Below are positions 1 through 47,135 of a stretch of 47,135 bases of DNA, piece by piece (positions within the stretch are counted from its first letter, which is position 1; each line of letters opens with the position of its first letter). This DNA comes from Planctomycetaceae bacterium (GTDB taxonomy: Bacteria > Planctomycetota > Planctomycetia > Planctomycetales > Planctomycetaceae). Under the pieces are notes generated by a model. It was not told the origin of the DNA, did no database searches, and saw only the letters and a program-made list of their open reading frames with translations. The translations under genes were made by a program, and so were the position numbers. The DNA is taken from positions 1 through 47,135 of the forward strand of contig JAKFVC010000022.1 of NCBI GenBank assembly GCA_021732415.1. The letters are read 5' to 3'.

Positions 1-610
1 GCCCATTGCTGCCCACCCCTGACCGACCGACAATCCGATCCTCGACTCCCCTGGCCACCGCTGCGCCCTGGGGGTAGGGGGGAAGAAGTAATGAACCTCA
101 ATTCCGACAAAATAAATCAACAGGCCGTCATGGGACTGGGCTCACCAGCCTGGTGACTTTTTCGCTGATATTAGGCAATGTGGCATGATTCCAATGATTG
201 AGGTCGACATCCGTTATCCAGCCCTGAATGATGAATGGGGACGAAATCGGATCAGCGCGGTGCCCGGACACCAGGGAGCGTAGCGACAATGGTTCCCGCC
301 TGACGAGATCGTCCACCTTTCATCCATTTGAAGCATCTCGACTTGTATTTCGCTCGACAGGCTGTCGAATAGGCCCCAGGTCCTTGTAATTCGGCCCTTT
401 TTGGTCCTTTAGGTCCTTTCCGTCCTTTTCCTGCACCGAAGTCAGATTTTGATACGCCGGCCCTCAACCTGGATCATTCACGGAATGCTCTGAAATCGTT
501 GTCAGGCCGCGTTTTGCCGTGGGTTACGAACAATCATTGAAAAACAGTCTGTCAATCAGCCGGGTCAGCGCTTCAACCCACAAACATCTTTCAACCGACA
601 AGAACCCACC
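1..610. other. Intergenic region upstream of the giant adhesin gene
   Basis: I see no convincing gene here. The short minus-strand reading frames have low-complexity or unrecognisable products. The stretch holds a small tandem repeat (394-429) and an imperfect palindrome, CATTC-ACG-GAATG, at 475-487. The leader and promoter of the adhesin gene should lie in the last 100 to 150 bases, but I could not pick a clear -35/-10 pair. Confidence 0.5.
394..429. repeat. Tandem repeat, four 9-nt units
   Basis: Four consecutive 9-nt units read GGCCCTTTT, GGTCCTTTA, GGTCCTTTC and CGTCCTTTT. On the minus strand this is a run of AAAGGAC-type units. From memory, similar short purine-rich tandem repeats occur between genes in planctomycete genomes. 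The function is unknown. Confidence 0.7.
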
Positions 611-3600
611 ATGCTGCTTTCTCATTGGCTGATCTCCCTGGCAAATCGCGTGTTCACGAGTCGCGGGCGCGGGGGACAGCGGCGGTCGTTGACTCGGGGG
701 ACCTCGCTGCTGTTGCGGTCGAATTCCCGGGATGTGTCGGGCGGTGCGGTTGCCGCGGAAGTCATGGAGATTGAACCGCTGGAAGACCGGACGCTGCTGG
801 CGGTGACGCAGTTGGGGACGTCCCAGACGGCGGTCGAGAATTCCGGTGCACAATTCTCCGTGACGTTTAACTACACCGTGGGCGCGGGGACTCAGCGGTT
901 GTTGGTGGTGAGTACCGCTGGTGGCGGAAACAACGCCAATGCCACGAGTGTGAGATTCGCCGGGACTAACCTGACTCAGGGCCCCGAGCATGCCAATGGC
1001 GCGTTCACCAGGGCCGAGATCTTTTACCTCCCTTTGGGTGATAGTGCTTCGGCGACGTCCGGCAGCATTGTGGTGAGTTACGATCGAAATTTCCTGTTCT
1101 TCGCGACAGCCACCGCGTTTCAGGGTGTCGACCAAACCTCGCCTGTGGGGAGTTCCCCCACTATCAACAACAGTTCACTCAATGTGACTTCCGCAACCGG
1201 CAATATGGTCGTGGATGCGGTGGTCGGCGGTCTTTCGGGACCATTAACTGTGGGCTCCGGTCAGACCGCTCAATCGACGGCCTCTGGATTGAATTTTGGC
1301 AGCCAGGTGGGCGGGGTGAGCACCGAAGCGGGTGCGGCCAACGTGGCGATGACGTGGTCGAATATCACGGGCACCACTTCGCATGTGGCGGTCAGTATCA
1401 AACCGGCTGCCGTTGTCGTGGTGAATCAGGCTCCCAGCGGAGCGGATAAGACGGAGACGACGAACGAAGACACCGCCTACACGTTTGCGGCAGCGGACTT
1501 CGGATTCAGCGATCCGGGCAATTCGCCGGCGAACACCTTACTGGCCGTTAAGATCACCACGCTGCCCGGCAATGGCACGCTGACCGACAATGGCGTTTCC
1601 GTCACGGCGGGGCAGTTCGTATCCGTCGCTGACATTACCGGCGGCCTGCTGAGATTTACGCCCACGGCTGACGCGAATGGAATTCCTCTCAGCAGCTTCA
1701 CGTTCCAAGTCCAGGATAACGGCGGCATCGTGGGCGGCGGAGTCGATCTCGACCAGAGCCCCAACACCATCACCATCAACGTCCAATCCGTCGCCGATAT
1801 CAACAACGATACTTTGACGGTCAATGAAGACTCGATCATCACGGCCAACGTGTTGACCGGATCGAATGGTGCGACGGCCGACTCGTTTGAGAACGGCGGC
1901 GCGCAACTGGCCGCCGTGACACAGGGCTCGCGGGGCACCGTCACGTTCTCGGGGAATGGCAGCATTACCTATACGCCCAGTGCCGACTTCAATGGCACGG
2001 ATTCTTTCACTTACACCGTGCTGTCAGGTGGCGTAGGCGAAATCGCGACCGTCAACGTGACGATCAACCCGGTGGCCGACATTACCAACGATGCCCTCAT
2101 CACGAATGAAGACACGGCCATCACTGCAAACCTGATCACCGGCGAGAACGGAGCCACCGCCGACACGTTCGAGAATGCCGGTAAGGCGCTCACCAGTGTG
2201 TCACCGGGATCACATGGCACTGTGACGTTCGCGGCGAACGGCAGCGTGACCTACACGCCCAATGCCGACTTCAACGGGACGGACAGCTTCAGCTACACGG
2301 TCCTTTCCAACGGTGCGAGCGAGTCCGCAACGGTCAGTGTGACGATTAACGCAGTCGTCGACATCACGAGTGATTCCATCTCGACCAACGAAGACCAGGC
2401 CATCACGTTCAATGCCATCACGGGCACCAACGGCGCGACGCCCGATACGTTCGAGAGCGGCGGTGCCGCAATCACCAGCGTCAACCCGGGGTCTCATGGG
2501 TCTGTCGGATTCCAGGCCAACGGCAGCATCACGTACACGCCCAATGCCGACTTCAACGGCAGCGATAGCTTTACCTACACCGTCACCTCGGGCGGCGTCA
2601 CCGAGACCGCGGCGGTCAGCGTGATCATCAACGCGGTGGCCGATATCACCGCCGATACGCTGACGACCAACATCGGTACCCCGATCACGGCGAACCTGAT
2701 CACCGGCACCAACGGCGCGACGGCCGACAGTTTTGAAGATGGCGGCCGAACGCTCTTCAACGTGACCCAGGGTGCTCACGGGTCTGTCACTCTTCAGGCC
2801 AACGGCAGCGTGACCTACACCCCCAACGGCAGCTTTGTAAGCACCGATTCGTTTACCTACACGGTGATCTCGGGCGGCATCGCCGAGACCGCGACGGTTT
2901 CGATTGTCGCCATCGCACCGCCGCCGGCCGTGTCTTTCAGCACGGATTCGGTGTCGGTCAATGAAATGGCAGGAACGATCTTGATCACGATCAACCTGTC
3001 ATCCACTCAGTTGGCGCCGGTAATCATTCCCTATACGGTGGGCGGCACCGCGAGTAAGCCCAGTGACTATACGATGAGCGGGGCCAACCAGTTGATCATT
3101 CCCTCCAATACCAGCTCCGCGACGATTTCAATCAACATCGTCGATGTCATCGGCTTCGAACCCACGGAAACGATCGTTTTGACCCTGGGGACTCCGACCA
3201 ACGCCACCCTGGGCACAACGACCACCTGCACGGTCACCATTCTTGATGTCGATGCCCCGCCGACCGTGTCTTTCAACAGCCCCGGGGGTTCGGTGCCCGA
3301 GAACAGTGGCGTGGTCCTGGCGACGGTCAACCTGTCGTTCGCTTCAGCGGCGGACACGACAATTCACTTCACGGTCAGCGGCACGGCGAACAACCCCGGA
3401 GATTATTCCATCGCGGCCAGCCCCCTGGTGATTCCAGCCGGGCAGACCTCGGGCACCATCCAGATCAACCTTGTCGATTTTATCGGCTTCGAACCGTCGG
3501 AAACAGTCATCCTGACTCTGGGGGCACCGACCAATGCCACCCTCGGTGACTCCACCGTGAAGACCATCACGATTCTCGATATCGATCCCCCCCCGACCGT

Positions 3601-6600
3601 GTCGTTCACGTCCAGTACGGCGTCGGTGTTCGAAGTCTCCGGCTTCATCCTCGTGCCGGTGGAACTGTCGTTTGCCTCGGTGGTCCCGACGACCATTCCG
3701 TTCCTGGCGGGCGGTACGGCGAACGACCCGGGGGACTATTCGATTCCGATAAACCCCCTCGTGATCCCCGCCGGTCAGACCACCGGCTTCATTCAAATCA
3801 ATATCGTCGACTTCATCGGCTTCGAGCCTTCCGAGACCGTGGTGTTGACTTTGGGCTCGCCCACTAACGGCAGCCTCGGCGCGACAACCACGACCACGGT
3901 CACCATCCTCGACATCGACGCCCCTCCCACCGTGTCATTCAGCACCGATAGCCTGACTGCCTCCGAGACGTCCGGTCAGGTGGAAGTCACGGTTGATCTG
4001 TCGTTTTCATCCGTCGTGGAAACGACGATTCCCTTCTCGATCGGCGGGACGGCCACCAACGGCGTCGATTTTGCGACGAGTGCCAGTCCGCTGGTGATCC
4101 CCGCCGGCCAGACTTCGGGCAAGATCCAGATCGCGATCGGCGATTTGATTGGCTTTGAACCGACCGAAACAGTGGTCCTGACGCTGGGAACACCAACGAA
4201 CGCCACGCTGGGCGCGACGACCTCAACCACGTTGACCATTTTCGATATCGACCCCCAGCCCTCCGTCTCCTTCAGCACGGACGCCTCGGGAGTCAGCGAA
4301 ACGGCTGGCACATTCCAGGTGACGGTCAACCTGTCGCTCCCCTCATCGCAGAATGTGACGATCCCGTTCTCCGTGGGTGGCACGGCGAATAATCCGAGCG
4401 ATTATTCGATCGCCAGCAGCCCGCTGGTGATTCCCGCCGGCCAGACCTCAGGCACGATTCAGATCAATCTGGTCGATGTGATCGGATTCGAATCGTCGGA
4501 AACGATTATCTTGACGCTCGGCACTCCAACGAATGGCAGCCTGGGCTCCGTACCCAGTACGACGGTGACGATTTTCGATTTCGATGCCGCACCCGTCGCT
4601 ACGTTCAACACGTCCACGCAATCGGCCGGCGAAGGGATCGGCATCGTCGTCGTGACGGTCAACCTGAGCTTCGCCATCGGCCAGAACGTCACGGTCCCTT
4701 ACACCATTGGTGGCTCGGCCGCGAATCCGGCTGACTATACGATCGCCGCCAGCCCGTTGATCATTCCCGCCAATCAGCAATCGGCCACGTTCAATATCAC
4801 AGTCGTGAATGACACCAACTTCGAGAGTGACGAAACGGTCGTCCTGACTCTGCAAACACCGACCAATGCCACATTGGGCGCCACCACCGTCGACACGGTG
4901 ACGATCACCGACGACGATTTCATTCCGGTCGTGAATTTCAGCACGGCGGCTCAGTCGGCCGGCGAAGGAACCGGGACGGTGACGCTGACGGTGAATCTGT
5001 CGGGCGCGGCGTTCTCCAACGTATCGATCCCCTACAGCGTGACCGGCGGCTCGGCCACCAGCGGCACCGATTTTACCCTGTCGGCCAGTCCGCTCGTCGT
5101 ACAGGCCGGAGCCACCACCGGCAGCATCACCTTGAATCTCATCGACGATTCACTCATCGAAGGGAATGAAACGGTCACTGTGACGCTGGGCACTCCGACC
5201 AACGGGACGTTGGGCGGCACGCCAGCCCAGACGGTCACGATCAACGACAACGACATCAACCACGCTCCCACATTCAACGCCGGCCAGCAATTCTCACTGC
5301 CTGAGAACTCGGCGGGCGGGACCAATGCTGGCAACGTCGCCGCCAGTGACAATGACACGCCAGCACCGTTTAATACGCTGACCTTCAGCCTGAGCAACAA
5401 CCCCGGCACTCTGTTTGCGATCAACCCTGTGACCGGTCAGATCACGGTTGCCAACGGAGCTGTCCTGGATTTTGACACGAACCCGACAATCACGCTGGGC
5501 GTCACCGTGACCGATGGGGCTCCGTCGCCGCTGTCGACATCACAAAACGTGACGATCAATCTGACGAACGTCAACGAGCCTCCGGTCGTGACTGCCGCCA
5601 CATTGTCCGTCCCCGAGAATTCCGCGGTAAATACACCTGTCGGTACCGTCGCGGCGAATGATCCTGATGCCGGGCAGACGAAGACGTTCAGCATCACCAA
5701 CGGCAACACGGGTGGAGCGTTCGGCATTGATTCCGCGACCGGCGCGATCACCGTGGCGGCACAGTCGGCACTCAATTTCGAGACCACTCCCACATTCACA
5801 CTGACCGTGCAGGCGACCGATAACGCCAGTCCGGCCCTGTCCGGTTCGGCGACCATCACCGTCAACCTGACGGACGTGAACGAAGCCCCGGTAGTCACGC
5901 CTGCCACGTTCTCGATAGCCGAGAATTCTGCGGCGAACGCGTCGGTGGGTACGGTCGCCGCCACCGATTCCGAATCGGGACAGACGAAGGCGTACAGCAT
6001 CACGGCCGGTAACACCGGCAGTGCGTTTGCCATTAATACGACGACGGGCGCCATCACCGTTGCGACTCCATCGGCACTGAATTTTGAAACCATCCAGCAA
6101 TTCAGCCTGACCGTGCAGGTTGCCGACAATGGCAATCCAGTGGCCACTGGCTCGGCAACCATCACCGTCAATGTGACGAACGTCAATGAACCTCCGGTGG
6201 TGACGCCCGCCGCATTCTCAATTGCCGAAAATTCAGCAGCCAACACGGCAGTGGGCAGCGTGGTCGCCAACGACCCCGACGCGAATCAAACCAAGGCGTT
6301 CAGCATCACCGCCGGCAACACAGGCAATGCGTTTGCCATCAATTCCACGACGGGAGCGATTACGGTGGCGACGCCGTCGGCCGTCAACTTCGAGGGCACC
6401 CAGCAGATCTTCAATCTCACGGTGCAGGTGACCGACAACGGCAGTCCGACGGCCTCCGGCACGGCGGCGGTGACCATCACGGTCACGAATGTCAACGAAG
6501 CGCCGGTAGTCACCGTCGCGACGATGACGATTGCCGAGAACTCCGCTGTGAACTCAGCCGTGGGCACCGTATCGGCAAACGATCCCGATGGCGGTCAAAC

Positions 6601-7219
6601 CCGGACCTTCAGCATCACGGCCGGCAACACCGGCGGAGTCTTCGCCATCAATCCCAACTCCGGGGCCATCACGGTCGCCGTGGCCGCGCTCGACTTCGAA
6701 ACGACACCCACTTATCACCTCACGGTCCAAGCCACCGACAACGGGAGTCCGGCGCTCCCCGGTACGGGCACCATCACAATCAACGTGACCAACGCCAACG
6801 ACGCACCAATGTTGGTCGAGAACACAGTCGCTCCGACTTTCGTGTTTAAGGCCAAGACGCCGGTGAAGCCATTCCCCGCAATCGCGGTCAACGACCCCGA
6901 CGGCAACACCACGCTCGCCTCGGTCACCGTCACCGTGCAGATCCCGACTGGCAAAAAGAACCTCGATATCGTGAGCTTCAATCCGGCCGGACTGGGGACC
7001 GTCTCGGACACCGTCGTGGGAGGCCAGCGTCAGATCAAAATCACCCTCGCCAACGGAGTCACCACCCCCCAGATGGAGACATTCCTCCGCGGCATCACCT
7101 TCGCCAGCAAAGGCGCGAGCCTGAAGACCACGACGCGCACGTTCTCAGCCAGCGTGACGGACAAGAGCGGAGCAGACAGCAATGTCATCACGCGAACGGT
7201 GGCGATTAGGAAGAAGTGA
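611..7219 (+). CDS. Giant exported repeat protein (tandem-95, Calx-beta and cadherin repeats)
   Basis: A 2202-residue surface or extracellular protein, probably adhesive or structural. The N-terminus is basic, and residues of about 55-64 read EPLEDRTLLA, the leader box typical of large exported planctomycete proteins. Next come a beta-rich domain (about 65-260), one longer and four roughly 97-residue tandem-95 (cadherin-like) repeats with NEDTAIT-type starts (about 275-770), seven Calx-beta repeats with VSFST openings and TVTILDID ends (about 772-1548), and five cadherin repeats with PENSA openings and TVNVTNVNEPP ends (about 1550-2066). A last cadherin-like domain ends in basic residues. Calx-beta and cadherin repeats usually bind calcium. 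There is no catalytic domain, sortase motif or dockerin. The start is the ATG directly before the basic leader. Functional specificity cannot be read from the sequence. Confidence 0.93.
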   Translation: MLLSHWLISLANRVFTSRGRGGQRRSLTRGTSLLLRSNSRDVSGGAVAAEVMEIEPLEDRTLLAVTQLGTSQTAVENSGAQFSVTFNYTVGAGTQRLLVVSTAGGGNNANATSVRFAGTNLTQGPEHANGAFTRAEIFYLPLGDSASATSGSIVVSYDRNFLFFATATAFQGVDQTSPVGSSPTINNSSLNVTSATGNMVVDAVVGGLSGPLTVGSGQTAQSTASGLNFGSQVGGVSTEAGAANVAMTWSNITGTTSHVAVSIKPAAVVVVNQAPSGADKTETTNEDTAYTFAAADFGFSDPGNSPANTLLAVKITTLPGNGTLTDNGVSVTAGQFVSVADITGGLLRFTPTADANGIPLSSFTFQVQDNGGIVGGGVDLDQSPNTITINVQSVADINNDTLTVNEDSIITANVLTGSNGATADSFENGGAQLAAVTQGSRGTVTFSGNGSITYTPSADFNGTDSFTYTVLSGGVGEIATVNVTINPVADITNDALITNEDTAITANLITGENGATADTFENAGKALTSVSPGSHGTVTFAANGSVTYTPNADFNGTDSFSYTVLSNGASESATVSVTINAVVDITSDSISTNEDQAITFNAITGTNGATPDTFESGGAAITSVNPGSHGSVGFQANGSITYTPNADFNGSDSFTYTVTSGGVTETAAVSVIINAVADITADTLTTNIGTPITANLITGTNGATADSFEDGGRTLFNVTQGAHGSVTLQANGSVTYTPNGSFVSTDSFTYTVISGGIAETATVSIVAIAPPPAVSFSTDSVSVNEMAGTILITINLSSTQLAPVIIPYTVGGTASKPSDYTMSGANQLIIPSNTSSATISINIVDVIGFEPTETIVLTLGTPTNATLGTTTTCTVTILDVDAPPTVSFNSPGGSVPENSGVVLATVNLSFASAADTTIHFTVSGTANNPGDYSIAASPLVIPAGQTSGTIQINLVDFIGFEPSETVILTLGAPTNATLGDSTVKTITILDIDPPPTVSFTSSTASVFEVSGFILVPVELSFASVVPTTIPFLAGGTANDPGDYSIPINPLVIPAGQTTGFIQINIVDFIGFEPSETVVLTLGSPTNGSLGATTTTTVTILDIDAPPTVSFSTDSLTASETSGQVEVTVDLSFSSVVETTIPFSIGGTATNGVDFATSASPLVIPAGQTSGKIQIAIGDLIGFEPTETVVLTLGTPTNATLGATTSTTLTIFDIDPQPSVSFSTDASGVSETAGTFQVTVNLSLPSSQNVTIPFSVGGTANNPSDYSIASSPLVIPAGQTSGTIQINLVDVIGFESSETIILTLGTPTNGSLGSVPSTTVTIFDFDAAPVATFNTSTQSAGEGIGIVVVTVNLSFAIGQNVTVPYTIGGSAANPADYTIAASPLIIPANQQSATFNITVVNDTNFESDETVVLTLQTPTNATLGATTVDTVTITDDDFIPVVNFSTAAQSAGEGTGTVTLTVNLSGAAFSNVSIPYSVTGGSATSGTDFTLSASPLVVQAGATTGSITLNLIDDSLIEGNETVTVTLGTPTNGTLGGTPAQTVTINDNDINHAPTFNAGQQFSLPENSAGGTNAGNVAASDNDTPAPFNTLTFSLSNNPGTLFAINPVTGQITVANGAVLDFDTNPTITLGVTVTDGAPSPLSTSQNVTINLTNVNEPPVVTAATLSVPENSAVNTPVGTVAANDPDAGQTKTFSITNGNTGGAFGIDSATGAITVAAQSALNFETTPTFTLTVQATDNASPALSGSATITVNLTDVNEAPVVTPATFSIAENSAANASVGTVAATDSESGQTKAYSITAGNTGSAFAINTTTGAITVATPSALNFETIQQFSLTVQVADNGNPVATGSATITVNVTNVNEPPVVTPAAFSIAENSAANTAVGSVVANDPDANQTKAFSITAGNTGNAFAINSTTGAITVATPSAVNFEGTQQIFNLTVQVTDNGSPTASGTAAVTITVTNVNEAPVVTVATMTIAENSAVNSAVGTVSANDPDGGQTRTFSITAGNTGGVFAINPNSGAITVAVAALDFETTPTYHLTVQATDNGSPALPGTGTITINVTNANDAPMLVENTVAPTFVFKAKTPVKPFPAIAVNDPDGNTTLASVTVTVQIPTGKKNLDIVSFNPAGLGTVSDTVVGGQRQIKITLANGVTTPQMETFLRGITFASKGASLKTTTRTFSASVTDKSGADSNVITRTVAIRKK

Positions 7220-7235
7220 TTCATGGAGGGAGTGC

Positions 7236-7328
7236 TGACAGAAAGATTTGGGACAGAAAAATGATCTGCGTTCCATGTCGGCGAGAACTCGCCACAGGAC
7301 ACTCTTTCTGTCCTCCCTTTATCTGTCA
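7236..7328. repeat. Two-block inverted repeat downstream of the adhesin gene
   Basis: The left arm has TGACAGA (7236-7242) and GGACAGAAA (7251-7259). The right arm has TTTCTGTCC (7305-7313) and TCTGTCA (7322-7328). The two paired blocks are separated by 8 unpaired bases on both sides, so the geometry is symmetrical. It starts 17 bases after the stop codon and could act as a terminator or be an intergenic mobile repeat. Confidence 0.6.
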
Positions 7329-7769
7329 AAACTCTGCTCGCCACGGGAAGGGAACAACGGTTCCTGACAGCATTGTTTTTCCGATGCCGTAGCCTGACTC
7401 TCCAGAGTCGGGCGATTGTCCGATCGTCTCGACACGAGATTGCCCTGGTCCTCGCCGCCCCGTACAAAAAGCTCTGCCACAGCGCCGCCAGAGTAAATCC
7501 AAGGTATTCTCTGCACCGAGGTGGCGTGAAGTGATGTGCGAGACAGGCAGTGCGGGCACAGTCAAGGGCTCGAATGGTTCGGGTGACTCGTGCTTCCAGC
7601 ATAGGTTGTGGGCCACGTGCGCACCGCGGACGCAATTGTTGGTGTGTTGAAGCACTCGCTGCGGCGCGGTAGTTCTACGCGGCCCGTGACGAGTGCGACT
7701 TCAGCACGCCACCGAGTCGAGTCTCGCAGTCCACGTCATCGATCCTGATCGTGCTGCGCGGCTCCGGAT

Positions 7770-7931
7770 GCGATTCACATCCCTGCGGCAAATAGTCTCT
7801 GGCTGAGTGCGGGCGCAGATGGTTAGCTTCCGCCCGACCCTGATCAACCGCTGTCGTTCCTTCCGCGTCACCGAGATCTGGGTCGACAGTCGCGAGCGCA
7901 GAATCCGGTTCTCATCTTTCAGGTGGACGCT
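7770..7931 (-). pseudogene. Transposase N-terminal remnant
   Basis: Within an open minus-strand frame (7701-8141), one segment reads HLKDENRILRSRL, then VTRKERQRLIRVGRKL, then TQPETICRRDVNR. This matches the N-terminal region of a DDE (rve-type) transposase family common in planctomycetes: an ENxxLR helix, an ERxxL-GK segment, then a PETIxxW-type segment. The rest of the protein, including the whole catalytic core, is missing and the flanking residues do not fit, so this is debris. The C-terminal half of what appears to be the same family survives at 46333-46692. Confidence 0.55.
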
Positions 7932-8201
7932 TCTCACTACCTCGATTCGGCAGGGCGAGCGTGTGTGATCGATGCCGGTACCGACGTCGGTCGTGACCTG
8001 AATCGCCTGTTCGTTGGCTTTCTGCGGCGAGAATTTGGCGATGACCAATTTACGGTCCAGCGACTGGAAGCGGTTCCCGCCGTCGCCAGTTCGGCTGGCT
8101 GTTAGCGCTGGGGCGATGGACAGCGTCGGAATGAGCAGCACGCCGCGACGAGGCAGCGTGTGAGATTTTAGTCCTCGTTGGATGCGACTCAGGACGGGTC
8201 A

Positions 8202-9125
8202 ATGAAAACCTATCAGAAGAACACTACCCTGCTCGCCGCGGCAATCAACGTGCTCGAGGAAGAGCACCCCTGCACGTTACGGCAGCTCTTCTACCGCCTG
8301 GTCTCGGCCGGCGAACTCCCGAATGCACAGACCGCATATCAGCGGCTCGGCAAGCTGATGACGCGCGCCCGAGAATCTGGGCTGGTTGATCGCCGTCATA
8401 TTGTGGACCACGTGCGGGCCACGATGAAACCAGGATCTTGGTCTGGGCTCCAGGACTTCGGGGATACGGTCCGAAATGCCTACCGGAAGGATTTCTGGGC
8501 GAGCCTCGATCACTACGTGGCCGTATTTGTCGAGAAGGATGCGGTCGCGGGCACCATTCAGCCGGTCACATACGAGCACAACGTGTCGCTCCACGTCTGC
8601 CGGGGGTATGCCAGCGTGTCGTTCGTGGGCGAGATTGCCGACGACTGGTCGCTGATCGAGAAGCCGATCCACGCTTACTATCTGGGGGATTTCGACCCCA
8701 GCGGCTTCGATATTGAACGCGATCTCAAAGAGAAGCTGTCTCGGTATTCGGACAAGAGCGTTTACGAAACCGACCAGTATCATGTCAGCGATCGCAATCA
8801 CATCTGGTGGACCCGACTGGGGGTTCTGCCCACAGACTTCGCGGAGTTCGATCTAATTCGACTCCCCATCAAATCCAAGGACAGCCGAGCTAGCGGATTC
8901 CGCGAGAACTATGGCGATGCCGGTGCGGAAATCGATGCCATCCCACCAACAGAGTTAAGGCGTCGCGTTACGGATGCCATCAGTAATCACATCGACGTTG
9001 AGCGGTGGAACTCACTGCTGCAAGTCGAGGCCGCCGAACGGGCCACCATGCGGACCGTCCTGGCGTCACTCGGAACGGAAACCGAATCTAGATCACATTT
9101 GGCCGAAGGTGAGGGTTCAGCATGA
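8202..9125 (+). CDS. Spo11/TopoVI-A-like protein of the Mini-A type
   Basis: A 307-residue protein with both halves of a type IIB topoisomerase A subunit. Residues of about 20-70 form a winged-helix CAP region in which RQLFY places Tyr31 where Spo11 and TopoVI-A carry the DNA-attacking tyrosine. The second half has a Toprim domain: Glu111 in VEKDA, then Asp163 and Asp165 in GDFDPSG, the metal-binding residues. No B (GHKL ATPase) subunit is encoded nearby. This combination matches the lone 'Mini-A' proteins described in mobile elements of bacteria and archaea. It may cut or relax element DNA, possibly during replication, but that is inference. I chose the ATG at 8202 (AGGA at 8191-8194) over the upstream TTG at 8178. 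It overlaps the primase gene by 4 bases (ATGA), indicating one operon. Confidence 0.8.
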   Translation: MKTYQKNTTLLAAAINVLEEEHPCTLRQLFYRLVSAGELPNAQTAYQRLGKLMTRARESGLVDRRHIVDHVRATMKPGSWSGLQDFGDTVRNAYRKDFWASLDHYVAVFVEKDAVAGTIQPVTYEHNVSLHVCRGYASVSFVGEIADDWSLIEKPIHAYYLGDFDPSGFDIERDLKEKLSRYSDKSVYETDQYHVSDRNHIWWTRLGVLPTDFAEFDLIRLPIKSKDSRASGFRENYGDAGAEIDAIPPTELRRRVTDAISNHIDVERWNSLLQVEAAERATMRTVLASLGTETESRSHLAEGEGSA

Positions 9126-11560
9126 CCCCCGCCATCAACGGACACAATCGAATCTCGCAGCTCCAGGCAGATCTGGAGCAGGTGGAGCAATCCCTGCGGT
9201 TGTCGGTGGCGCCCAACGGGCTGGGTGAGATTCGCGTAATTGGTCAGAGCGGTGGGCCGTACGGGTACTATTTTGGATATGACCAGATCCCCCAGGCGGT
9301 GAGAATTGCAGCCAGGGACACTCAAACTGCCAAGGGCGTGTATTTCGTCTTCAACGAACTGAGTGCCCAACTGGGCGATCGTCCGCGCCTGACCCGAACC
9401 TACACCCTCACGAAGGATGTGGACATCGCGCGCCGGCGGTTGGTCCTCATCGATCTCGATCCAAGTTCCGCGGAGCGAGGTCCCGAAGACTCGTCGACCG
9501 ACATGGAAAAGGAAGCCGCCCGCGAGACTATGGAATTGGTCTACGAGTGGTTGAGAAGTCAAGGATTTCCCGAGCCGATCGTCGCCGACTCAGGGAATGG
9601 ATGGCACCTGCTATTCGCGGTGGATCTGCCCAATGATGATCAGACGACCGACCTGATACAGGCCTTTGTGAATGCCCTCGCCAAGCGGTTTTCGACGGCG
9701 GACGTGGCAGTCGACATCTCAGTTTTTAATTCGTCTCGAATCACGAAGTTGTACGGTACCGTAAGCCGCAAGGGCGAGAATCGGCTGGACCGTCCGCATC
9801 GTCTGTCACGCATCATCTCTGTTCCCGACGGCAGCCTCCAACCTGTTGCACGCGAGTTGTTTGATGCCGTGACCGGCGCGGATGGCTTGTTTAATCGGGC
9901 AGAGTCACTGGTTGAGCGGTCGCCACCCACTCGGTCTGCCCCGAAGTTGATTCTGCCGGAGGTCTTTCCCGTCGGGGGACGTCACAAGACACTGCTCAGC
10001 GTCGCGGGCGCAGCACGAGCGATCGGCTCCCACGAATCTGAGATCTTAGAGATCTTGCGGATCTTCAATCGGACCCGTTGTGCGGACGCGAAACCCGATG
10101 CAGAGCTGCAACAGATTGCCCGAGACTATGCGTTGAAAGACGTAAACCTCGGCATGCAGGCCCTGATGACGTGCGACACGGCAGCTGGGATCGAGCAGGC
10201 TCAACGTCAGCAGCGATTGCGGCACGGGGTGCAGAACATTGCGAAGCGGATGGGCGAGGGGGCCACCGAAGCTGAGTTGGCCATCAAGCTGTCGAGCATC
10301 CTGGCCGAGTTGGAGCAGGGAGCCGAAGCAATCGATTTCGAGACGCTCAGCAGTCAAGATTTGGACGCCGGCCAATTTTCGTTGGACTACGCCATCGCGG
10401 GGATCCTTGTCGAACGCCAACCGTGCATCCTCGGGGGACCCAAGAAGTGCCTGAAAACGAATGTGCTCATTGCGTTGGTCCTGGCGCTCTCCAGTGGATG
10501 TAAATTCCTCGGTGAGTTCTTTGTCAGCCGGACGTATCGTATCGCGCTGATTAGTGGCGAAAGTGGCAAAGCGACGATTCAGGAAACGGCTCGGCGTATC
10601 GCGAAGGCCTCCCTCTGGCCCCATCTGCGGGATTATGAGAACGCATTCTGGTGTTTCTCATTACCCAAGCTCGGGCAACCTGACACCGTCCGAACGCTGA
10701 TTTCATATATCCAGAAGCATCGACTCGAAATCCTGATTCTGGATCCGATCTATCTCTGCATGCCAATCGGTGACGCGGCCAGCAACTTGTTCCTGGTGGG
10801 GCAGATGCTGTCCGATCTCAACAAGGTCATGGATGAGACCGGTTGCACAATCATCCTGTGCCATCACTCGAAGAAGGGGACTGGGGCGAATCAGTTCGAC
10901 CCACCCGAACTGGAATCCATGGCGTGGGCCGGTTTTCAGGAATGGGCGCGTCAATGGATCTTGCTGGGGCGACGTGCGCCCTACGCTCCGGATAGTGGCG
11001 GATACCACGAGCTCTGGTTGGCCACTGGCGGCTCCGCTGGGCATTCCGGTCTGTGGGCGCTGGACGTGACCGAGGGAACGCGAGAAGACCCTCAGGGCAG
11101 ATGCTGGGACGTGATCGTACGCAAGGCCTCGGAGGCCCGGCAAGCAGAAGCGCAGGAGCGTGAGGCGGTTAAGGACCAGCGGGATCAGCAACATCGAAAT
11201 AGCGACAGGGAAAAGGTTCTCAAAGCGTATGCATTGTTCCCGCTAGGCGAGACCAGTCGGTGTTTGCGCGATTCTGCGGGACTGAGCGGGACCAAGTTCG
11301 GTCCCGTCAATGCGGACCTGATTCGGGACGGAATCGTCGAATCGTGCACGATCACCAAGGGTGGAAAGCGTCACGAAGCCTTCCGGCTCAAAGGAGTGGG
11401 ACAACCGGGACTCGTCCCACTCAATCCCACTGGTCCCGCTGAGCCGAGGAGTGAGTGGGACAAGCCTCTCTCTCTTAAGAGAGGCTGTCCCAGTCCCACT
11501 CATCCTCGGCCAAGCGACCAAGGCGGCGATGTTCTACCGGACTCGATCGACGTCAGGTGA
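9122..11560 (+). CDS. Primase-helicase fusion (AEP-like primase plus RepA/KaiC-type ATPase)
   Basis: An 812-residue replication protein. The N-terminal third looks like an archaeo-eukaryotic-type primase: LIDLDP at about 108-113 supplies the acidic pair and SGNGWHLLF the later motif of primase-polymerase palms. The middle is a RecA-fold hexameric-helicase ATPase of the RepA (AAA_25) type: Walker A GGPKKCLKTN at about 437-446, Walker B ILILDP at about 538-543, then the sensor-like LCHHSKKGTG. The C-terminal part (about 690-760) looks like a winged helix. It probably starts and unwinds replication of the island. The last 55 residues are read through a palindrome and iteron cluster, so this tail is unlikely to be a folded domain. 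It overlaps the Mini-A stop by 4 bases. Confidence 0.82.
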   Translation: MTPAINGHNRISQLQADLEQVEQSLRLSVAPNGLGEIRVIGQSGGPYGYYFGYDQIPQAVRIAARDTQTAKGVYFVFNELSAQLGDRPRLTRTYTLTKDVDIARRRLVLIDLDPSSAERGPEDSSTDMEKEAARETMELVYEWLRSQGFPEPIVADSGNGWHLLFAVDLPNDDQTTDLIQAFVNALAKRFSTADVAVDISVFNSSRITKLYGTVSRKGENRLDRPHRLSRIISVPDGSLQPVARELFDAVTGADGLFNRAESLVERSPPTRSAPKLILPEVFPVGGRHKTLLSVAGAARAIGSHESEILEILRIFNRTRCADAKPDAELQQIARDYALKDVNLGMQALMTCDTAAGIEQAQRQQRLRHGVQNIAKRMGEGATEAELAIKLSSILAELEQGAEAIDFETLSSQDLDAGQFSLDYAIAGILVERQPCILGGPKKCLKTNVLIALVLALSSGCKFLGEFFVSRTYRIALISGESGKATIQETARRIAKASLWPHLRDYENAFWCFSLPKLGQPDTVRTLISYIQKHRLEILILDPIYLCMPIGDAASNLFLVGQMLSDLNKVMDETGCTIILCHHSKKGTGANQFDPPELESMAWAGFQEWARQWILLGRRAPYAPDSGGYHELWLATGGSAGHSGLWALDVTEGTREDPQGRCWDVIVRKASEARQAEAQEREAVKDQRDQQHRNSDREKVLKAYALFPLGETSRCLRDSAGLSGTKFGPVNADLIRDGIVESCTITKGGKRHEAFRLKGVGQPGLVPLNPTGPAEPRSEWDKPLSLKRGCPSPTHPRPSDQGGDVLPDSIDVR
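11394..11510. other. Candidate replication origin: GAGTGGGAC iterons and a 68-nt palindrome
   Basis: Four exact copies of GAGTGGGAC lie at 11394-11402 (+), 11414-11422 (-), 11453-11461 (+) and 11493-11501 (-); a 7/9 copy is at 11424-11432 (-). GGGAC-TC-GTCCC is at 11407-11418. From 11443 to 11510 the sequence folds into a long hairpin. Its outer arms start GCCGAGGA and end TCCTCGGC, and its inner arms are AGCCTCTC (11463-11470) and GAGAGGCT (11479-11486), with only small bulges. Iterons plus a palindrome beside the initiator gene are the usual layout of P4-, SaPI- or plasmid-like origins. The array lies inside the 3' end of the primase reading frame. The alternative is a transcription attenuator or terminator between the replication and packaging modules. 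Confidence 0.55.
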
Positions 11561-11627
11561 CTCGGGCGTAGCGATTTTGAAATCAATGACCGTTCAAACC
11601 CCCAAGAACTATCCGCGGAAGGCAACC

Positions 11628-11843
11628 ATGCAGAATCGATTTGGAATTGAATCCGGAGCCGTCATCGCCTGCCAGCAATACGCCGGTTCGTATCCGCGAT
11701 TGGCGTCCAGTTCCGGCGCCGAAACGTGGCAACTGGTCGCTGGCCTGGAGGCGGCCCTGATTTTGGTTCTGTTCGCCGGTTGGCTGCATGCCACCCGCAC
11801 AACGCCCCAGAAGCGTGATGGCGAGGGGGACGAATCCCCATGA
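11628..11843 (+). CDS. Small single-pass membrane protein
   Basis: A 71-residue product with one hydrophobic segment (about 36-53, LVAGLEAALILVLFAGWL) and a charged C-terminal tail ending RDGEGDESP. I do not recognise a family. The frame is open further upstream, and an ATG at 11586 is also possible. It overlaps the next small gene by 4 bases (ATGA), which supports both being translated. It sits between the replication and packaging modules. A role in lysis, exclusion or membrane anchoring would be guesswork. Confidence 0.5.
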   Translation: MQNRFGIESGAVIACQQYAGSYPRLASSSGAETWQLVAGLEAALILVLFAGWLHATRTTPQKRDGEGDESP

Positions 11844-12046
11844 ACTCGTCTCGACCACCGCCCAACCCTTGGGACTGCTGGACCTGGCTACTGGTTGCGA
11901 TCATGGTCCTGGCTCTCGTGGTTGCCCGAAACATTTGTCGAATCCCACACCTGCTAGATTACCCCAACGAACGGAGTCACCCCCAATGGAAATTGTCGAA
12001 AAACCTGTGTCTGAGATTATCCCTTACCACCGAAACCCGCGCGTGA
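11840..12046 (+). CDS. Small membrane protein overlapping the previous gene
   Basis: A 68-residue product with a Pro/Trp-rich start and one hydrophobic segment (about 15-29, TWLLVAIMVLALVVAR) followed by basic residues, as for an N-out/C-in or signal-anchor protein. A purine-rich site (GAGGGGGA, 11822-11829) precedes the ATG, and the start overlaps the upstream stop. Its last 61 bases overlap the start of the ParB-methyltransferase gene in another frame. No family is recognised. The tandem of two overlapping one-helix genes resembles phage accessory genes such as holin- or spanin-like pairs, but no specific lysis motif is visible. Confidence 0.45.
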   Translation: MNSSRPPPNPWDCWTWLLVAIMVLALVVARNICRIPHLLDYPNERSHPQWKLSKNLCLRLSLTTETRA

Positions 12047-13200
12047 ACGACAACGCTGTGGCGGCGCTGGTTGCGTCGATCCGGGAGTTTGGGTTCCGGC
12101 AGCCGATCGTCGTGGATCCTGACATGGTGGTCATTGTTGGCCACACGAGGCTGAAGGCGGCGATTCAACTGGGAATGAAGACAGTCCCGGTGCACATCGC
12201 CCGCGACCTGACGCCAGCGCAGTTGAAGGCCTACCGCATCGCCGACAATCAGACCGCGACCATTGCCGAGTGGGACTTCGACCTCCTGCCACTGGAGTTG
12301 ACCGAACTTGAAGATCTGCAGTTCGATTTGAATCTGCTAGGCTTCGATGCCGACCAGTTAGCGAAGATCCGGGGCACCGAGGAGGCGGAAGGTGAGTGCG
12401 ACGCCAACGAAGTTCCGGAGCCTCCCGCGGTGGCAATCACCCAGCCCGGGGACTTGTGGCTGCTGGACAACCACCGTCTGTTGTGCGGAGACTCGACGAA
12501 CCTTGAGCATGTGCAGCGTCTCCTGAACGGCGAGAAGGCGGCACTAGCTGCGACCGACCCGCCGTACCTGGTCGACTACACCGGCGAACGCCCCAACGAC
12601 AGCGGCAAGGATTGGACCGCGTCGTACCGTGAGATTGATATCACCGACGCTGATTCGTTCTTCCGAGCCGTTTTCACAAACATCCTGCAAGTGCTGGCAC
12701 CGCACTCGGCAATCTACTGTTGGCACGCGCACAAGCGGCAAGCGTTGATCTCTCGGGTGTGGGAAGACCTCTCGATCCTGGATCACCAGCAGATTGTGTG
12801 GGTGAAACCGACACCAGTGTTTGGACGCGTGTTTTGGCACTTCCGCCACGAGCCCTGCATGATGGGTTGGGTGCAGGGAAGTCAGCCCACGCATGATGGC
12901 GACCAGTCGTTCAACTCGGTGTGGGAAATTGACTGGGAAGGAAAGTCCCGGATCGTGGGAAATAACCATCCCACCCAGAAACCGGTCGAGATCTTTGCCC
13001 GCCCGATGCGCAAACACACCAAGATCGGGGACCTGTGCTACGAGCCGTTTAGTGGAAGCGGCAGCCAGTTGATCGCTGCCGAACAGATGCAGCGGCGCTG
13101 TTATGCGATGGAGATTAGTCCCATATTCGTGGACGTAGCGGTTCAGAGGTGGGAGCTGTTTTCGGGGAAGAAGGCCGAGCGGATTGCCGCAAGTGCTTAG
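11986..13200 (+). CDS. ParB-domain / beta-class DNA methyltransferase fusion
   Basis: A 404-residue two-domain protein. Residues 1 to about 100 form a ParB N-terminal-like domain with GHTRLKAA (52-59), the ParB box II type. Residues of about 150-395 form an amino-methyltransferase with the catalytic motif DPPY (191-194) and the AdoMet-binding FSGSGS (355-360) downstream of it. This is the beta-class order of N4-cytosine or N6-adenine methylases. Such fusions are common just before phage terminase genes and probably modify element DNA against host restriction or mark it for packaging. I chose the ATG at 11986 over the longer upstream frame because the ParB fold starts there and GGAG lies at 11972-11975. 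No partner restriction nuclease is present. Confidence 0.88.
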   Translation: MEIVEKPVSEIIPYHRNPRVNDNAVAALVASIREFGFRQPIVVDPDMVVIVGHTRLKAAIQLGMKTVPVHIARDLTPAQLKAYRIADNQTATIAEWDFDLLPLELTELEDLQFDLNLLGFDADQLAKIRGTEEAEGECDANEVPEPPAVAITQPGDLWLLDNHRLLCGDSTNLEHVQRLLNGEKAALAATDPPYLVDYTGERPNDSGKDWTASYREIDITDADSFFRAVFTNILQVLAPHSAIYCWHAHKRQALISRVWEDLSILDHQQIVWVKPTPVFGRVFWHFRHEPCMMGWVQGSQPTHDGDQSFNSVWEIDWEGKSRIVGNNHPTQKPVEIFARPMRKHTKIGDLCYEPFSGSGSQLIAAEQMQRRCYAMEISPIFVDVAVQRWELFSGKKAERIAASA

Positions 13201-13232
13201 TATGCCGCCCTATAATTCGAGGAAGACTATAA

Positions 13233-13862
13233 ATGGCAGTCACTCGGGCCAAGAAAACCGAGATCGCGCAACGGCGGAAGCAGGTCGCGGAGTTGTATAT
13301 CCAAGGTTGGACCCAGGTCCAAATCGCGGACAAATTGAGTACCACGCAGTTCACGGTCTCAACGGATCTTCAGCGACTCCAGAAAGAGTGGCGCGAATCC
13401 CGGCTGCGTGATTTCGATAGCGCACGCGAACTCGAGATTCAGAAACTGGACCGTCTAGAGCGCGAGGCTTGGGCTGCTTGGGAGCGGAGCCAGAAGCCAT
13501 CGCAGTCGGCCGAGTTCAAGGACGACGCCACCAATACGCCGTCCAAGAAGAAGGTCAAGAACCAGAACGGCGACCCACGGTTTTTGGTGGTGGTCCATCA
13601 ATGCATCGCCTCCCGCCGCGCCCTGTTGGGTTTGGACGCACTCCCGGCACTGCCGAAGGAAGACGCTAATGCCGCCATCGATTCCACTGAGCGCGCTGAC
13701 AGGATTATCTCCCTCGTCACTTCAATACGCGACCGAGAAAGAGCTGCTGGCGCTGGAACGATTATTGTCGCAAAGCAGTCCGGGGATGTTCGCGCAGACG
13801 GTGAGCGAGGGGAAGTGGAAGATGGCGCACCACCTGGCCTACCTGGACCGAGCGATCTCTGA
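13233..13862 (+). CDS. Phage terminase small-subunit-like protein
   Basis: A 209-residue protein. The N-terminus (about 9-50) is a helix-turn-helix, RKQVAELYIQGWTQVQIADKL, with a following recognition helix in the style of phage TerS DNA-binding domains. A charged helical middle (about 50-90) could make the oligomer core. The C-terminal third is low complexity and read in a frame that overlaps the large subunit by 194 bases. TerS normally recognises the packaging site and loads TerL. The assignment rests on the HTH, size and position directly before TerL. TATAAT at 13211-13216 lies 17 bases before the ATG and might be a -10 box, but no good -35 is visible. Confidence 0.65.
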   Translation: MAVTRAKKTEIAQRRKQVAELYIQGWTQVQIADKLSTTQFTVSTDLQRLQKEWRESRLRDFDSARELEIQKLDRLEREAWAAWERSQKPSQSAEFKDDATNTPSKKKVKNQNGDPRFLVVVHQCIASRRALLGLDALPALPKEDANAAIDSTERADRIISLVTSIRDRERAAGAGTIIVAKQSGDVRADGERGEVEDGAPPGLPGPSDL

Positions 13863-15165
13863 GTCGATTGAGATGGCGGCAGCGGGCCAGCGCGACGGTC
13901 TGCTCGTGAGCATGCCACCGCAACATGGAAAAAGCGAGTTGTGCAGCAAGTACCTGCCGGCCTGGTATCTCGGCACGCATCCCGACCGGCGTGTCATCCT
14001 GACCAGCTACGAAGCGGACTTCGCGGCGTCGTGGGGGCGTAAAGCCCGCGACCTCCTTGAACACCACGGTAACCTGTTTGGCGTAAAGGTCTCGAAACGC
14101 TCTGCGGCCGTGAACCGCTGGGACCTGGAAGGTCGCGATGGCGGGATGACGACCGCGGGCGTCGGTGGTGCGATCACGGGCAAAGGCGCCCACCTGCTGA
14201 TCGTGGACGACCCCATCAAAAACGACGAGGAAGCCCGCAGTCCGAAACACCGGCAAAAGCAGTGGGATTGGTGGCAGTCTGTAGCCACGACGCGTATGCG
14301 CCCAGGCGGCTTGATGGTGGTCGTGCAGACGCGTTGGAATCGCGACGACTTGACGGGGCGCATCCAGGATCAGGCCAAGTCGAACGGTCAGCGTTGGTTG
14401 ACGGTCAAGCTGCCGGCGCTCGCGGAGGCGGGAGACCCAATGGGACGCGCCCCCGGCGAAGCCCTGTGGCCCGAGATGTACTCTAAAGAGTTGCACGAGA
14501 AGAACAAAGCGACGAGGACCTCGTACTATTGGCGGTCAATGTACCAGCAGGATCCGGTTGCGGAAGGCGGTACCGAATGGCCGGAAGCCTGGTTCGGTCC
14601 GCAAATCTGGTTTAACGAGTGGCCCGACTCGTGGCGGGTCAAGTCCGTTGCTTTAGACCCCAGTAAGGGGACCGATTCGAAGTTCGGGGACTACTCGGCG
14701 TTTGTGATGTTGATGCTCGGGCTGGACAATACGATTTACATCGATGCCGACCTGGCGCTCCGCAACACGTCGATCATTGTGGAAGACGGGTTGCTAATCC
14801 AACGCCGATTTCAGGCAGACGGGTTTGCGGTCGAGACGAACCAATTTCAATCGATGCTGGCCGACGAGATGTTCCGCCGGGCTAACGAGGCGGGCATCTA
14901 CATGCCTGTCTTCGGCTTCAATAACCAAACCAATAAGCTGGTGCGGATTCGCGGCCTGACCCAATATCTGGCAAGCGGTCGGATTCGGTTTAAGGGTGAT
15001 TCGCCGGGAGCCCGCCTATTGGTCGAGCAGCTCCGAGATTTCCCGCTGGCCGACCATGACGATGGTCCTGACGCCTTGGAGATGGCGATTCGGATCGCAG
15101 CGGAGTTGCTGAGTGGGCTCCAGTATCGATTCGATGACGATCACATCGAATATGTTTGCACGTGA
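13669..15165 (+). CDS. Phage terminase large subunit (TerL)
   Basis: A 498-residue DNA-packaging motor. The ATPase half has Walker A PPQHGKSE (83-90) and Walker B LLIVDDP (176-182). The nuclease half keeps an RNase H-like acidic set: Asp330 in ALDPSKG, Glu389 in AVETNQF and Asp468 in DGPDAL. Both halves look intact, so the protein should pump and cut DNA. The start at 13669 gives a 194-base overlap with the small subunit. ATGs at 13786 and 13822 would shorten the overlap and still keep the conserved region. No portal, protease, capsid or tail gene follows, which is unusual because TerL normally precedes the portal gene. Confidence 0.9.
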   Translation: MPPSIPLSALTGLSPSSLQYATEKELLALERLLSQSSPGMFAQTVSEGKWKMAHHLAYLDRAISESIEMAAAGQRDGLLVSMPPQHGKSELCSKYLPAWYLGTHPDRRVILTSYEADFAASWGRKARDLLEHHGNLFGVKVSKRSAAVNRWDLEGRDGGMTTAGVGGAITGKGAHLLIVDDPIKNDEEARSPKHRQKQWDWWQSVATTRMRPGGLMVVVQTRWNRDDLTGRIQDQAKSNGQRWLTVKLPALAEAGDPMGRAPGEALWPEMYSKELHEKNKATRTSYYWRSMYQQDPVAEGGTEWPEAWFGPQIWFNEWPDSWRVKSVALDPSKGTDSKFGDYSAFVMLMLGLDNTIYIDADLALRNTSIIVEDGLLIQRRFQADGFAVETNQFQSMLADEMFRRANEAGIYMPVFGFNNQTNKLVRIRGLTQYLASGRIRFKGDSPGARLLVEQLRDFPLADHDDGPDALEMAIRIAAELLSGLQYRFDDDHIEYVCT

Positions 15166-15334
15166 CCACCTTCAACCTTTGCTCAGGAGTCGACCAGTGT
15201 TGGTCAACATGGACCCAGGATGGGCGAACTGGGTCCGAGCTCGCTTCCTTGTTGTGGCGGATTGAGGTACTGACTGGACGTCGCCGGAAACCGTCTCCGG
15301 GAGAGTCAGATTACCCAAACCACCAGGAAGCAGC

Positions 15335-15991
15335 ATGCAGCCCTACCGTTCCCCGGGAGCCGATGCCACGAAAATCCTCATGCGAAAAGAACTGGCCGCG
15401 GTGCTGGCCGACCTGCGCCGGAAGGCCGACCGTTCTCCCAATACCCGGTTGAACTTGATCATCTTCCGCCTGGCCACGTGTTGCGGCCTCCGTGCGTCGG
15501 AGATCGCGAGTCTCCACGTGTCCGACGTTCGGGTGGAAGCCGCCCGTCCCCACGTCAGGATACGCCGTGGCGCCGCCAAGGGCGGTCGTCGGCGAAACGT
15601 ACCGCTCTGGTGGGACGCCGGCACGTTGGCCGATCTGGCGGCCTGGAAGAAAGACAAACTGGCGATCAATCCGAATGCCGAGTTGCCGTTCGTGGCGTCA
15701 TTGCGCGATGGGAGAATTGGAATCCGGATGTCGCGTCACACATTGAGGAAGCGGTTCCGAACTGCGTGCAAAATCCTCGGGTTGGCTCGATTGGAAACTC
15801 TGACGATTCACCACGGGCGGCACACCTTCATTAGTCACGCGCTCGCCGGCAGTCGCAATCTGGCGGAAGTCCGTGATGCGGCAGGGCATGCCAATGTTTC
15901 GATCACTTCGACTTATTTGCACGTGCTGATCGACGACGAGGAAGCGGTGGGGAACTTGTTCGGAATCTCGTCACAGACCACATTGAGATGA
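15335..15991 (+). CDS. Compact tyrosine recombinase / integrase
   Basis: A 218-residue site-specific recombinase with the full catalytic set: Arg53 in CGLRASE, Lys82 in the beta-hairpin, His159 and Arg162 in IHHGRHTF, His185 in AGHANV and Tyr194 in STYLH. Only about 40 residues precede the catalytic domain, so the usual arm-binding and SAM-like core-binding domains are missing or very short. The ATG at 15335 has AGGAAG just upstream. It is the last gene of the island, 169 bases after TerL and in the same direction, as expected for an element that places its integrase next to its attachment site. The att core itself was not found. Confidence 0.88.
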   Translation: MQPYRSPGADATKILMRKELAAVLADLRRKADRSPNTRLNLIIFRLATCCGLRASEIASLHVSDVRVEAARPHVRIRRGAAKGGRRRNVPLWWDAGTLADLAAWKKDKLAINPNAELPFVASLRDGRIGIRMSRHTLRKRFRTACKILGLARLETLTIHHGRHTFISHALAGSRNLAEVRDAAGHANVSITSTYLHVLIDDEEAVGNLFGISSQTTLR

Positions 15992-16086
15992 CGTAGGATC
16001 GACTCTCCAAACCTGCTTCGGTGTGACAGTCAGGGGCACCCAATATGCCACAATTTCCTGATGCAATCATCCCGGATTGTCTGTAA

Positions 16087-16114
16087 CATAATCTCCTGCC
16101 GCCTGGGGATTATG
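16087..16114 (+). promoter_or_regulatory. Hairpin in the leader of the DUF1501 gene
   Basis: CATAATCTCC and GGGGATTATG pair over 10 bases (one T-G wobble) around the 8-nt loop TGCCGCCT. It lies 28 bases before the ATG of the DUF1501 gene and could be an operator or a leader structure. It could also be an end feature of the neighbouring island. Confidence 0.35.
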
Positions 16115-16142
16115 AGGACCTTGTTGAGAGGACCTGACAGAC

Positions 16143-17630
16143 ATGCTTCGACTTTTAGGTAATCCCAAAGTCCTGTGTAATGGCCTGACGCGCCGTGATC
16201 TGCTGCACATCGGCGGACTGGGCGCGTTTGGCGTGGCCTTGCAGGATGTGTTGGGCTGGCAGCAAGTCCATGCCAACCCCATTGACTTGGGCTCCAAGTT
16301 TGGGCAAGCCAAGTCTTGCATCCTGATCTACAAGTACGGGTCGCCTCCGCAGCATGAGACCTTCGATCCGAAACCGGAGGCTCCGGTCGAGATTCAAGGA
16401 GAGATGAAGTCGATTCCCACCAACGTGCCGGGAATCGAGATTGGCGACCATCTGCCGAAGATCGCCCGGATTATGGATCGCTTGACCGTGGTGCGTTCCT
16501 TGACGCATCCGTACCCCTTGCACGGCACCGTTTACGCAACCACGGGGATTCCCGAGGTCGACACCAAGATTGAAGCCGAGCCGCGCAATAAGCGGCAGTG
16601 GCCATTCATCGGATCGCTCGTGGATTACTTTGAGGATCAGCGGACGGGTGGCAAATTGCCTGCGATGCCGCGCAACGTCGCATTGCCCTTCGTGATGGGA
16701 TCGAAGGACGAGTATCCGCCGCTGGCCGGTCCCTACGGAGCGATGCTCGGGATGCGCTACGATCCTGTCTACACCGACTTTGCCGAGGAAGGCACGACGC
16801 TGGCCCCCGAGGTGCGGCCCGGCAGGGCATTCAAGGATCCCTTGCTGGGAATCAAGTCGTCCGATCGATTGCGGCTGGTCGGAGGCGGTTTATCGAACAC
16901 GACGGCGTCACAGTTCGAGTTGCGTCGCTCATTGTTGGGGCAGTTCGACCAGGCGCGGCGCGATCTGGATGCTCACGAACGGATCAGCACCTACAGCCAG
17001 CAACAGCAAGTCGCCTTCTCGCTGCTGACCTCCGGGAAAATGCACGCGGCACTGGACTTCGGGCTGGAGCCGATGCCCGTGCGCGAAGCGTACGGCATGA
17101 CCCTGTTTGGCCAATCGTGCCTGGCCGCCCGGCGGTTGATCGAGGCGGGGACCAAGTTTGTCACGGTGATCTGGGACGCTTACGGACTGAACGCCGGATC
17201 GTGGGACACCCACCACAACCACTACGGCCGGCTAAAAGAGTTCTTACTGCCAGTCTTCGATCACACGTTCAGTGCCCTAATCCTGGACCTGGAACAACGC
17301 GGCCTGTTGGATGAGACTCTGGTATTGGTGATCAGCGAACACGGTCGTACGCCGCAGATCGATTCCGGGCCGAAGGGAGCGGGCCGAAATCACTGGTCAC
17401 GAGCGTACTCGCAAGTGTACGCGGGCGGCGGCATGGGACGAGGTCACGTCGTTGGACGTACCGACAAGCACGCTGGCGATGTCGAAGAGACTCCGATTTC
17501 GCCGAAGGATGTACTCGCCACGGCCTTTCACTTGCTGGGCATCGATCCCGAAAGCACGTTTCCTGACCCGGAAGGCCGTCCGCTGCCAATCACCGGAACC
17601 GGTCATCTTCGAACGGAACTATTGGGCTAG
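16143..17630 (+). CDS. DUF1501 (sulfatase-like) exported protein
   Basis: A 495-residue member of the DUF1501 family, which is greatly expanded in planctomycetes and distantly related to alkaline phosphatases and sulfatases. The N-terminus carries a Tat-like signal with Arg17-Arg18 in TRRDLLHIGGLGAFG. Family features include SCILIYKYGSPPQHETFDPK, the DRLTVVRSLTH segment, and near the C-terminus VISEHGRTPQ followed by GRNHW. These are metal-binding style motifs of the alkaline-phosphatase superfamily. The substrate is unknown. DUF1501 genes often pair with a DUF1553 or DUF1549 cytochrome gene, but none is adjacent, so this copy stands alone between two accessory regions. Confidence 0.9.
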   Translation: MLRLLGNPKVLCNGLTRRDLLHIGGLGAFGVALQDVLGWQQVHANPIDLGSKFGQAKSCILIYKYGSPPQHETFDPKPEAPVEIQGEMKSIPTNVPGIEIGDHLPKIARIMDRLTVVRSLTHPYPLHGTVYATTGIPEVDTKIEAEPRNKRQWPFIGSLVDYFEDQRTGGKLPAMPRNVALPFVMGSKDEYPPLAGPYGAMLGMRYDPVYTDFAEEGTTLAPEVRPGRAFKDPLLGIKSSDRLRLVGGGLSNTTASQFELRRSLLGQFDQARRDLDAHERISTYSQQQQVAFSLLTSGKMHAALDFGLEPMPVREAYGMTLFGQSCLAARRLIEAGTKFVTVIWDAYGLNAGSWDTHHNHYGRLKEFLLPVFDHTFSALILDLEQRGLLDETLVLVISEHGRTPQIDSGPKGAGRNHWSRAYSQVYAGGGMGRGHVVGRTDKHAGDVEETPISPKDVLATAFHLLGIDPESTFPDPEGRPLPITGTGHLRTELLG

Positions 17631-17684
17631 AGCGCATTCACGGAATGTTTGCGCCACAACAAACCTAATGACACCTGCAGGCGA

Positions 17685-17846
17685 CTACGGTTTGCCGAAC
17701 GCCGTCTCGTGCAGATTGTCGACACCTTTCAACGCCGCCCAGGCCTTACGAAACACTTCGCAGACCCCTTTAGCTCCCGCTAGGTAAGCCTTGCGATATT
17801 CTTCTAGGGTGCCGTTGATGTCGAAATTGTCGAGTGGATCGGCCAT
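17685..17846 (-). CDS. Small hypothetical protein (53 aa)
   Basis: A 53-residue frame starting MADPLDNFDINGTLEEYRK and ending ETAFGKP. It is predicted to be helical and soluble. The start has GGGGG at about 8 bases upstream. It is the last gene of a minus-strand series with similar strong purine-rich start sites, which is why I accept it despite its size. I do not recognise a family. Confidence 0.5.
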   Translation of the reverse strand: MADPLDNFDINGTLEEYRKAYLAGAKGVCEVFRKAWAALKGVDNLHETAFGKP

Positions 17847-18114
17847 GATGTGCCCCCAACGATCGATGGTGAATGGCCCGCAAGGCTAGTGTATGCACCG
17901 ATGCGCCCATGTAACAATATGTCCACATGCGAAAACAGCGTTGTGCAGAGGATCCCCTCCGCGGTCGCTACGTGGCGATTTGAATCGCGAGCCTTACACC
18001 TCCGAATTCCCTCCACAACGCAAATTGTTGGGTCGGCAGCGGTCACCGCTGATTCCATGAACGACCGAAACGCCACACGAGTCAATCGCGGGCGTTTGGT
18101 TCTACGCTTGGCAT

Positions 18115-18282
18115 TCAGTCGCTGGCCGTGGCAACTGCGTCCTTGAGGTTATCCCATTCGACTCGGGTGACCATCTGGTTTTCCCGGGCTTCGAGTAGCG
18201 CCCGAGCGGCATCGAGCAGCGTGGGCGGTTTTTTTGGCATCCGCGAATCTAGCTCATCGGCGATCTGGTGTTCGATAGTCAT
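18115..18282 (-). CDS. Small hypothetical protein (55 aa)
   Basis: A 55-residue helical product (MTIEHQIADELDSRMPKKPP and onward, ending DAVATASD). The ATG lies only 12 bases after the stop of the HARE-HTH gene and has GGGGGA upstream, so the two are probably translated from one mRNA. No family is recognised. It is short, charged and lacks membrane segments, like many accessory phage or island proteins. Confidence 0.55.
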   Translation of the reverse strand: MTIEHQIADELDSRMPKKPPTLLDAARALLEARENQMVTRVEWDNLKDAVATASD

Positions 18283-18294
18283 GGCTTCGTCCCC

Positions 18295-18891
18295 CTACTT
18301 CGTTGCTAGGGCGAACCGGCCCTTGTCGGTTTTCTGGAATCGCGACTCGGTACCCTTGGTTTTGATTTCCCGCAGGATCGCGGCGTAAAGCGTCGCGTGG
18401 GGCGTCTGCCCGCCGGGGCTGGTCCAATATCCCTTGGCCGACATAGCGTCGATCATTTCCTTCGTGGCCATCGGTTCGGCTGATTCGCCCAGAACTTTTG
18501 CGGCGGCGTCCAAGGCACTCATCTTCTTCGGCTGTTCGGTTGCCGTCTTAACCTTCTTGGCCTTGGGTTTGCCGGTCGCGGGTACTTCTGCGCTTTGGGC
18601 CTCCGCCTCTGCATCCTGTTCGCGCTGGCAGACCGATCGGTACTCCTTCAGATCGGCCGCGGAGAGTTGCTTGTTGAACGATCCGGCCATCTCCTCTGTC
18701 GTTTCCCCGACCGGTTGGCCGTCCTCGGTCCGCTGCATCATCACCACGGTGTCGTCGCCGACCTTCTTCTGCTTGGCGTTGGTGCAAAACCAGAGCTCAC
18801 CGCCGAGGTCCTGGTAGAACCCGCCTTTCTTGAACGTTACCGCCTGTTGGGCTGTAGCGGGCTTAGTCTTCGTGGATGCCTTCTTTGCCAT
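18295..18891 (-). CDS. HARE-HTH domain protein
   Basis: A 198-residue protein with a Lys/Ala/Thr-rich start, a middle domain (about 20-90) with repeated acidic and Gln residues, a basic linker (PKAKKVKTATEQPKK) and a C-terminal HARE-HTH winged helix (about 124-198: SALDAAAKVLGESAEPMATK, then a YWTSPGGQTPHATLYAAI core and a GRFALA end). This domain is shared with the RNA polymerase delta subunit and eukaryotic ASXL proteins and links DNA binding to transcription or DNA modification. AAGGA precedes the ATG. It is the second gene of a minus-strand set (19303 to 17685). A regulator or nucleoid-associated role is likely, but the target is unknown. Confidence 0.75.
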   Translation of the reverse strand: MAKKASTKTKPATAQQAVTFKKGGFYQDLGGELWFCTNAKQKKVGDDTVVMMQRTEDGQPVGETTEEMAGSFNKQLSAADLKEYRSVCQREQDAEAEAQSAEVPATGKPKAKKVKTATEQPKKMSALDAAAKVLGESAEPMATKEMIDAMSAKGYWTSPGGQTPHATLYAAILREIKTKGTESRFQKTDKGRFALATK

Positions 18892-18982
18892 GTTCGTGTT
18901 CCTTCTGCGAAGTGAATGGAGTGGCTGCCATCTTCAGGCTGCCGGAACCACCCAGCAGCGACGCGGTTGGCCCGCGTTTCGG

Positions 18983-19303
18983 CTAGGGCACGTACACCAA
19001 ATCCGCTATACCTGCCGCCAAGAAATCGACCACCGCGTAGGTGGCGTCGTCCGCCGCGGGGACGTCTTGCCCGCGGTCCCAATTAAAGACCGTTTGGTTG
19101 TCGGCCAGGCCCTTGATCCAGAGCTTCGAGATCTGGCTTCGCCCCAGCTCCCAATCGGCGTTCTCGGCGTGTGCGGGAAATACCAAGGCCTCGAAGCGGT
19201 ACCCGTTAAGCGTTCCGCAGACCCAGGTCCCCGTGCCTGCTGCTTGCCGTGTAATCTTGGTGATCTGAAGGTCGTCACCGAGGTTGTCGCAATCTGTCGC
19301 CAT
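18983..19303 (-). CDS. Hypothetical protein of an accessory operon (106 aa)
   Basis: A 106-residue protein (MATDCDNLGDDLQITKITRQ, then WVCGTLNGYRFEALVFPAHA and ending ADLVYVP). The middle, with GYRFEALVFPAHA followed by WELGRSQISKLWI, has the look of a small alpha/beta fold found in phage- and island-borne hypothetical proteins. I cannot assign a function. GGGAG lies about 8 bases before the ATG. It is the first gene of the minus-strand series and faces the divergent HTH gene at 19478, so a shared regulatory region lies at 19304-19477. Confidence 0.65.
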   Translation of the reverse strand: MATDCDNLGDDLQITKITRQAAGTGTWVCGTLNGYRFEALVFPAHAENADWELGRSQISKLWIKGLADNQTVFNWDRGQDVPAADDATYAVVDFLAAGIADLVYVP

Positions 19304-19477
19304 GTTCCGAACTCCCGTCTGGTCTGGTGAATCGTTTCGGTCATCGAACGAGTCACACAGTTACCTCCGGTGCGGAATGACATCCAGCGCTGTTTCGCAG
19401 AATTCTGAATGTTTCTTGGAGGTCGCCAACCCGTGAATGTTGACGGCTAGATGCGAGGCGTTCACCATGCACAAACT

Positions 19478-20068
19478 ATGAAACCGCCACCCGTAATTGA
19501 TCTTGGGGATGCTAGATATAATTTGTACGGCGGACTCTATAAAACCCCACGATTCCGTCTCGGCCAAGTCGTCGTCGATGAAGTGCGGGGCGAAGTCACG
19601 ATCGTCGGTATTACTGACGGAAAGATCCCCTGGCCAATCGGGAAGACGAAGCGCGCGAAGGCACTCGTCATCTTTCGAGGGCTAGCGAAGGCAATTCGAA
19701 AGGAGTCGGTGACGGCGATAGCTTATTGGTGGGGCGTCAGTACGCAGACGGTCACCGTGTGGCGGAAGGGGCTGAAAATTCAGGGCCCCACGATTGGCGA
19801 GCAAAAGCTAGCTTCGGCGTATGGAAACCATCCGAAGTTTGCGGAGTTGGTTTTAGCCAAAGCGCACGAGACTTTGCAGGATCCCGCGCGGACTGCCAAG
19901 ATTTCCGCAGCGCTCCGCGGCAAGCCCAAGAGCGCGAAAGCGACTACCAAAACCCGCGCCGCAAAAATCGGAGCAGTGCCCGATCGACGTTCGTTGGCAC
20001 TGCTTGTCCCCCGCTTGCAGCGGGAAAATAGTGGCACAATGGCCGGCACAGCTACATCACTGGCCTGA
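19478..20068 (+). CDS. HTH DNA-binding protein with NUMOD-like repeat
   Basis: A 196-residue protein from the ATG at 19478 (the frame is open from 19451). The first 60 residues form a beta-rich domain. Residues of about 75-102 read AIAYWWGVSTQTVTVWRKGL, a clear helix-turn-helix, and residues of about 135-155 read RTAKISAALRGKPKS, like the NUMOD/NUMOD3 motif attached to homing endonucleases, but no nuclease domain follows. It is divergent from the minus-strand accessory genes and could repress them. The last 12 residues (RENSGTMAGTATSLA region) are read over integrase debris in another frame, so the natural C-terminus may have been lost at this junction. Confidence 0.6.
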   Translation: MKPPPVIDLGDARYNLYGGLYKTPRFRLGQVVVDEVRGEVTIVGITDGKIPWPIGKTKRAKALVIFRGLAKAIRKESVTAIAYWWGVSTQTVTVWRKGLKIQGPTIGEQKLASAYGNHPKFAELVLAKAHETLQDPARTAKISAALRGKPKSAKATTKTRAAKIGAVPDRRSLALLVPRLQRENSGTMAGTATSLA

Positions 20069-20307
20069 TGACAAACGGAGCCACACTTCCCGAGGCGAAA
20101 GAGCTCGCCCGGCGTTCGGCCATCAAGCAGGCGATGAAATACACCCACATCGCGATGAAGGAACGAGCGAAGGCTCTGGCCAATCTTCTTTTCAAGAGTG
20201 CTATAGCAGTAATCCTGAGACCACCCGGGGGACATCCGGAGCCATCAGATGGCACCAAGAAGATCGGGATACAGGATCTCAAAAAATATAACCCCCGTGG
20301 TGTTTGA
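20032..20307 (+). pseudogene. Tyrosine recombinase C-terminal remnant
   Basis: Reading from 20035, the frame gives HNGRHSYITGLMTNGA, then EAKELARRSAIKQAMKYTHI, then ERAKALANL. This is the box II region (H-x-x-R-H) and the tyrosine segment of an integrase. The usual RHS histidine has become Arg (RRS), while the Tyr of KYTHI is kept. A TAG directly upstream (20029-20031) cuts it off from any N-terminal part, so it is broken. The ATG at 20068 inside it gives a 79-residue frame, but that is unlikely to be a real gene. It differs in sequence from the intact recombinase at 15335 and marks an older integration event. Confidence 0.7.
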
Positions 20308-20937
20308 CCAGGGTTTGTCATCCTTTGTCTCCGGGAGACGCGGGCTGCTGTTCCAGGAGAAAGGTGGATTCGGGCGACCAGTTTTACGCATCGCATTTGC
20401 CCTCGACGAGATGTCTCAAGCTATTTTGAACAAGACATTTGGGACAACTTGACGGGACCGCAAGTCCCCGTGAGGCCGAATCGGACTGCAGTCTGAGCAG
20501 CCGTGGGTGCCGGCATTACTTGGGAAACACATCTCCATTCGGGGCACTCAGGTCGCCGATTCAAATCTTGCTACCAGTACAGCAAGATCAAATGCAACGG
20601 CAACTTAGGTCAAGCGTAGTTGGACCGTCAGGACTGGATCGACTGGCTCCATTAGGTAGTCCACTCTGACGCAAGTTGGGCTGCAACTTAACACAGGCTC
20701 CGGCGACCCCCGGCCCTCGGCGTCCCCGAGTTCCATGTGTCGTGGGGTTACGCTTCTTCTTTTCAGGCGGGAAACTGTTTGGTCCTCCCATTCTGCTCCG
20801 CCTCCAACGCAGACGTTCGGTAGTCGGCGGACACGGTGCCCAGCGTGGTACGCACTGGCCGCCTTTGCTTGCCAAGTTGCGAGCGTCAACCGAACCCTGT
20901 TGATGTTTCTTCACCTCGAGCTCAAAGGAGCCCTATT
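20308..20937. other. Gene-free stretch before the sorbosone-dehydrogenase-like gene
   Basis: No supported gene. It contains a perfect 8-bp hairpin (20565-20588) and a sequence resembling a tRNA 3' end (20551-20576), which I rejected. The last part should carry the promoter of the exported propeller protein; AAAGGAG at about 20925 is its ribosome site. Confidence 0.45.
20565..20588. repeat. Perfect 8-bp hairpin
   Basis: ATCTTGCT (20565-20572) pairs with AGCAAGAT (20581-20588) around the loop ACCAGTAC. It is not followed by a T-run, so it is not a standard terminator. It lies just downstream of integrase debris and might be a recombination-site relic. Confidence 0.4.
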
Positions 20938-23900
20938 ATGGGTTGGCTCAAGAACTTGTTCCTGCCGCGCGTCTCGCGCCGCCAGCAGAACCTCCGTCGA
21001 CATGCCTATGGACTGCGCATCGAGAATCTCGAAGAGCGCCTGGTTCCCGCCAGTTTGCTGCCGGGCTTTACCGAGTCGATCGTGGCGAGCGGGCTGAATA
21101 GTCCGACCACCACGGAATTTTCCCCGGACGGGAAGATGTTTATCACCGAGCAGCGCGGCACGATGCCAGTCTGGCAGGATGGCACATTGCAACAGGCGAA
21201 TTTCTTTCGCGACACACCGATCGTGACCGACACCCTCAGTGAGCGGGGGCTGCTCGGCGTGACCTTCGACCCGAACTACGCCAGCGACCATTTCGTGTAT
21301 GTCTATTACACGACCGCCGGCGGTGACGGCCACAACCGCGTGAGCCGCTTCACCGCGGACGCGACTGGCGAACTGGCCCTGGCGGGCAGCGAGCAGGTCA
21401 TCTGGGAAGGGGACCCGCACGACGCGGGTAACCACAACGGCGGGGCCATCCACTTTGGTCCCGACGGCAAGCTCTATATCGCCACCGGCGACGATTCCCA
21501 GGGCAGCATCACTGCGCAATCGTTGGCTTCGCAGCACGGAAAAATGCTGCGGATCAACGCCGACGGCACGATTCCCACCGACAACCCGTTTTATGATGGT
21601 GCCGGTCCGAACCAAGATGCGATCTGGGCGCTCGGTCTGCGCAATCCCTTCACCTTCACGTTCCAACCGGGTACGGGGCGCATGTTTATCGGCGACGTCG
21701 GCCAGAGTTCCTGGGAAGAGATCGACGAGGGTGGTCGCGGCCGCAACTTCGGCTGGGGCGATACGGAGGGCAACTTCAACCAGTCCGCGTTCCCGAATTT
21801 CACCAAGCCCTTCTATGCCTACAGCCACGACCCCGCCCAGTCGACCCCGTCGGGCAACGTCCTCACGGGTGGAGCGTTCTACAACCCGGCTGTGTCGCAA
21901 TTCCCAGCGGACTACCAGGGTGATTACTTCTTCGCCGACGTGGGTGCGGGCTGGATCTATCGCATCGACTCCGCCACTAAAGAGGTGAGCCCCTTCGCCG
22001 ACTTTGCCGGGGCCGTGGACCTGAAAGTGACGGCGGACGGTAGCCTGTACTACCTCTCGCGCTGGAGCGACAAGGTCTTCCGCGTCACCTACTCGGACAG
22101 TTGGGCGCCAGCCATCACCCAGCAGCCGGAAGACGTCACGGTGGGTCTCGGCCAGACGGCGACTTTCACCGTGGAGGCCTCCGGGAGCCCGGCCCCGACT
22201 TTCCAGTGGCAGCGCAGCGATGACAATGGCTTGAACTGGGCCGACATCGCGGGGGCGACTTCCAAATCGTTGAGCCTCACGCCGCAGCTCAGCGACAGCA
22301 GCGCCCTCTTCCGGGCCCAGGCGACGAATGGCTCCGGGACGGACCTTAGCAATGCGGCTCAACTGACGGTGCTGAACGATCACGCGCCGAACACTCCCAT
22401 CATCACGATCGACGACGGCCTGACTAACGGCAAGTTCACTGCCGGTCAGTCGATTCATTTCGTGGGAGGCGCCACGGATCCTGAGGAGGGCAACCTGGGC
22501 GGTAGCACCTTCATCTGGACGATTAACTACCTGACGTCGATCGCGCTGGGCGACCAGGACGGCGACGGCCTGCCTGGTTTGACCCGACCGTTCGATTCCG
22601 CCAGCGGCACGGCGTCGGGCTCGTTCACACCGGCCACCATCGGGCCGTACAACCTCACCGACGTGGGCTATGCCATTACGCTTACCGCCCAGGATGCCCA
22701 GGGATTGACCTCCACTCAGCAGCTGGTGGTCGAACCCAACACGGCCACCATCACGCTGCTCAGCAATTTGCCGGGGGCCCAGCTAACGCTCGATACGCAA
22801 CCCACGACGTTGCCGCACACCGTCTCGAACGTGGTGGGCTTTCTGCGGCCCATCGGGGCGCCGCTCTCGCAAACGATTAATGACGTCACCTACGATTTCG
22901 TCTCCTGGTCCGACGGCGGAACGGCACAGCATAGCGTGACCTCGGCGGCGAACACCACTTACATTGCCACCTATGTCGCGCGGGTCAATCTGGCACTGCA
23001 TGCGCTCGCGACGGCATCCACAAGCGAGAATGACGGCCTGTCCGCGGCCAACGCCGTGGATGGCAATTCCAACACACGTTGGTCGAGCAAGTTTACCAAC
23101 AACGAGTATCTGCAAATCGACTTGGGGGCGCACTACGACATTCACGGCGTGCTCCTCCACTGGGAGAACGCCTACGGCAAACGCTACACCATTGAGGTTT
23201 CCGACGACGGTAACCACTGGCAGTCGATCTACACGACACTCACCGACAGCGATGGCGGATTGGACGACCTGGTCGGCTTGAGCGGTGCCGGGCAATATGT
23301 CCGCATGCAGGGACTAGAGCGCTCCTCGCCGTACGGCTACTCCCTGTTTGAAATGGAGGTCTATGGCACGGTACCCGTCCCAAGCAATCTGCCGCCGACC
23401 GTGAGCTCCCCCGCCAACGCGGTCAACATCACCACAACCACTGCGGCTTTGAATGTCCTCGGCGCTGACGATGGTGGCGAGTCGAGCCTGACTTACACGT
23501 GGAGCGTAGTCGGCAAGCCAGCCGGCGCGGCTGATCCGACCTTCAATAGCAACGGCACTAACTCTGCCCAGAATATCACAGCGACCTTCTCCGCGGGGGG
23601 CACCTACACGCTGCTCGCCACCATTCAGGATGCCGGCGGTCTGACCGTGACCAGCACGGTCGATGTCACGGTCGCCGGACCGAACCTGGCCCTGGGCAAA
23701 CTGGCCACGGCATCGTCTGCCGAGGACATTCGGTTTGCTGCTAACAACTTAGTGGACGACAGCGTCGCATCGCGCTGGTCGAGCCAGTTTAGCGACAATC
23801 AATGGCTGCAGGTGGACTTGGGGGCCAGTTACAAGATCAATCAGGTAACGCTGAACTGGGAGCGTGCGTTCGGCAAGCGATATCGGATCGACGTGTCGAC

Positions 23901-24768
23901 CGACGGTGAGACCTGGAGCACGATTTACACGACGACCAGCAACAGCGACGGCGGCATCGACGACCTGAGCGGGCTGACCGGCGTTGGCCGATTCGTCCGC
24001 CTGGTCGGCCTGCAGCGAAACACTCCGTACGGCTATTCCCTGTTTGACTTGGCGGTCTACGGGAGCCCCACCGGGACTGGCAACCAGGCGCCGAACATCG
24101 TCATTCCGGCGAGTGCCAGTCTGACGGCGACGGGTGCGACTCTCTCCGTGCTCGGTGATGACGATGGAGGCCGAGCGGCTCTCACCTATACTTGGAGCGT
24201 GGCTGCCAAGCCAGCTGGTGCCGCCGACCCGGTCTTTAGTGTGAACGGCACAAACGCCGCCAAGGACACGACCGCTACATTTTCGCAGGGGGGAGCCTAC
24301 AGTCTTCTGCTCACAGTTCGCGACGCGAATGGGCTGACGACCACCAAGACCGTCGACTTGACGGCCTATGGTCCTAATCTGGCGCTCGGCAAGTTCACGA
24401 CGGCGTCTTCGGTCGAGAATGGCGGGACCGTCGCCGCGAACGCGACCGACGGCAACACCGGCAGCCGGTGGTCGAGCAAGTTCACCGACGACCAGTGGCT
24501 CCAGGTGGACCTGGGGACCGTCACCTCGATCGGGCGGGTGCGACTGAACTGGGAGGCCGCCTACGGAAAACGCTACCGCATTGATGTCTCGGACGACGGG
24601 GTCACCTGGCAGACGATTTACGCCACGACAGCCGACAGCGACGGCGGCATCGATGACCTGACCGGGATGACGGCCACCGGCCGCTACGTGCGCATGGTCG
24701 GCCTGCAGCGCGCCACGCAGTATGGTTACTCCCTGTGGGATCTGGCGATCTACGGCAGCCCGAGTTGA
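20938..24768 (+). CDS. Exported sorbosone-dehydrogenase-like beta-propeller with three discoidin domains
   Basis: A 1276-residue exported protein. The basic leader ends with the planctomycete box IENLEERLVPA (about 27-37). Residues of about 40-385 form a PQQ-type glucose/sorbosone dehydrogenase propeller (SERGLLGVTFDPNY, GNHNGGAIHFGPDGKLYIAT, WALGLRNPFTF, IGDVGQSSWEEID, NFGWGDTEG). An Ig-like domain (about 390-475), PKD-like segments, and three F5/8C discoidin domains starting NLALH/NLALG (about 683-810, 914-1042, 1145-1276) follow. These discoidin domains usually bind carbohydrate. It probably oxidises or binds sugars at the surface. I chose the ATG at 20938, with AAAGGAG upstream, over the longer frame from 20836, whose extra residues are not leader-like. 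Confidence 0.9.
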   Translation: MGWLKNLFLPRVSRRQQNLRRHAYGLRIENLEERLVPASLLPGFTESIVASGLNSPTTTEFSPDGKMFITEQRGTMPVWQDGTLQQANFFRDTPIVTDTLSERGLLGVTFDPNYASDHFVYVYYTTAGGDGHNRVSRFTADATGELALAGSEQVIWEGDPHDAGNHNGGAIHFGPDGKLYIATGDDSQGSITAQSLASQHGKMLRINADGTIPTDNPFYDGAGPNQDAIWALGLRNPFTFTFQPGTGRMFIGDVGQSSWEEIDEGGRGRNFGWGDTEGNFNQSAFPNFTKPFYAYSHDPAQSTPSGNVLTGGAFYNPAVSQFPADYQGDYFFADVGAGWIYRIDSATKEVSPFADFAGAVDLKVTADGSLYYLSRWSDKVFRVTYSDSWAPAITQQPEDVTVGLGQTATFTVEASGSPAPTFQWQRSDDNGLNWADIAGATSKSLSLTPQLSDSSALFRAQATNGSGTDLSNAAQLTVLNDHAPNTPIITIDDGLTNGKFTAGQSIHFVGGATDPEEGNLGGSTFIWTINYLTSIALGDQDGDGLPGLTRPFDSASGTASGSFTPATIGPYNLTDVGYAITLTAQDAQGLTSTQQLVVEPNTATITLLSNLPGAQLTLDTQPTTLPHTVSNVVGFLRPIGAPLSQTINDVTYDFVSWSDGGTAQHSVTSAANTTYIATYVARVNLALHALATASTSENDGLSAANAVDGNSNTRWSSKFTNNEYLQIDLGAHYDIHGVLLHWENAYGKRYTIEVSDDGNHWQSIYTTLTDSDGGLDDLVGLSGAGQYVRMQGLERSSPYGYSLFEMEVYGTVPVPSNLPPTVSSPANAVNITTTTAALNVLGADDGGESSLTYTWSVVGKPAGAADPTFNSNGTNSAQNITATFSAGGTYTLLATIQDAGGLTVTSTVDVTVAGPNLALGKLATASSAEDIRFAANNLVDDSVASRWSSQFSDNQWLQVDLGASYKINQVTLNWERAFGKRYRIDVSTDGETWSTIYTTTSNSDGGIDDLSGLTGVGRFVRLVGLQRNTPYGYSLFDLAVYGSPTGTGNQAPNIVIPASASLTATGATLSVLGDDDGGRAALTYTWSVAAKPAGAADPVFSVNGTNAAKDTTATFSQGGAYSLLLTVRDANGLTTTKTVDLTAYGPNLALGKFTTASSVENGGTVAANATDGNTGSRWSSKFTDDQWLQVDLGTVTSIGRVRLNWEAAYGKRYRIDVSDDGVTWQTIYATTADSDGGIDDLTGMTATGRYVRMVGLQRATQYGYSLWDLAIYGSPS

Positions 24769-24847
24769 TGGATCGGGGAGGGCGGTCGCAACGGCAGAAC
24801 GGCGACCGCCCGCGCCCTTGCTGCCGGCTGGGAGGGCAAGGCTCCCG

Positions 24848-24874
24848 CCGAGCCTAAAGCGAGCTTTAGCTCGG
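24848..24874. repeat. Short hairpin after the propeller gene
   Basis: CCGAGC-C-TAAAGC (24848-24860) pairs with GCTTTA-GCTCGG (24863-24874), with one bulged C. It lies 80 bases after the stop of the propeller gene and could help end transcription, though no T-run follows. Confidence 0.45.
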
Positions 24875-24907
24875 AGTCCGCCGGAGGCCTCCAAACAATG
24901 AAGAATG

Positions 24908-25004
24908 ATCTCACGCAAAGGCGCCAAGGCGCAAAGTTCCGATGCTCGACCGAGTAAGAAACATCGCTTTCTTTTCTTTGCGCCTTGGCGCCTTTGCGTG
25001 AGAT
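24908..25004. repeat. Perfect 29-bp inverted repeat with 39-nt spacer
   Basis: The left arm (24908-24936, starting ATCTCACGCAAAGGC) and the right arm (24976-25004, ending GCCTTTGCGTGAGAT) are exact reverse complements over 29 bases. Each arm holds GGCGCCAAGGCGCAAAG-type internal repeats. Flanks of both arms (AATGA-AGAATG versus the complement of CATTATTCTTT) also partly match, suggesting a longer, decayed palindrome. The same CTTTGCGCCTTGGCG-type sequence is, to my recollection, a widespread intergenic repeat in bacteria. It could be a non-autonomous mobile element or a terminator between the two genes. Confidence 0.8.
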
Positions 25005-25252
25005 ATTCCTAATTCATTATTCTTTAACGATCAACAATCTAGGCCTCCGGCGGCCGCCGACCTTCGGTCGTCTTCGGCTCGGCGGGGTACCCTCTGGGTT
25101 GGGTCCCTCGCCCTCCCATCAGCCTCGCCAACGGTGGTAGAATCTACAAAGCTGCGACACCCCAGGTGCATGGCATGGGGGAAGTGGTCGCTTCTTCCGA
25201 CAAAATCGATGAGCATGACCGGATTGAGCAGTCCGGTTTTGGGGAAACTTGG

Positions 25253-28200
25253 ATGTCCGACGAAGCCCGAGTGCAGTTGCTGCTGGACGAACTGCTTGAA
25301 TCGGAGCGGTTGCCCGAAGACGTTTGCAGCGCGTGCCCCGAGCTTCTTCCAGAGGTTCGCAAGCGTTGGCAGCGGATTCGCCTCGTGCAGGCCCAGCTCG
25401 AGGAATTGATTCCCACTCGGGAAACGAAATCCGCTGCCGAAACCACTTCCGCCGGTCCATCTGGTACCGACTTGCCGCAGATTCACGGATACGAAGTTGA
25501 GTCTGTGCTGGGGCGCGGTGGAATGGGAATTGTGTATCTGGCTCGGGACCTGCGACTCAATCGACCAGTCGCCATCAAGATGCTGCTGGCTGGTGCCTAT
25601 GCGGGCGTGGGAGAGCAGGAACGATTTTTACGTGAAGCCGAGGCTGTGGCGGGACTGCGTCACGCCAACATCGTTCAGGTCTACGGCGCGGGTGACCACG
25701 ACGGGAAGTCGTACTTCACGATGGAGTATCTCGAAGGCGGGAACTTGGCCCAAATGCTCAAGGGAACGCCAGAACCCGCTCGGAAGGCGGCGGAATTGCT
25801 GGCGACTCTAGCCGACGCCATTCACACGGCGCATCAGAGTGGTATCGTCCACCGGGACTTGAAGCCGGCCAATGTTCTGCTCACGGCCGATGGAATCCCC
25901 AAGATCGCCGACTTCGGGTTGGCCAGGCAGTTCGGCAGCGATGACGGGCTGACACTGAGCGGCGCTCGACTGGGCACCCCGAGCTATATGGCACCCGAGC
26001 AGACCTTGGGAAAGTCGCACCTTGTGGGTCCTGCCGCGGACATCTACGCCCTGGGCACGATTCTTTATGAAATGCTCATCGGCAGACCGCCGTTCCAGGG
26101 AGAGAACGCTGTGGAACTTGGTCGACAGGTGATTGCCGATGAGCCCGTGCCACCTGCCCGACTGAATGATAAGGTTCCGCGGGATCTCGAAACGATTTGC
26201 TTGAAGTGCCTGTTCAAGGACCCGAGCCGACGTTACGCGACGGCTGCACTCCTGGCCGACGACCTGTTGCGATTCCGGCGCGGCGAGGCAATCCTGGCAC
26301 GTCCCGAACGGCCGCTCGAACGGCTGTCGCGGCGAATTCGTCAACGACCGGCACTCTCCGCGGCTCTCGCCTTGGGAGCGCTGCTCATAGTGGCGCTCGT
26401 GGGGGGCAGTCTCTGGGTGAGTGCCGAGAGAGCATCGGTCCGGCGCCGGCAGCAGACTCAGGAACTGGCCACCGCACAAGCGGCCGGCGAGGATCTGCAG
26501 AACATGGAAAGGTTCTTAATGAACAGCGCCTGGTCCGCTGCGCGTGAGGCGTTGGAACGGGCCAAGGTGCGGCTGACGGGGGTGCGCTCGGCGCCTCTGC
26601 AGCGCCGTCTTGAACAAGGCATTCGCGATTTGGATCTGTCATCGCAACTGGAAGGAATTCGCCTCGGACGAGCCGGCCGAATGGGACAGCGAGCGGCGTT
26701 TTCGGATTCTGAGAAGGAATACGAAACGGTTCTGTTGAAGGCCAAGCTGGGCTCAGTCAACGATTCGACCACCGAGGTCGCCGAACGGGTCGGTGCCTCG
26801 AATATCCACAAGGCGCTCGTCGCGGCTCTCGACGACTGGTCTGCCTGTGCGATGAATCCCGCGCGCCAGAGTTGGGTGCTGACAGTCGCCCGCAAAGTTG
26901 TGGAGCAACGCGAACCGCCGGACCCGACTCATTGGCGCGATCGCGCTCGTGACGTGGAAATCTGGCGGGACAAGGCAGCCTTCGTGGGACTCGTTGAAAC
27001 GGCGCCCCACGATGTGTCGATTCCGTTGCAACTGGCGCTCGCGCGGCACTTGCAGGATCTGGGCTCGGACGCATTGCCCTACTCAATGCGAATTCAACAG
27101 GCACATCCTGGTGACTTCTGGGCGAATCTCAGCCTGGCCGAGGCCTTGATGGAAAAGAACACTGCTTCCGAGGCCATTCGCTATTACCAGGCGGCCATCG
27201 CCTTGCGACCGGACGCCGCGGTGGTCTACGACCAACTCGGCCTGTGCCTGACCCTCTTGGGACGCACCGAGGATGCGGAAATCCATTTTCGGAAAGCAAT
27301 GGAGATCGACCCATCCGCGACGCTCGCACATAGTGATCTCGGAATTTCGTCCTCGACCAATCCCCGACGCCACGAAGCGCTGGGCCAGGCGAATATTCGT
27401 CAGCAATTCGGCCACGATCTCGCCGAGTTGCACATCAAGTTGGGAAATGATCTGCGCACCAAGGGCAAGCCGGCGGGGGCGTTGAATCACTACCGCCAGG
27501 CAATCGCGCTCGATCCTAAAGTGGCCTCCGCTCACGCGGGAATACGGCTCATCTTGATTGAGCAGGGGAAATTAACCGAAGCACGCCGGGCTTGGCGGGA
27601 AGCTCTCGATGCCGAGCCGCCGAATTACGACGACTGGGATTCCTATGCTGAGTTGTGTTTGTATCTCGGCGATGAAGCCGAGTACCTGCGCATCCGCCAG
27701 GTGCTGCTGCAGCGCTTCGCCACGAATGAAGATCCCCAGATTGCGGAGCGTGCGGGGCGAGCCTCGTTGCTGATGCCCCTTTCCAAGGAACTGCTGGATG
27801 CGGCGGAACGCATGGTTGATCGGGCCGTGGCTTCCTCGCCAGCCGAGCCGTACTACTTGTTTGCCAAAGGGTTGGCCGAGTACCGCCGCAACCGCTTGGA
27901 AAGCGCGATCTCAATCCTGAGCGGTAGCGCCTCCCACGTGCTGGGCCCCGCGCCGCACCTGGTTCGGGCAATGGCTGAGCATCAACTCGGACAAAAGACC
28001 AGCGCCCGCCAGACGCTGGCTGCCGCGGTCCTGGCCCACGATTGGCGGCCCGCCCTGGCCCGGGGCCGCAATGACTGGATCTGTCATGCTCTGCGGCGTG
28101 AGGCCGAGCACCTGATCGTTCCCAACCTCCCGGCTTTCCTGGCTGGCAAGTACCAGCCCGTGGACACAGAAGAACGTCTCGCCTTGATCGACGCCTGCCG

Positions 28201-28624
28201 CTACTTGAAGCGTTTTCACAATATGGCCAACCTGTACGTCGCGATCTTTGACGCCGAGCCGGCTCGGGCCAATGATCTGCTGGCCGGGCATCGCGAAGGA
28301 GCCGCTCGGGCCGCCGCCCAGGCCGGCTGCAATCGCGGCGACGATGCTGCCACCTTAACTGAAATGCAAAAACGGCGCTGGCGCGAATCAGCCAGGCAAT
28401 GGCTGCGCGCGGACCTCGAAGCCTGGAACGACGCACTCGCTCGCGGGGCAACTCAGGCCGCAACCGCGCGGATGCGACTGGAAGCGTGGCGCTACACTCC
28501 GGACTTGGTTGGGCTGCGTGAACCAGGAGAGCTCGACAAGCTGTCGGCGGCAGAACGTTCCGCGTGCGCGGCGATCTGGGTCAGGTTCGAACAGGTGCTC
28601 GCCCAGGCAACAGCGATCCGTTAG
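25253..28624 (+). CDS. Membrane Ser/Thr protein kinase with TPR-like C-terminus
   Basis: A 1123-residue PknB-type kinase. The N-terminal segment (1 to about 75) is the helical pre-kinase region usual in planctomycete kinases. The kinase domain (about 80-340) has the glycine loop GRGGMG (about 87-92), Lys109 in VAIKML, the catalytic HRDLKPAN (His200, Asp202), DFG from Asp220, and MAPEQ. One membrane helix (about 366-390, ALGALLIVALVGGSLWV) follows. The rest is a large sensor region with TPR-like repeats (clear at about 622-780: AIRYYQAAIALRPDAAVVYD, AEIHFRKAMEIDPS). The ATG at 25253 is preferred over 25166 because family members start with such a short acidic helix. It is convergent with an ECF sigma factor gene, a pairing typical of this phylum. 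Substrate unknown. Confidence 0.92.
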   Translation: MSDEARVQLLLDELLESERLPEDVCSACPELLPEVRKRWQRIRLVQAQLEELIPTRETKSAAETTSAGPSGTDLPQIHGYEVESVLGRGGMGIVYLARDLRLNRPVAIKMLLAGAYAGVGEQERFLREAEAVAGLRHANIVQVYGAGDHDGKSYFTMEYLEGGNLAQMLKGTPEPARKAAELLATLADAIHTAHQSGIVHRDLKPANVLLTADGIPKIADFGLARQFGSDDGLTLSGARLGTPSYMAPEQTLGKSHLVGPAADIYALGTILYEMLIGRPPFQGENAVELGRQVIADEPVPPARLNDKVPRDLETICLKCLFKDPSRRYATAALLADDLLRFRRGEAILARPERPLERLSRRIRQRPALSAALALGALLIVALVGGSLWVSAERASVRRRQQTQELATAQAAGEDLQNMERFLMNSAWSAAREALERAKVRLTGVRSAPLQRRLEQGIRDLDLSSQLEGIRLGRAGRMGQRAAFSDSEKEYETVLLKAKLGSVNDSTTEVAERVGASNIHKALVAALDDWSACAMNPARQSWVLTVARKVVEQREPPDPTHWRDRARDVEIWRDKAAFVGLVETAPHDVSIPLQLALARHLQDLGSDALPYSMRIQQAHPGDFWANLSLAEALMEKNTASEAIRYYQAAIALRPDAAVVYDQLGLCLTLLGRTEDAEIHFRKAMEIDPSATLAHSDLGISSSTNPRRHEALGQANIRQQFGHDLAELHIKLGNDLRTKGKPAGALNHYRQAIALDPKVASAHAGIRLILIEQGKLTEARRAWREALDAEPPNYDDWDSYAELCLYLGDEAEYLRIRQVLLQRFATNEDPQIAERAGRASLLMPLSKELLDAAERMVDRAVASSPAEPYYLFAKGLAEYRRNRLESAISILSGSASHVLGPAPHLVRAMAEHQLGQKTSARQTLAAAVLAHDWRPALARGRNDWICHALRREAEHLIVPNLPAFLAGKYQPVDTEERLALIDACRYLKRFHNMANLYVAIFDAEPARANDLLAGHREGAARAAAQAGCNRGDDAATLTEMQKRRWRESARQWLRADLEAWNDALARGATQAATARMRLEAWRYTPDLVGLREPGELDKLSAAERSACAAIWVRFEQVLAQATAIR

Positions 28625-28642
28625 ATCCGGAGCCGACATGGT

Positions 28643-28666
28643 AGCCACGCTCGCCAGAACGTGGCT
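28643..28666. terminator. Hairpin between convergent genes
   Basis: AGCCACG (28643-28649) pairs with CGTGGCT (28660-28666) around a 10-base loop. It lies 18 bases after the kinase stop and 50 bases after the end of the convergent sigma-factor gene, so it may end both transcripts. The T-run is weak, and a planctomycete intergenic repeat of this type is the alternative. Confidence 0.4.
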
Positions 28667-28715
28667 TCATAGTTATTTCTGCTCCCCCACTTAGCTCAGC
28701 GTCGGTCGTCGCCCA

Positions 28716-29345
28716 TCACCCTTCGTCCGGAGAGTCCGGCGCGGGTTCCAGATCCCCCAGCTTTTCGGCTAGCAGCTTCAGACTGCGATTTAACCTCCGC
28801 TGTACAGTTCTCGTTGAAACGCTCAAAATCTCCGCCACGTCAACCAGCGACATGTCCTGGAAACGCACCAGGCTGAAGACCTCGCGCTCTTCCTCGGGTA
28901 AACTTTCAATCGCCTCCAGCATCCGCACCGCATTCAGGCTAAGTCGTGATCCGGTGCTTTCCGGTGCAGCCACGAATTCATCCGGCAGCGCCACCATTGG
29001 GAGCTGCTGGTAGTCTAACCGCCGAGCCAGATCATTGAGTTCCCAACGCATGTGTTGGTTCGCCAGGCCGAAGAATTGCCGAACTGTCGACGGCCGCACC
29101 TCGCGCATCGCCTTCAGGAGTCGATCGACGACGGAGCTCAGCAATTCTTCCGCTTGCAGATTGAGCGGCGGCCGCATGAGACGAGGGTAACTTCGCGCGA
29201 GCAGCGAGTGGCACAACAGGTGCAGCCGCTTCACCGAACGATCGATGAGCGCCCGCACCACCGGCTCCGCGGGAGAATTCCCATCCAGATTGGCCAGTTC
29301 GCCCAGGTAATTCTCAACAGCAATCGTAGTTCGGTCTTCGCTCAT
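28716..29345 (-). CDS. ECF-type RNA polymerase sigma factor
   Basis: A 209-residue group IV sigma factor. A long N-terminal segment precedes region 2 (about 70-110; AEELLSSVVDRLLKA and RQFFGLANQHMRWELNDLAR). Region 4 (about 145-195) has SLPEEEREVFSLVRFQDMSL, then the helix-turn-helix VDVAEILSVSTRTVQRRLNR. The spacer reads LPDEFVAAPESTG. This is the planctomycete-type ECF arrangement often found next to Ser/Thr kinases. No anti-sigma factor gene is adjacent. The convergent kinase may control it by phosphorylation, by analogy with other planctomycete kinase-ECF pairs; this is inference. No clear Shine-Dalgarno sequence precedes the ATG. Confidence 0.9.
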   Translation of the reverse strand: MSEDRTTIAVENYLGELANLDGNSPAEPVVRALIDRSVKRLHLLCHSLLARSYPRLMRPPLNLQAEELLSSVVDRLLKAMREVRPSTVRQFFGLANQHMRWELNDLARRLDYQQLPMVALPDEFVAAPESTGSRLSLNAVRMLEAIESLPEEEREVFSLVRFQDMSLVDVAEILSVSTRTVQRRLNRSLKLLAEKLGDLEPAPDSPDEG

Positions 29346-29580
29346 TGAGGAAGATTATATGGAAACCACTATGTAATTAGAATCGTTGTAACGACTCGCG
29401 ATGCTGTAGCCCCACGGACCGCCAATTTTGCCATTCTACAGTCCCCGAGGGCCGAATGCCCAAGTTCACCCTCAACGCTCAGTAGTCTCGCATACAATGA
29501 TGTGACCAGAATCAAATATTCACAACTTTTGGATACATCCGTCGACGTGACCGAGGCGATTGTCTCGGACCCCTCATCGC

Positions 29581-32500
29581 TTAAGGACCGGCTGGGCCAA
29601 AATGTTCGTCCATGTTTTTTGCTTGACGCTGTAAGGCTTCGACTGTGATCCCGTCAATCTGCTTGACGAGTTCATGTGCTGTCGTTTCAAGCTGTTCCAA
29701 GATAGGAGCGGCGTGATCAAGCTGTGTACCGGCCGCAAGATCCTCAAGATTTCCCGCGAGCTCACCCGCTACCGCGGAAAATTCCGAGAGCATGCCGCAA
29801 CATTTGTGAGCCGCTTCGCCCACCTGCTGCGCATTCTGCTCACGCATCGCCTCTCGGAGTGCGGCAAGCTGCTGCGGGGCGCGCGCGGTGAGCGTCTGAC
29901 ACATCTTCCTGAGAAGCGTTGGGTCGCCACCGCAGGCGGCCAACAGCACCGGCGCGTCGAGCAGGTCCCGCCTCTGTGATGGAAGATTTCTAATCACCCG
30001 GCCGACGGCTGCCAGAAGGTCGGCGGGACGGATCGGCTTGATCTGGAAATCATCCATTCCCGCCGCGAGGCAACGCTCGCGATCCTCTTTCCGGGAGCGC
30101 GCCGTCAAGGCAATGACTGGCAGGTGTCCTCCCACGGTCAACTCCCGCTGGCGAATGGCCTGCACGACTTGGAAGCCGTCCAGTTCCGGCATATGAACGT
30201 CCAGGAGCAACAAGTCAAACCCCCCTTGTTCCGCCAGCGTCAGCACATCCCGGCCGTTCCCCGCCAGCCGAACACGATGCCCCTGCCGGACAAGTGCTTG
30301 CTCCAGGACTTGCGCGCTCAACTCATTGTCTTCGGCGACAAGGATGTGCAGTGGTCTAATTGCCGGGACAAGCGCGGCGCTTGCCTGACGAGAGGAGGGT
30401 GAGGCGATCGACGGGATGCTCTGTGACCGACTCATCACCCGGTAGATCGTTTCGAGCAGCTCGTCCTGCTGCACGGGCTTGAGCAACTGCGCATCGATCC
30501 GCAGGTCACGAATGCGGGTTGGGTCTCCAGTACGCTCTCCGGAAGTCAATAGGATGATGTGCGTGGGAGCGAGTTCGGCTCTTTCGCGAATCATGGCGGC
30601 AACCGTCAGGCCATCCGCGCCGGGCATGCGGGCATCTAGGAGTACCAGCGCGTACGGTCGGCCATTGGCAGCGCGGTGCCACAGGGCGTCCATGGCAGCC
30701 ATCCCGTCGGCCACCGCCGTGGGCCCCATCTGCCAACCGCGCAACCACTCCTCAAGGATATGCCGATTGGTGGCGTTGTCATCGACCACCAGCACGGGCA
30801 GATCGTGAAGCCGCGCAGCCACCGGGTCGAGCGACTGAACCATGCCCTGCTCCGGCGGGTGCGGCTGTCGGCCAAAGCGCGCCGTGAAGGCGAAGGTGCT
30901 ACCCTGCCCCGGCGCGCTGTCCACTCTGATCGTTCCGCCCATGAGAGCCACCAACCGGGCGGCAATCGTCAGACCCAGGCCGGTGCCGCCGTACTTGCGC
31001 GTCGTGGATGTGTCCTCCTGCTCGAAGGCCCGGAAGATGCGCTCCTGCTGGTCGGGCGGGATGCCGATGCCGGTATCGCGCACGGTGAAGCGGATAGCGA
31101 CTTCCTCGGTTTTCCCTGACGGTAGTGGGCTGTCTCCCTGATCCATCTCCACGTGCACCACGACCTCGCCCTCGTCGGTGAACTTGACGGCGTTGCCCGC
31201 CAAGTTCAGGAGTACCTGCCGCAGTCGACCGGCGTCGCCGATCAGGGAATCGGGGACGTCCGGCTGGATCTGGTAGATCAACTCCAGTCCTTTCTTATGG
31301 GCTCGTACGGCCAAGGCGCGTAGGGTATCTCCGACTGCCCCCCGCAGCGAGAAGTCGGCATGCATCAAATCCAGCTTACCAGCTTCAATTTTCGAGAAGT
31401 CAAGCAGGTCATTGATGATTCCCAGCAGGCTGTCGGCCGCCGACTTGACCGTCTTCAAGCCCTGACGCTGGTCCTCGTCCAGCGGTGTGTCGAGCACGAG
31501 CTCAGTCATTCCAATGATGGCATTCATGGGCGTTCGGATTTCGTGGCTGACATTGGCCAAAAAATCGTCCTTGGCGCGGTTGGCCGCCTCGGCCGCTTCC
31601 TTGGCACGCCGCAACTCCTCTTCAAAATGCTTTCGTTCGGTGATGTCTTCCACCAGCCCGGCGGTGCGACGCAGTTCCCCCTTCTGGTTCTGCAGAGGAA
31701 AGGCACCACAGCGCACCCAGCGGATTGAGCCATCGGGCCGCGCGATGCGAAATTCCGTCTCGGTGGAGATGCCGCGATGCTGCTGCTCCAGGCTGGCAAA
31801 AACGAAGTCTCGATCTGCGGGATGGACGGTGTCGATCCACGAGCGCGGTTGTTCGTAGAGGCTCTGGCAGGTACGCCCCCAGATTTCTTCATAGGCCGGA
31901 GAAATGTAGAGCAAACGCCCCCATCCAGCTTCCTGCAACCAGAAGACTCCGCGAACGTTTTCCGCGAGCTGTCGGAACCGCTCCTCACTCTCACGCAGCG
32001 CCTCCTCCGCCCGCCTGCGGTCGGTAATGTCAGTGGATGTTCCAATGAATCGAAACGGTTTTCCCTCCGGGTTGCGCAACACGGTGCCGCGCGCCAGATT
32101 CCAGCGGGTCGAGCCATCCTTGGCCAGCGTTCGATACTCATTCTTCCAGTCCTGCCCATTACTGGCAAGTAGCTCTTGAATCTCGCGGCCCACACGCTCC
32201 AGATCCTCCGGCAGAAAAAACACCGCGCACGCGGATGCATAGTCTGTGGGCATCTTGGACGCTTCGTAGCCGAGTGATTCCCACACGTTGAACAGGCGGA
32301 GTTGGGCGTTCTCGATCCGGCCGTCCGGCATGTTACATTCCCAAATGGAGATGTCGGAACTCCGCACCGCCAACTCCACGCGGGCGTTCGCCTGACGCAG
32401 CGCTTCCTCGGCCTGCTTCAGGTCGGTGATATCGACTCCGGTTCCCAGAAAGCGAATCGGCCGGCCCGAGACGTCTCGCATGGCCACGCCCCTGGAGATT

Positions 32501-34734
32501 ATCCAGCGGTAGGAACCGTCCTTGTGGCAGACCCGGCTTTCGACCGTGAATTCGCGGGTCTCGCCGGCCAGGTAGCGGCGAGCAGCCAGTACGTGAGCGG
32601 CACGATCATCGGGGTGGATCAGGGCCATCCCGGCCAGTTGGTCGATCGCTGAATCGGGACGTTGGTACCCGAGTTGCTCCCAAACATTGGCGTAATAGAT
32701 ACGGCCGTTCGCGAGGTCGCCATCGGGCATGTCAATGTCCCAGAAGCCGATATTGGAGCCGCGCAATGCCAGTTCGAGGCGGGCGGAAGCCAGTCGAACC
32801 TGCTCCTCCATTCGCTTCCGTTCCGTGACGTCCCGCGCCAGGGCCACTGCGAAGCGGCGGCCACCGTCCCAAAACACCTGGCCCCTGATCTCCACTGGGA
32901 AGACCGTCCCATCCTTGCGGCGGTGTCGGGACTCGAACGCCATCGACTGTCCGTCGTCGAGCTTGCGGTTTAACTCTTCCAAATGCTCGGGGGTGACATC
33001 GGGGGCGAAGTCGAGCGGAGTCATTCCCAGCAACTCTTCCCGGGTGTACCCCAATCTTTGACAGGCCTGACGATTGACGTCGAGGATGACGTGTTGGTCG
33101 TCGAACAGGAAGAATGCGTCTGTGGCATGGTCCACAAAGGTCCGAAACCGTTGTTCGCTGGCCCGCAAGGCCTCCTCGGCACGCTTGAGGCTCGTGATAT
33201 GCCGTGAGACGCCAAATGTCCCGATAATCGCGCCGTCCCTGTCGCGCAACGGCATCTTGGTGGTCGAGACCCACCCCACGTGGCTGCCCTTGGCGAACGC
33301 TTTTTCATCCTTGCCGACCACCGCCTGCCCAGTGCGGATGATCTCCTGTTCGTCCTCGTAGGCCGAACGTGCCAGCGCCTCCGGGAAGAAGTCGAAATCG
33401 GTCTTACCGACCGCTTGTGCTGGATCGGCGAGGCCACACGCCTCAGCGAGCGCCTTGTTGACACGCAAGAAACGGCTCGCGGTATCTTTGAAGTAAATGC
33501 CGTCCGGAAGATTATCCATGAGAGTGTGCAACAGAAACCGCTCGTGCTTCAGCGCCACCTCGGCGCGCTTTCTGTCAGTGATGTCCAGCATCGCCCCGAT
33601 CATCTGCGTCGCCTGGCCTGCGGCATCGCGCAGGACGCAGCCCCTGTCGTAGACGTCCTTGTACGAGCCGTCGGCGCACCGGAAGCGGTACTCGTCGACC
33701 CAGGTTAACTCCTTCCCATGGACGACCTCGAAGAAGAATGCCTCGACCGCCGCTCGGTCCTCCGGGTGAATCCGTTCGAGCCACCAGTTGGGATCCGCCG
33801 TGACCTCTTCCACACGATAGCCGAAGAGTGTGTGCACTCCTTCGTTCCACCAGACCTGGTTGGTGGACAATGTCCAGTCCCAAACGGCGTCGTTGCTCAC
33901 CTTGGCCAAGGTGCGGAACCGTTCCTCGCTGGCGCGCAGTTCCTCTTCGACGCGTTTGCGTTCTGTAATATCATGGCAGATGCCGATAATGCCGACGATA
34001 TTCCCGTGATCGTCGCGGTAGGGGGCCTTGGACGAGAGATAGGTCCGGGTCACGCCTCCAGCGGTCAACTCATGCTCGAAGCTGGCGGCTGTCCCAGTTT
34101 CCATCACTTGCCGGTCGTGAGCCATCACGATGCGGGCGCCGTCAGCGTCAAAGATCGCGGTGTCGTCCCGGCCCAGCACTTCCGCGATCGGCTTGCCGAC
34201 CAATCGGCTGGCCGCCGGGTTGAACATGAGATGCCTGCCCGCCAAGTCCTTGACGTACACGGCGTCCTGCGTCCCATCGGCGACCCCTTGAAGTAGCGCG
34301 TTCGCCTGCCGCAACTCCTCTTCAAGGCGCTTGCGGTCCGAGATGTCCTGGACCACGCCGATGGCGTACGTGGTGCGGCCCGACTCATCGCGCGGGAACG
34401 AGGCGAACACCTCGACCCAGACCGTCGAGCCATCCTTACGCAGGTACCGCCTCTCCGCACCAGTCGCGGGCTGCTCATCGCGCGCAAAACATGATTCGTA
34501 AGGCTCCACGAATGCGGCCAGATCGTCGGGGTGGATGATGTCCTGGAGGGTCTTCTGGAGCAGTTCCCCATGAGAATAGCCGACGATAGTACAGAACTTC
34601 TCATTGACGAGGAGGAACCGGCCGGCGAAGTCATTGTGGACGATGCCGACTGCGGCGTTCTCGAAAGTGCCGCGGAACCGCTGCTCGCTAGCCCGAAGTG
34701 CCTCCTCGACGACTTTGACCTGGCGTTCTTTCAT
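29581..34734 (-). CDS. Giant hybrid histidine kinase: 8 PAS, HisKA, HATPase, two REC, Hpt
   Basis: A 1717-residue cytosolic sensor kinase without clear membrane segments. Eight PAS/PAC units (about 1-1045) each start with an ASEQRFR- or ANARLEL-like helix and end in a DITxRKR-like motif. Then come HisKA with His1064 in [10 protein letters not shown], the ATPase with [19 protein letters not shown] and GTGLGL, two receivers (LVVDDN with [11 protein letters not shown], and ILVAEDN with [12 protein letters not shown]) and a C-terminal Hpt with AHKCCGML. This suits a multistep phosphorelay. The most likely final target is the divergent NtrC-type activator at 34909. The ATG at 34734 is chosen; a TTG at 34785 would add 17 residues. 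The signal is unknown, and PAS domains may sense redox state, oxygen or small aromatic molecules. Confidence 0.93.
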
Positions 34735-34908
34735 AAAGACCCCAATCGAACGGCTACGACTCAACCCACTCCTGTCGCCCGACAACGCTCAGTACGGTGT
34801 AAACACAAATATCACCACACAAGCCAAGTGCGGACAACCATCCGAAAAGTCGGTACAATGCCGGGCCAGCAGGCCACGGCGCTGTCCGTCCGTCGAAAGA
34901 ACCGCATC

Positions 34909-36363
<1,455 letters not shown>

Positions 36364-36376
36364 CGCGGATTCTTCC

Positions 36377-36521
36377 GTGGGATAGGCTGCCAGTCTGTCA
36401 TTTGTCACCTTAAGTGACAAACCTGAAGTCTACTCATGTGGCAATCGCCACTTTTCTTACCAAGTGTTTCTGAATCACCGCCTTGTCGCTTCGCGATTGA
36501 CAGGCTGGAAGCCTATCCCAC
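36377..36521. repeat. 24-bp inverted repeat pair
   Basis: Arm 1 (36377-36400) starts GTGGGATAGGCT. Arm 2 (36498-36521) is its reverse complement with two mismatches, ending AGCCTATCCCAC. The spacer of 97 bases contains the TTTGTCAC palindrome. Arm 1 begins 14 bases after the activator stop, so a terminator function is possible. It may instead be an intergenic repeat that brought a binding site with it. Confidence 0.65.
36401..36421. promoter_or_regulatory. Candidate enhancer site: TTTGTCAC palindrome
   Basis: TTTGTCAC (36401-36408) and GTGACAAA (36414-36421) are perfect mirror arms around CTTAA. The length and symmetry suit a dimeric Fis-HTH regulator. It is about 330 bases upstream of the sigma-54 promoter and just beyond the activator gene, where an upstream activating sequence would be expected. 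Binding by the adjacent NtrC-type regulator is inference. Confidence 0.45.
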
Positions 36522-36732
36522 TCGTCGTCGTGGCACATGTTCCACTCGGCGCGGTAATTCAACTACCGCACGTCTGACCGTCTGCTGGTCCCAAGTCTCT
36601 CCATCGCACCTCGCGATTCTGTGTTCGTGTGCCATTTGCGGCATGTTTCCCGGCTGGAAATCGTAAGCCGGCAATGGATTCAGTGTGCCCCTGTCGTCGG
36701 GACCTACCGCGGCAATTCCCTCATGCCGGTTT

Positions 36733-36747
36733 TGGTACACGAGTTGC
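36733..36747 (+). promoter_or_regulatory. Sigma-54 (-24/-12) promoter for the metabolic cluster
   Basis: TGGTAC (36733-36738), five bases, then TTGC (36744-36747) match the consensus TGGCAC-N5-TTGC with one change and exact GG-to-GC spacing. Transcription should begin near 36759, leaving a leader of about 110 bases before the decarboxylase ATG. The neighbouring GAFTGA activator supports it. A search of the other gaps in the cluster by eye gave no equally good match. Confidence 0.7.
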
Positions 36748-36872
36748 GTTGAAGACCCGCGTCGCCGGAATCTGGGGCATTGGAATCGCCTGGCGAACAC
36801 GAAGATTCGATTATCCGCTGCGCACGATTGCACGTGTTGCGAAGTGGAAGAATGATTGAAGGAATACATCAG

Positions 36873-38591
36873 ATGGCAAGCGCAATCGACCCGTTGAGCA
36901 CCACTCGTGGCAACAAGGCGTCCCGCGATCCAATGAGTGGGCAACTGACTGTCGCGGATTACATCGTCCGCAGGCTCGCACGTGAGGGCATCACCGACTG
37001 CTTCGGCGTCCCAGGAGACTTCGCGTTCAAACTCAACGACGCGATCGCACGGAGCGAGATGATTCGCTGGATCGGATGTTCGAATGAGCTGGACGCAGCC
37101 TACGCAGCCGATGGATATGCCCGTGTGCGGGGCTGCTCGCTGCTTTGCACCACCTATGCCGTAGGCGAATTGTCCGCGCTCAATGGCGTGATGGGTGCCA
37201 AGGCCGAGCGGTCGTGCGTCTTCCACCTGGTCGGCATGCCGACGATGCGCAAACAGCGAATCGGCCAGATCGTGCACCACACACTCGGTGACGGAGTGTT
37301 TCAGAATTTCGCGAACATCTCGGCTCAGGCGGCGTGTGTCTCGGCGGTGATCACTCCTGACAATTGCGTCCACGAGATGGAACGGCTGATCGCGACGGCG
37401 CGGGCCGAGAGCCAGCCGGCCTATATCCTGGTCGCTGCCGACTATGCTGTTGCGCCCGTGAATGGTTCGGTGGCGGTCCCATATCCCAAGCCTGCCAGCG
37501 GCCCGGACCTGGCCAAGGCTGTCGCGGCGATCGCTGATGGGATTCAGGCTGCCCGATCGGTGGCCGTACTTCCCGCCTACACGGTTTCGCGGTTTAAGCT
37601 CCAGCACAGCCTTCAAGCGTTGATTGAAGCACTTGGCTGCCCGTTCGCAGCGATGGCGATGGACAAGGGAGTCCTCTGCGAGACCCATCCGCAGTTCGTC
37701 GGGATTTACTCGGGGGCCGCATCATCCCGAGCTGTTCTGGAAGCCGTGGAAAATGCGGATGTTGTCATTGACGCCGGTGGTGTCAGCTTCAACGAGATCA
37801 ATACCTCGGTCTACTCGAGCCGTATTAATAGTGGAAAACTAGTGACTATCGCGGTGGATCACGTTCGCATTGGGGACCGCATCTATAACCCGACCCGCAT
37901 GGGTGACGTCTTCGATGGGTTGGCCGCTACGGTCAAGAAGCACTTCGGATACACAGCGCCGCGGAGGGAAGTACCGGCGAAACCTGCGGGGAAGGCCGTG
38001 GACCCCATCACCGCAGTCAATATGTATCCACGGTTTCGAGATTTCTTGAAACCGATGGATCGGATCGTGCTCGAGAGCGGCAGCATGACTTCCGGGATCA
38101 TTCCGCTGCCCCTCCCCAAGGGCGCAGAGGTTCAACTTCAACCGCTGTGGGGCTCGATCGGCTGGGCCACGGGCGCCGCACTGGGAGTCGCACTTGCCGA
38201 CCCAGCGCGGCGTACCGTGCTCTTCACCGGTGAGGGCTCGCACCAGCTGACCGCGGGCGACATCGGAACGATGGGACGAAATGGTTTGAAGCCAGTGATC
38301 TTCGTTCTCAACAACGGCGGATACATGGTTGAGCGTGCGCTCGAGGAAAATCCGGATTGGATCTACAACGACCTCGCTCCGTGGAACTATCACATGCTAC
38401 CAGTGGCCTTGGGGTGTCGCGGATGGTTTACGGCCAAGGTGGCCACACTGGGTGAACTCGACGTCGCACTGGCCAGGGCTGGCACGGGCGAATCGGCAAG
38501 TTATATCGAGATTGTCGCCGGTCGGATGGACTTGCCAGCGGGGCTCAAGATGGCCCATCAACATCTCGACGCACTGTACGGGAACGGCTAG
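36873..38591 (+). CDS. Thiamine-diphosphate decarboxylase, pyruvate/indolepyruvate decarboxylase family
   Basis: A 572-residue enzyme that should remove CO2 from a 2-keto acid to give an aldehyde. Seen in the sequence: the catalytic Glu72 in CSNELDAAYAADGYAR, Asp49 in GVPGDF, the His135-His136 pair in VHHTLGDG typical of Pdc/IPDC, and a C-terminal ThDP/Mg site GEGSHQLTAGDIG ending with NNGGYMVE. The Mg motif has GEG where most members have GDG. The substrate (pyruvate, phenylpyruvate, indolepyruvate or a branched keto acid) cannot be told. The ATG at 36873 has AAGGA upstream; 36852 is an alternative start. It is the first gene behind the sigma-54 promoter and should feed aldehydes to the downstream dehydrogenases. 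Confidence 0.88.
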   Translation: MASAIDPLSTTRGNKASRDPMSGQLTVADYIVRRLAREGITDCFGVPGDFAFKLNDAIARSEMIRWIGCSNELDAAYAADGYARVRGCSLLCTTYAVGELSALNGVMGAKAERSCVFHLVGMPTMRKQRIGQIVHHTLGDGVFQNFANISAQAACVSAVITPDNCVHEMERLIATARAESQPAYILVAADYAVAPVNGSVAVPYPKPASGPDLAKAVAAIADGIQAARSVAVLPAYTVSRFKLQHSLQALIEALGCPFAAMAMDKGVLCETHPQFVGIYSGAASSRAVLEAVENADVVIDAGGVSFNEINTSVYSSRINSGKLVTIAVDHVRIGDRIYNPTRMGDVFDGLAATVKKHFGYTAPRREVPAKPAGKAVDPITAVNMYPRFRDFLKPMDRIVLESGSMTSGIIPLPLPKGAEVQLQPLWGSIGWATGAALGVALADPARRTVLFTGEGSHQLTAGDIGTMGRNGLKPVIFVLNNGGYMVERALEENPDWIYNDLAPWNYHMLPVALGCRGWFTAKVATLGELDVALARAGTGESASYIEIVAGRMDLPAGLKMAHQHLDALYGNG

Positions 38592-38615
38592 CCCGGAGTA
38601 TTCATCAGCCGCAGG

Positions 38616-38673
38616 GCGCTAGCCCCGGTTCGGGATTAAGGCCCGATCTTCCAAGGGAACCGGACGCTAGTGC
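38616..38673. repeat. REP-like imperfect inverted repeat
   Basis: GCGCTAGCCCCGGTTC (38616-38631) and GAACCGGACGCTAGTGC (38657-38673) pair imperfectly. Sequences of the CCGCAGGGCGCTAGCCCC type are, from memory, very common between planctomycete genes. It lies in the 264-base gap between the decarboxylase and cytochrome genes and may end or attenuate transcription there. Confidence 0.55.
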
Positions 38674-38855
38674 GTGCCGGCTGTTTTGCTACACCGAGTG
38701 CTCACCGTCCCGAGCGAAGCACTGTTTAACGACCGGGTACGGTCGCAAAACAGTTGCACAAGCAGGGCGGCGATGAAGTCGTTTCCGAATCCGCGTGGAT
38801 TCTCGATGTGATAAAGACTCTTGGTACTGGGATTCTGATCCAAAAAGGAGCGATT

Positions 38856-41144
38856 ATGAACGCAGTGATTCGCAGGGTTCTTATTGTGGGAGGACTAGTC
38901 ACACTAGTTCTAACGGGCCCCCCCGACGGCAGCTTGCGTGCCGCCAAAGCCGACGAGGTTGAATATACTTTCGGTTCTCCGGTGAAGGACGGAGAGCACA
39001 CCTATGACTGGTACCGGAAGACGCATGCTGACGCTGCTGCCAAACGCTACGGCGTGGCCCCTGACAAGGTCGGCGACGGCATGGACACCTGGCACTGGTG
39101 GTGCGGTGTCGACAACCCGGGGTTTTGGCGGGAGATGGCCAAGCTCACCAGCAAGAAGGCCAATGTCCTTACTGCCCGCATCGATCTATTGCGGATGCTC
39201 CACACCGTACCGCGCTCCGAGCGGTGGGAGAAGATTGGGCTCATCAACGATCCCGACTGCGTGCCCGCCGACAAACCTGACCAATACGGCCTGCGGATCG
39301 ACCGGATGAAGGACGGCGCGCTGACCTGGGATCCCGACGTGTTCGGCTTCTCCAGCGGTGTCGTCGGCCTGCAACTCTTCAAGAACAAGAACTTCGACGC
39401 GCAGAAGTGGTCCATCGACAAGTACCTCGACGATGCGAGCAGTGTCGAGCCACCGTTCCTCGTGGGGATGGCCTGCACCGTGTGCCACACGGCCTTCAAC
39501 CCCAACCGGCCGCCGAAAAATCCCGCCGAGCCGAAGTGGGAAAACCTGGATTCGCACATCGGCAGTCAGTACTTCCGCGAAGGAATGTTGTTCGGTTACG
39601 ACATGCCTAAGGATACGTTTGCCTGGCAGTACCTCTACCATCAACAGCCGGGTACCAGCGAAACAACTCGATTCCCATCGGACTTCATTAACGGTCCGAT
39701 CCTGATCAACTCGATTTACCGGCTGAACGAGCGACTCAAGCTGGGGCATACAGAGCGGATTACGGCCGAGCAGAAGCTCATGTTGCAATCGATCAACAAG
39801 CACGTCGGTCTGCCCGAGAACGAGGGCATCGGCGGAACGGACGCCGAGCCTACGTACCGGGCTCCGCGAGTCCTGTCCACCGGGGCCGACTCGATGGGTC
39901 TGGTGGTCGCGGCAACGCGCGTCTACGTCAACGAAGGATCGGGTTACAAGGACTGGATCCCAACATGGGCGCTCAACCCGTACGACCTGAAGGGGTGCCA
40001 GCAACGCGGCTTCAAGCAACGTGAATTCGACATTATCGGCAAGATTCGAAAGGATCCGAACAGCCCCTGGATGCGGACCGAGGCCCGCATGCCGAACATG
40101 GCGCTCTACCTGAGCACCCACGACGGCTTCCCACTCAAAGATGCCGTTGAGGCCGAGGGGAAAGGTGGCAAGAACGGCAAGGATTATCTCCAGACCGACG
40201 CGGGCGTCCTCCACAAGGGGAAGATCGCCTTTGCCGACCACTGCGCCCGCTGCCACAGCAGCAAGCGGCCGGACAACCTGCCCGAGAACGCCGAGGCTCG
40301 GAAGAAGGCCTGGCGAGAGTTCGTGCTGCGGGACGACTTCCTCACGAACAACTACTTGTCCGACGACGAACGCTACCCCAACTCGGAGCTGGGTACAAAC
40401 ATTGGGCGCAGCCTGACTCCCAACTGGGATGCGGGTGGCGGCTACGGCCAGATGTCCAGCCTGGGGTTCAAACTCAACCAGGCCAGTGCCGAGCAGGTGT
40501 TCGACCAGGATCAGGACGGCAAACCAATCCCACTGTACAACCCGTTGACCGGCAAACACGACGTCAAGTTCAGCGCCAAGAAACTCTATTACCGGACACC
40601 GACCCTGGTGAGTGTCTGGGCGACAGCGCCGTACCTGCACAACAACTCGGTCGGGTTGTACAACGGCGACCCGTCCCTGGTCGGCCGCATAGTTGGATAT
40701 GAGGACGCGATGACCAAGCTCCTCGGGCCCGAGAAACGCCTTGGTGCCGGGTCGATCAAGGTCACCACCGATGACACCACGTTGCCGGACGTCTTCCCCA
40801 TGCTGAAGGCGACGCTGCCAGAGTTCGCCGACCTGCCGGATCTGGAAGTGGACCTGCTGCGTGTGCCCAAGGGGACACCGATCAACCTGCTGATGCATGT
40901 TCCTCCCACAGCCATCAAAGCCGTCTTGCAGGCCTACGTGGATGGAATTCTCCAGGGTGAGCCCAGATCGAAATTCGCGGAGCTGCGGACGAAGAACCAC
41001 GCCACCGGCCACCAGAAGCTGATGGAGAAGCTGCTGGACGTGAGCGTGTGTCCCGATTTTATCGAAGATCGCGGCCACACTTACGGCCGAGAGTTGAGCG
41101 ATGACGACAAGCGGGCTCTCATCGAGTACGTGAAGCATTTTTAA
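38856..41144 (+). CDS. RoxA-like diheme c-type cytochrome
   Basis: A 762-residue exported protein with a signal peptide (RRVLIVGGLVTLVLTG, cleaved near residue 30). Two heme-c sites are visible: C207-x-x-C210-H211 (CTVCH) and C463-x-x-C466-H467 (CARCH). Near residue 595, APYLHNNSVG follows TPTLVSVWAT; this WATAPYLHNNSV-type segment is shared with the RoxA/RoxB rubber oxygenases and related cytochrome-c-peroxidase-like proteins. The size (about 760) is near that of RoxA (about 680). It may oxidise an organic substrate or pass electrons to the cupredoxin encoded next. The start ATG has AAAAAGGAG upstream. The RoxA link is by motif and size only. A peroxidase or a simple electron carrier is possible. 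Confidence 0.75.
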   Translation: MNAVIRRVLIVGGLVTLVLTGPPDGSLRAAKADEVEYTFGSPVKDGEHTYDWYRKTHADAAAKRYGVAPDKVGDGMDTWHWWCGVDNPGFWREMAKLTSKKANVLTARIDLLRMLHTVPRSERWEKIGLINDPDCVPADKPDQYGLRIDRMKDGALTWDPDVFGFSSGVVGLQLFKNKNFDAQKWSIDKYLDDASSVEPPFLVGMACTVCHTAFNPNRPPKNPAEPKWENLDSHIGSQYFREGMLFGYDMPKDTFAWQYLYHQQPGTSETTRFPSDFINGPILINSIYRLNERLKLGHTERITAEQKLMLQSINKHVGLPENEGIGGTDAEPTYRAPRVLSTGADSMGLVVAATRVYVNEGSGYKDWIPTWALNPYDLKGCQQRGFKQREFDIIGKIRKDPNSPWMRTEARMPNMALYLSTHDGFPLKDAVEAEGKGGKNGKDYLQTDAGVLHKGKIAFADHCARCHSSKRPDNLPENAEARKKAWREFVLRDDFLTNNYLSDDERYPNSELGTNIGRSLTPNWDAGGGYGQMSSLGFKLNQASAEQVFDQDQDGKPIPLYNPLTGKHDVKFSAKKLYYRTPTLVSVWATAPYLHNNSVGLYNGDPSLVGRIVGYEDAMTKLLGPEKRLGAGSIKVTTDDTTLPDVFPMLKATLPEFADLPDLEVDLLRVPKGTPINLLMHVPPTAIKAVLQAYVDGILQGEPRSKFAELRTKNHATGHQKLMEKLLDVSVCPDFIEDRGHTYGRELSDDDKRALIEYVKHF

Positions 41145-41213
41145 CAAGTCTCGGATTCTGGTCGATGGGCCCTGGCAATTGCCGGGGCTCATCACTCTCC
41201 CAAGGAAACGAAT

Positions 41214-41627
41214 ATGAAATCGATGTACCTGATCCCTGTCCTCTGTACGCTCAACCTGGTTGGAATCTTGTGTATCTTCGCGGATCAAAAGGAAGGTGAC
41301 ACGAAGGCTAAGACCAAGCCGATCACCGTCACGTTAAAGAGTCTGGGCTACGACCCCAAAAAGCTGGAAATCCACGTTGGCGATTCAGTGCTCTGGACCA
41401 ACAAGTCGCGCACGACGCACACGGCGACATCGGACGATGATGGCAAAGCTTTCGATACAGGAGAAATTAAGCCGGACAAGTCGTCCGAGCCCGTCAAGTT
41501 CGAGAAAGACGGAGAGTTCAAATACCACTGCAAGATTCACGGAAAGGCCATGAGCGGGATCATTTTCGTGAAACCCGCGGAGAAGAAGTGCTTGACCGCG
41601 GGAATCACTGCTGGGCAAAAACAATAA
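41214..41627 (+). CDS. Cupredoxin (plastocyanin-like blue copper protein)
   Basis: A 137-residue exported type-1 copper protein. A signal peptide or anchor (about 4-22) is followed by the cupredoxin barrel. The copper ligands are visible: His69 in TTHTAT, then Cys106, His109 and Met113 in HCKIHGKAM. All four are present, so an electron-carrier role is likely. It starts 69 bases after the diheme cytochrome with AAGGA upstream, and the two are very likely redox partners in the periplasm. It is near the length of plastocyanin and azurin (about 100) plus the signal. Confidence 0.88.
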   Translation: MKSMYLIPVLCTLNLVGILCIFADQKEGDTKAKTKPITVTLKSLGYDPKKLEIHVGDSVLWTNKSRTTHTATSDDDGKAFDTGEIKPDKSSEPVKFEKDGEFKYHCKIHGKAMSGIIFVKPAEKKCLTAGITAGQKQ

Positions 41628-41652
41628 GATCCTTTGAAGTATATCTGTAGGT

Positions 41653-41736
41653 GAGCCCCGTCCCGTAAGGCGGGAGTGTATTCGTAGGCCAGATGTATTA
41701 CAGGCCAAGAACCCCAGGCCTTACGGCACCGGGCTC
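41653..41736. repeat. Inverted repeat between the cupredoxin and aldehyde dehydrogenase genes
   Basis: GAGCCCCGTCCCGTAAGGC (41653-41671) and GCCTTACGGCACCGGGCTC (41718-41736) pair over 19 bases with two mismatches. The spacer is 46 bases. The GTGCCGTAAGGCCTGGGG-type sequence recalls a planctomycete intergenic repeat. It could act as a partial terminator. Confidence 0.6.
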
Positions 41737-41780
41737 AACAACGCGACCTATTTTTAACTTGAACAATTTAGGACCGAATC

Positions 41781-43160
41781 ATGAGTACAGTCGACTATGG
41801 GGCCATCGTTTCACGTCACCGGCAATACTTTCTGACCGGCGTCACACGCTCGGCGGAATGGCGTGAGAGCCAACTCATTGCCCTGCGGACGATGATGCAA
41901 GACCGTGCCGAGGACTTCTACGACGCACTGTGGACGGACCTCCGCCGCAACCGCACTGACGCGGATTTGACGGACGTGAAATGCATGACCAGCGAGGCCG
42001 AGCACGCGCTGACCCACCTGCGGAAATGGATGGCTCCGCAAAGTGTCAGCACCCCGTTGTTTCTGGCTCCGTCGCACACGCAGGTGCGTTTCGATCCACT
42101 GGGCGTCGGACTGATCATCGGAACCTGGAACTATCCAGTCATGCTGACGCTGTCGCCGCTCATTGCGGCGATTTCGGGAGGCAACACGGCTGTCATCAAG
42201 CTCTCTGAGATGTCCGCGGCGACTGCGAATCTCATCGCGCGATTGATTCCGGAGTATCTGGACCGCGAGGCGTTTTCCGTCGTTCAAGGCGCAGCACCCG
42301 AAACCACGGCGCTTCTGGAGCAGCAGTGGGATCACATTTTTTTCACGGGGGGCGCGACCGTCGGCAAGATCGTCATGACGGCCGCCGCGAAGAACTTGAC
42401 GCCAGTTGTCCTGGAGTTGGGCGGCAAGAGTCCAACGATCGTCCACTCGTCCGCCAACCTGCAGGTCGCGGTGCGGCGCATCGCCCAGGGGCGCTGGCAG
42501 AACGCGGGCCAAACCTGCACCGCTGCGGATTATGTCCTTGTGTTTAAGGACGTCGCCCAGGCATTTCTACGACAACTGAAAGAGACCGTGCTGCACTACT
42601 ATGGAGAAGACCCACAGCAGAGTCCGGACTTCGGTCGAATCGTCAACGTGCGTCACTTTGATCGGCTGACCGCGTTGCTCGAAAGCGGAACGATCTACCA
42701 CGGCGGCCAGCACGATCGAGACGACCGTTTTATTGCGCCGACGATCTTAGTGAATGTGTCTCCAGATTCCCCGGCGATGCAGGAAGAAATCTTTGGTCCC
42801 ATTCTACCCGTGCTGGAAGTCGACAGCGTCCGGGATGTTATCAACTTCATCAACGCCCGGTCCAGCCCATTGGGGTTGTATATCTTCGCCGAGGATCACC
42901 GCGTGACGGAGCAGATTCTGGAGTCCACGACCTCAGGAGATGCGGCCGTGAACGATTGCGCGGTCCAACCTCTGATTCACGATCTGCCCTTCGGTGGTGT
43001 CGGCAATTCCGGGATGGGCAAGTACCACGGCGAGTGGGGATTCCGCACCTACACGAACGCCCGGGGAGTCCTCTATCACAGCACTCGGATCGACCTGGGT
43101 GTCCGATATCCGCCCTACGACCACAACCAGATACTGCGTGAATTGGTCGTGCCATCGTAA
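41781..43160 (+). CDS. Aldehyde dehydrogenase (class 3-like)
   Basis: A 459-residue NAD(P)-dependent enzyme that oxidises aldehydes to acids. Catalytic residues are in place: Glu212 in LELGGKSP and Cys246 in NAGQTCTAADYV. The coenzyme site shows IGTWNYP (113-119) and FFTGG (187-191). The short N-terminus and the C-terminal FGGVGNSGMGKYHGEWGF are typical of ALDH3 (fatty or aromatic aldehyde) enzymes rather than of the longer ALDH2 type. AGGA precedes the ATG. In this cluster it should take up the aldehydes from the keto-acid decarboxylase or from oxidative cleavage by the cytochrome. The substrate range is unknown. Confidence 0.93.
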   Translation: MSTVDYGAIVSRHRQYFLTGVTRSAEWRESQLIALRTMMQDRAEDFYDALWTDLRRNRTDADLTDVKCMTSEAEHALTHLRKWMAPQSVSTPLFLAPSHTQVRFDPLGVGLIIGTWNYPVMLTLSPLIAAISGGNTAVIKLSEMSAATANLIARLIPEYLDREAFSVVQGAAPETTALLEQQWDHIFFTGGATVGKIVMTAAAKNLTPVVLELGGKSPTIVHSSANLQVAVRRIAQGRWQNAGQTCTAADYVLVFKDVAQAFLRQLKETVLHYYGEDPQQSPDFGRIVNVRHFDRLTALLESGTIYHGGQHDRDDRFIAPTILVNVSPDSPAMQEEIFGPILPVLEVDSVRDVINFINARSSPLGLYIFAEDHRVTEQILESTTSGDAAVNDCAVQPLIHDLPFGGVGNSGMGKYHGEWGFRTYTNARGVLYHSTRIDLGVRYPPYDHNQILRELVVPS

Positions 43161-43251
43161 TGCAAGTGATAGGGTGCGTTTGGGCTTGCCGTCGAGCACG
43201 GCTCACACTTGCTGAATTTCCTGCAATGACGAGTTTCAGTGGAGACCAACT

Positions 43252-44358
43252 ATGAAATGCCCGGCCGCCGTCGTCCGTACGGCGAAAGCTCCCTTCATGA
43301 TCGAACAGATCGATGTGCCTGAGCCCGCAGACGGCGAAGTCCTGGTCAGGATCGCAGGCGTCGGCATCTGCCATACGGACATCGCGAGCCGGGATGGTTT
43401 GCTCGGTGCGCCCTTTCCGTCGGTATTCGGTCACGAAGGAGCTGGGGTTGTGGAGCAGGTCGGACGTGCGGTAACCAGGGTGACGCCGGGCGATCACGTC
43501 GTGTTGGCGCCAGCATCGGATGGTCTGTGTGAGCAATGCCAGATCGGTGCGCCCATGTACTGCGACCGGTTTAATGAATTGAACCTTCAGACGCGACCGG
43601 ACACGAGGTCCGCCCGTCTGACCGATGGCGGCCGCGCGTTCCTCAAATACTTTGGTCAATCGTCATTTGCCCACTTCGCCTTGGCGAACGAGCGAAATAC
43701 GGTCAAGGTCCGCCGCGACGTCCCACTCAAGATTCTCGGTCCCCTCGGTTGTGGTATTCAGACAGGTGCCGGAACCGTGATGAACGGCCTGAAGCCAGCC
43801 CCGGGCTCGTCCATTGCGATTCTGGGCGCCGGTCCCGTTGGCCTGGCCGCGATTCTGGGCGCTGCAGTTTGTGGCTGTGCAACGATTATCGCGGTGGACC
43901 GGGTCGATAGCAGGCTCGAACTGGCAAGAGGAATCGGCGCGACGCACGGAATCAACACGGAGAACGAACCGGATCTGGCGAAAGCGATCCGCGCCATCGT
44001 CCCTCGTGGCGTGAATTCCATCGTGGATTCGGCGGGTGTTTCGACCTTGATCGGTGCCGCAGTCGGCGCACTGGCGATCCGCGGGAGGCTGGGCCTGGTG
44101 GCGGTTCCCCCCACCGTGGATCGAAAGCTGGAAATGCCCTGGTTTAGCATTCTCAATAACGGCCAAAGGGTAGAGGGTTTCGTCGAGGGCAATTCGATTC
44201 CGGACATCTTCATTCCGCAGATGATCGATCTTTATGCCCAGCGACGATTTCCTTTCGACAAGCTGATCAGCGTGTACCCCTTCGAAGCGATTAACGAAGC
44301 CGTCGAGGATCAACGGCAAGGCAAGGCGACCAAAGTGGTATTGGAGACGGGTGCTTAA
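43252..44358 (+). CDS. Zinc alcohol dehydrogenase (aryl-alcohol type)
   Basis: A 368-residue medium-chain dehydrogenase for alcohol/aldehyde interconversion. Catalytic zinc ligands are Cys40 (GICHTD), His61-Glu62 (GHEGAG) and Cys167 (GPLGCGIQTG). The coenzyme site has LGAGPVG, followed by AVDRVDSR, where Asp suggests NAD. The structural zinc site is altered: the usual Cys-x2-Cys-x2-Cys-x7-Cys reads Asp90, Cys93, Cys96, Cys104, so an Asp takes the place of the first Cys. The GIQTGAGTVMN segment and ELNLQTRPD-type loop recall benzyl-alcohol dehydrogenases. GGAGACC precedes the ATG. It probably balances aldehyde and alcohol pools with the ALDH gene 91 bases upstream. Confidence 0.92.
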   Translation: MKCPAAVVRTAKAPFMIEQIDVPEPADGEVLVRIAGVGICHTDIASRDGLLGAPFPSVFGHEGAGVVEQVGRAVTRVTPGDHVVLAPASDGLCEQCQIGAPMYCDRFNELNLQTRPDTRSARLTDGGRAFLKYFGQSSFAHFALANERNTVKVRRDVPLKILGPLGCGIQTGAGTVMNGLKPAPGSSIAILGAGPVGLAAILGAAVCGCATIIAVDRVDSRLELARGIGATHGINTENEPDLAKAIRAIVPRGVNSIVDSAGVSTLIGAAVGALAIRGRLGLVAVPPTVDRKLEMPWFSILNNGQRVEGFVEGNSIPDIFIPQMIDLYAQRRFPFDKLISVYPFEAINEAVEDQRQGKATKVVLETGA

Positions 44359-44413
44359 CATGGAAATCAGACTTGCGGCATTCGCGCTGTCAGATTGCTT
44401 TTCGGGGTGATCT

Positions 44414-44848
44414 ATGGATTCAACTGCACTGGCCACCGCGCTCGGGTCGTTAGTGGGCGCATCGAGTTCGATTGCTGCGACTTGGCTTACCCAACACTCA
44501 CAAACTGTCCGCTCACGCATCGCATGGAAACTGAAGGAACGCGAGTCGCTCTACAAGGAATTCATCACAGAAGCGTCTCGTCTGACCGTCGATGCATTGG
44601 CTCATTCTCTGGAGCGACCGGAACAGCTTGTGGGTATGTACGCCCTATTGAGTCACATTCGCCTGATCTCCAGCGATCACGTTCTGAAGAAGGCGGAAGA
44701 ATGTTGTCATCGAATTATCGAAGTCTATCGGCAGCCCAATCTGACAGCCGAGCAAATACACGTTGCCTTCCAGGCGAACGAGCTTGATCCCCTGAAAGAC
44801 TTCAGTTGTGCGTGTCGCGCAGAACTTTTGTGGATCTCGGCGAAATGA
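44414..44848 (+). CDS. Small membrane-anchored hypothetical protein
   Basis: A 144-residue protein. The N-terminus has one weak hydrophobic segment (about 5-24, ALATALGSLVGASSSIAATW), followed by TQHSQTVRSRIAWKLKERES and a helical cytoplasmic domain with ERESLYKEFITEASRL, LLSHIRLISS and VLKKAEECCHRIIEVYRQPN. Proteins with this layout occur as uncharacterised membrane proteins in many bacteria. I cannot assign a function. It is co-directional, 55 bases after the alcohol dehydrogenase and 31 before the flavoprotein, so probably in the same transcript. Confidence 0.65.
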   Translation: MDSTALATALGSLVGASSSIAATWLTQHSQTVRSRIAWKLKERESLYKEFITEASRLTVDALAHSLERPEQLVGMYALLSHIRLISSDHVLKKAEECCHRIIEVYRQPNLTAEQIHVAFQANELDPLKDFSCACRAELLWISAK

Positions 44849-44879
44849 TTTGTCTCCGAATCCACCAGAGGAGTGAAAG

Positions 44880-46310
44880 ATGACCGATATCATCATTCTT
44901 GGCGCGGGGCCAGCGGGAGTGCTGGCAGCTCTGCGGAGTGCCGAACTCGGCGCGAAAACGGTATTGGTGGCCAGCGGGGAATTCGGGGGAATGGCCGCGA
45001 ACGATGGACCGGTTCCCGTACGGACTCTCGCACACGCTGCGCGCCTGATTCGAGAGGCTCGGCAACTGAACGAATACGGAATAACCACCAGCGAGCCAGT
45101 CCTCGACTATTCCAATCTTTTGGCTCGGGTGAGGGAGGTTGTCAATGACGTGCGAGTCCATTCATCCCTGCGGCGACAGATCGATACCCAAGGAGTGATC
45201 CTGCACGAGCATGCCGGCACTGCACGCTTCATAGATCGGCACACCATCGAGACCGAGAGAGGTGTGCGAATTCAAGGCGACAGATTCATTATTTGCACGG
45301 GTGGCACAAGTCGCCGCCTCCCAATTCCCGGGTTTGAGCTTACCGGCACTCATAGTGATGCCTGGGCACTGAAGGCGGTGCCGCCTTCGATGCTGGTAGT
45401 CGGATCGGGAGCGACAGGCGTGCAAGTCGCGTCGATCTTCAATTCCTTTGGAACGCACATTCAACTCTTCGAGGCGGGCCCGTGCATCGTACCCACCGAG
45501 GACGAAGATGTTTCGGCGGCCCTCTCGACCGCCTTCCGCGCAGCGGGCATCGTCGTGCATGAGAATTTCGGCACGATCGAGTCGTTCGAGAGGATGCCGA
45601 CAGGCGTGCGCATGAATTACTTGCGGGAGGGCGACCGGAACAGTGTTGACGCGACAATGGCGGTTGTGGCCACAGGGTGGGTGGCGAATACTGTCGGACT
45701 GAATCTCGCTGCGGTTGGCGTTGAACTCGATCAGCGAGGGTTCGTAAAGGTGGACGAATATCTTCGGACTTCCGTTCTCCATATCTTCGCGGCAGGAGAC
45801 ATCACCGGTCGGATAATGCTTGTACCGCAGGCGCTCCAGGAGGGCTTTGTCGCGGCGACTAACGCCGTGCAGGGAGTCAAATTGCCGCTCGAAGAACACG
45901 TCAGTCCGATCGGTAGTTTCACTGACCCCGAGTATGCCCAGGTGGGACTCACAGAGGCCAAGGCGCGTGCATCGCACGATGTGGTGACCGCGGTCGTCCC
46001 CTTCGACGCGAGCACCCGAACCATTATTGACGGGCGCAAGGTCGGATTCTGCAAACTCATTGCCGACCGGCAGACCTGCAGAATATTAGGCTGCCATGTG
46101 ATTGGCGAGCGGGCCGTGGAGATCACACAAGTGGCAGCGATGGCCATTGCCGCAAGGATGCGAGTGGAAGAATTGGCTCAGATTCCGCTGTCATTTCCGA
46201 CCTATGCCGGGATCTTGTCCGTCGTGGCCGCCAGTGCAGCACGTCAATTGAATCGGACATTGAACTGGCAAGCGTACCAGGTCGAAACCGTTGATCGCCA
46301 ATCAACCTAG
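44880..46310 (+). CDS. Dihydrolipoamide dehydrogenase-like flavoprotein lacking the redox cysteines
   Basis: A 476-residue FAD/NAD(P)-binding protein of the class I pyridine nucleotide-disulfide oxidoreductase fold: FAD site ILGAGPAGVLAA (6-17), NAD(P) site VVGSGATGVQVA, ATGWVANT, FAD-closing IFAAGDITG, and a dimerisation domain. Where Lpd, glutathione and mercuric reductases have GGTCxxxGCxPSK, this protein reads GGMAANDGPVPVR (36-48): the cysteines are Ala39 and Pro44. The partner H-x-H-P-T-x-x-E of the C-terminus reads LSFPTYAG. It cannot use the classic dithiol mechanism. It may be a transhydrogenase, an NADH oxidase-like enzyme or an electron-transfer partner. AGGAG precedes the ATG. It ends the cluster. 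Confidence 0.88.
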   Translation: MTDIIILGAGPAGVLAALRSAELGAKTVLVASGEFGGMAANDGPVPVRTLAHAARLIREARQLNEYGITTSEPVLDYSNLLARVREVVNDVRVHSSLRRQIDTQGVILHEHAGTARFIDRHTIETERGVRIQGDRFIICTGGTSRRLPIPGFELTGTHSDAWALKAVPPSMLVVGSGATGVQVASIFNSFGTHIQLFEAGPCIVPTEDEDVSAALSTAFRAAGIVVHENFGTIESFERMPTGVRMNYLREGDRNSVDATMAVVATGWVANTVGLNLAAVGVELDQRGFVKVDEYLRTSVLHIFAAGDITGRIMLVPQALQEGFVAATNAVQGVKLPLEEHVSPIGSFTDPEYAQVGLTEAKARASHDVVTAVVPFDASTRTIIDGRKVGFCKLIADRQTCRILGCHVIGERAVEITQVAAMAIAARMRVEELAQIPLSFPTYAGILSVVAASAARQLNRTLNWQAYQVETVDRQST

Positions 46311-46332
46311 AAGTTTTGCCTTGATATGGGAT

Positions 46333-46692
46333 GATCAAATTGAGATGTCCGTGACTCACCACGACGAACTTGTCGAGACATTCGACCTGTAAGGTTTGGA
46401 TGCAGCGCTCGGCGCGGGCCCGCCGGTTGGGAGATTGCGGCATGTTCTTGAAGACGTCCGCGCCGCTCGATTTGAACACCGCATCGTACTGAGATGTGTA
46501 TTTGGCATGATTGTCCCGCAGGACATACTTCGGCGGCAGTTGCATGTCCTCCGCATGCATCAGGAAATTCCGGGCCTGCTGGCACGACCAGGCCAAATCG
46601 GGATCAATGGTGGACGGTGAGATCCAGCAATGGCGTGTACCCAGATGCAAGACGCCAGGAAATAGACATCGGCGAACCCGCGGACGGCCCAC
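46333..46692 (-). pseudogene. DDE transposase C-terminal remnant
   Basis: In a frame starting at 46692, residues of about 10-30 read LFPGVLHLGTRHCWISPSTI, then WSCQQARNFLMHAED, PPKYVLRDNHAKYTSQYDAV, SPNRRARAERCIQTLQVECL and HLN. These match the integrase-core (rve) part of a planctomycete transposase, with the second catalytic Asp60 and the Glu95 kept. The first catalytic Asp region sits in a different frame just upstream (GFADVYFL), indicating a frameshift, and everything N-terminal of it and the C-terminal end are lost. No intact copy is present. The left end of the window holds an N-terminal piece (7770-7931) of apparently the same family. Confidence 0.75.
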
Positions 46693-47135
46693 AAGGGATG
46701 CAAAATCCGCCTCATAGTGCTATGGTCGAGAGATCTGGTTGGTTTGATGATTCGCAGGAAACCAGAGTATTTTTACCCCGCAGAGGCCTTGGCGAAAGTC
46801 TGGTGACGGTGAAAGTGCCGCAAGAATTCCCCACCGGTCGCGTTTGGGCGCCTCAGGATGAGATTCTCGGAATTCAGCCCGGACAGCCGTAATGACCTAG
46901 GCTGCCCGATTTGCCGTCCAGAAATAGTTCTGGCGCTAACGACACTCTTTGTTCTGTTAACCACTGGCTCCCGAAAAGGTGTGCCATAGGAAATAATTCT
47001 GAGTGGTTAACGGAGAGGCGGTTACAGGCGTCCCGATCCGCCGGCAGAGGACGTGGCGGGACACTGTCGCCGTGGCTCCGGCGAATCGGGCATGCCAGTA
47101 ACTGCCTGTTGAACGATAGCCGCGGCTCTCGCGCA
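46693..47135. other. Gene-free right end of the window
   Basis: I see no supported gene. The stretch follows the transposase remnant and contains a 10-bp inverted repeat (46956-47011). Short frames in it have no recognisable product. A gene may begin beyond the window. Confidence 0.4.
46956..47011. repeat. 10-bp inverted repeat with 36-nt spacer
   Basis: GTTAACCACT (46956-46965) and AGTGGTTAAC (47002-47011) are exact reverse complements. They could be an operator for a gene beyond the window or the ends of a small decayed element. They lie about 260 bases outside the transposase remnant. Confidence 0.5.

Follow-up and report, generated by a model that had tools for sequence, protein, structure and literature searches.

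A probable iteron–hairpin replication origin at the 3′ end of a primase-helicase gene in a planctomycetal mobile element

Introduction

Why should a cluster of short repeats and a long palindrome lie inside the 3′ end of a replication gene? The window analysed here, a 47,135-nt stretch of a Planctomycetaceae bacterium genome, contains an 812-amino-acid ORF (9122–11560) that reads through an entire region of repeated boxes and hairpin, and the original prediction, made from the window's letters, proposed that this region is an origin of replication beside and inside its initiator gene. The recurrence of the same architecture at the 3′ ends of helicase genes, analysed in 60 loci, supports that proposal as a reading of the anatomy. 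We conclude, with a probability of roughly 0.85, that 11394–11510 is an iteron–hairpin origin from which the mobile element bearing the gene replicates, and that it is read by the gene's own product.

Results

The region contains four exact copies of GAGTGGGAC in alternating orientation (+, −, +, −), which span 108 nt (11394–11501) and match the four copies within 110 bases that had been predicted. GAGTGGGAC was the only 9-mer of the real window with four copies in 110 nt, and in none of 60 dinucleotide shuffles of the whole window did any 9-mer reach four copies in that span (the best clustering was two copies in 58 shuffles and three in 2), which bears out the earlier claim that such clustering exceeds chance. 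Across the window GAGTGGGAC was not enriched, with 18 matches at up to one mismatch versus 13.7 expected and 12 of 100 shuffles reaching 18; it is the clustering of the box that is unusual, not its window-wide number. Where a single 7/9 copy had been described, the copy at 11487 proved to match at 8/9 positions, and the 7/9 copies are those at 11424 and 11433 (both −). An isolated 8/9 copy lies at 11284 (+), apart from the cluster.

The predicted hairpin is present, interrupted by a single-base bulge and a 1×6 internal loop, but it does not follow the boxes as had been proposed, since its arms contain boxes 3 and 4. The 151 nt at 11380–11530 folded as DNA to −44.8 kcal/mol, versus −23.2 ± 2.8 for shuffles (z = −7.7), and 0 of 200 shuffles folded as well. 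GC skew along the element had no inflection worth reporting, and no Rfam family reached its gathering score in 7000–17000.

Table 1. Coordinates of the proposed origin, the rep gene and its neighbours in the window.
Feature	Position	Strand	Evidence
Topoisomerase-like protein	8178–9125	+	PHROG 6247, E 8e-51
rep gene: primase, SF4 helicase, winged helix, disordered tail; 812 aa	9122–11560	+	ORF; Pfam AAA_25, E 1.2e-17; AF2 model
Archaeo-eukaryotic-type primase domain, aa 1–255	9122–9886	+	AF2 pLDDT 85.8, pTM 0.85; Foldseek; VIA
Helical stretch between primase and helicase, aa 284–398	9971–10315	+	DSSP of model
RepA/DnaB-type helicase core, aa 404–668	10331–11125	+	AAA_25; VIA-align
Predicted winged helix, proposed iteron reader, aa 684–757	11171–11392	+	H-H-H-E-E in model; pLDDT blocks 84–93
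Low-complexity tail, encoded by proposed origin DNA, aa 758–812	11393–11557	+	Model pLDDT; homologue alignment
Iteron 1, GAGTGGGAC, exact	11394–11402	+	Motif scan
Degenerate iteron, 6/9	11403–11411	+	
Iteron 2, GAGTGGGAC, exact	11414–11422	−	
Degenerate iteron, 7/9	11424–11432	−	
Degenerate iteron, 7/9	11433–11441	−	
68-nt palindrome/hairpin, proposed origin core	11443–11510	none	Stem search and folding
Iteron 3, GAGTGGGAC, exact, left hairpin arm	11453–11461	+	
Inner stem, pyrimidine-rich arm then purine-rich arm	11463–11486	none	
TTAA apex of hairpin	11475–11478	none	
Iteron, 8/9, right arm, overlaps iteron 4	11487–11495	−	
Iteron 4, GAGTGGGAC, exact, right hairpin arm	11493–11501	−	
ParB-N and DNA methyltransferase fusion	11788–13200	+	Pfam/PHROG
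Small-terminase-like protein	13233–13862	+	Weak match, below Pfam cut-off
Large terminase	13669–15165	+	Pfam/PHROG
Tyrosine integrase	15335–15991	+	PF00589, E 5e-21

The product of the gene is predicted to join an archaeo-eukaryotic-type primase, an RSF1010-RepA-like helicase and a winged helix in one chain (AF2 model of the whole protein: mean pLDDT 80.9, pTM 0.46). For the primase domain, which had no meaningful sequence match in the PDB, Foldseek ranked RSF1010 RepB′ first (3h20; E 5.3e-5, TM 0.51), and VIA placed the cyanophage S-2L PrimPol (Z 14.7) ahead of RepB′ (Z 12.6). The first three VIA-align rows for the helicase core were all RSF1010 RepA (1g8y, 1olo and 1nlf; Z 21.5–20.9, rmsd 3.1–3.2, 228–236 aligned), with which the core matched by sequence at E 0.27 only. 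A PDB sequence search with the winged helix returned regulator-type matches only, none of them significant (E 0.05–0.25).

The tail, with pLDDT 30–35 over aa 761–812, is predicted to be disordered. Its peptide does not align among homologues and is kept only by the C116 remnant, the one other copy of the proposed origin in the genome beyond short matches; in three close pairs of relatives that we compared, the region is not translated in one frame. Because the ORF runs into the proposed origin, the disordered tail may be a mere by-product of the origin's DNA. No homologue was found that has the tail without the boxes, the case that had been named as evidence against an origin: C116 alone keeps the tail, and it keeps the boxes too. 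The hairpins of the window and C116 match at 66 of 68 positions, a level equalled by 113 of the 998 windows in their alignment; we do not regard this apparent conservation as decisive.

The architecture recurred at the 3′ ends of related helicase genes. From 90 fetched loci we analysed 60, having dropped 30 as exact or near copies of others, for want of a stop codon within the contig, or because too little sequence followed the stop; the 60 are mostly planctomycetal and include the window's own locus, the C116 remnant and 12 viral contigs. A palindrome with a TA-type apex (TATA, TTTA, TTAA or TAAA) was found in 39 of the 60 loci versus 7 of 300 other windows (Fisher p = 9e-30), a palindrome score of at least 45 in 38 versus 21 (p = 5e-21) and an 8-mer present at least four times in 26 versus 5 (p = 2e-18). 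Against a stricter control, the 254 3′ ends of other ORFs from the 48 loci that had other usable ORF ends, the apex marked 32/48 helicase-gene ends versus 4/254 other ends, the palindrome 31/48 versus 22/254 and the 8-mer 20/48 versus 4/254. A 9-mer with at least six copies (up to one mismatch, 660 nt) was present in 27 of 60 loci versus 6 of 120 control windows, and in 30 of 49 loci the 100-nt stretch with the most stable fold anywhere in the locus fell within −280/+200 of the stop codon, versus 1.8 expected by position.

Among the 46 loci with a palindrome score of at least 40, the apex lay between −184 and +232 nt relative to the stop, 19 loci having it within the ORF and 27 beyond the stop codon; this range places the putative origin directly at the 3′ side of rep, as in PICI/SaPI elements. 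Embedding in a coding frame, which the original prediction had singled out, is thus true of the window and optional in the family. The score was below 40 in 14 of the 60 loci, and a named TA-type apex was absent from 9 of the 46; of nine distant relatives, six (L071, L096, L097, L098, L100 and L103) had no palindrome of score 40. Some of the loci that fall short are truncated, diverged or mis-centred, the apex finder having been mis-centred in at least L050, L051 and L072. No AT-rich melting region was found in the 46 loci (largest mean excess 0.047 in 20-nt bins). A separate scan for perfect-stem hairpins, which was over-strict, gave a mixed picture.

As a same-genome control we used 12 other AAA_25 genes, drawn from 21 matches and not including the window's gene. 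None of the 12 had the TA apex; a palindrome of score at least 40 was present in seven, an 8-mer with at least four copies in five and both in two. Palindrome and repeat alone are therefore not specific, and the specific marks are the apex and the placement of the boxes.

The sequence of the repeat varies between loci (the boxes of L078 are ATCGGACCA, unlike GAGTGGGAC in the window), and its positions with respect to the apex are shared among 37 loci, namely those with a copy on a hairpin arm out of 44 with a score of at least 40 and at least four iteron copies. The arm zones in this analysis agree in part by construction; in the zones that played no role in orienting, 61/75, 15/16 and 22/25 copies had the expected orientation. 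Iterons of the family follow one another in 9–11 bp steps on one side of the palindrome and form inverted pairs across it, and in two divergent pairs, among three hand-picked close pairs compared, the boxes were kept and the spacers changed. The expectation that an origin would combine conserved boxes with a variable protein tail thus held for the tail and for box placement, but not for box sequence between distant loci. In the same 37 loci, iteron difference correlated with winged-helix distance (rho 0.24, p = 0.0005) and with helicase-core distance at rho 0.09 (p = 0.08), which weakly suggests, with shared ancestry partly controlled, that the iterons track the winged helix more than the helicase core.

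From the architecture, its recurrence and the predicted domain folds we infer binding, melting, priming and replication along the following lines. The C-terminal winged helix of the element's primase-helicase would bind the short iterons and thereby position the ring of the RepA-like helicase on the palindrome, where the DNA would open or extrude at the TA-rich apex. The fused primase could then prime on whichever strand is exposed, or on both, in a manner like that of RSF1010 RepC, RepA and RepB′ at oriV, but within one chain. The origin would sit at the 3′ end of the gene, and in the window's element the ORF would run into it.

Two other roles for the boxes are each very improbable. The first is a packaging site (pac/cos), at which a small terminase encoded downstream would bind the boxes and the element would be cut or packaged. 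TerS-like and TerL genes do lie downstream (13233–15165), and TerL is also present in one viral relative, L081 (the relatives' ORFs compared with PHROGs or Pfam being a selection from L044, L058, L064, L078, L080 and L081). Against this, Terminase_6N, one terminase Pfam family, was found in 0 of 9 genomes holding relatives of the module versus 6 of 14 control genomes, and the loci of those nine genomes all have a palindrome of score at least 40; in eight of them the apex is a named one or, for L050, mis-centred. Nor did tblastn with the window's TerS and TerL find a relative at E 1e-4 in the other loci available at that stage, whose flanks were 1.5–9 kb. We rejected the packaging site because Terminase_6N is absent from those nine genomes, though the window has TerL.

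The second is an operator or parS-like partition cluster that is bound by the winged helix or the ParB-methyltransferase and is not a replication start. The adjoining ParB-N fusion gene would fit such a role, and in many plasmids iterons contribute to copy control as well. The ParB fusion, however, has relatives in 11 further locus entries (10 separate places), and the box–hairpin architecture is spread more widely; the site is 2.3 kb from the start of the gene, and a scan covering the sigma-70-like promoter type found no match in 11000–12100. We set this alternative aside.

Still less probable is an intrinsic terminator or attenuator that is palindromic by chance. Its appeal is a hairpin near the 3′ end of a gene, which in 27 of 46 loci follows the stop; yet the window's hairpin has no following T-run and a terminator scan called none at 11443–11510, grounds on which we rejected it, and the hairpin lies inside the ORF in the other 19 loci, is rare at the ends of other ORFs in the same loci and comes with phased iterons that a terminator does not need. 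A nicking origin for rolling-circle replication is equally remote: geminivirus-type origins have a similar anatomy, with iterons next to a GC-rich stem topped by an AT apex, but HUH/relaxase families were absent from the Pfam/PHROG matches of the rep gene and the six other window ORFs scanned, and from 37 relatives.

Discussion

The proposed origin is best read as a variant of known rep-adjacent origins. Its protein resembles the RSF1010 (IncQ) machinery in that the primase matches RepB′, at fold level only (3h20), and the helicase is RepA-type by fold, 1g8y being the best of the chains aligned (Z 21.5); oriV also combines iterons with a hairpin. RSF1010 iterons are long direct repeats, whereas those here are 9-mers in both orientations, and the separate RepA, RepB and RepC of RSF1010 contrast with one fused 812-aa chain. 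The origin here would also lie at or inside the gene end. According to passages of PMC4434180, each strand has one 40-nt ssi site that RepB′ recognises, and the ssiA site folds into a hairpin; in place of two ssi sites the window has a single palindrome.

A bolder reading, tentative and on balance doubtful, is that of a compressed RSF1010-type replicon, in which an exchangeable priming module (RepB′-like, Prim-Pol, DnaB-N or zinc-ribbon/Toprim) is joined to a constant cassette of RepA helicase, winged helix and origin, and the tail is translated origin. One palindrome might then replace both ssi sites, because each separated strand would fold the same hairpin, and each element would have its own compatibility group, since iterons and winged helix would drift together.

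Other systems share the layout of the origin that we propose. According to passages of PMC6092414 and PMC7581432, SaPI/PICI elements have short iterons in an origin that directly follows the initiator gene, and their helicase has a C-terminal origin-recognising domain, paralleling the winged helix proposed here as iteron reader; in the mapped E. coli PICIs two iteron sets always flank an AT-rich region (PMC6092414), whereas here they flank a palindrome and, in the 46 loci, the AT-rich region is absent. The passages of PMC4234260 describe for the pRN1/pRN family and phage BIP-1 a protein of primase, helicase and winged helix whose gene is closely followed by a stem-loop, conserved in shape and not in sequence and required for replication, which resembles our arrangement. 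That helicase is SF3 rather than AAA_25/RepA-type, the stem-loop is outside the gene, and those passages name no iterons in the origin. In SCCmec Cch2/CCPol-MP, as passages of PMC7581432 have it, a putative origin just downstream of the helicase gene likewise has repeats and inverted repeats, the direct repeats bound by the helicase C-terminal domain and the inverted repeats dispensable for binding; the helicase differs and the proteins are separate. The InversePrim and All3500 families of bacterial mobile elements have an archaeo-eukaryotic primase fused to a RepA-family helicase, as in the rep gene, and the passages of PMC5862659 that describe them contain no origin of the box–hairpin kind.

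In the open-licence literature, judged mostly by titles and the starts of abstracts, we found no described origin for these planctomycetal elements. The window itself contains no tRNA, and 7001–9200 and 15801–19500 share no 13-mer in direct orientation.

With this layout a putative origin can be recognised and searched for across a large family of integrative elements and phages, which fold comparison ties to RSF1010, and rep and ori together make a compact cassette. In 74 of 170 family genomes there was a protein match at E 1e-3, which in some cases covered a single domain. The layout also suggests a possible reason for low-complexity tails on replication proteins, namely origin DNA read as protein, and makes coevolution of winged helix and iterons testable on dozens of natural pairs.

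Boxes and a palindrome within the 3′ end of the rep gene

As originally noted, the last 170 nucleotides of the rep gene, which encodes a primase-like domain, a RepA-type helicase, a predicted winged helix and a disordered tail, contain four exact copies of the 9-mer GAGTGGGAC (boxes, or iterons) in alternating orientation. Where a single inexact copy (7/9) had been claimed, we counted one 8/9, two 7/9 and one 6/9 copy, and the long hairpin said to follow the boxes is present but encloses two of them. When the window was dinucleotide-shuffled 60 times, no shuffle put four copies of any 9-mer within 110 nucleotides, and none of 200 shuffles equalled the fold stability of 11380–11530. The clustering of boxes at this gene end is therefore not due to chance, in agreement with the earlier expectation.

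Features at the 3′ end of the rep gene
Feature	Coordinates	Length	Remarks
rep gene	9122–11560 (+)	812 aa	ORF
Palindrome	11443–11510	68 nt	Boxes 3 and 4 inside the arms
Inner stem of palindrome	11463–11486		Closes on TTAA

Apex and box placement recur at the ends of related genes

Of 170 family genomes, 74 had a match to the rep protein, and our scans yielded 40 loci from named genomes and another 19 from viral contigs. Nearly all of the former were labelled as planctomycetal or planctomycete-containing assemblies, the exceptions being L042 ('bacterium'), L070 (Acidobacteria), L071 (Peptococcaceae) and five Candidatus Kuenenia, itself a planctomycete. Of 90 loci, we kept the 60 that were not duplicates and had a usable 3′ end, and compared them with 300 windows from other places in the same loci and, because gene ends may differ from random places, with 254 other ORF ends taken from 48 of the 60. 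A TATA, TTTA, TTAA or TAAA apex (the palindrome centre) occurred at 39/60 rep ends versus 7/300 windows, and at 32/48 rep ends versus 4/254 other ORF ends. The corresponding counts were 38/60 versus 21/300 and 31/48 versus 22/254 for a palindrome score of at least 45, and 26/60 versus 5/300 and 20/48 versus 4/254 for an 8-mer repeated at least four times. In a separate scan, the most stable 100-nucleotide fold of the whole stretch fell between −280 and +200 nucleotides from the rep stop in 30 of 49 loci (28 of 47 without two near-duplicates), with 1.8 expected by position. Scores stayed below 40 in 14 of the 60 loci, and 9 of the 46 loci scoring at least 40 lacked the named TA-type apex.

Among 12 other AAA_25 genes of the window's genome, seven had a score of at least 40, five had an 8-mer repeated at least four times, and none had a TA apex. 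A palindrome plus a repeat is thus no signature on its own; the apex together with box placement is. Several other AAA_25 genes of this genome (L112–L115, L117 and L118) have FKEV-type repeats in the tails they encode and two to five copies of TCAAAGAA close to the 3′ end, and lack a TA-apex hairpin.

The 9-mer itself is locus-specific: GAGTGGGAC in the window and CACTGGGAC, ACTGCGACA, ATCGGACCA, AGTCGGACA, CGGTGTGCA and others elsewhere, with at least six copies in 27/60 loci versus 6/120 control windows. In 37 loci the copies occupied the same places relative to the apex, with direct copies near −80, −70 and −57 (9–11 nucleotides apart in 24/33 intervals), inverted copies near −40 and +65, and one inward-facing copy in each hairpin arm; since the arm copies set the orientation of each locus, the arm zones do not count as independent evidence. 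Outside the arms, 61/75, 15/16 and 22/25 copies had the expected orientation. Upstream direct copies were present in 30 of the 37 loci, not all of which filled all three upstream zones, the −40 copy in 15 and the +65 copy in 19. The window's own boxes fit this scheme loosely: the copies at about −58, −48 and −39 are all inverted, and the middle ones are degenerate. Two divergent pairs (L078/L082 and L075/L072) have kept their boxes while the spacers between them changed; a third pair was too similar to tell much. The architecture thus appears fixed while the letters of the iterons drift between loci.

Of 46 loci, 19 had the apex within the ORF and 27 had it beyond the stop codon; in the 15 loci where it lay more than 10 nucleotides inside, all three codon phases were represented (7, 6 and 2). 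The C-terminal tails of homologues did not align. The anticipated pattern of conserved iterons beside a variable tail thus held for placement and tail but not for box sequence, which differs by locus. The tail is best regarded as the incidental translation of origin DNA, in line with the suggestion that such embedding might explain its odd, low-complexity character.

Domains of the rep protein

AAA_25 was the only Pfam match in the 812-residue protein. A full-chain structure model built from 20 sequences (mean pLDDT 80.9, pTM 0.46) contained, in order, a primase-like domain, a helical stretch, a helicase, a winged-helix-like end and a disordered tail (residues 761–812, pLDDT 30–35). The first domain modelled alone (pLDDT 85.8, pTM 0.85) had the RSF1010 primase RepB′ as its best Foldseek match (E 5.3e-5), and a second structural comparison placed S-2L PrimPol highest (Z 14.7; RepB′, 12.6). 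When the helicase was put to the second comparison, RSF1010 RepA filled the first three rows (Z 21.5–20.9), exceeding the next row by 1.3 to 1.9 Z. Because RepB′- and RepA-like folds occur in one modelled protein, the chain joins counterparts of RSF1010's RepB′ and RepA; the predicted winged helix would stand in for RepC in function.

Relatives have the helicase and winged helix in common and exchange the N-terminal module. In 37 proteins (the window's and 36 from loci scoring at least 40), this module was Prim-Pol in 9, a DnaB N-terminal domain in 8 and a zinc-ribbon primase in 1; that of L019 is of the zinc-ribbon plus Toprim type. Across 37 loci, iteron dissimilarity correlated better with winged-helix distance (rho 0.24, permutation p 0.0005) than with helicase-core distance (rho 0.09, p 0.08), a small effect on an iteron measure of our own, with at least two loci mis-oriented and shared ancestry controlled only in part.

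A candidate origin of replication

Based on the boxes, palindrome, placement and domain make-up, as read from sequence or model, we take the 3′-end site of rep to be an origin of replication. The winged helix would read the boxes, and phased binding would seat the helicase; the strands would part at the palindrome rather than at an AT-rich stretch, and the fused primase would start there. According to PMC4434180, RSF1010 RepB′ binds 40-nucleotide ssi sites, one per strand, of which ssiA forms a hairpin. On the boldest reading, the single palindrome here could serve both strands because both fold alike. Homologues with a DnaB-type N terminus have no recognised primase domain and would need another primase, an argument that the helicase half uses the hairpin no less than the primase half does.

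PMC4234260 describes a pRN1 stem-loop just past the primase-helicase gene that is needed for replication and conserved by shape, not sequence. SaPI and PICI origins, as described in PMC6092414 and PMC7581432, lie directly 3′ of rep with iterons flanking an AT-rich region, whereas no AT-rich stretch was seen at our site. Since the site has features of RSF1010, pRN1 and SaPI/PICI origins and fits the full definition of none, we regard it as a variant of rep-adjacent origins. In three of nine distant relatives, taken without controls as a lead rather than a survey, a long palindrome lay ~200 nucleotides after the stop of a repA-like gene (the Paenibacillus Diane, Streptococcus Javan235 and Faecalibacterium Aster phages; L099, L101 and L102); the other six (Microbacterium, Serratia, Lactococcus and Synechococcus phages, plasmid pATHE01 and the Peptococcaceae locus) did not reach a score of 40. 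In the last (L071, 9770–10071; a MAG gene, 25% identity), six GTCCAAGT-type boxes lie in the translated tail (SSPSSP, ELGQ), with no palindrome of that score.

Element context

The window element has the gene order topoisomerase-like, rep, ParB-methyltransferase, TerS-like, TerL and integrase; its ends were sought and not found, and the seven window ORFs scanned included no capsid protein. Relatives occur in phage-like contigs (L081, with TerL) and, in L044 and L058, beside integrases, with no terminase among the ORFs selected for scanning. No Terminase_6N match exists in nine genomes with relatives of the module, which makes it unlikely that the 3′-end site serves packaging instead.

After rep, the window encodes a fusion of ParB-N and a DNA methyltransferase (11788–13200), whose relatives lie downstream of rep in L037, L072, L073, L075, L078, L080, L081 and L083, mainly viral contigs. 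In strain TBK1r (L064), a CAP12/Pycsar-type TIR effector gene near the rep-origin module (14279–15406) is likely defence cargo. Elsewhere in the window's genome, a sister element survives on contig C116 as a 1.07-kb remnant (L091, 14323–15385; 86.5% identical) that runs from the 3′ portion of the helicase gene through the hairpin to ~280 nucleotides past it, with no further match to window DNA on that contig. Partial relatives of the large terminase at C37 (51806–52204, 77% identity) and C190 (9935–10612, 40%) suggest more related elements in this genome.
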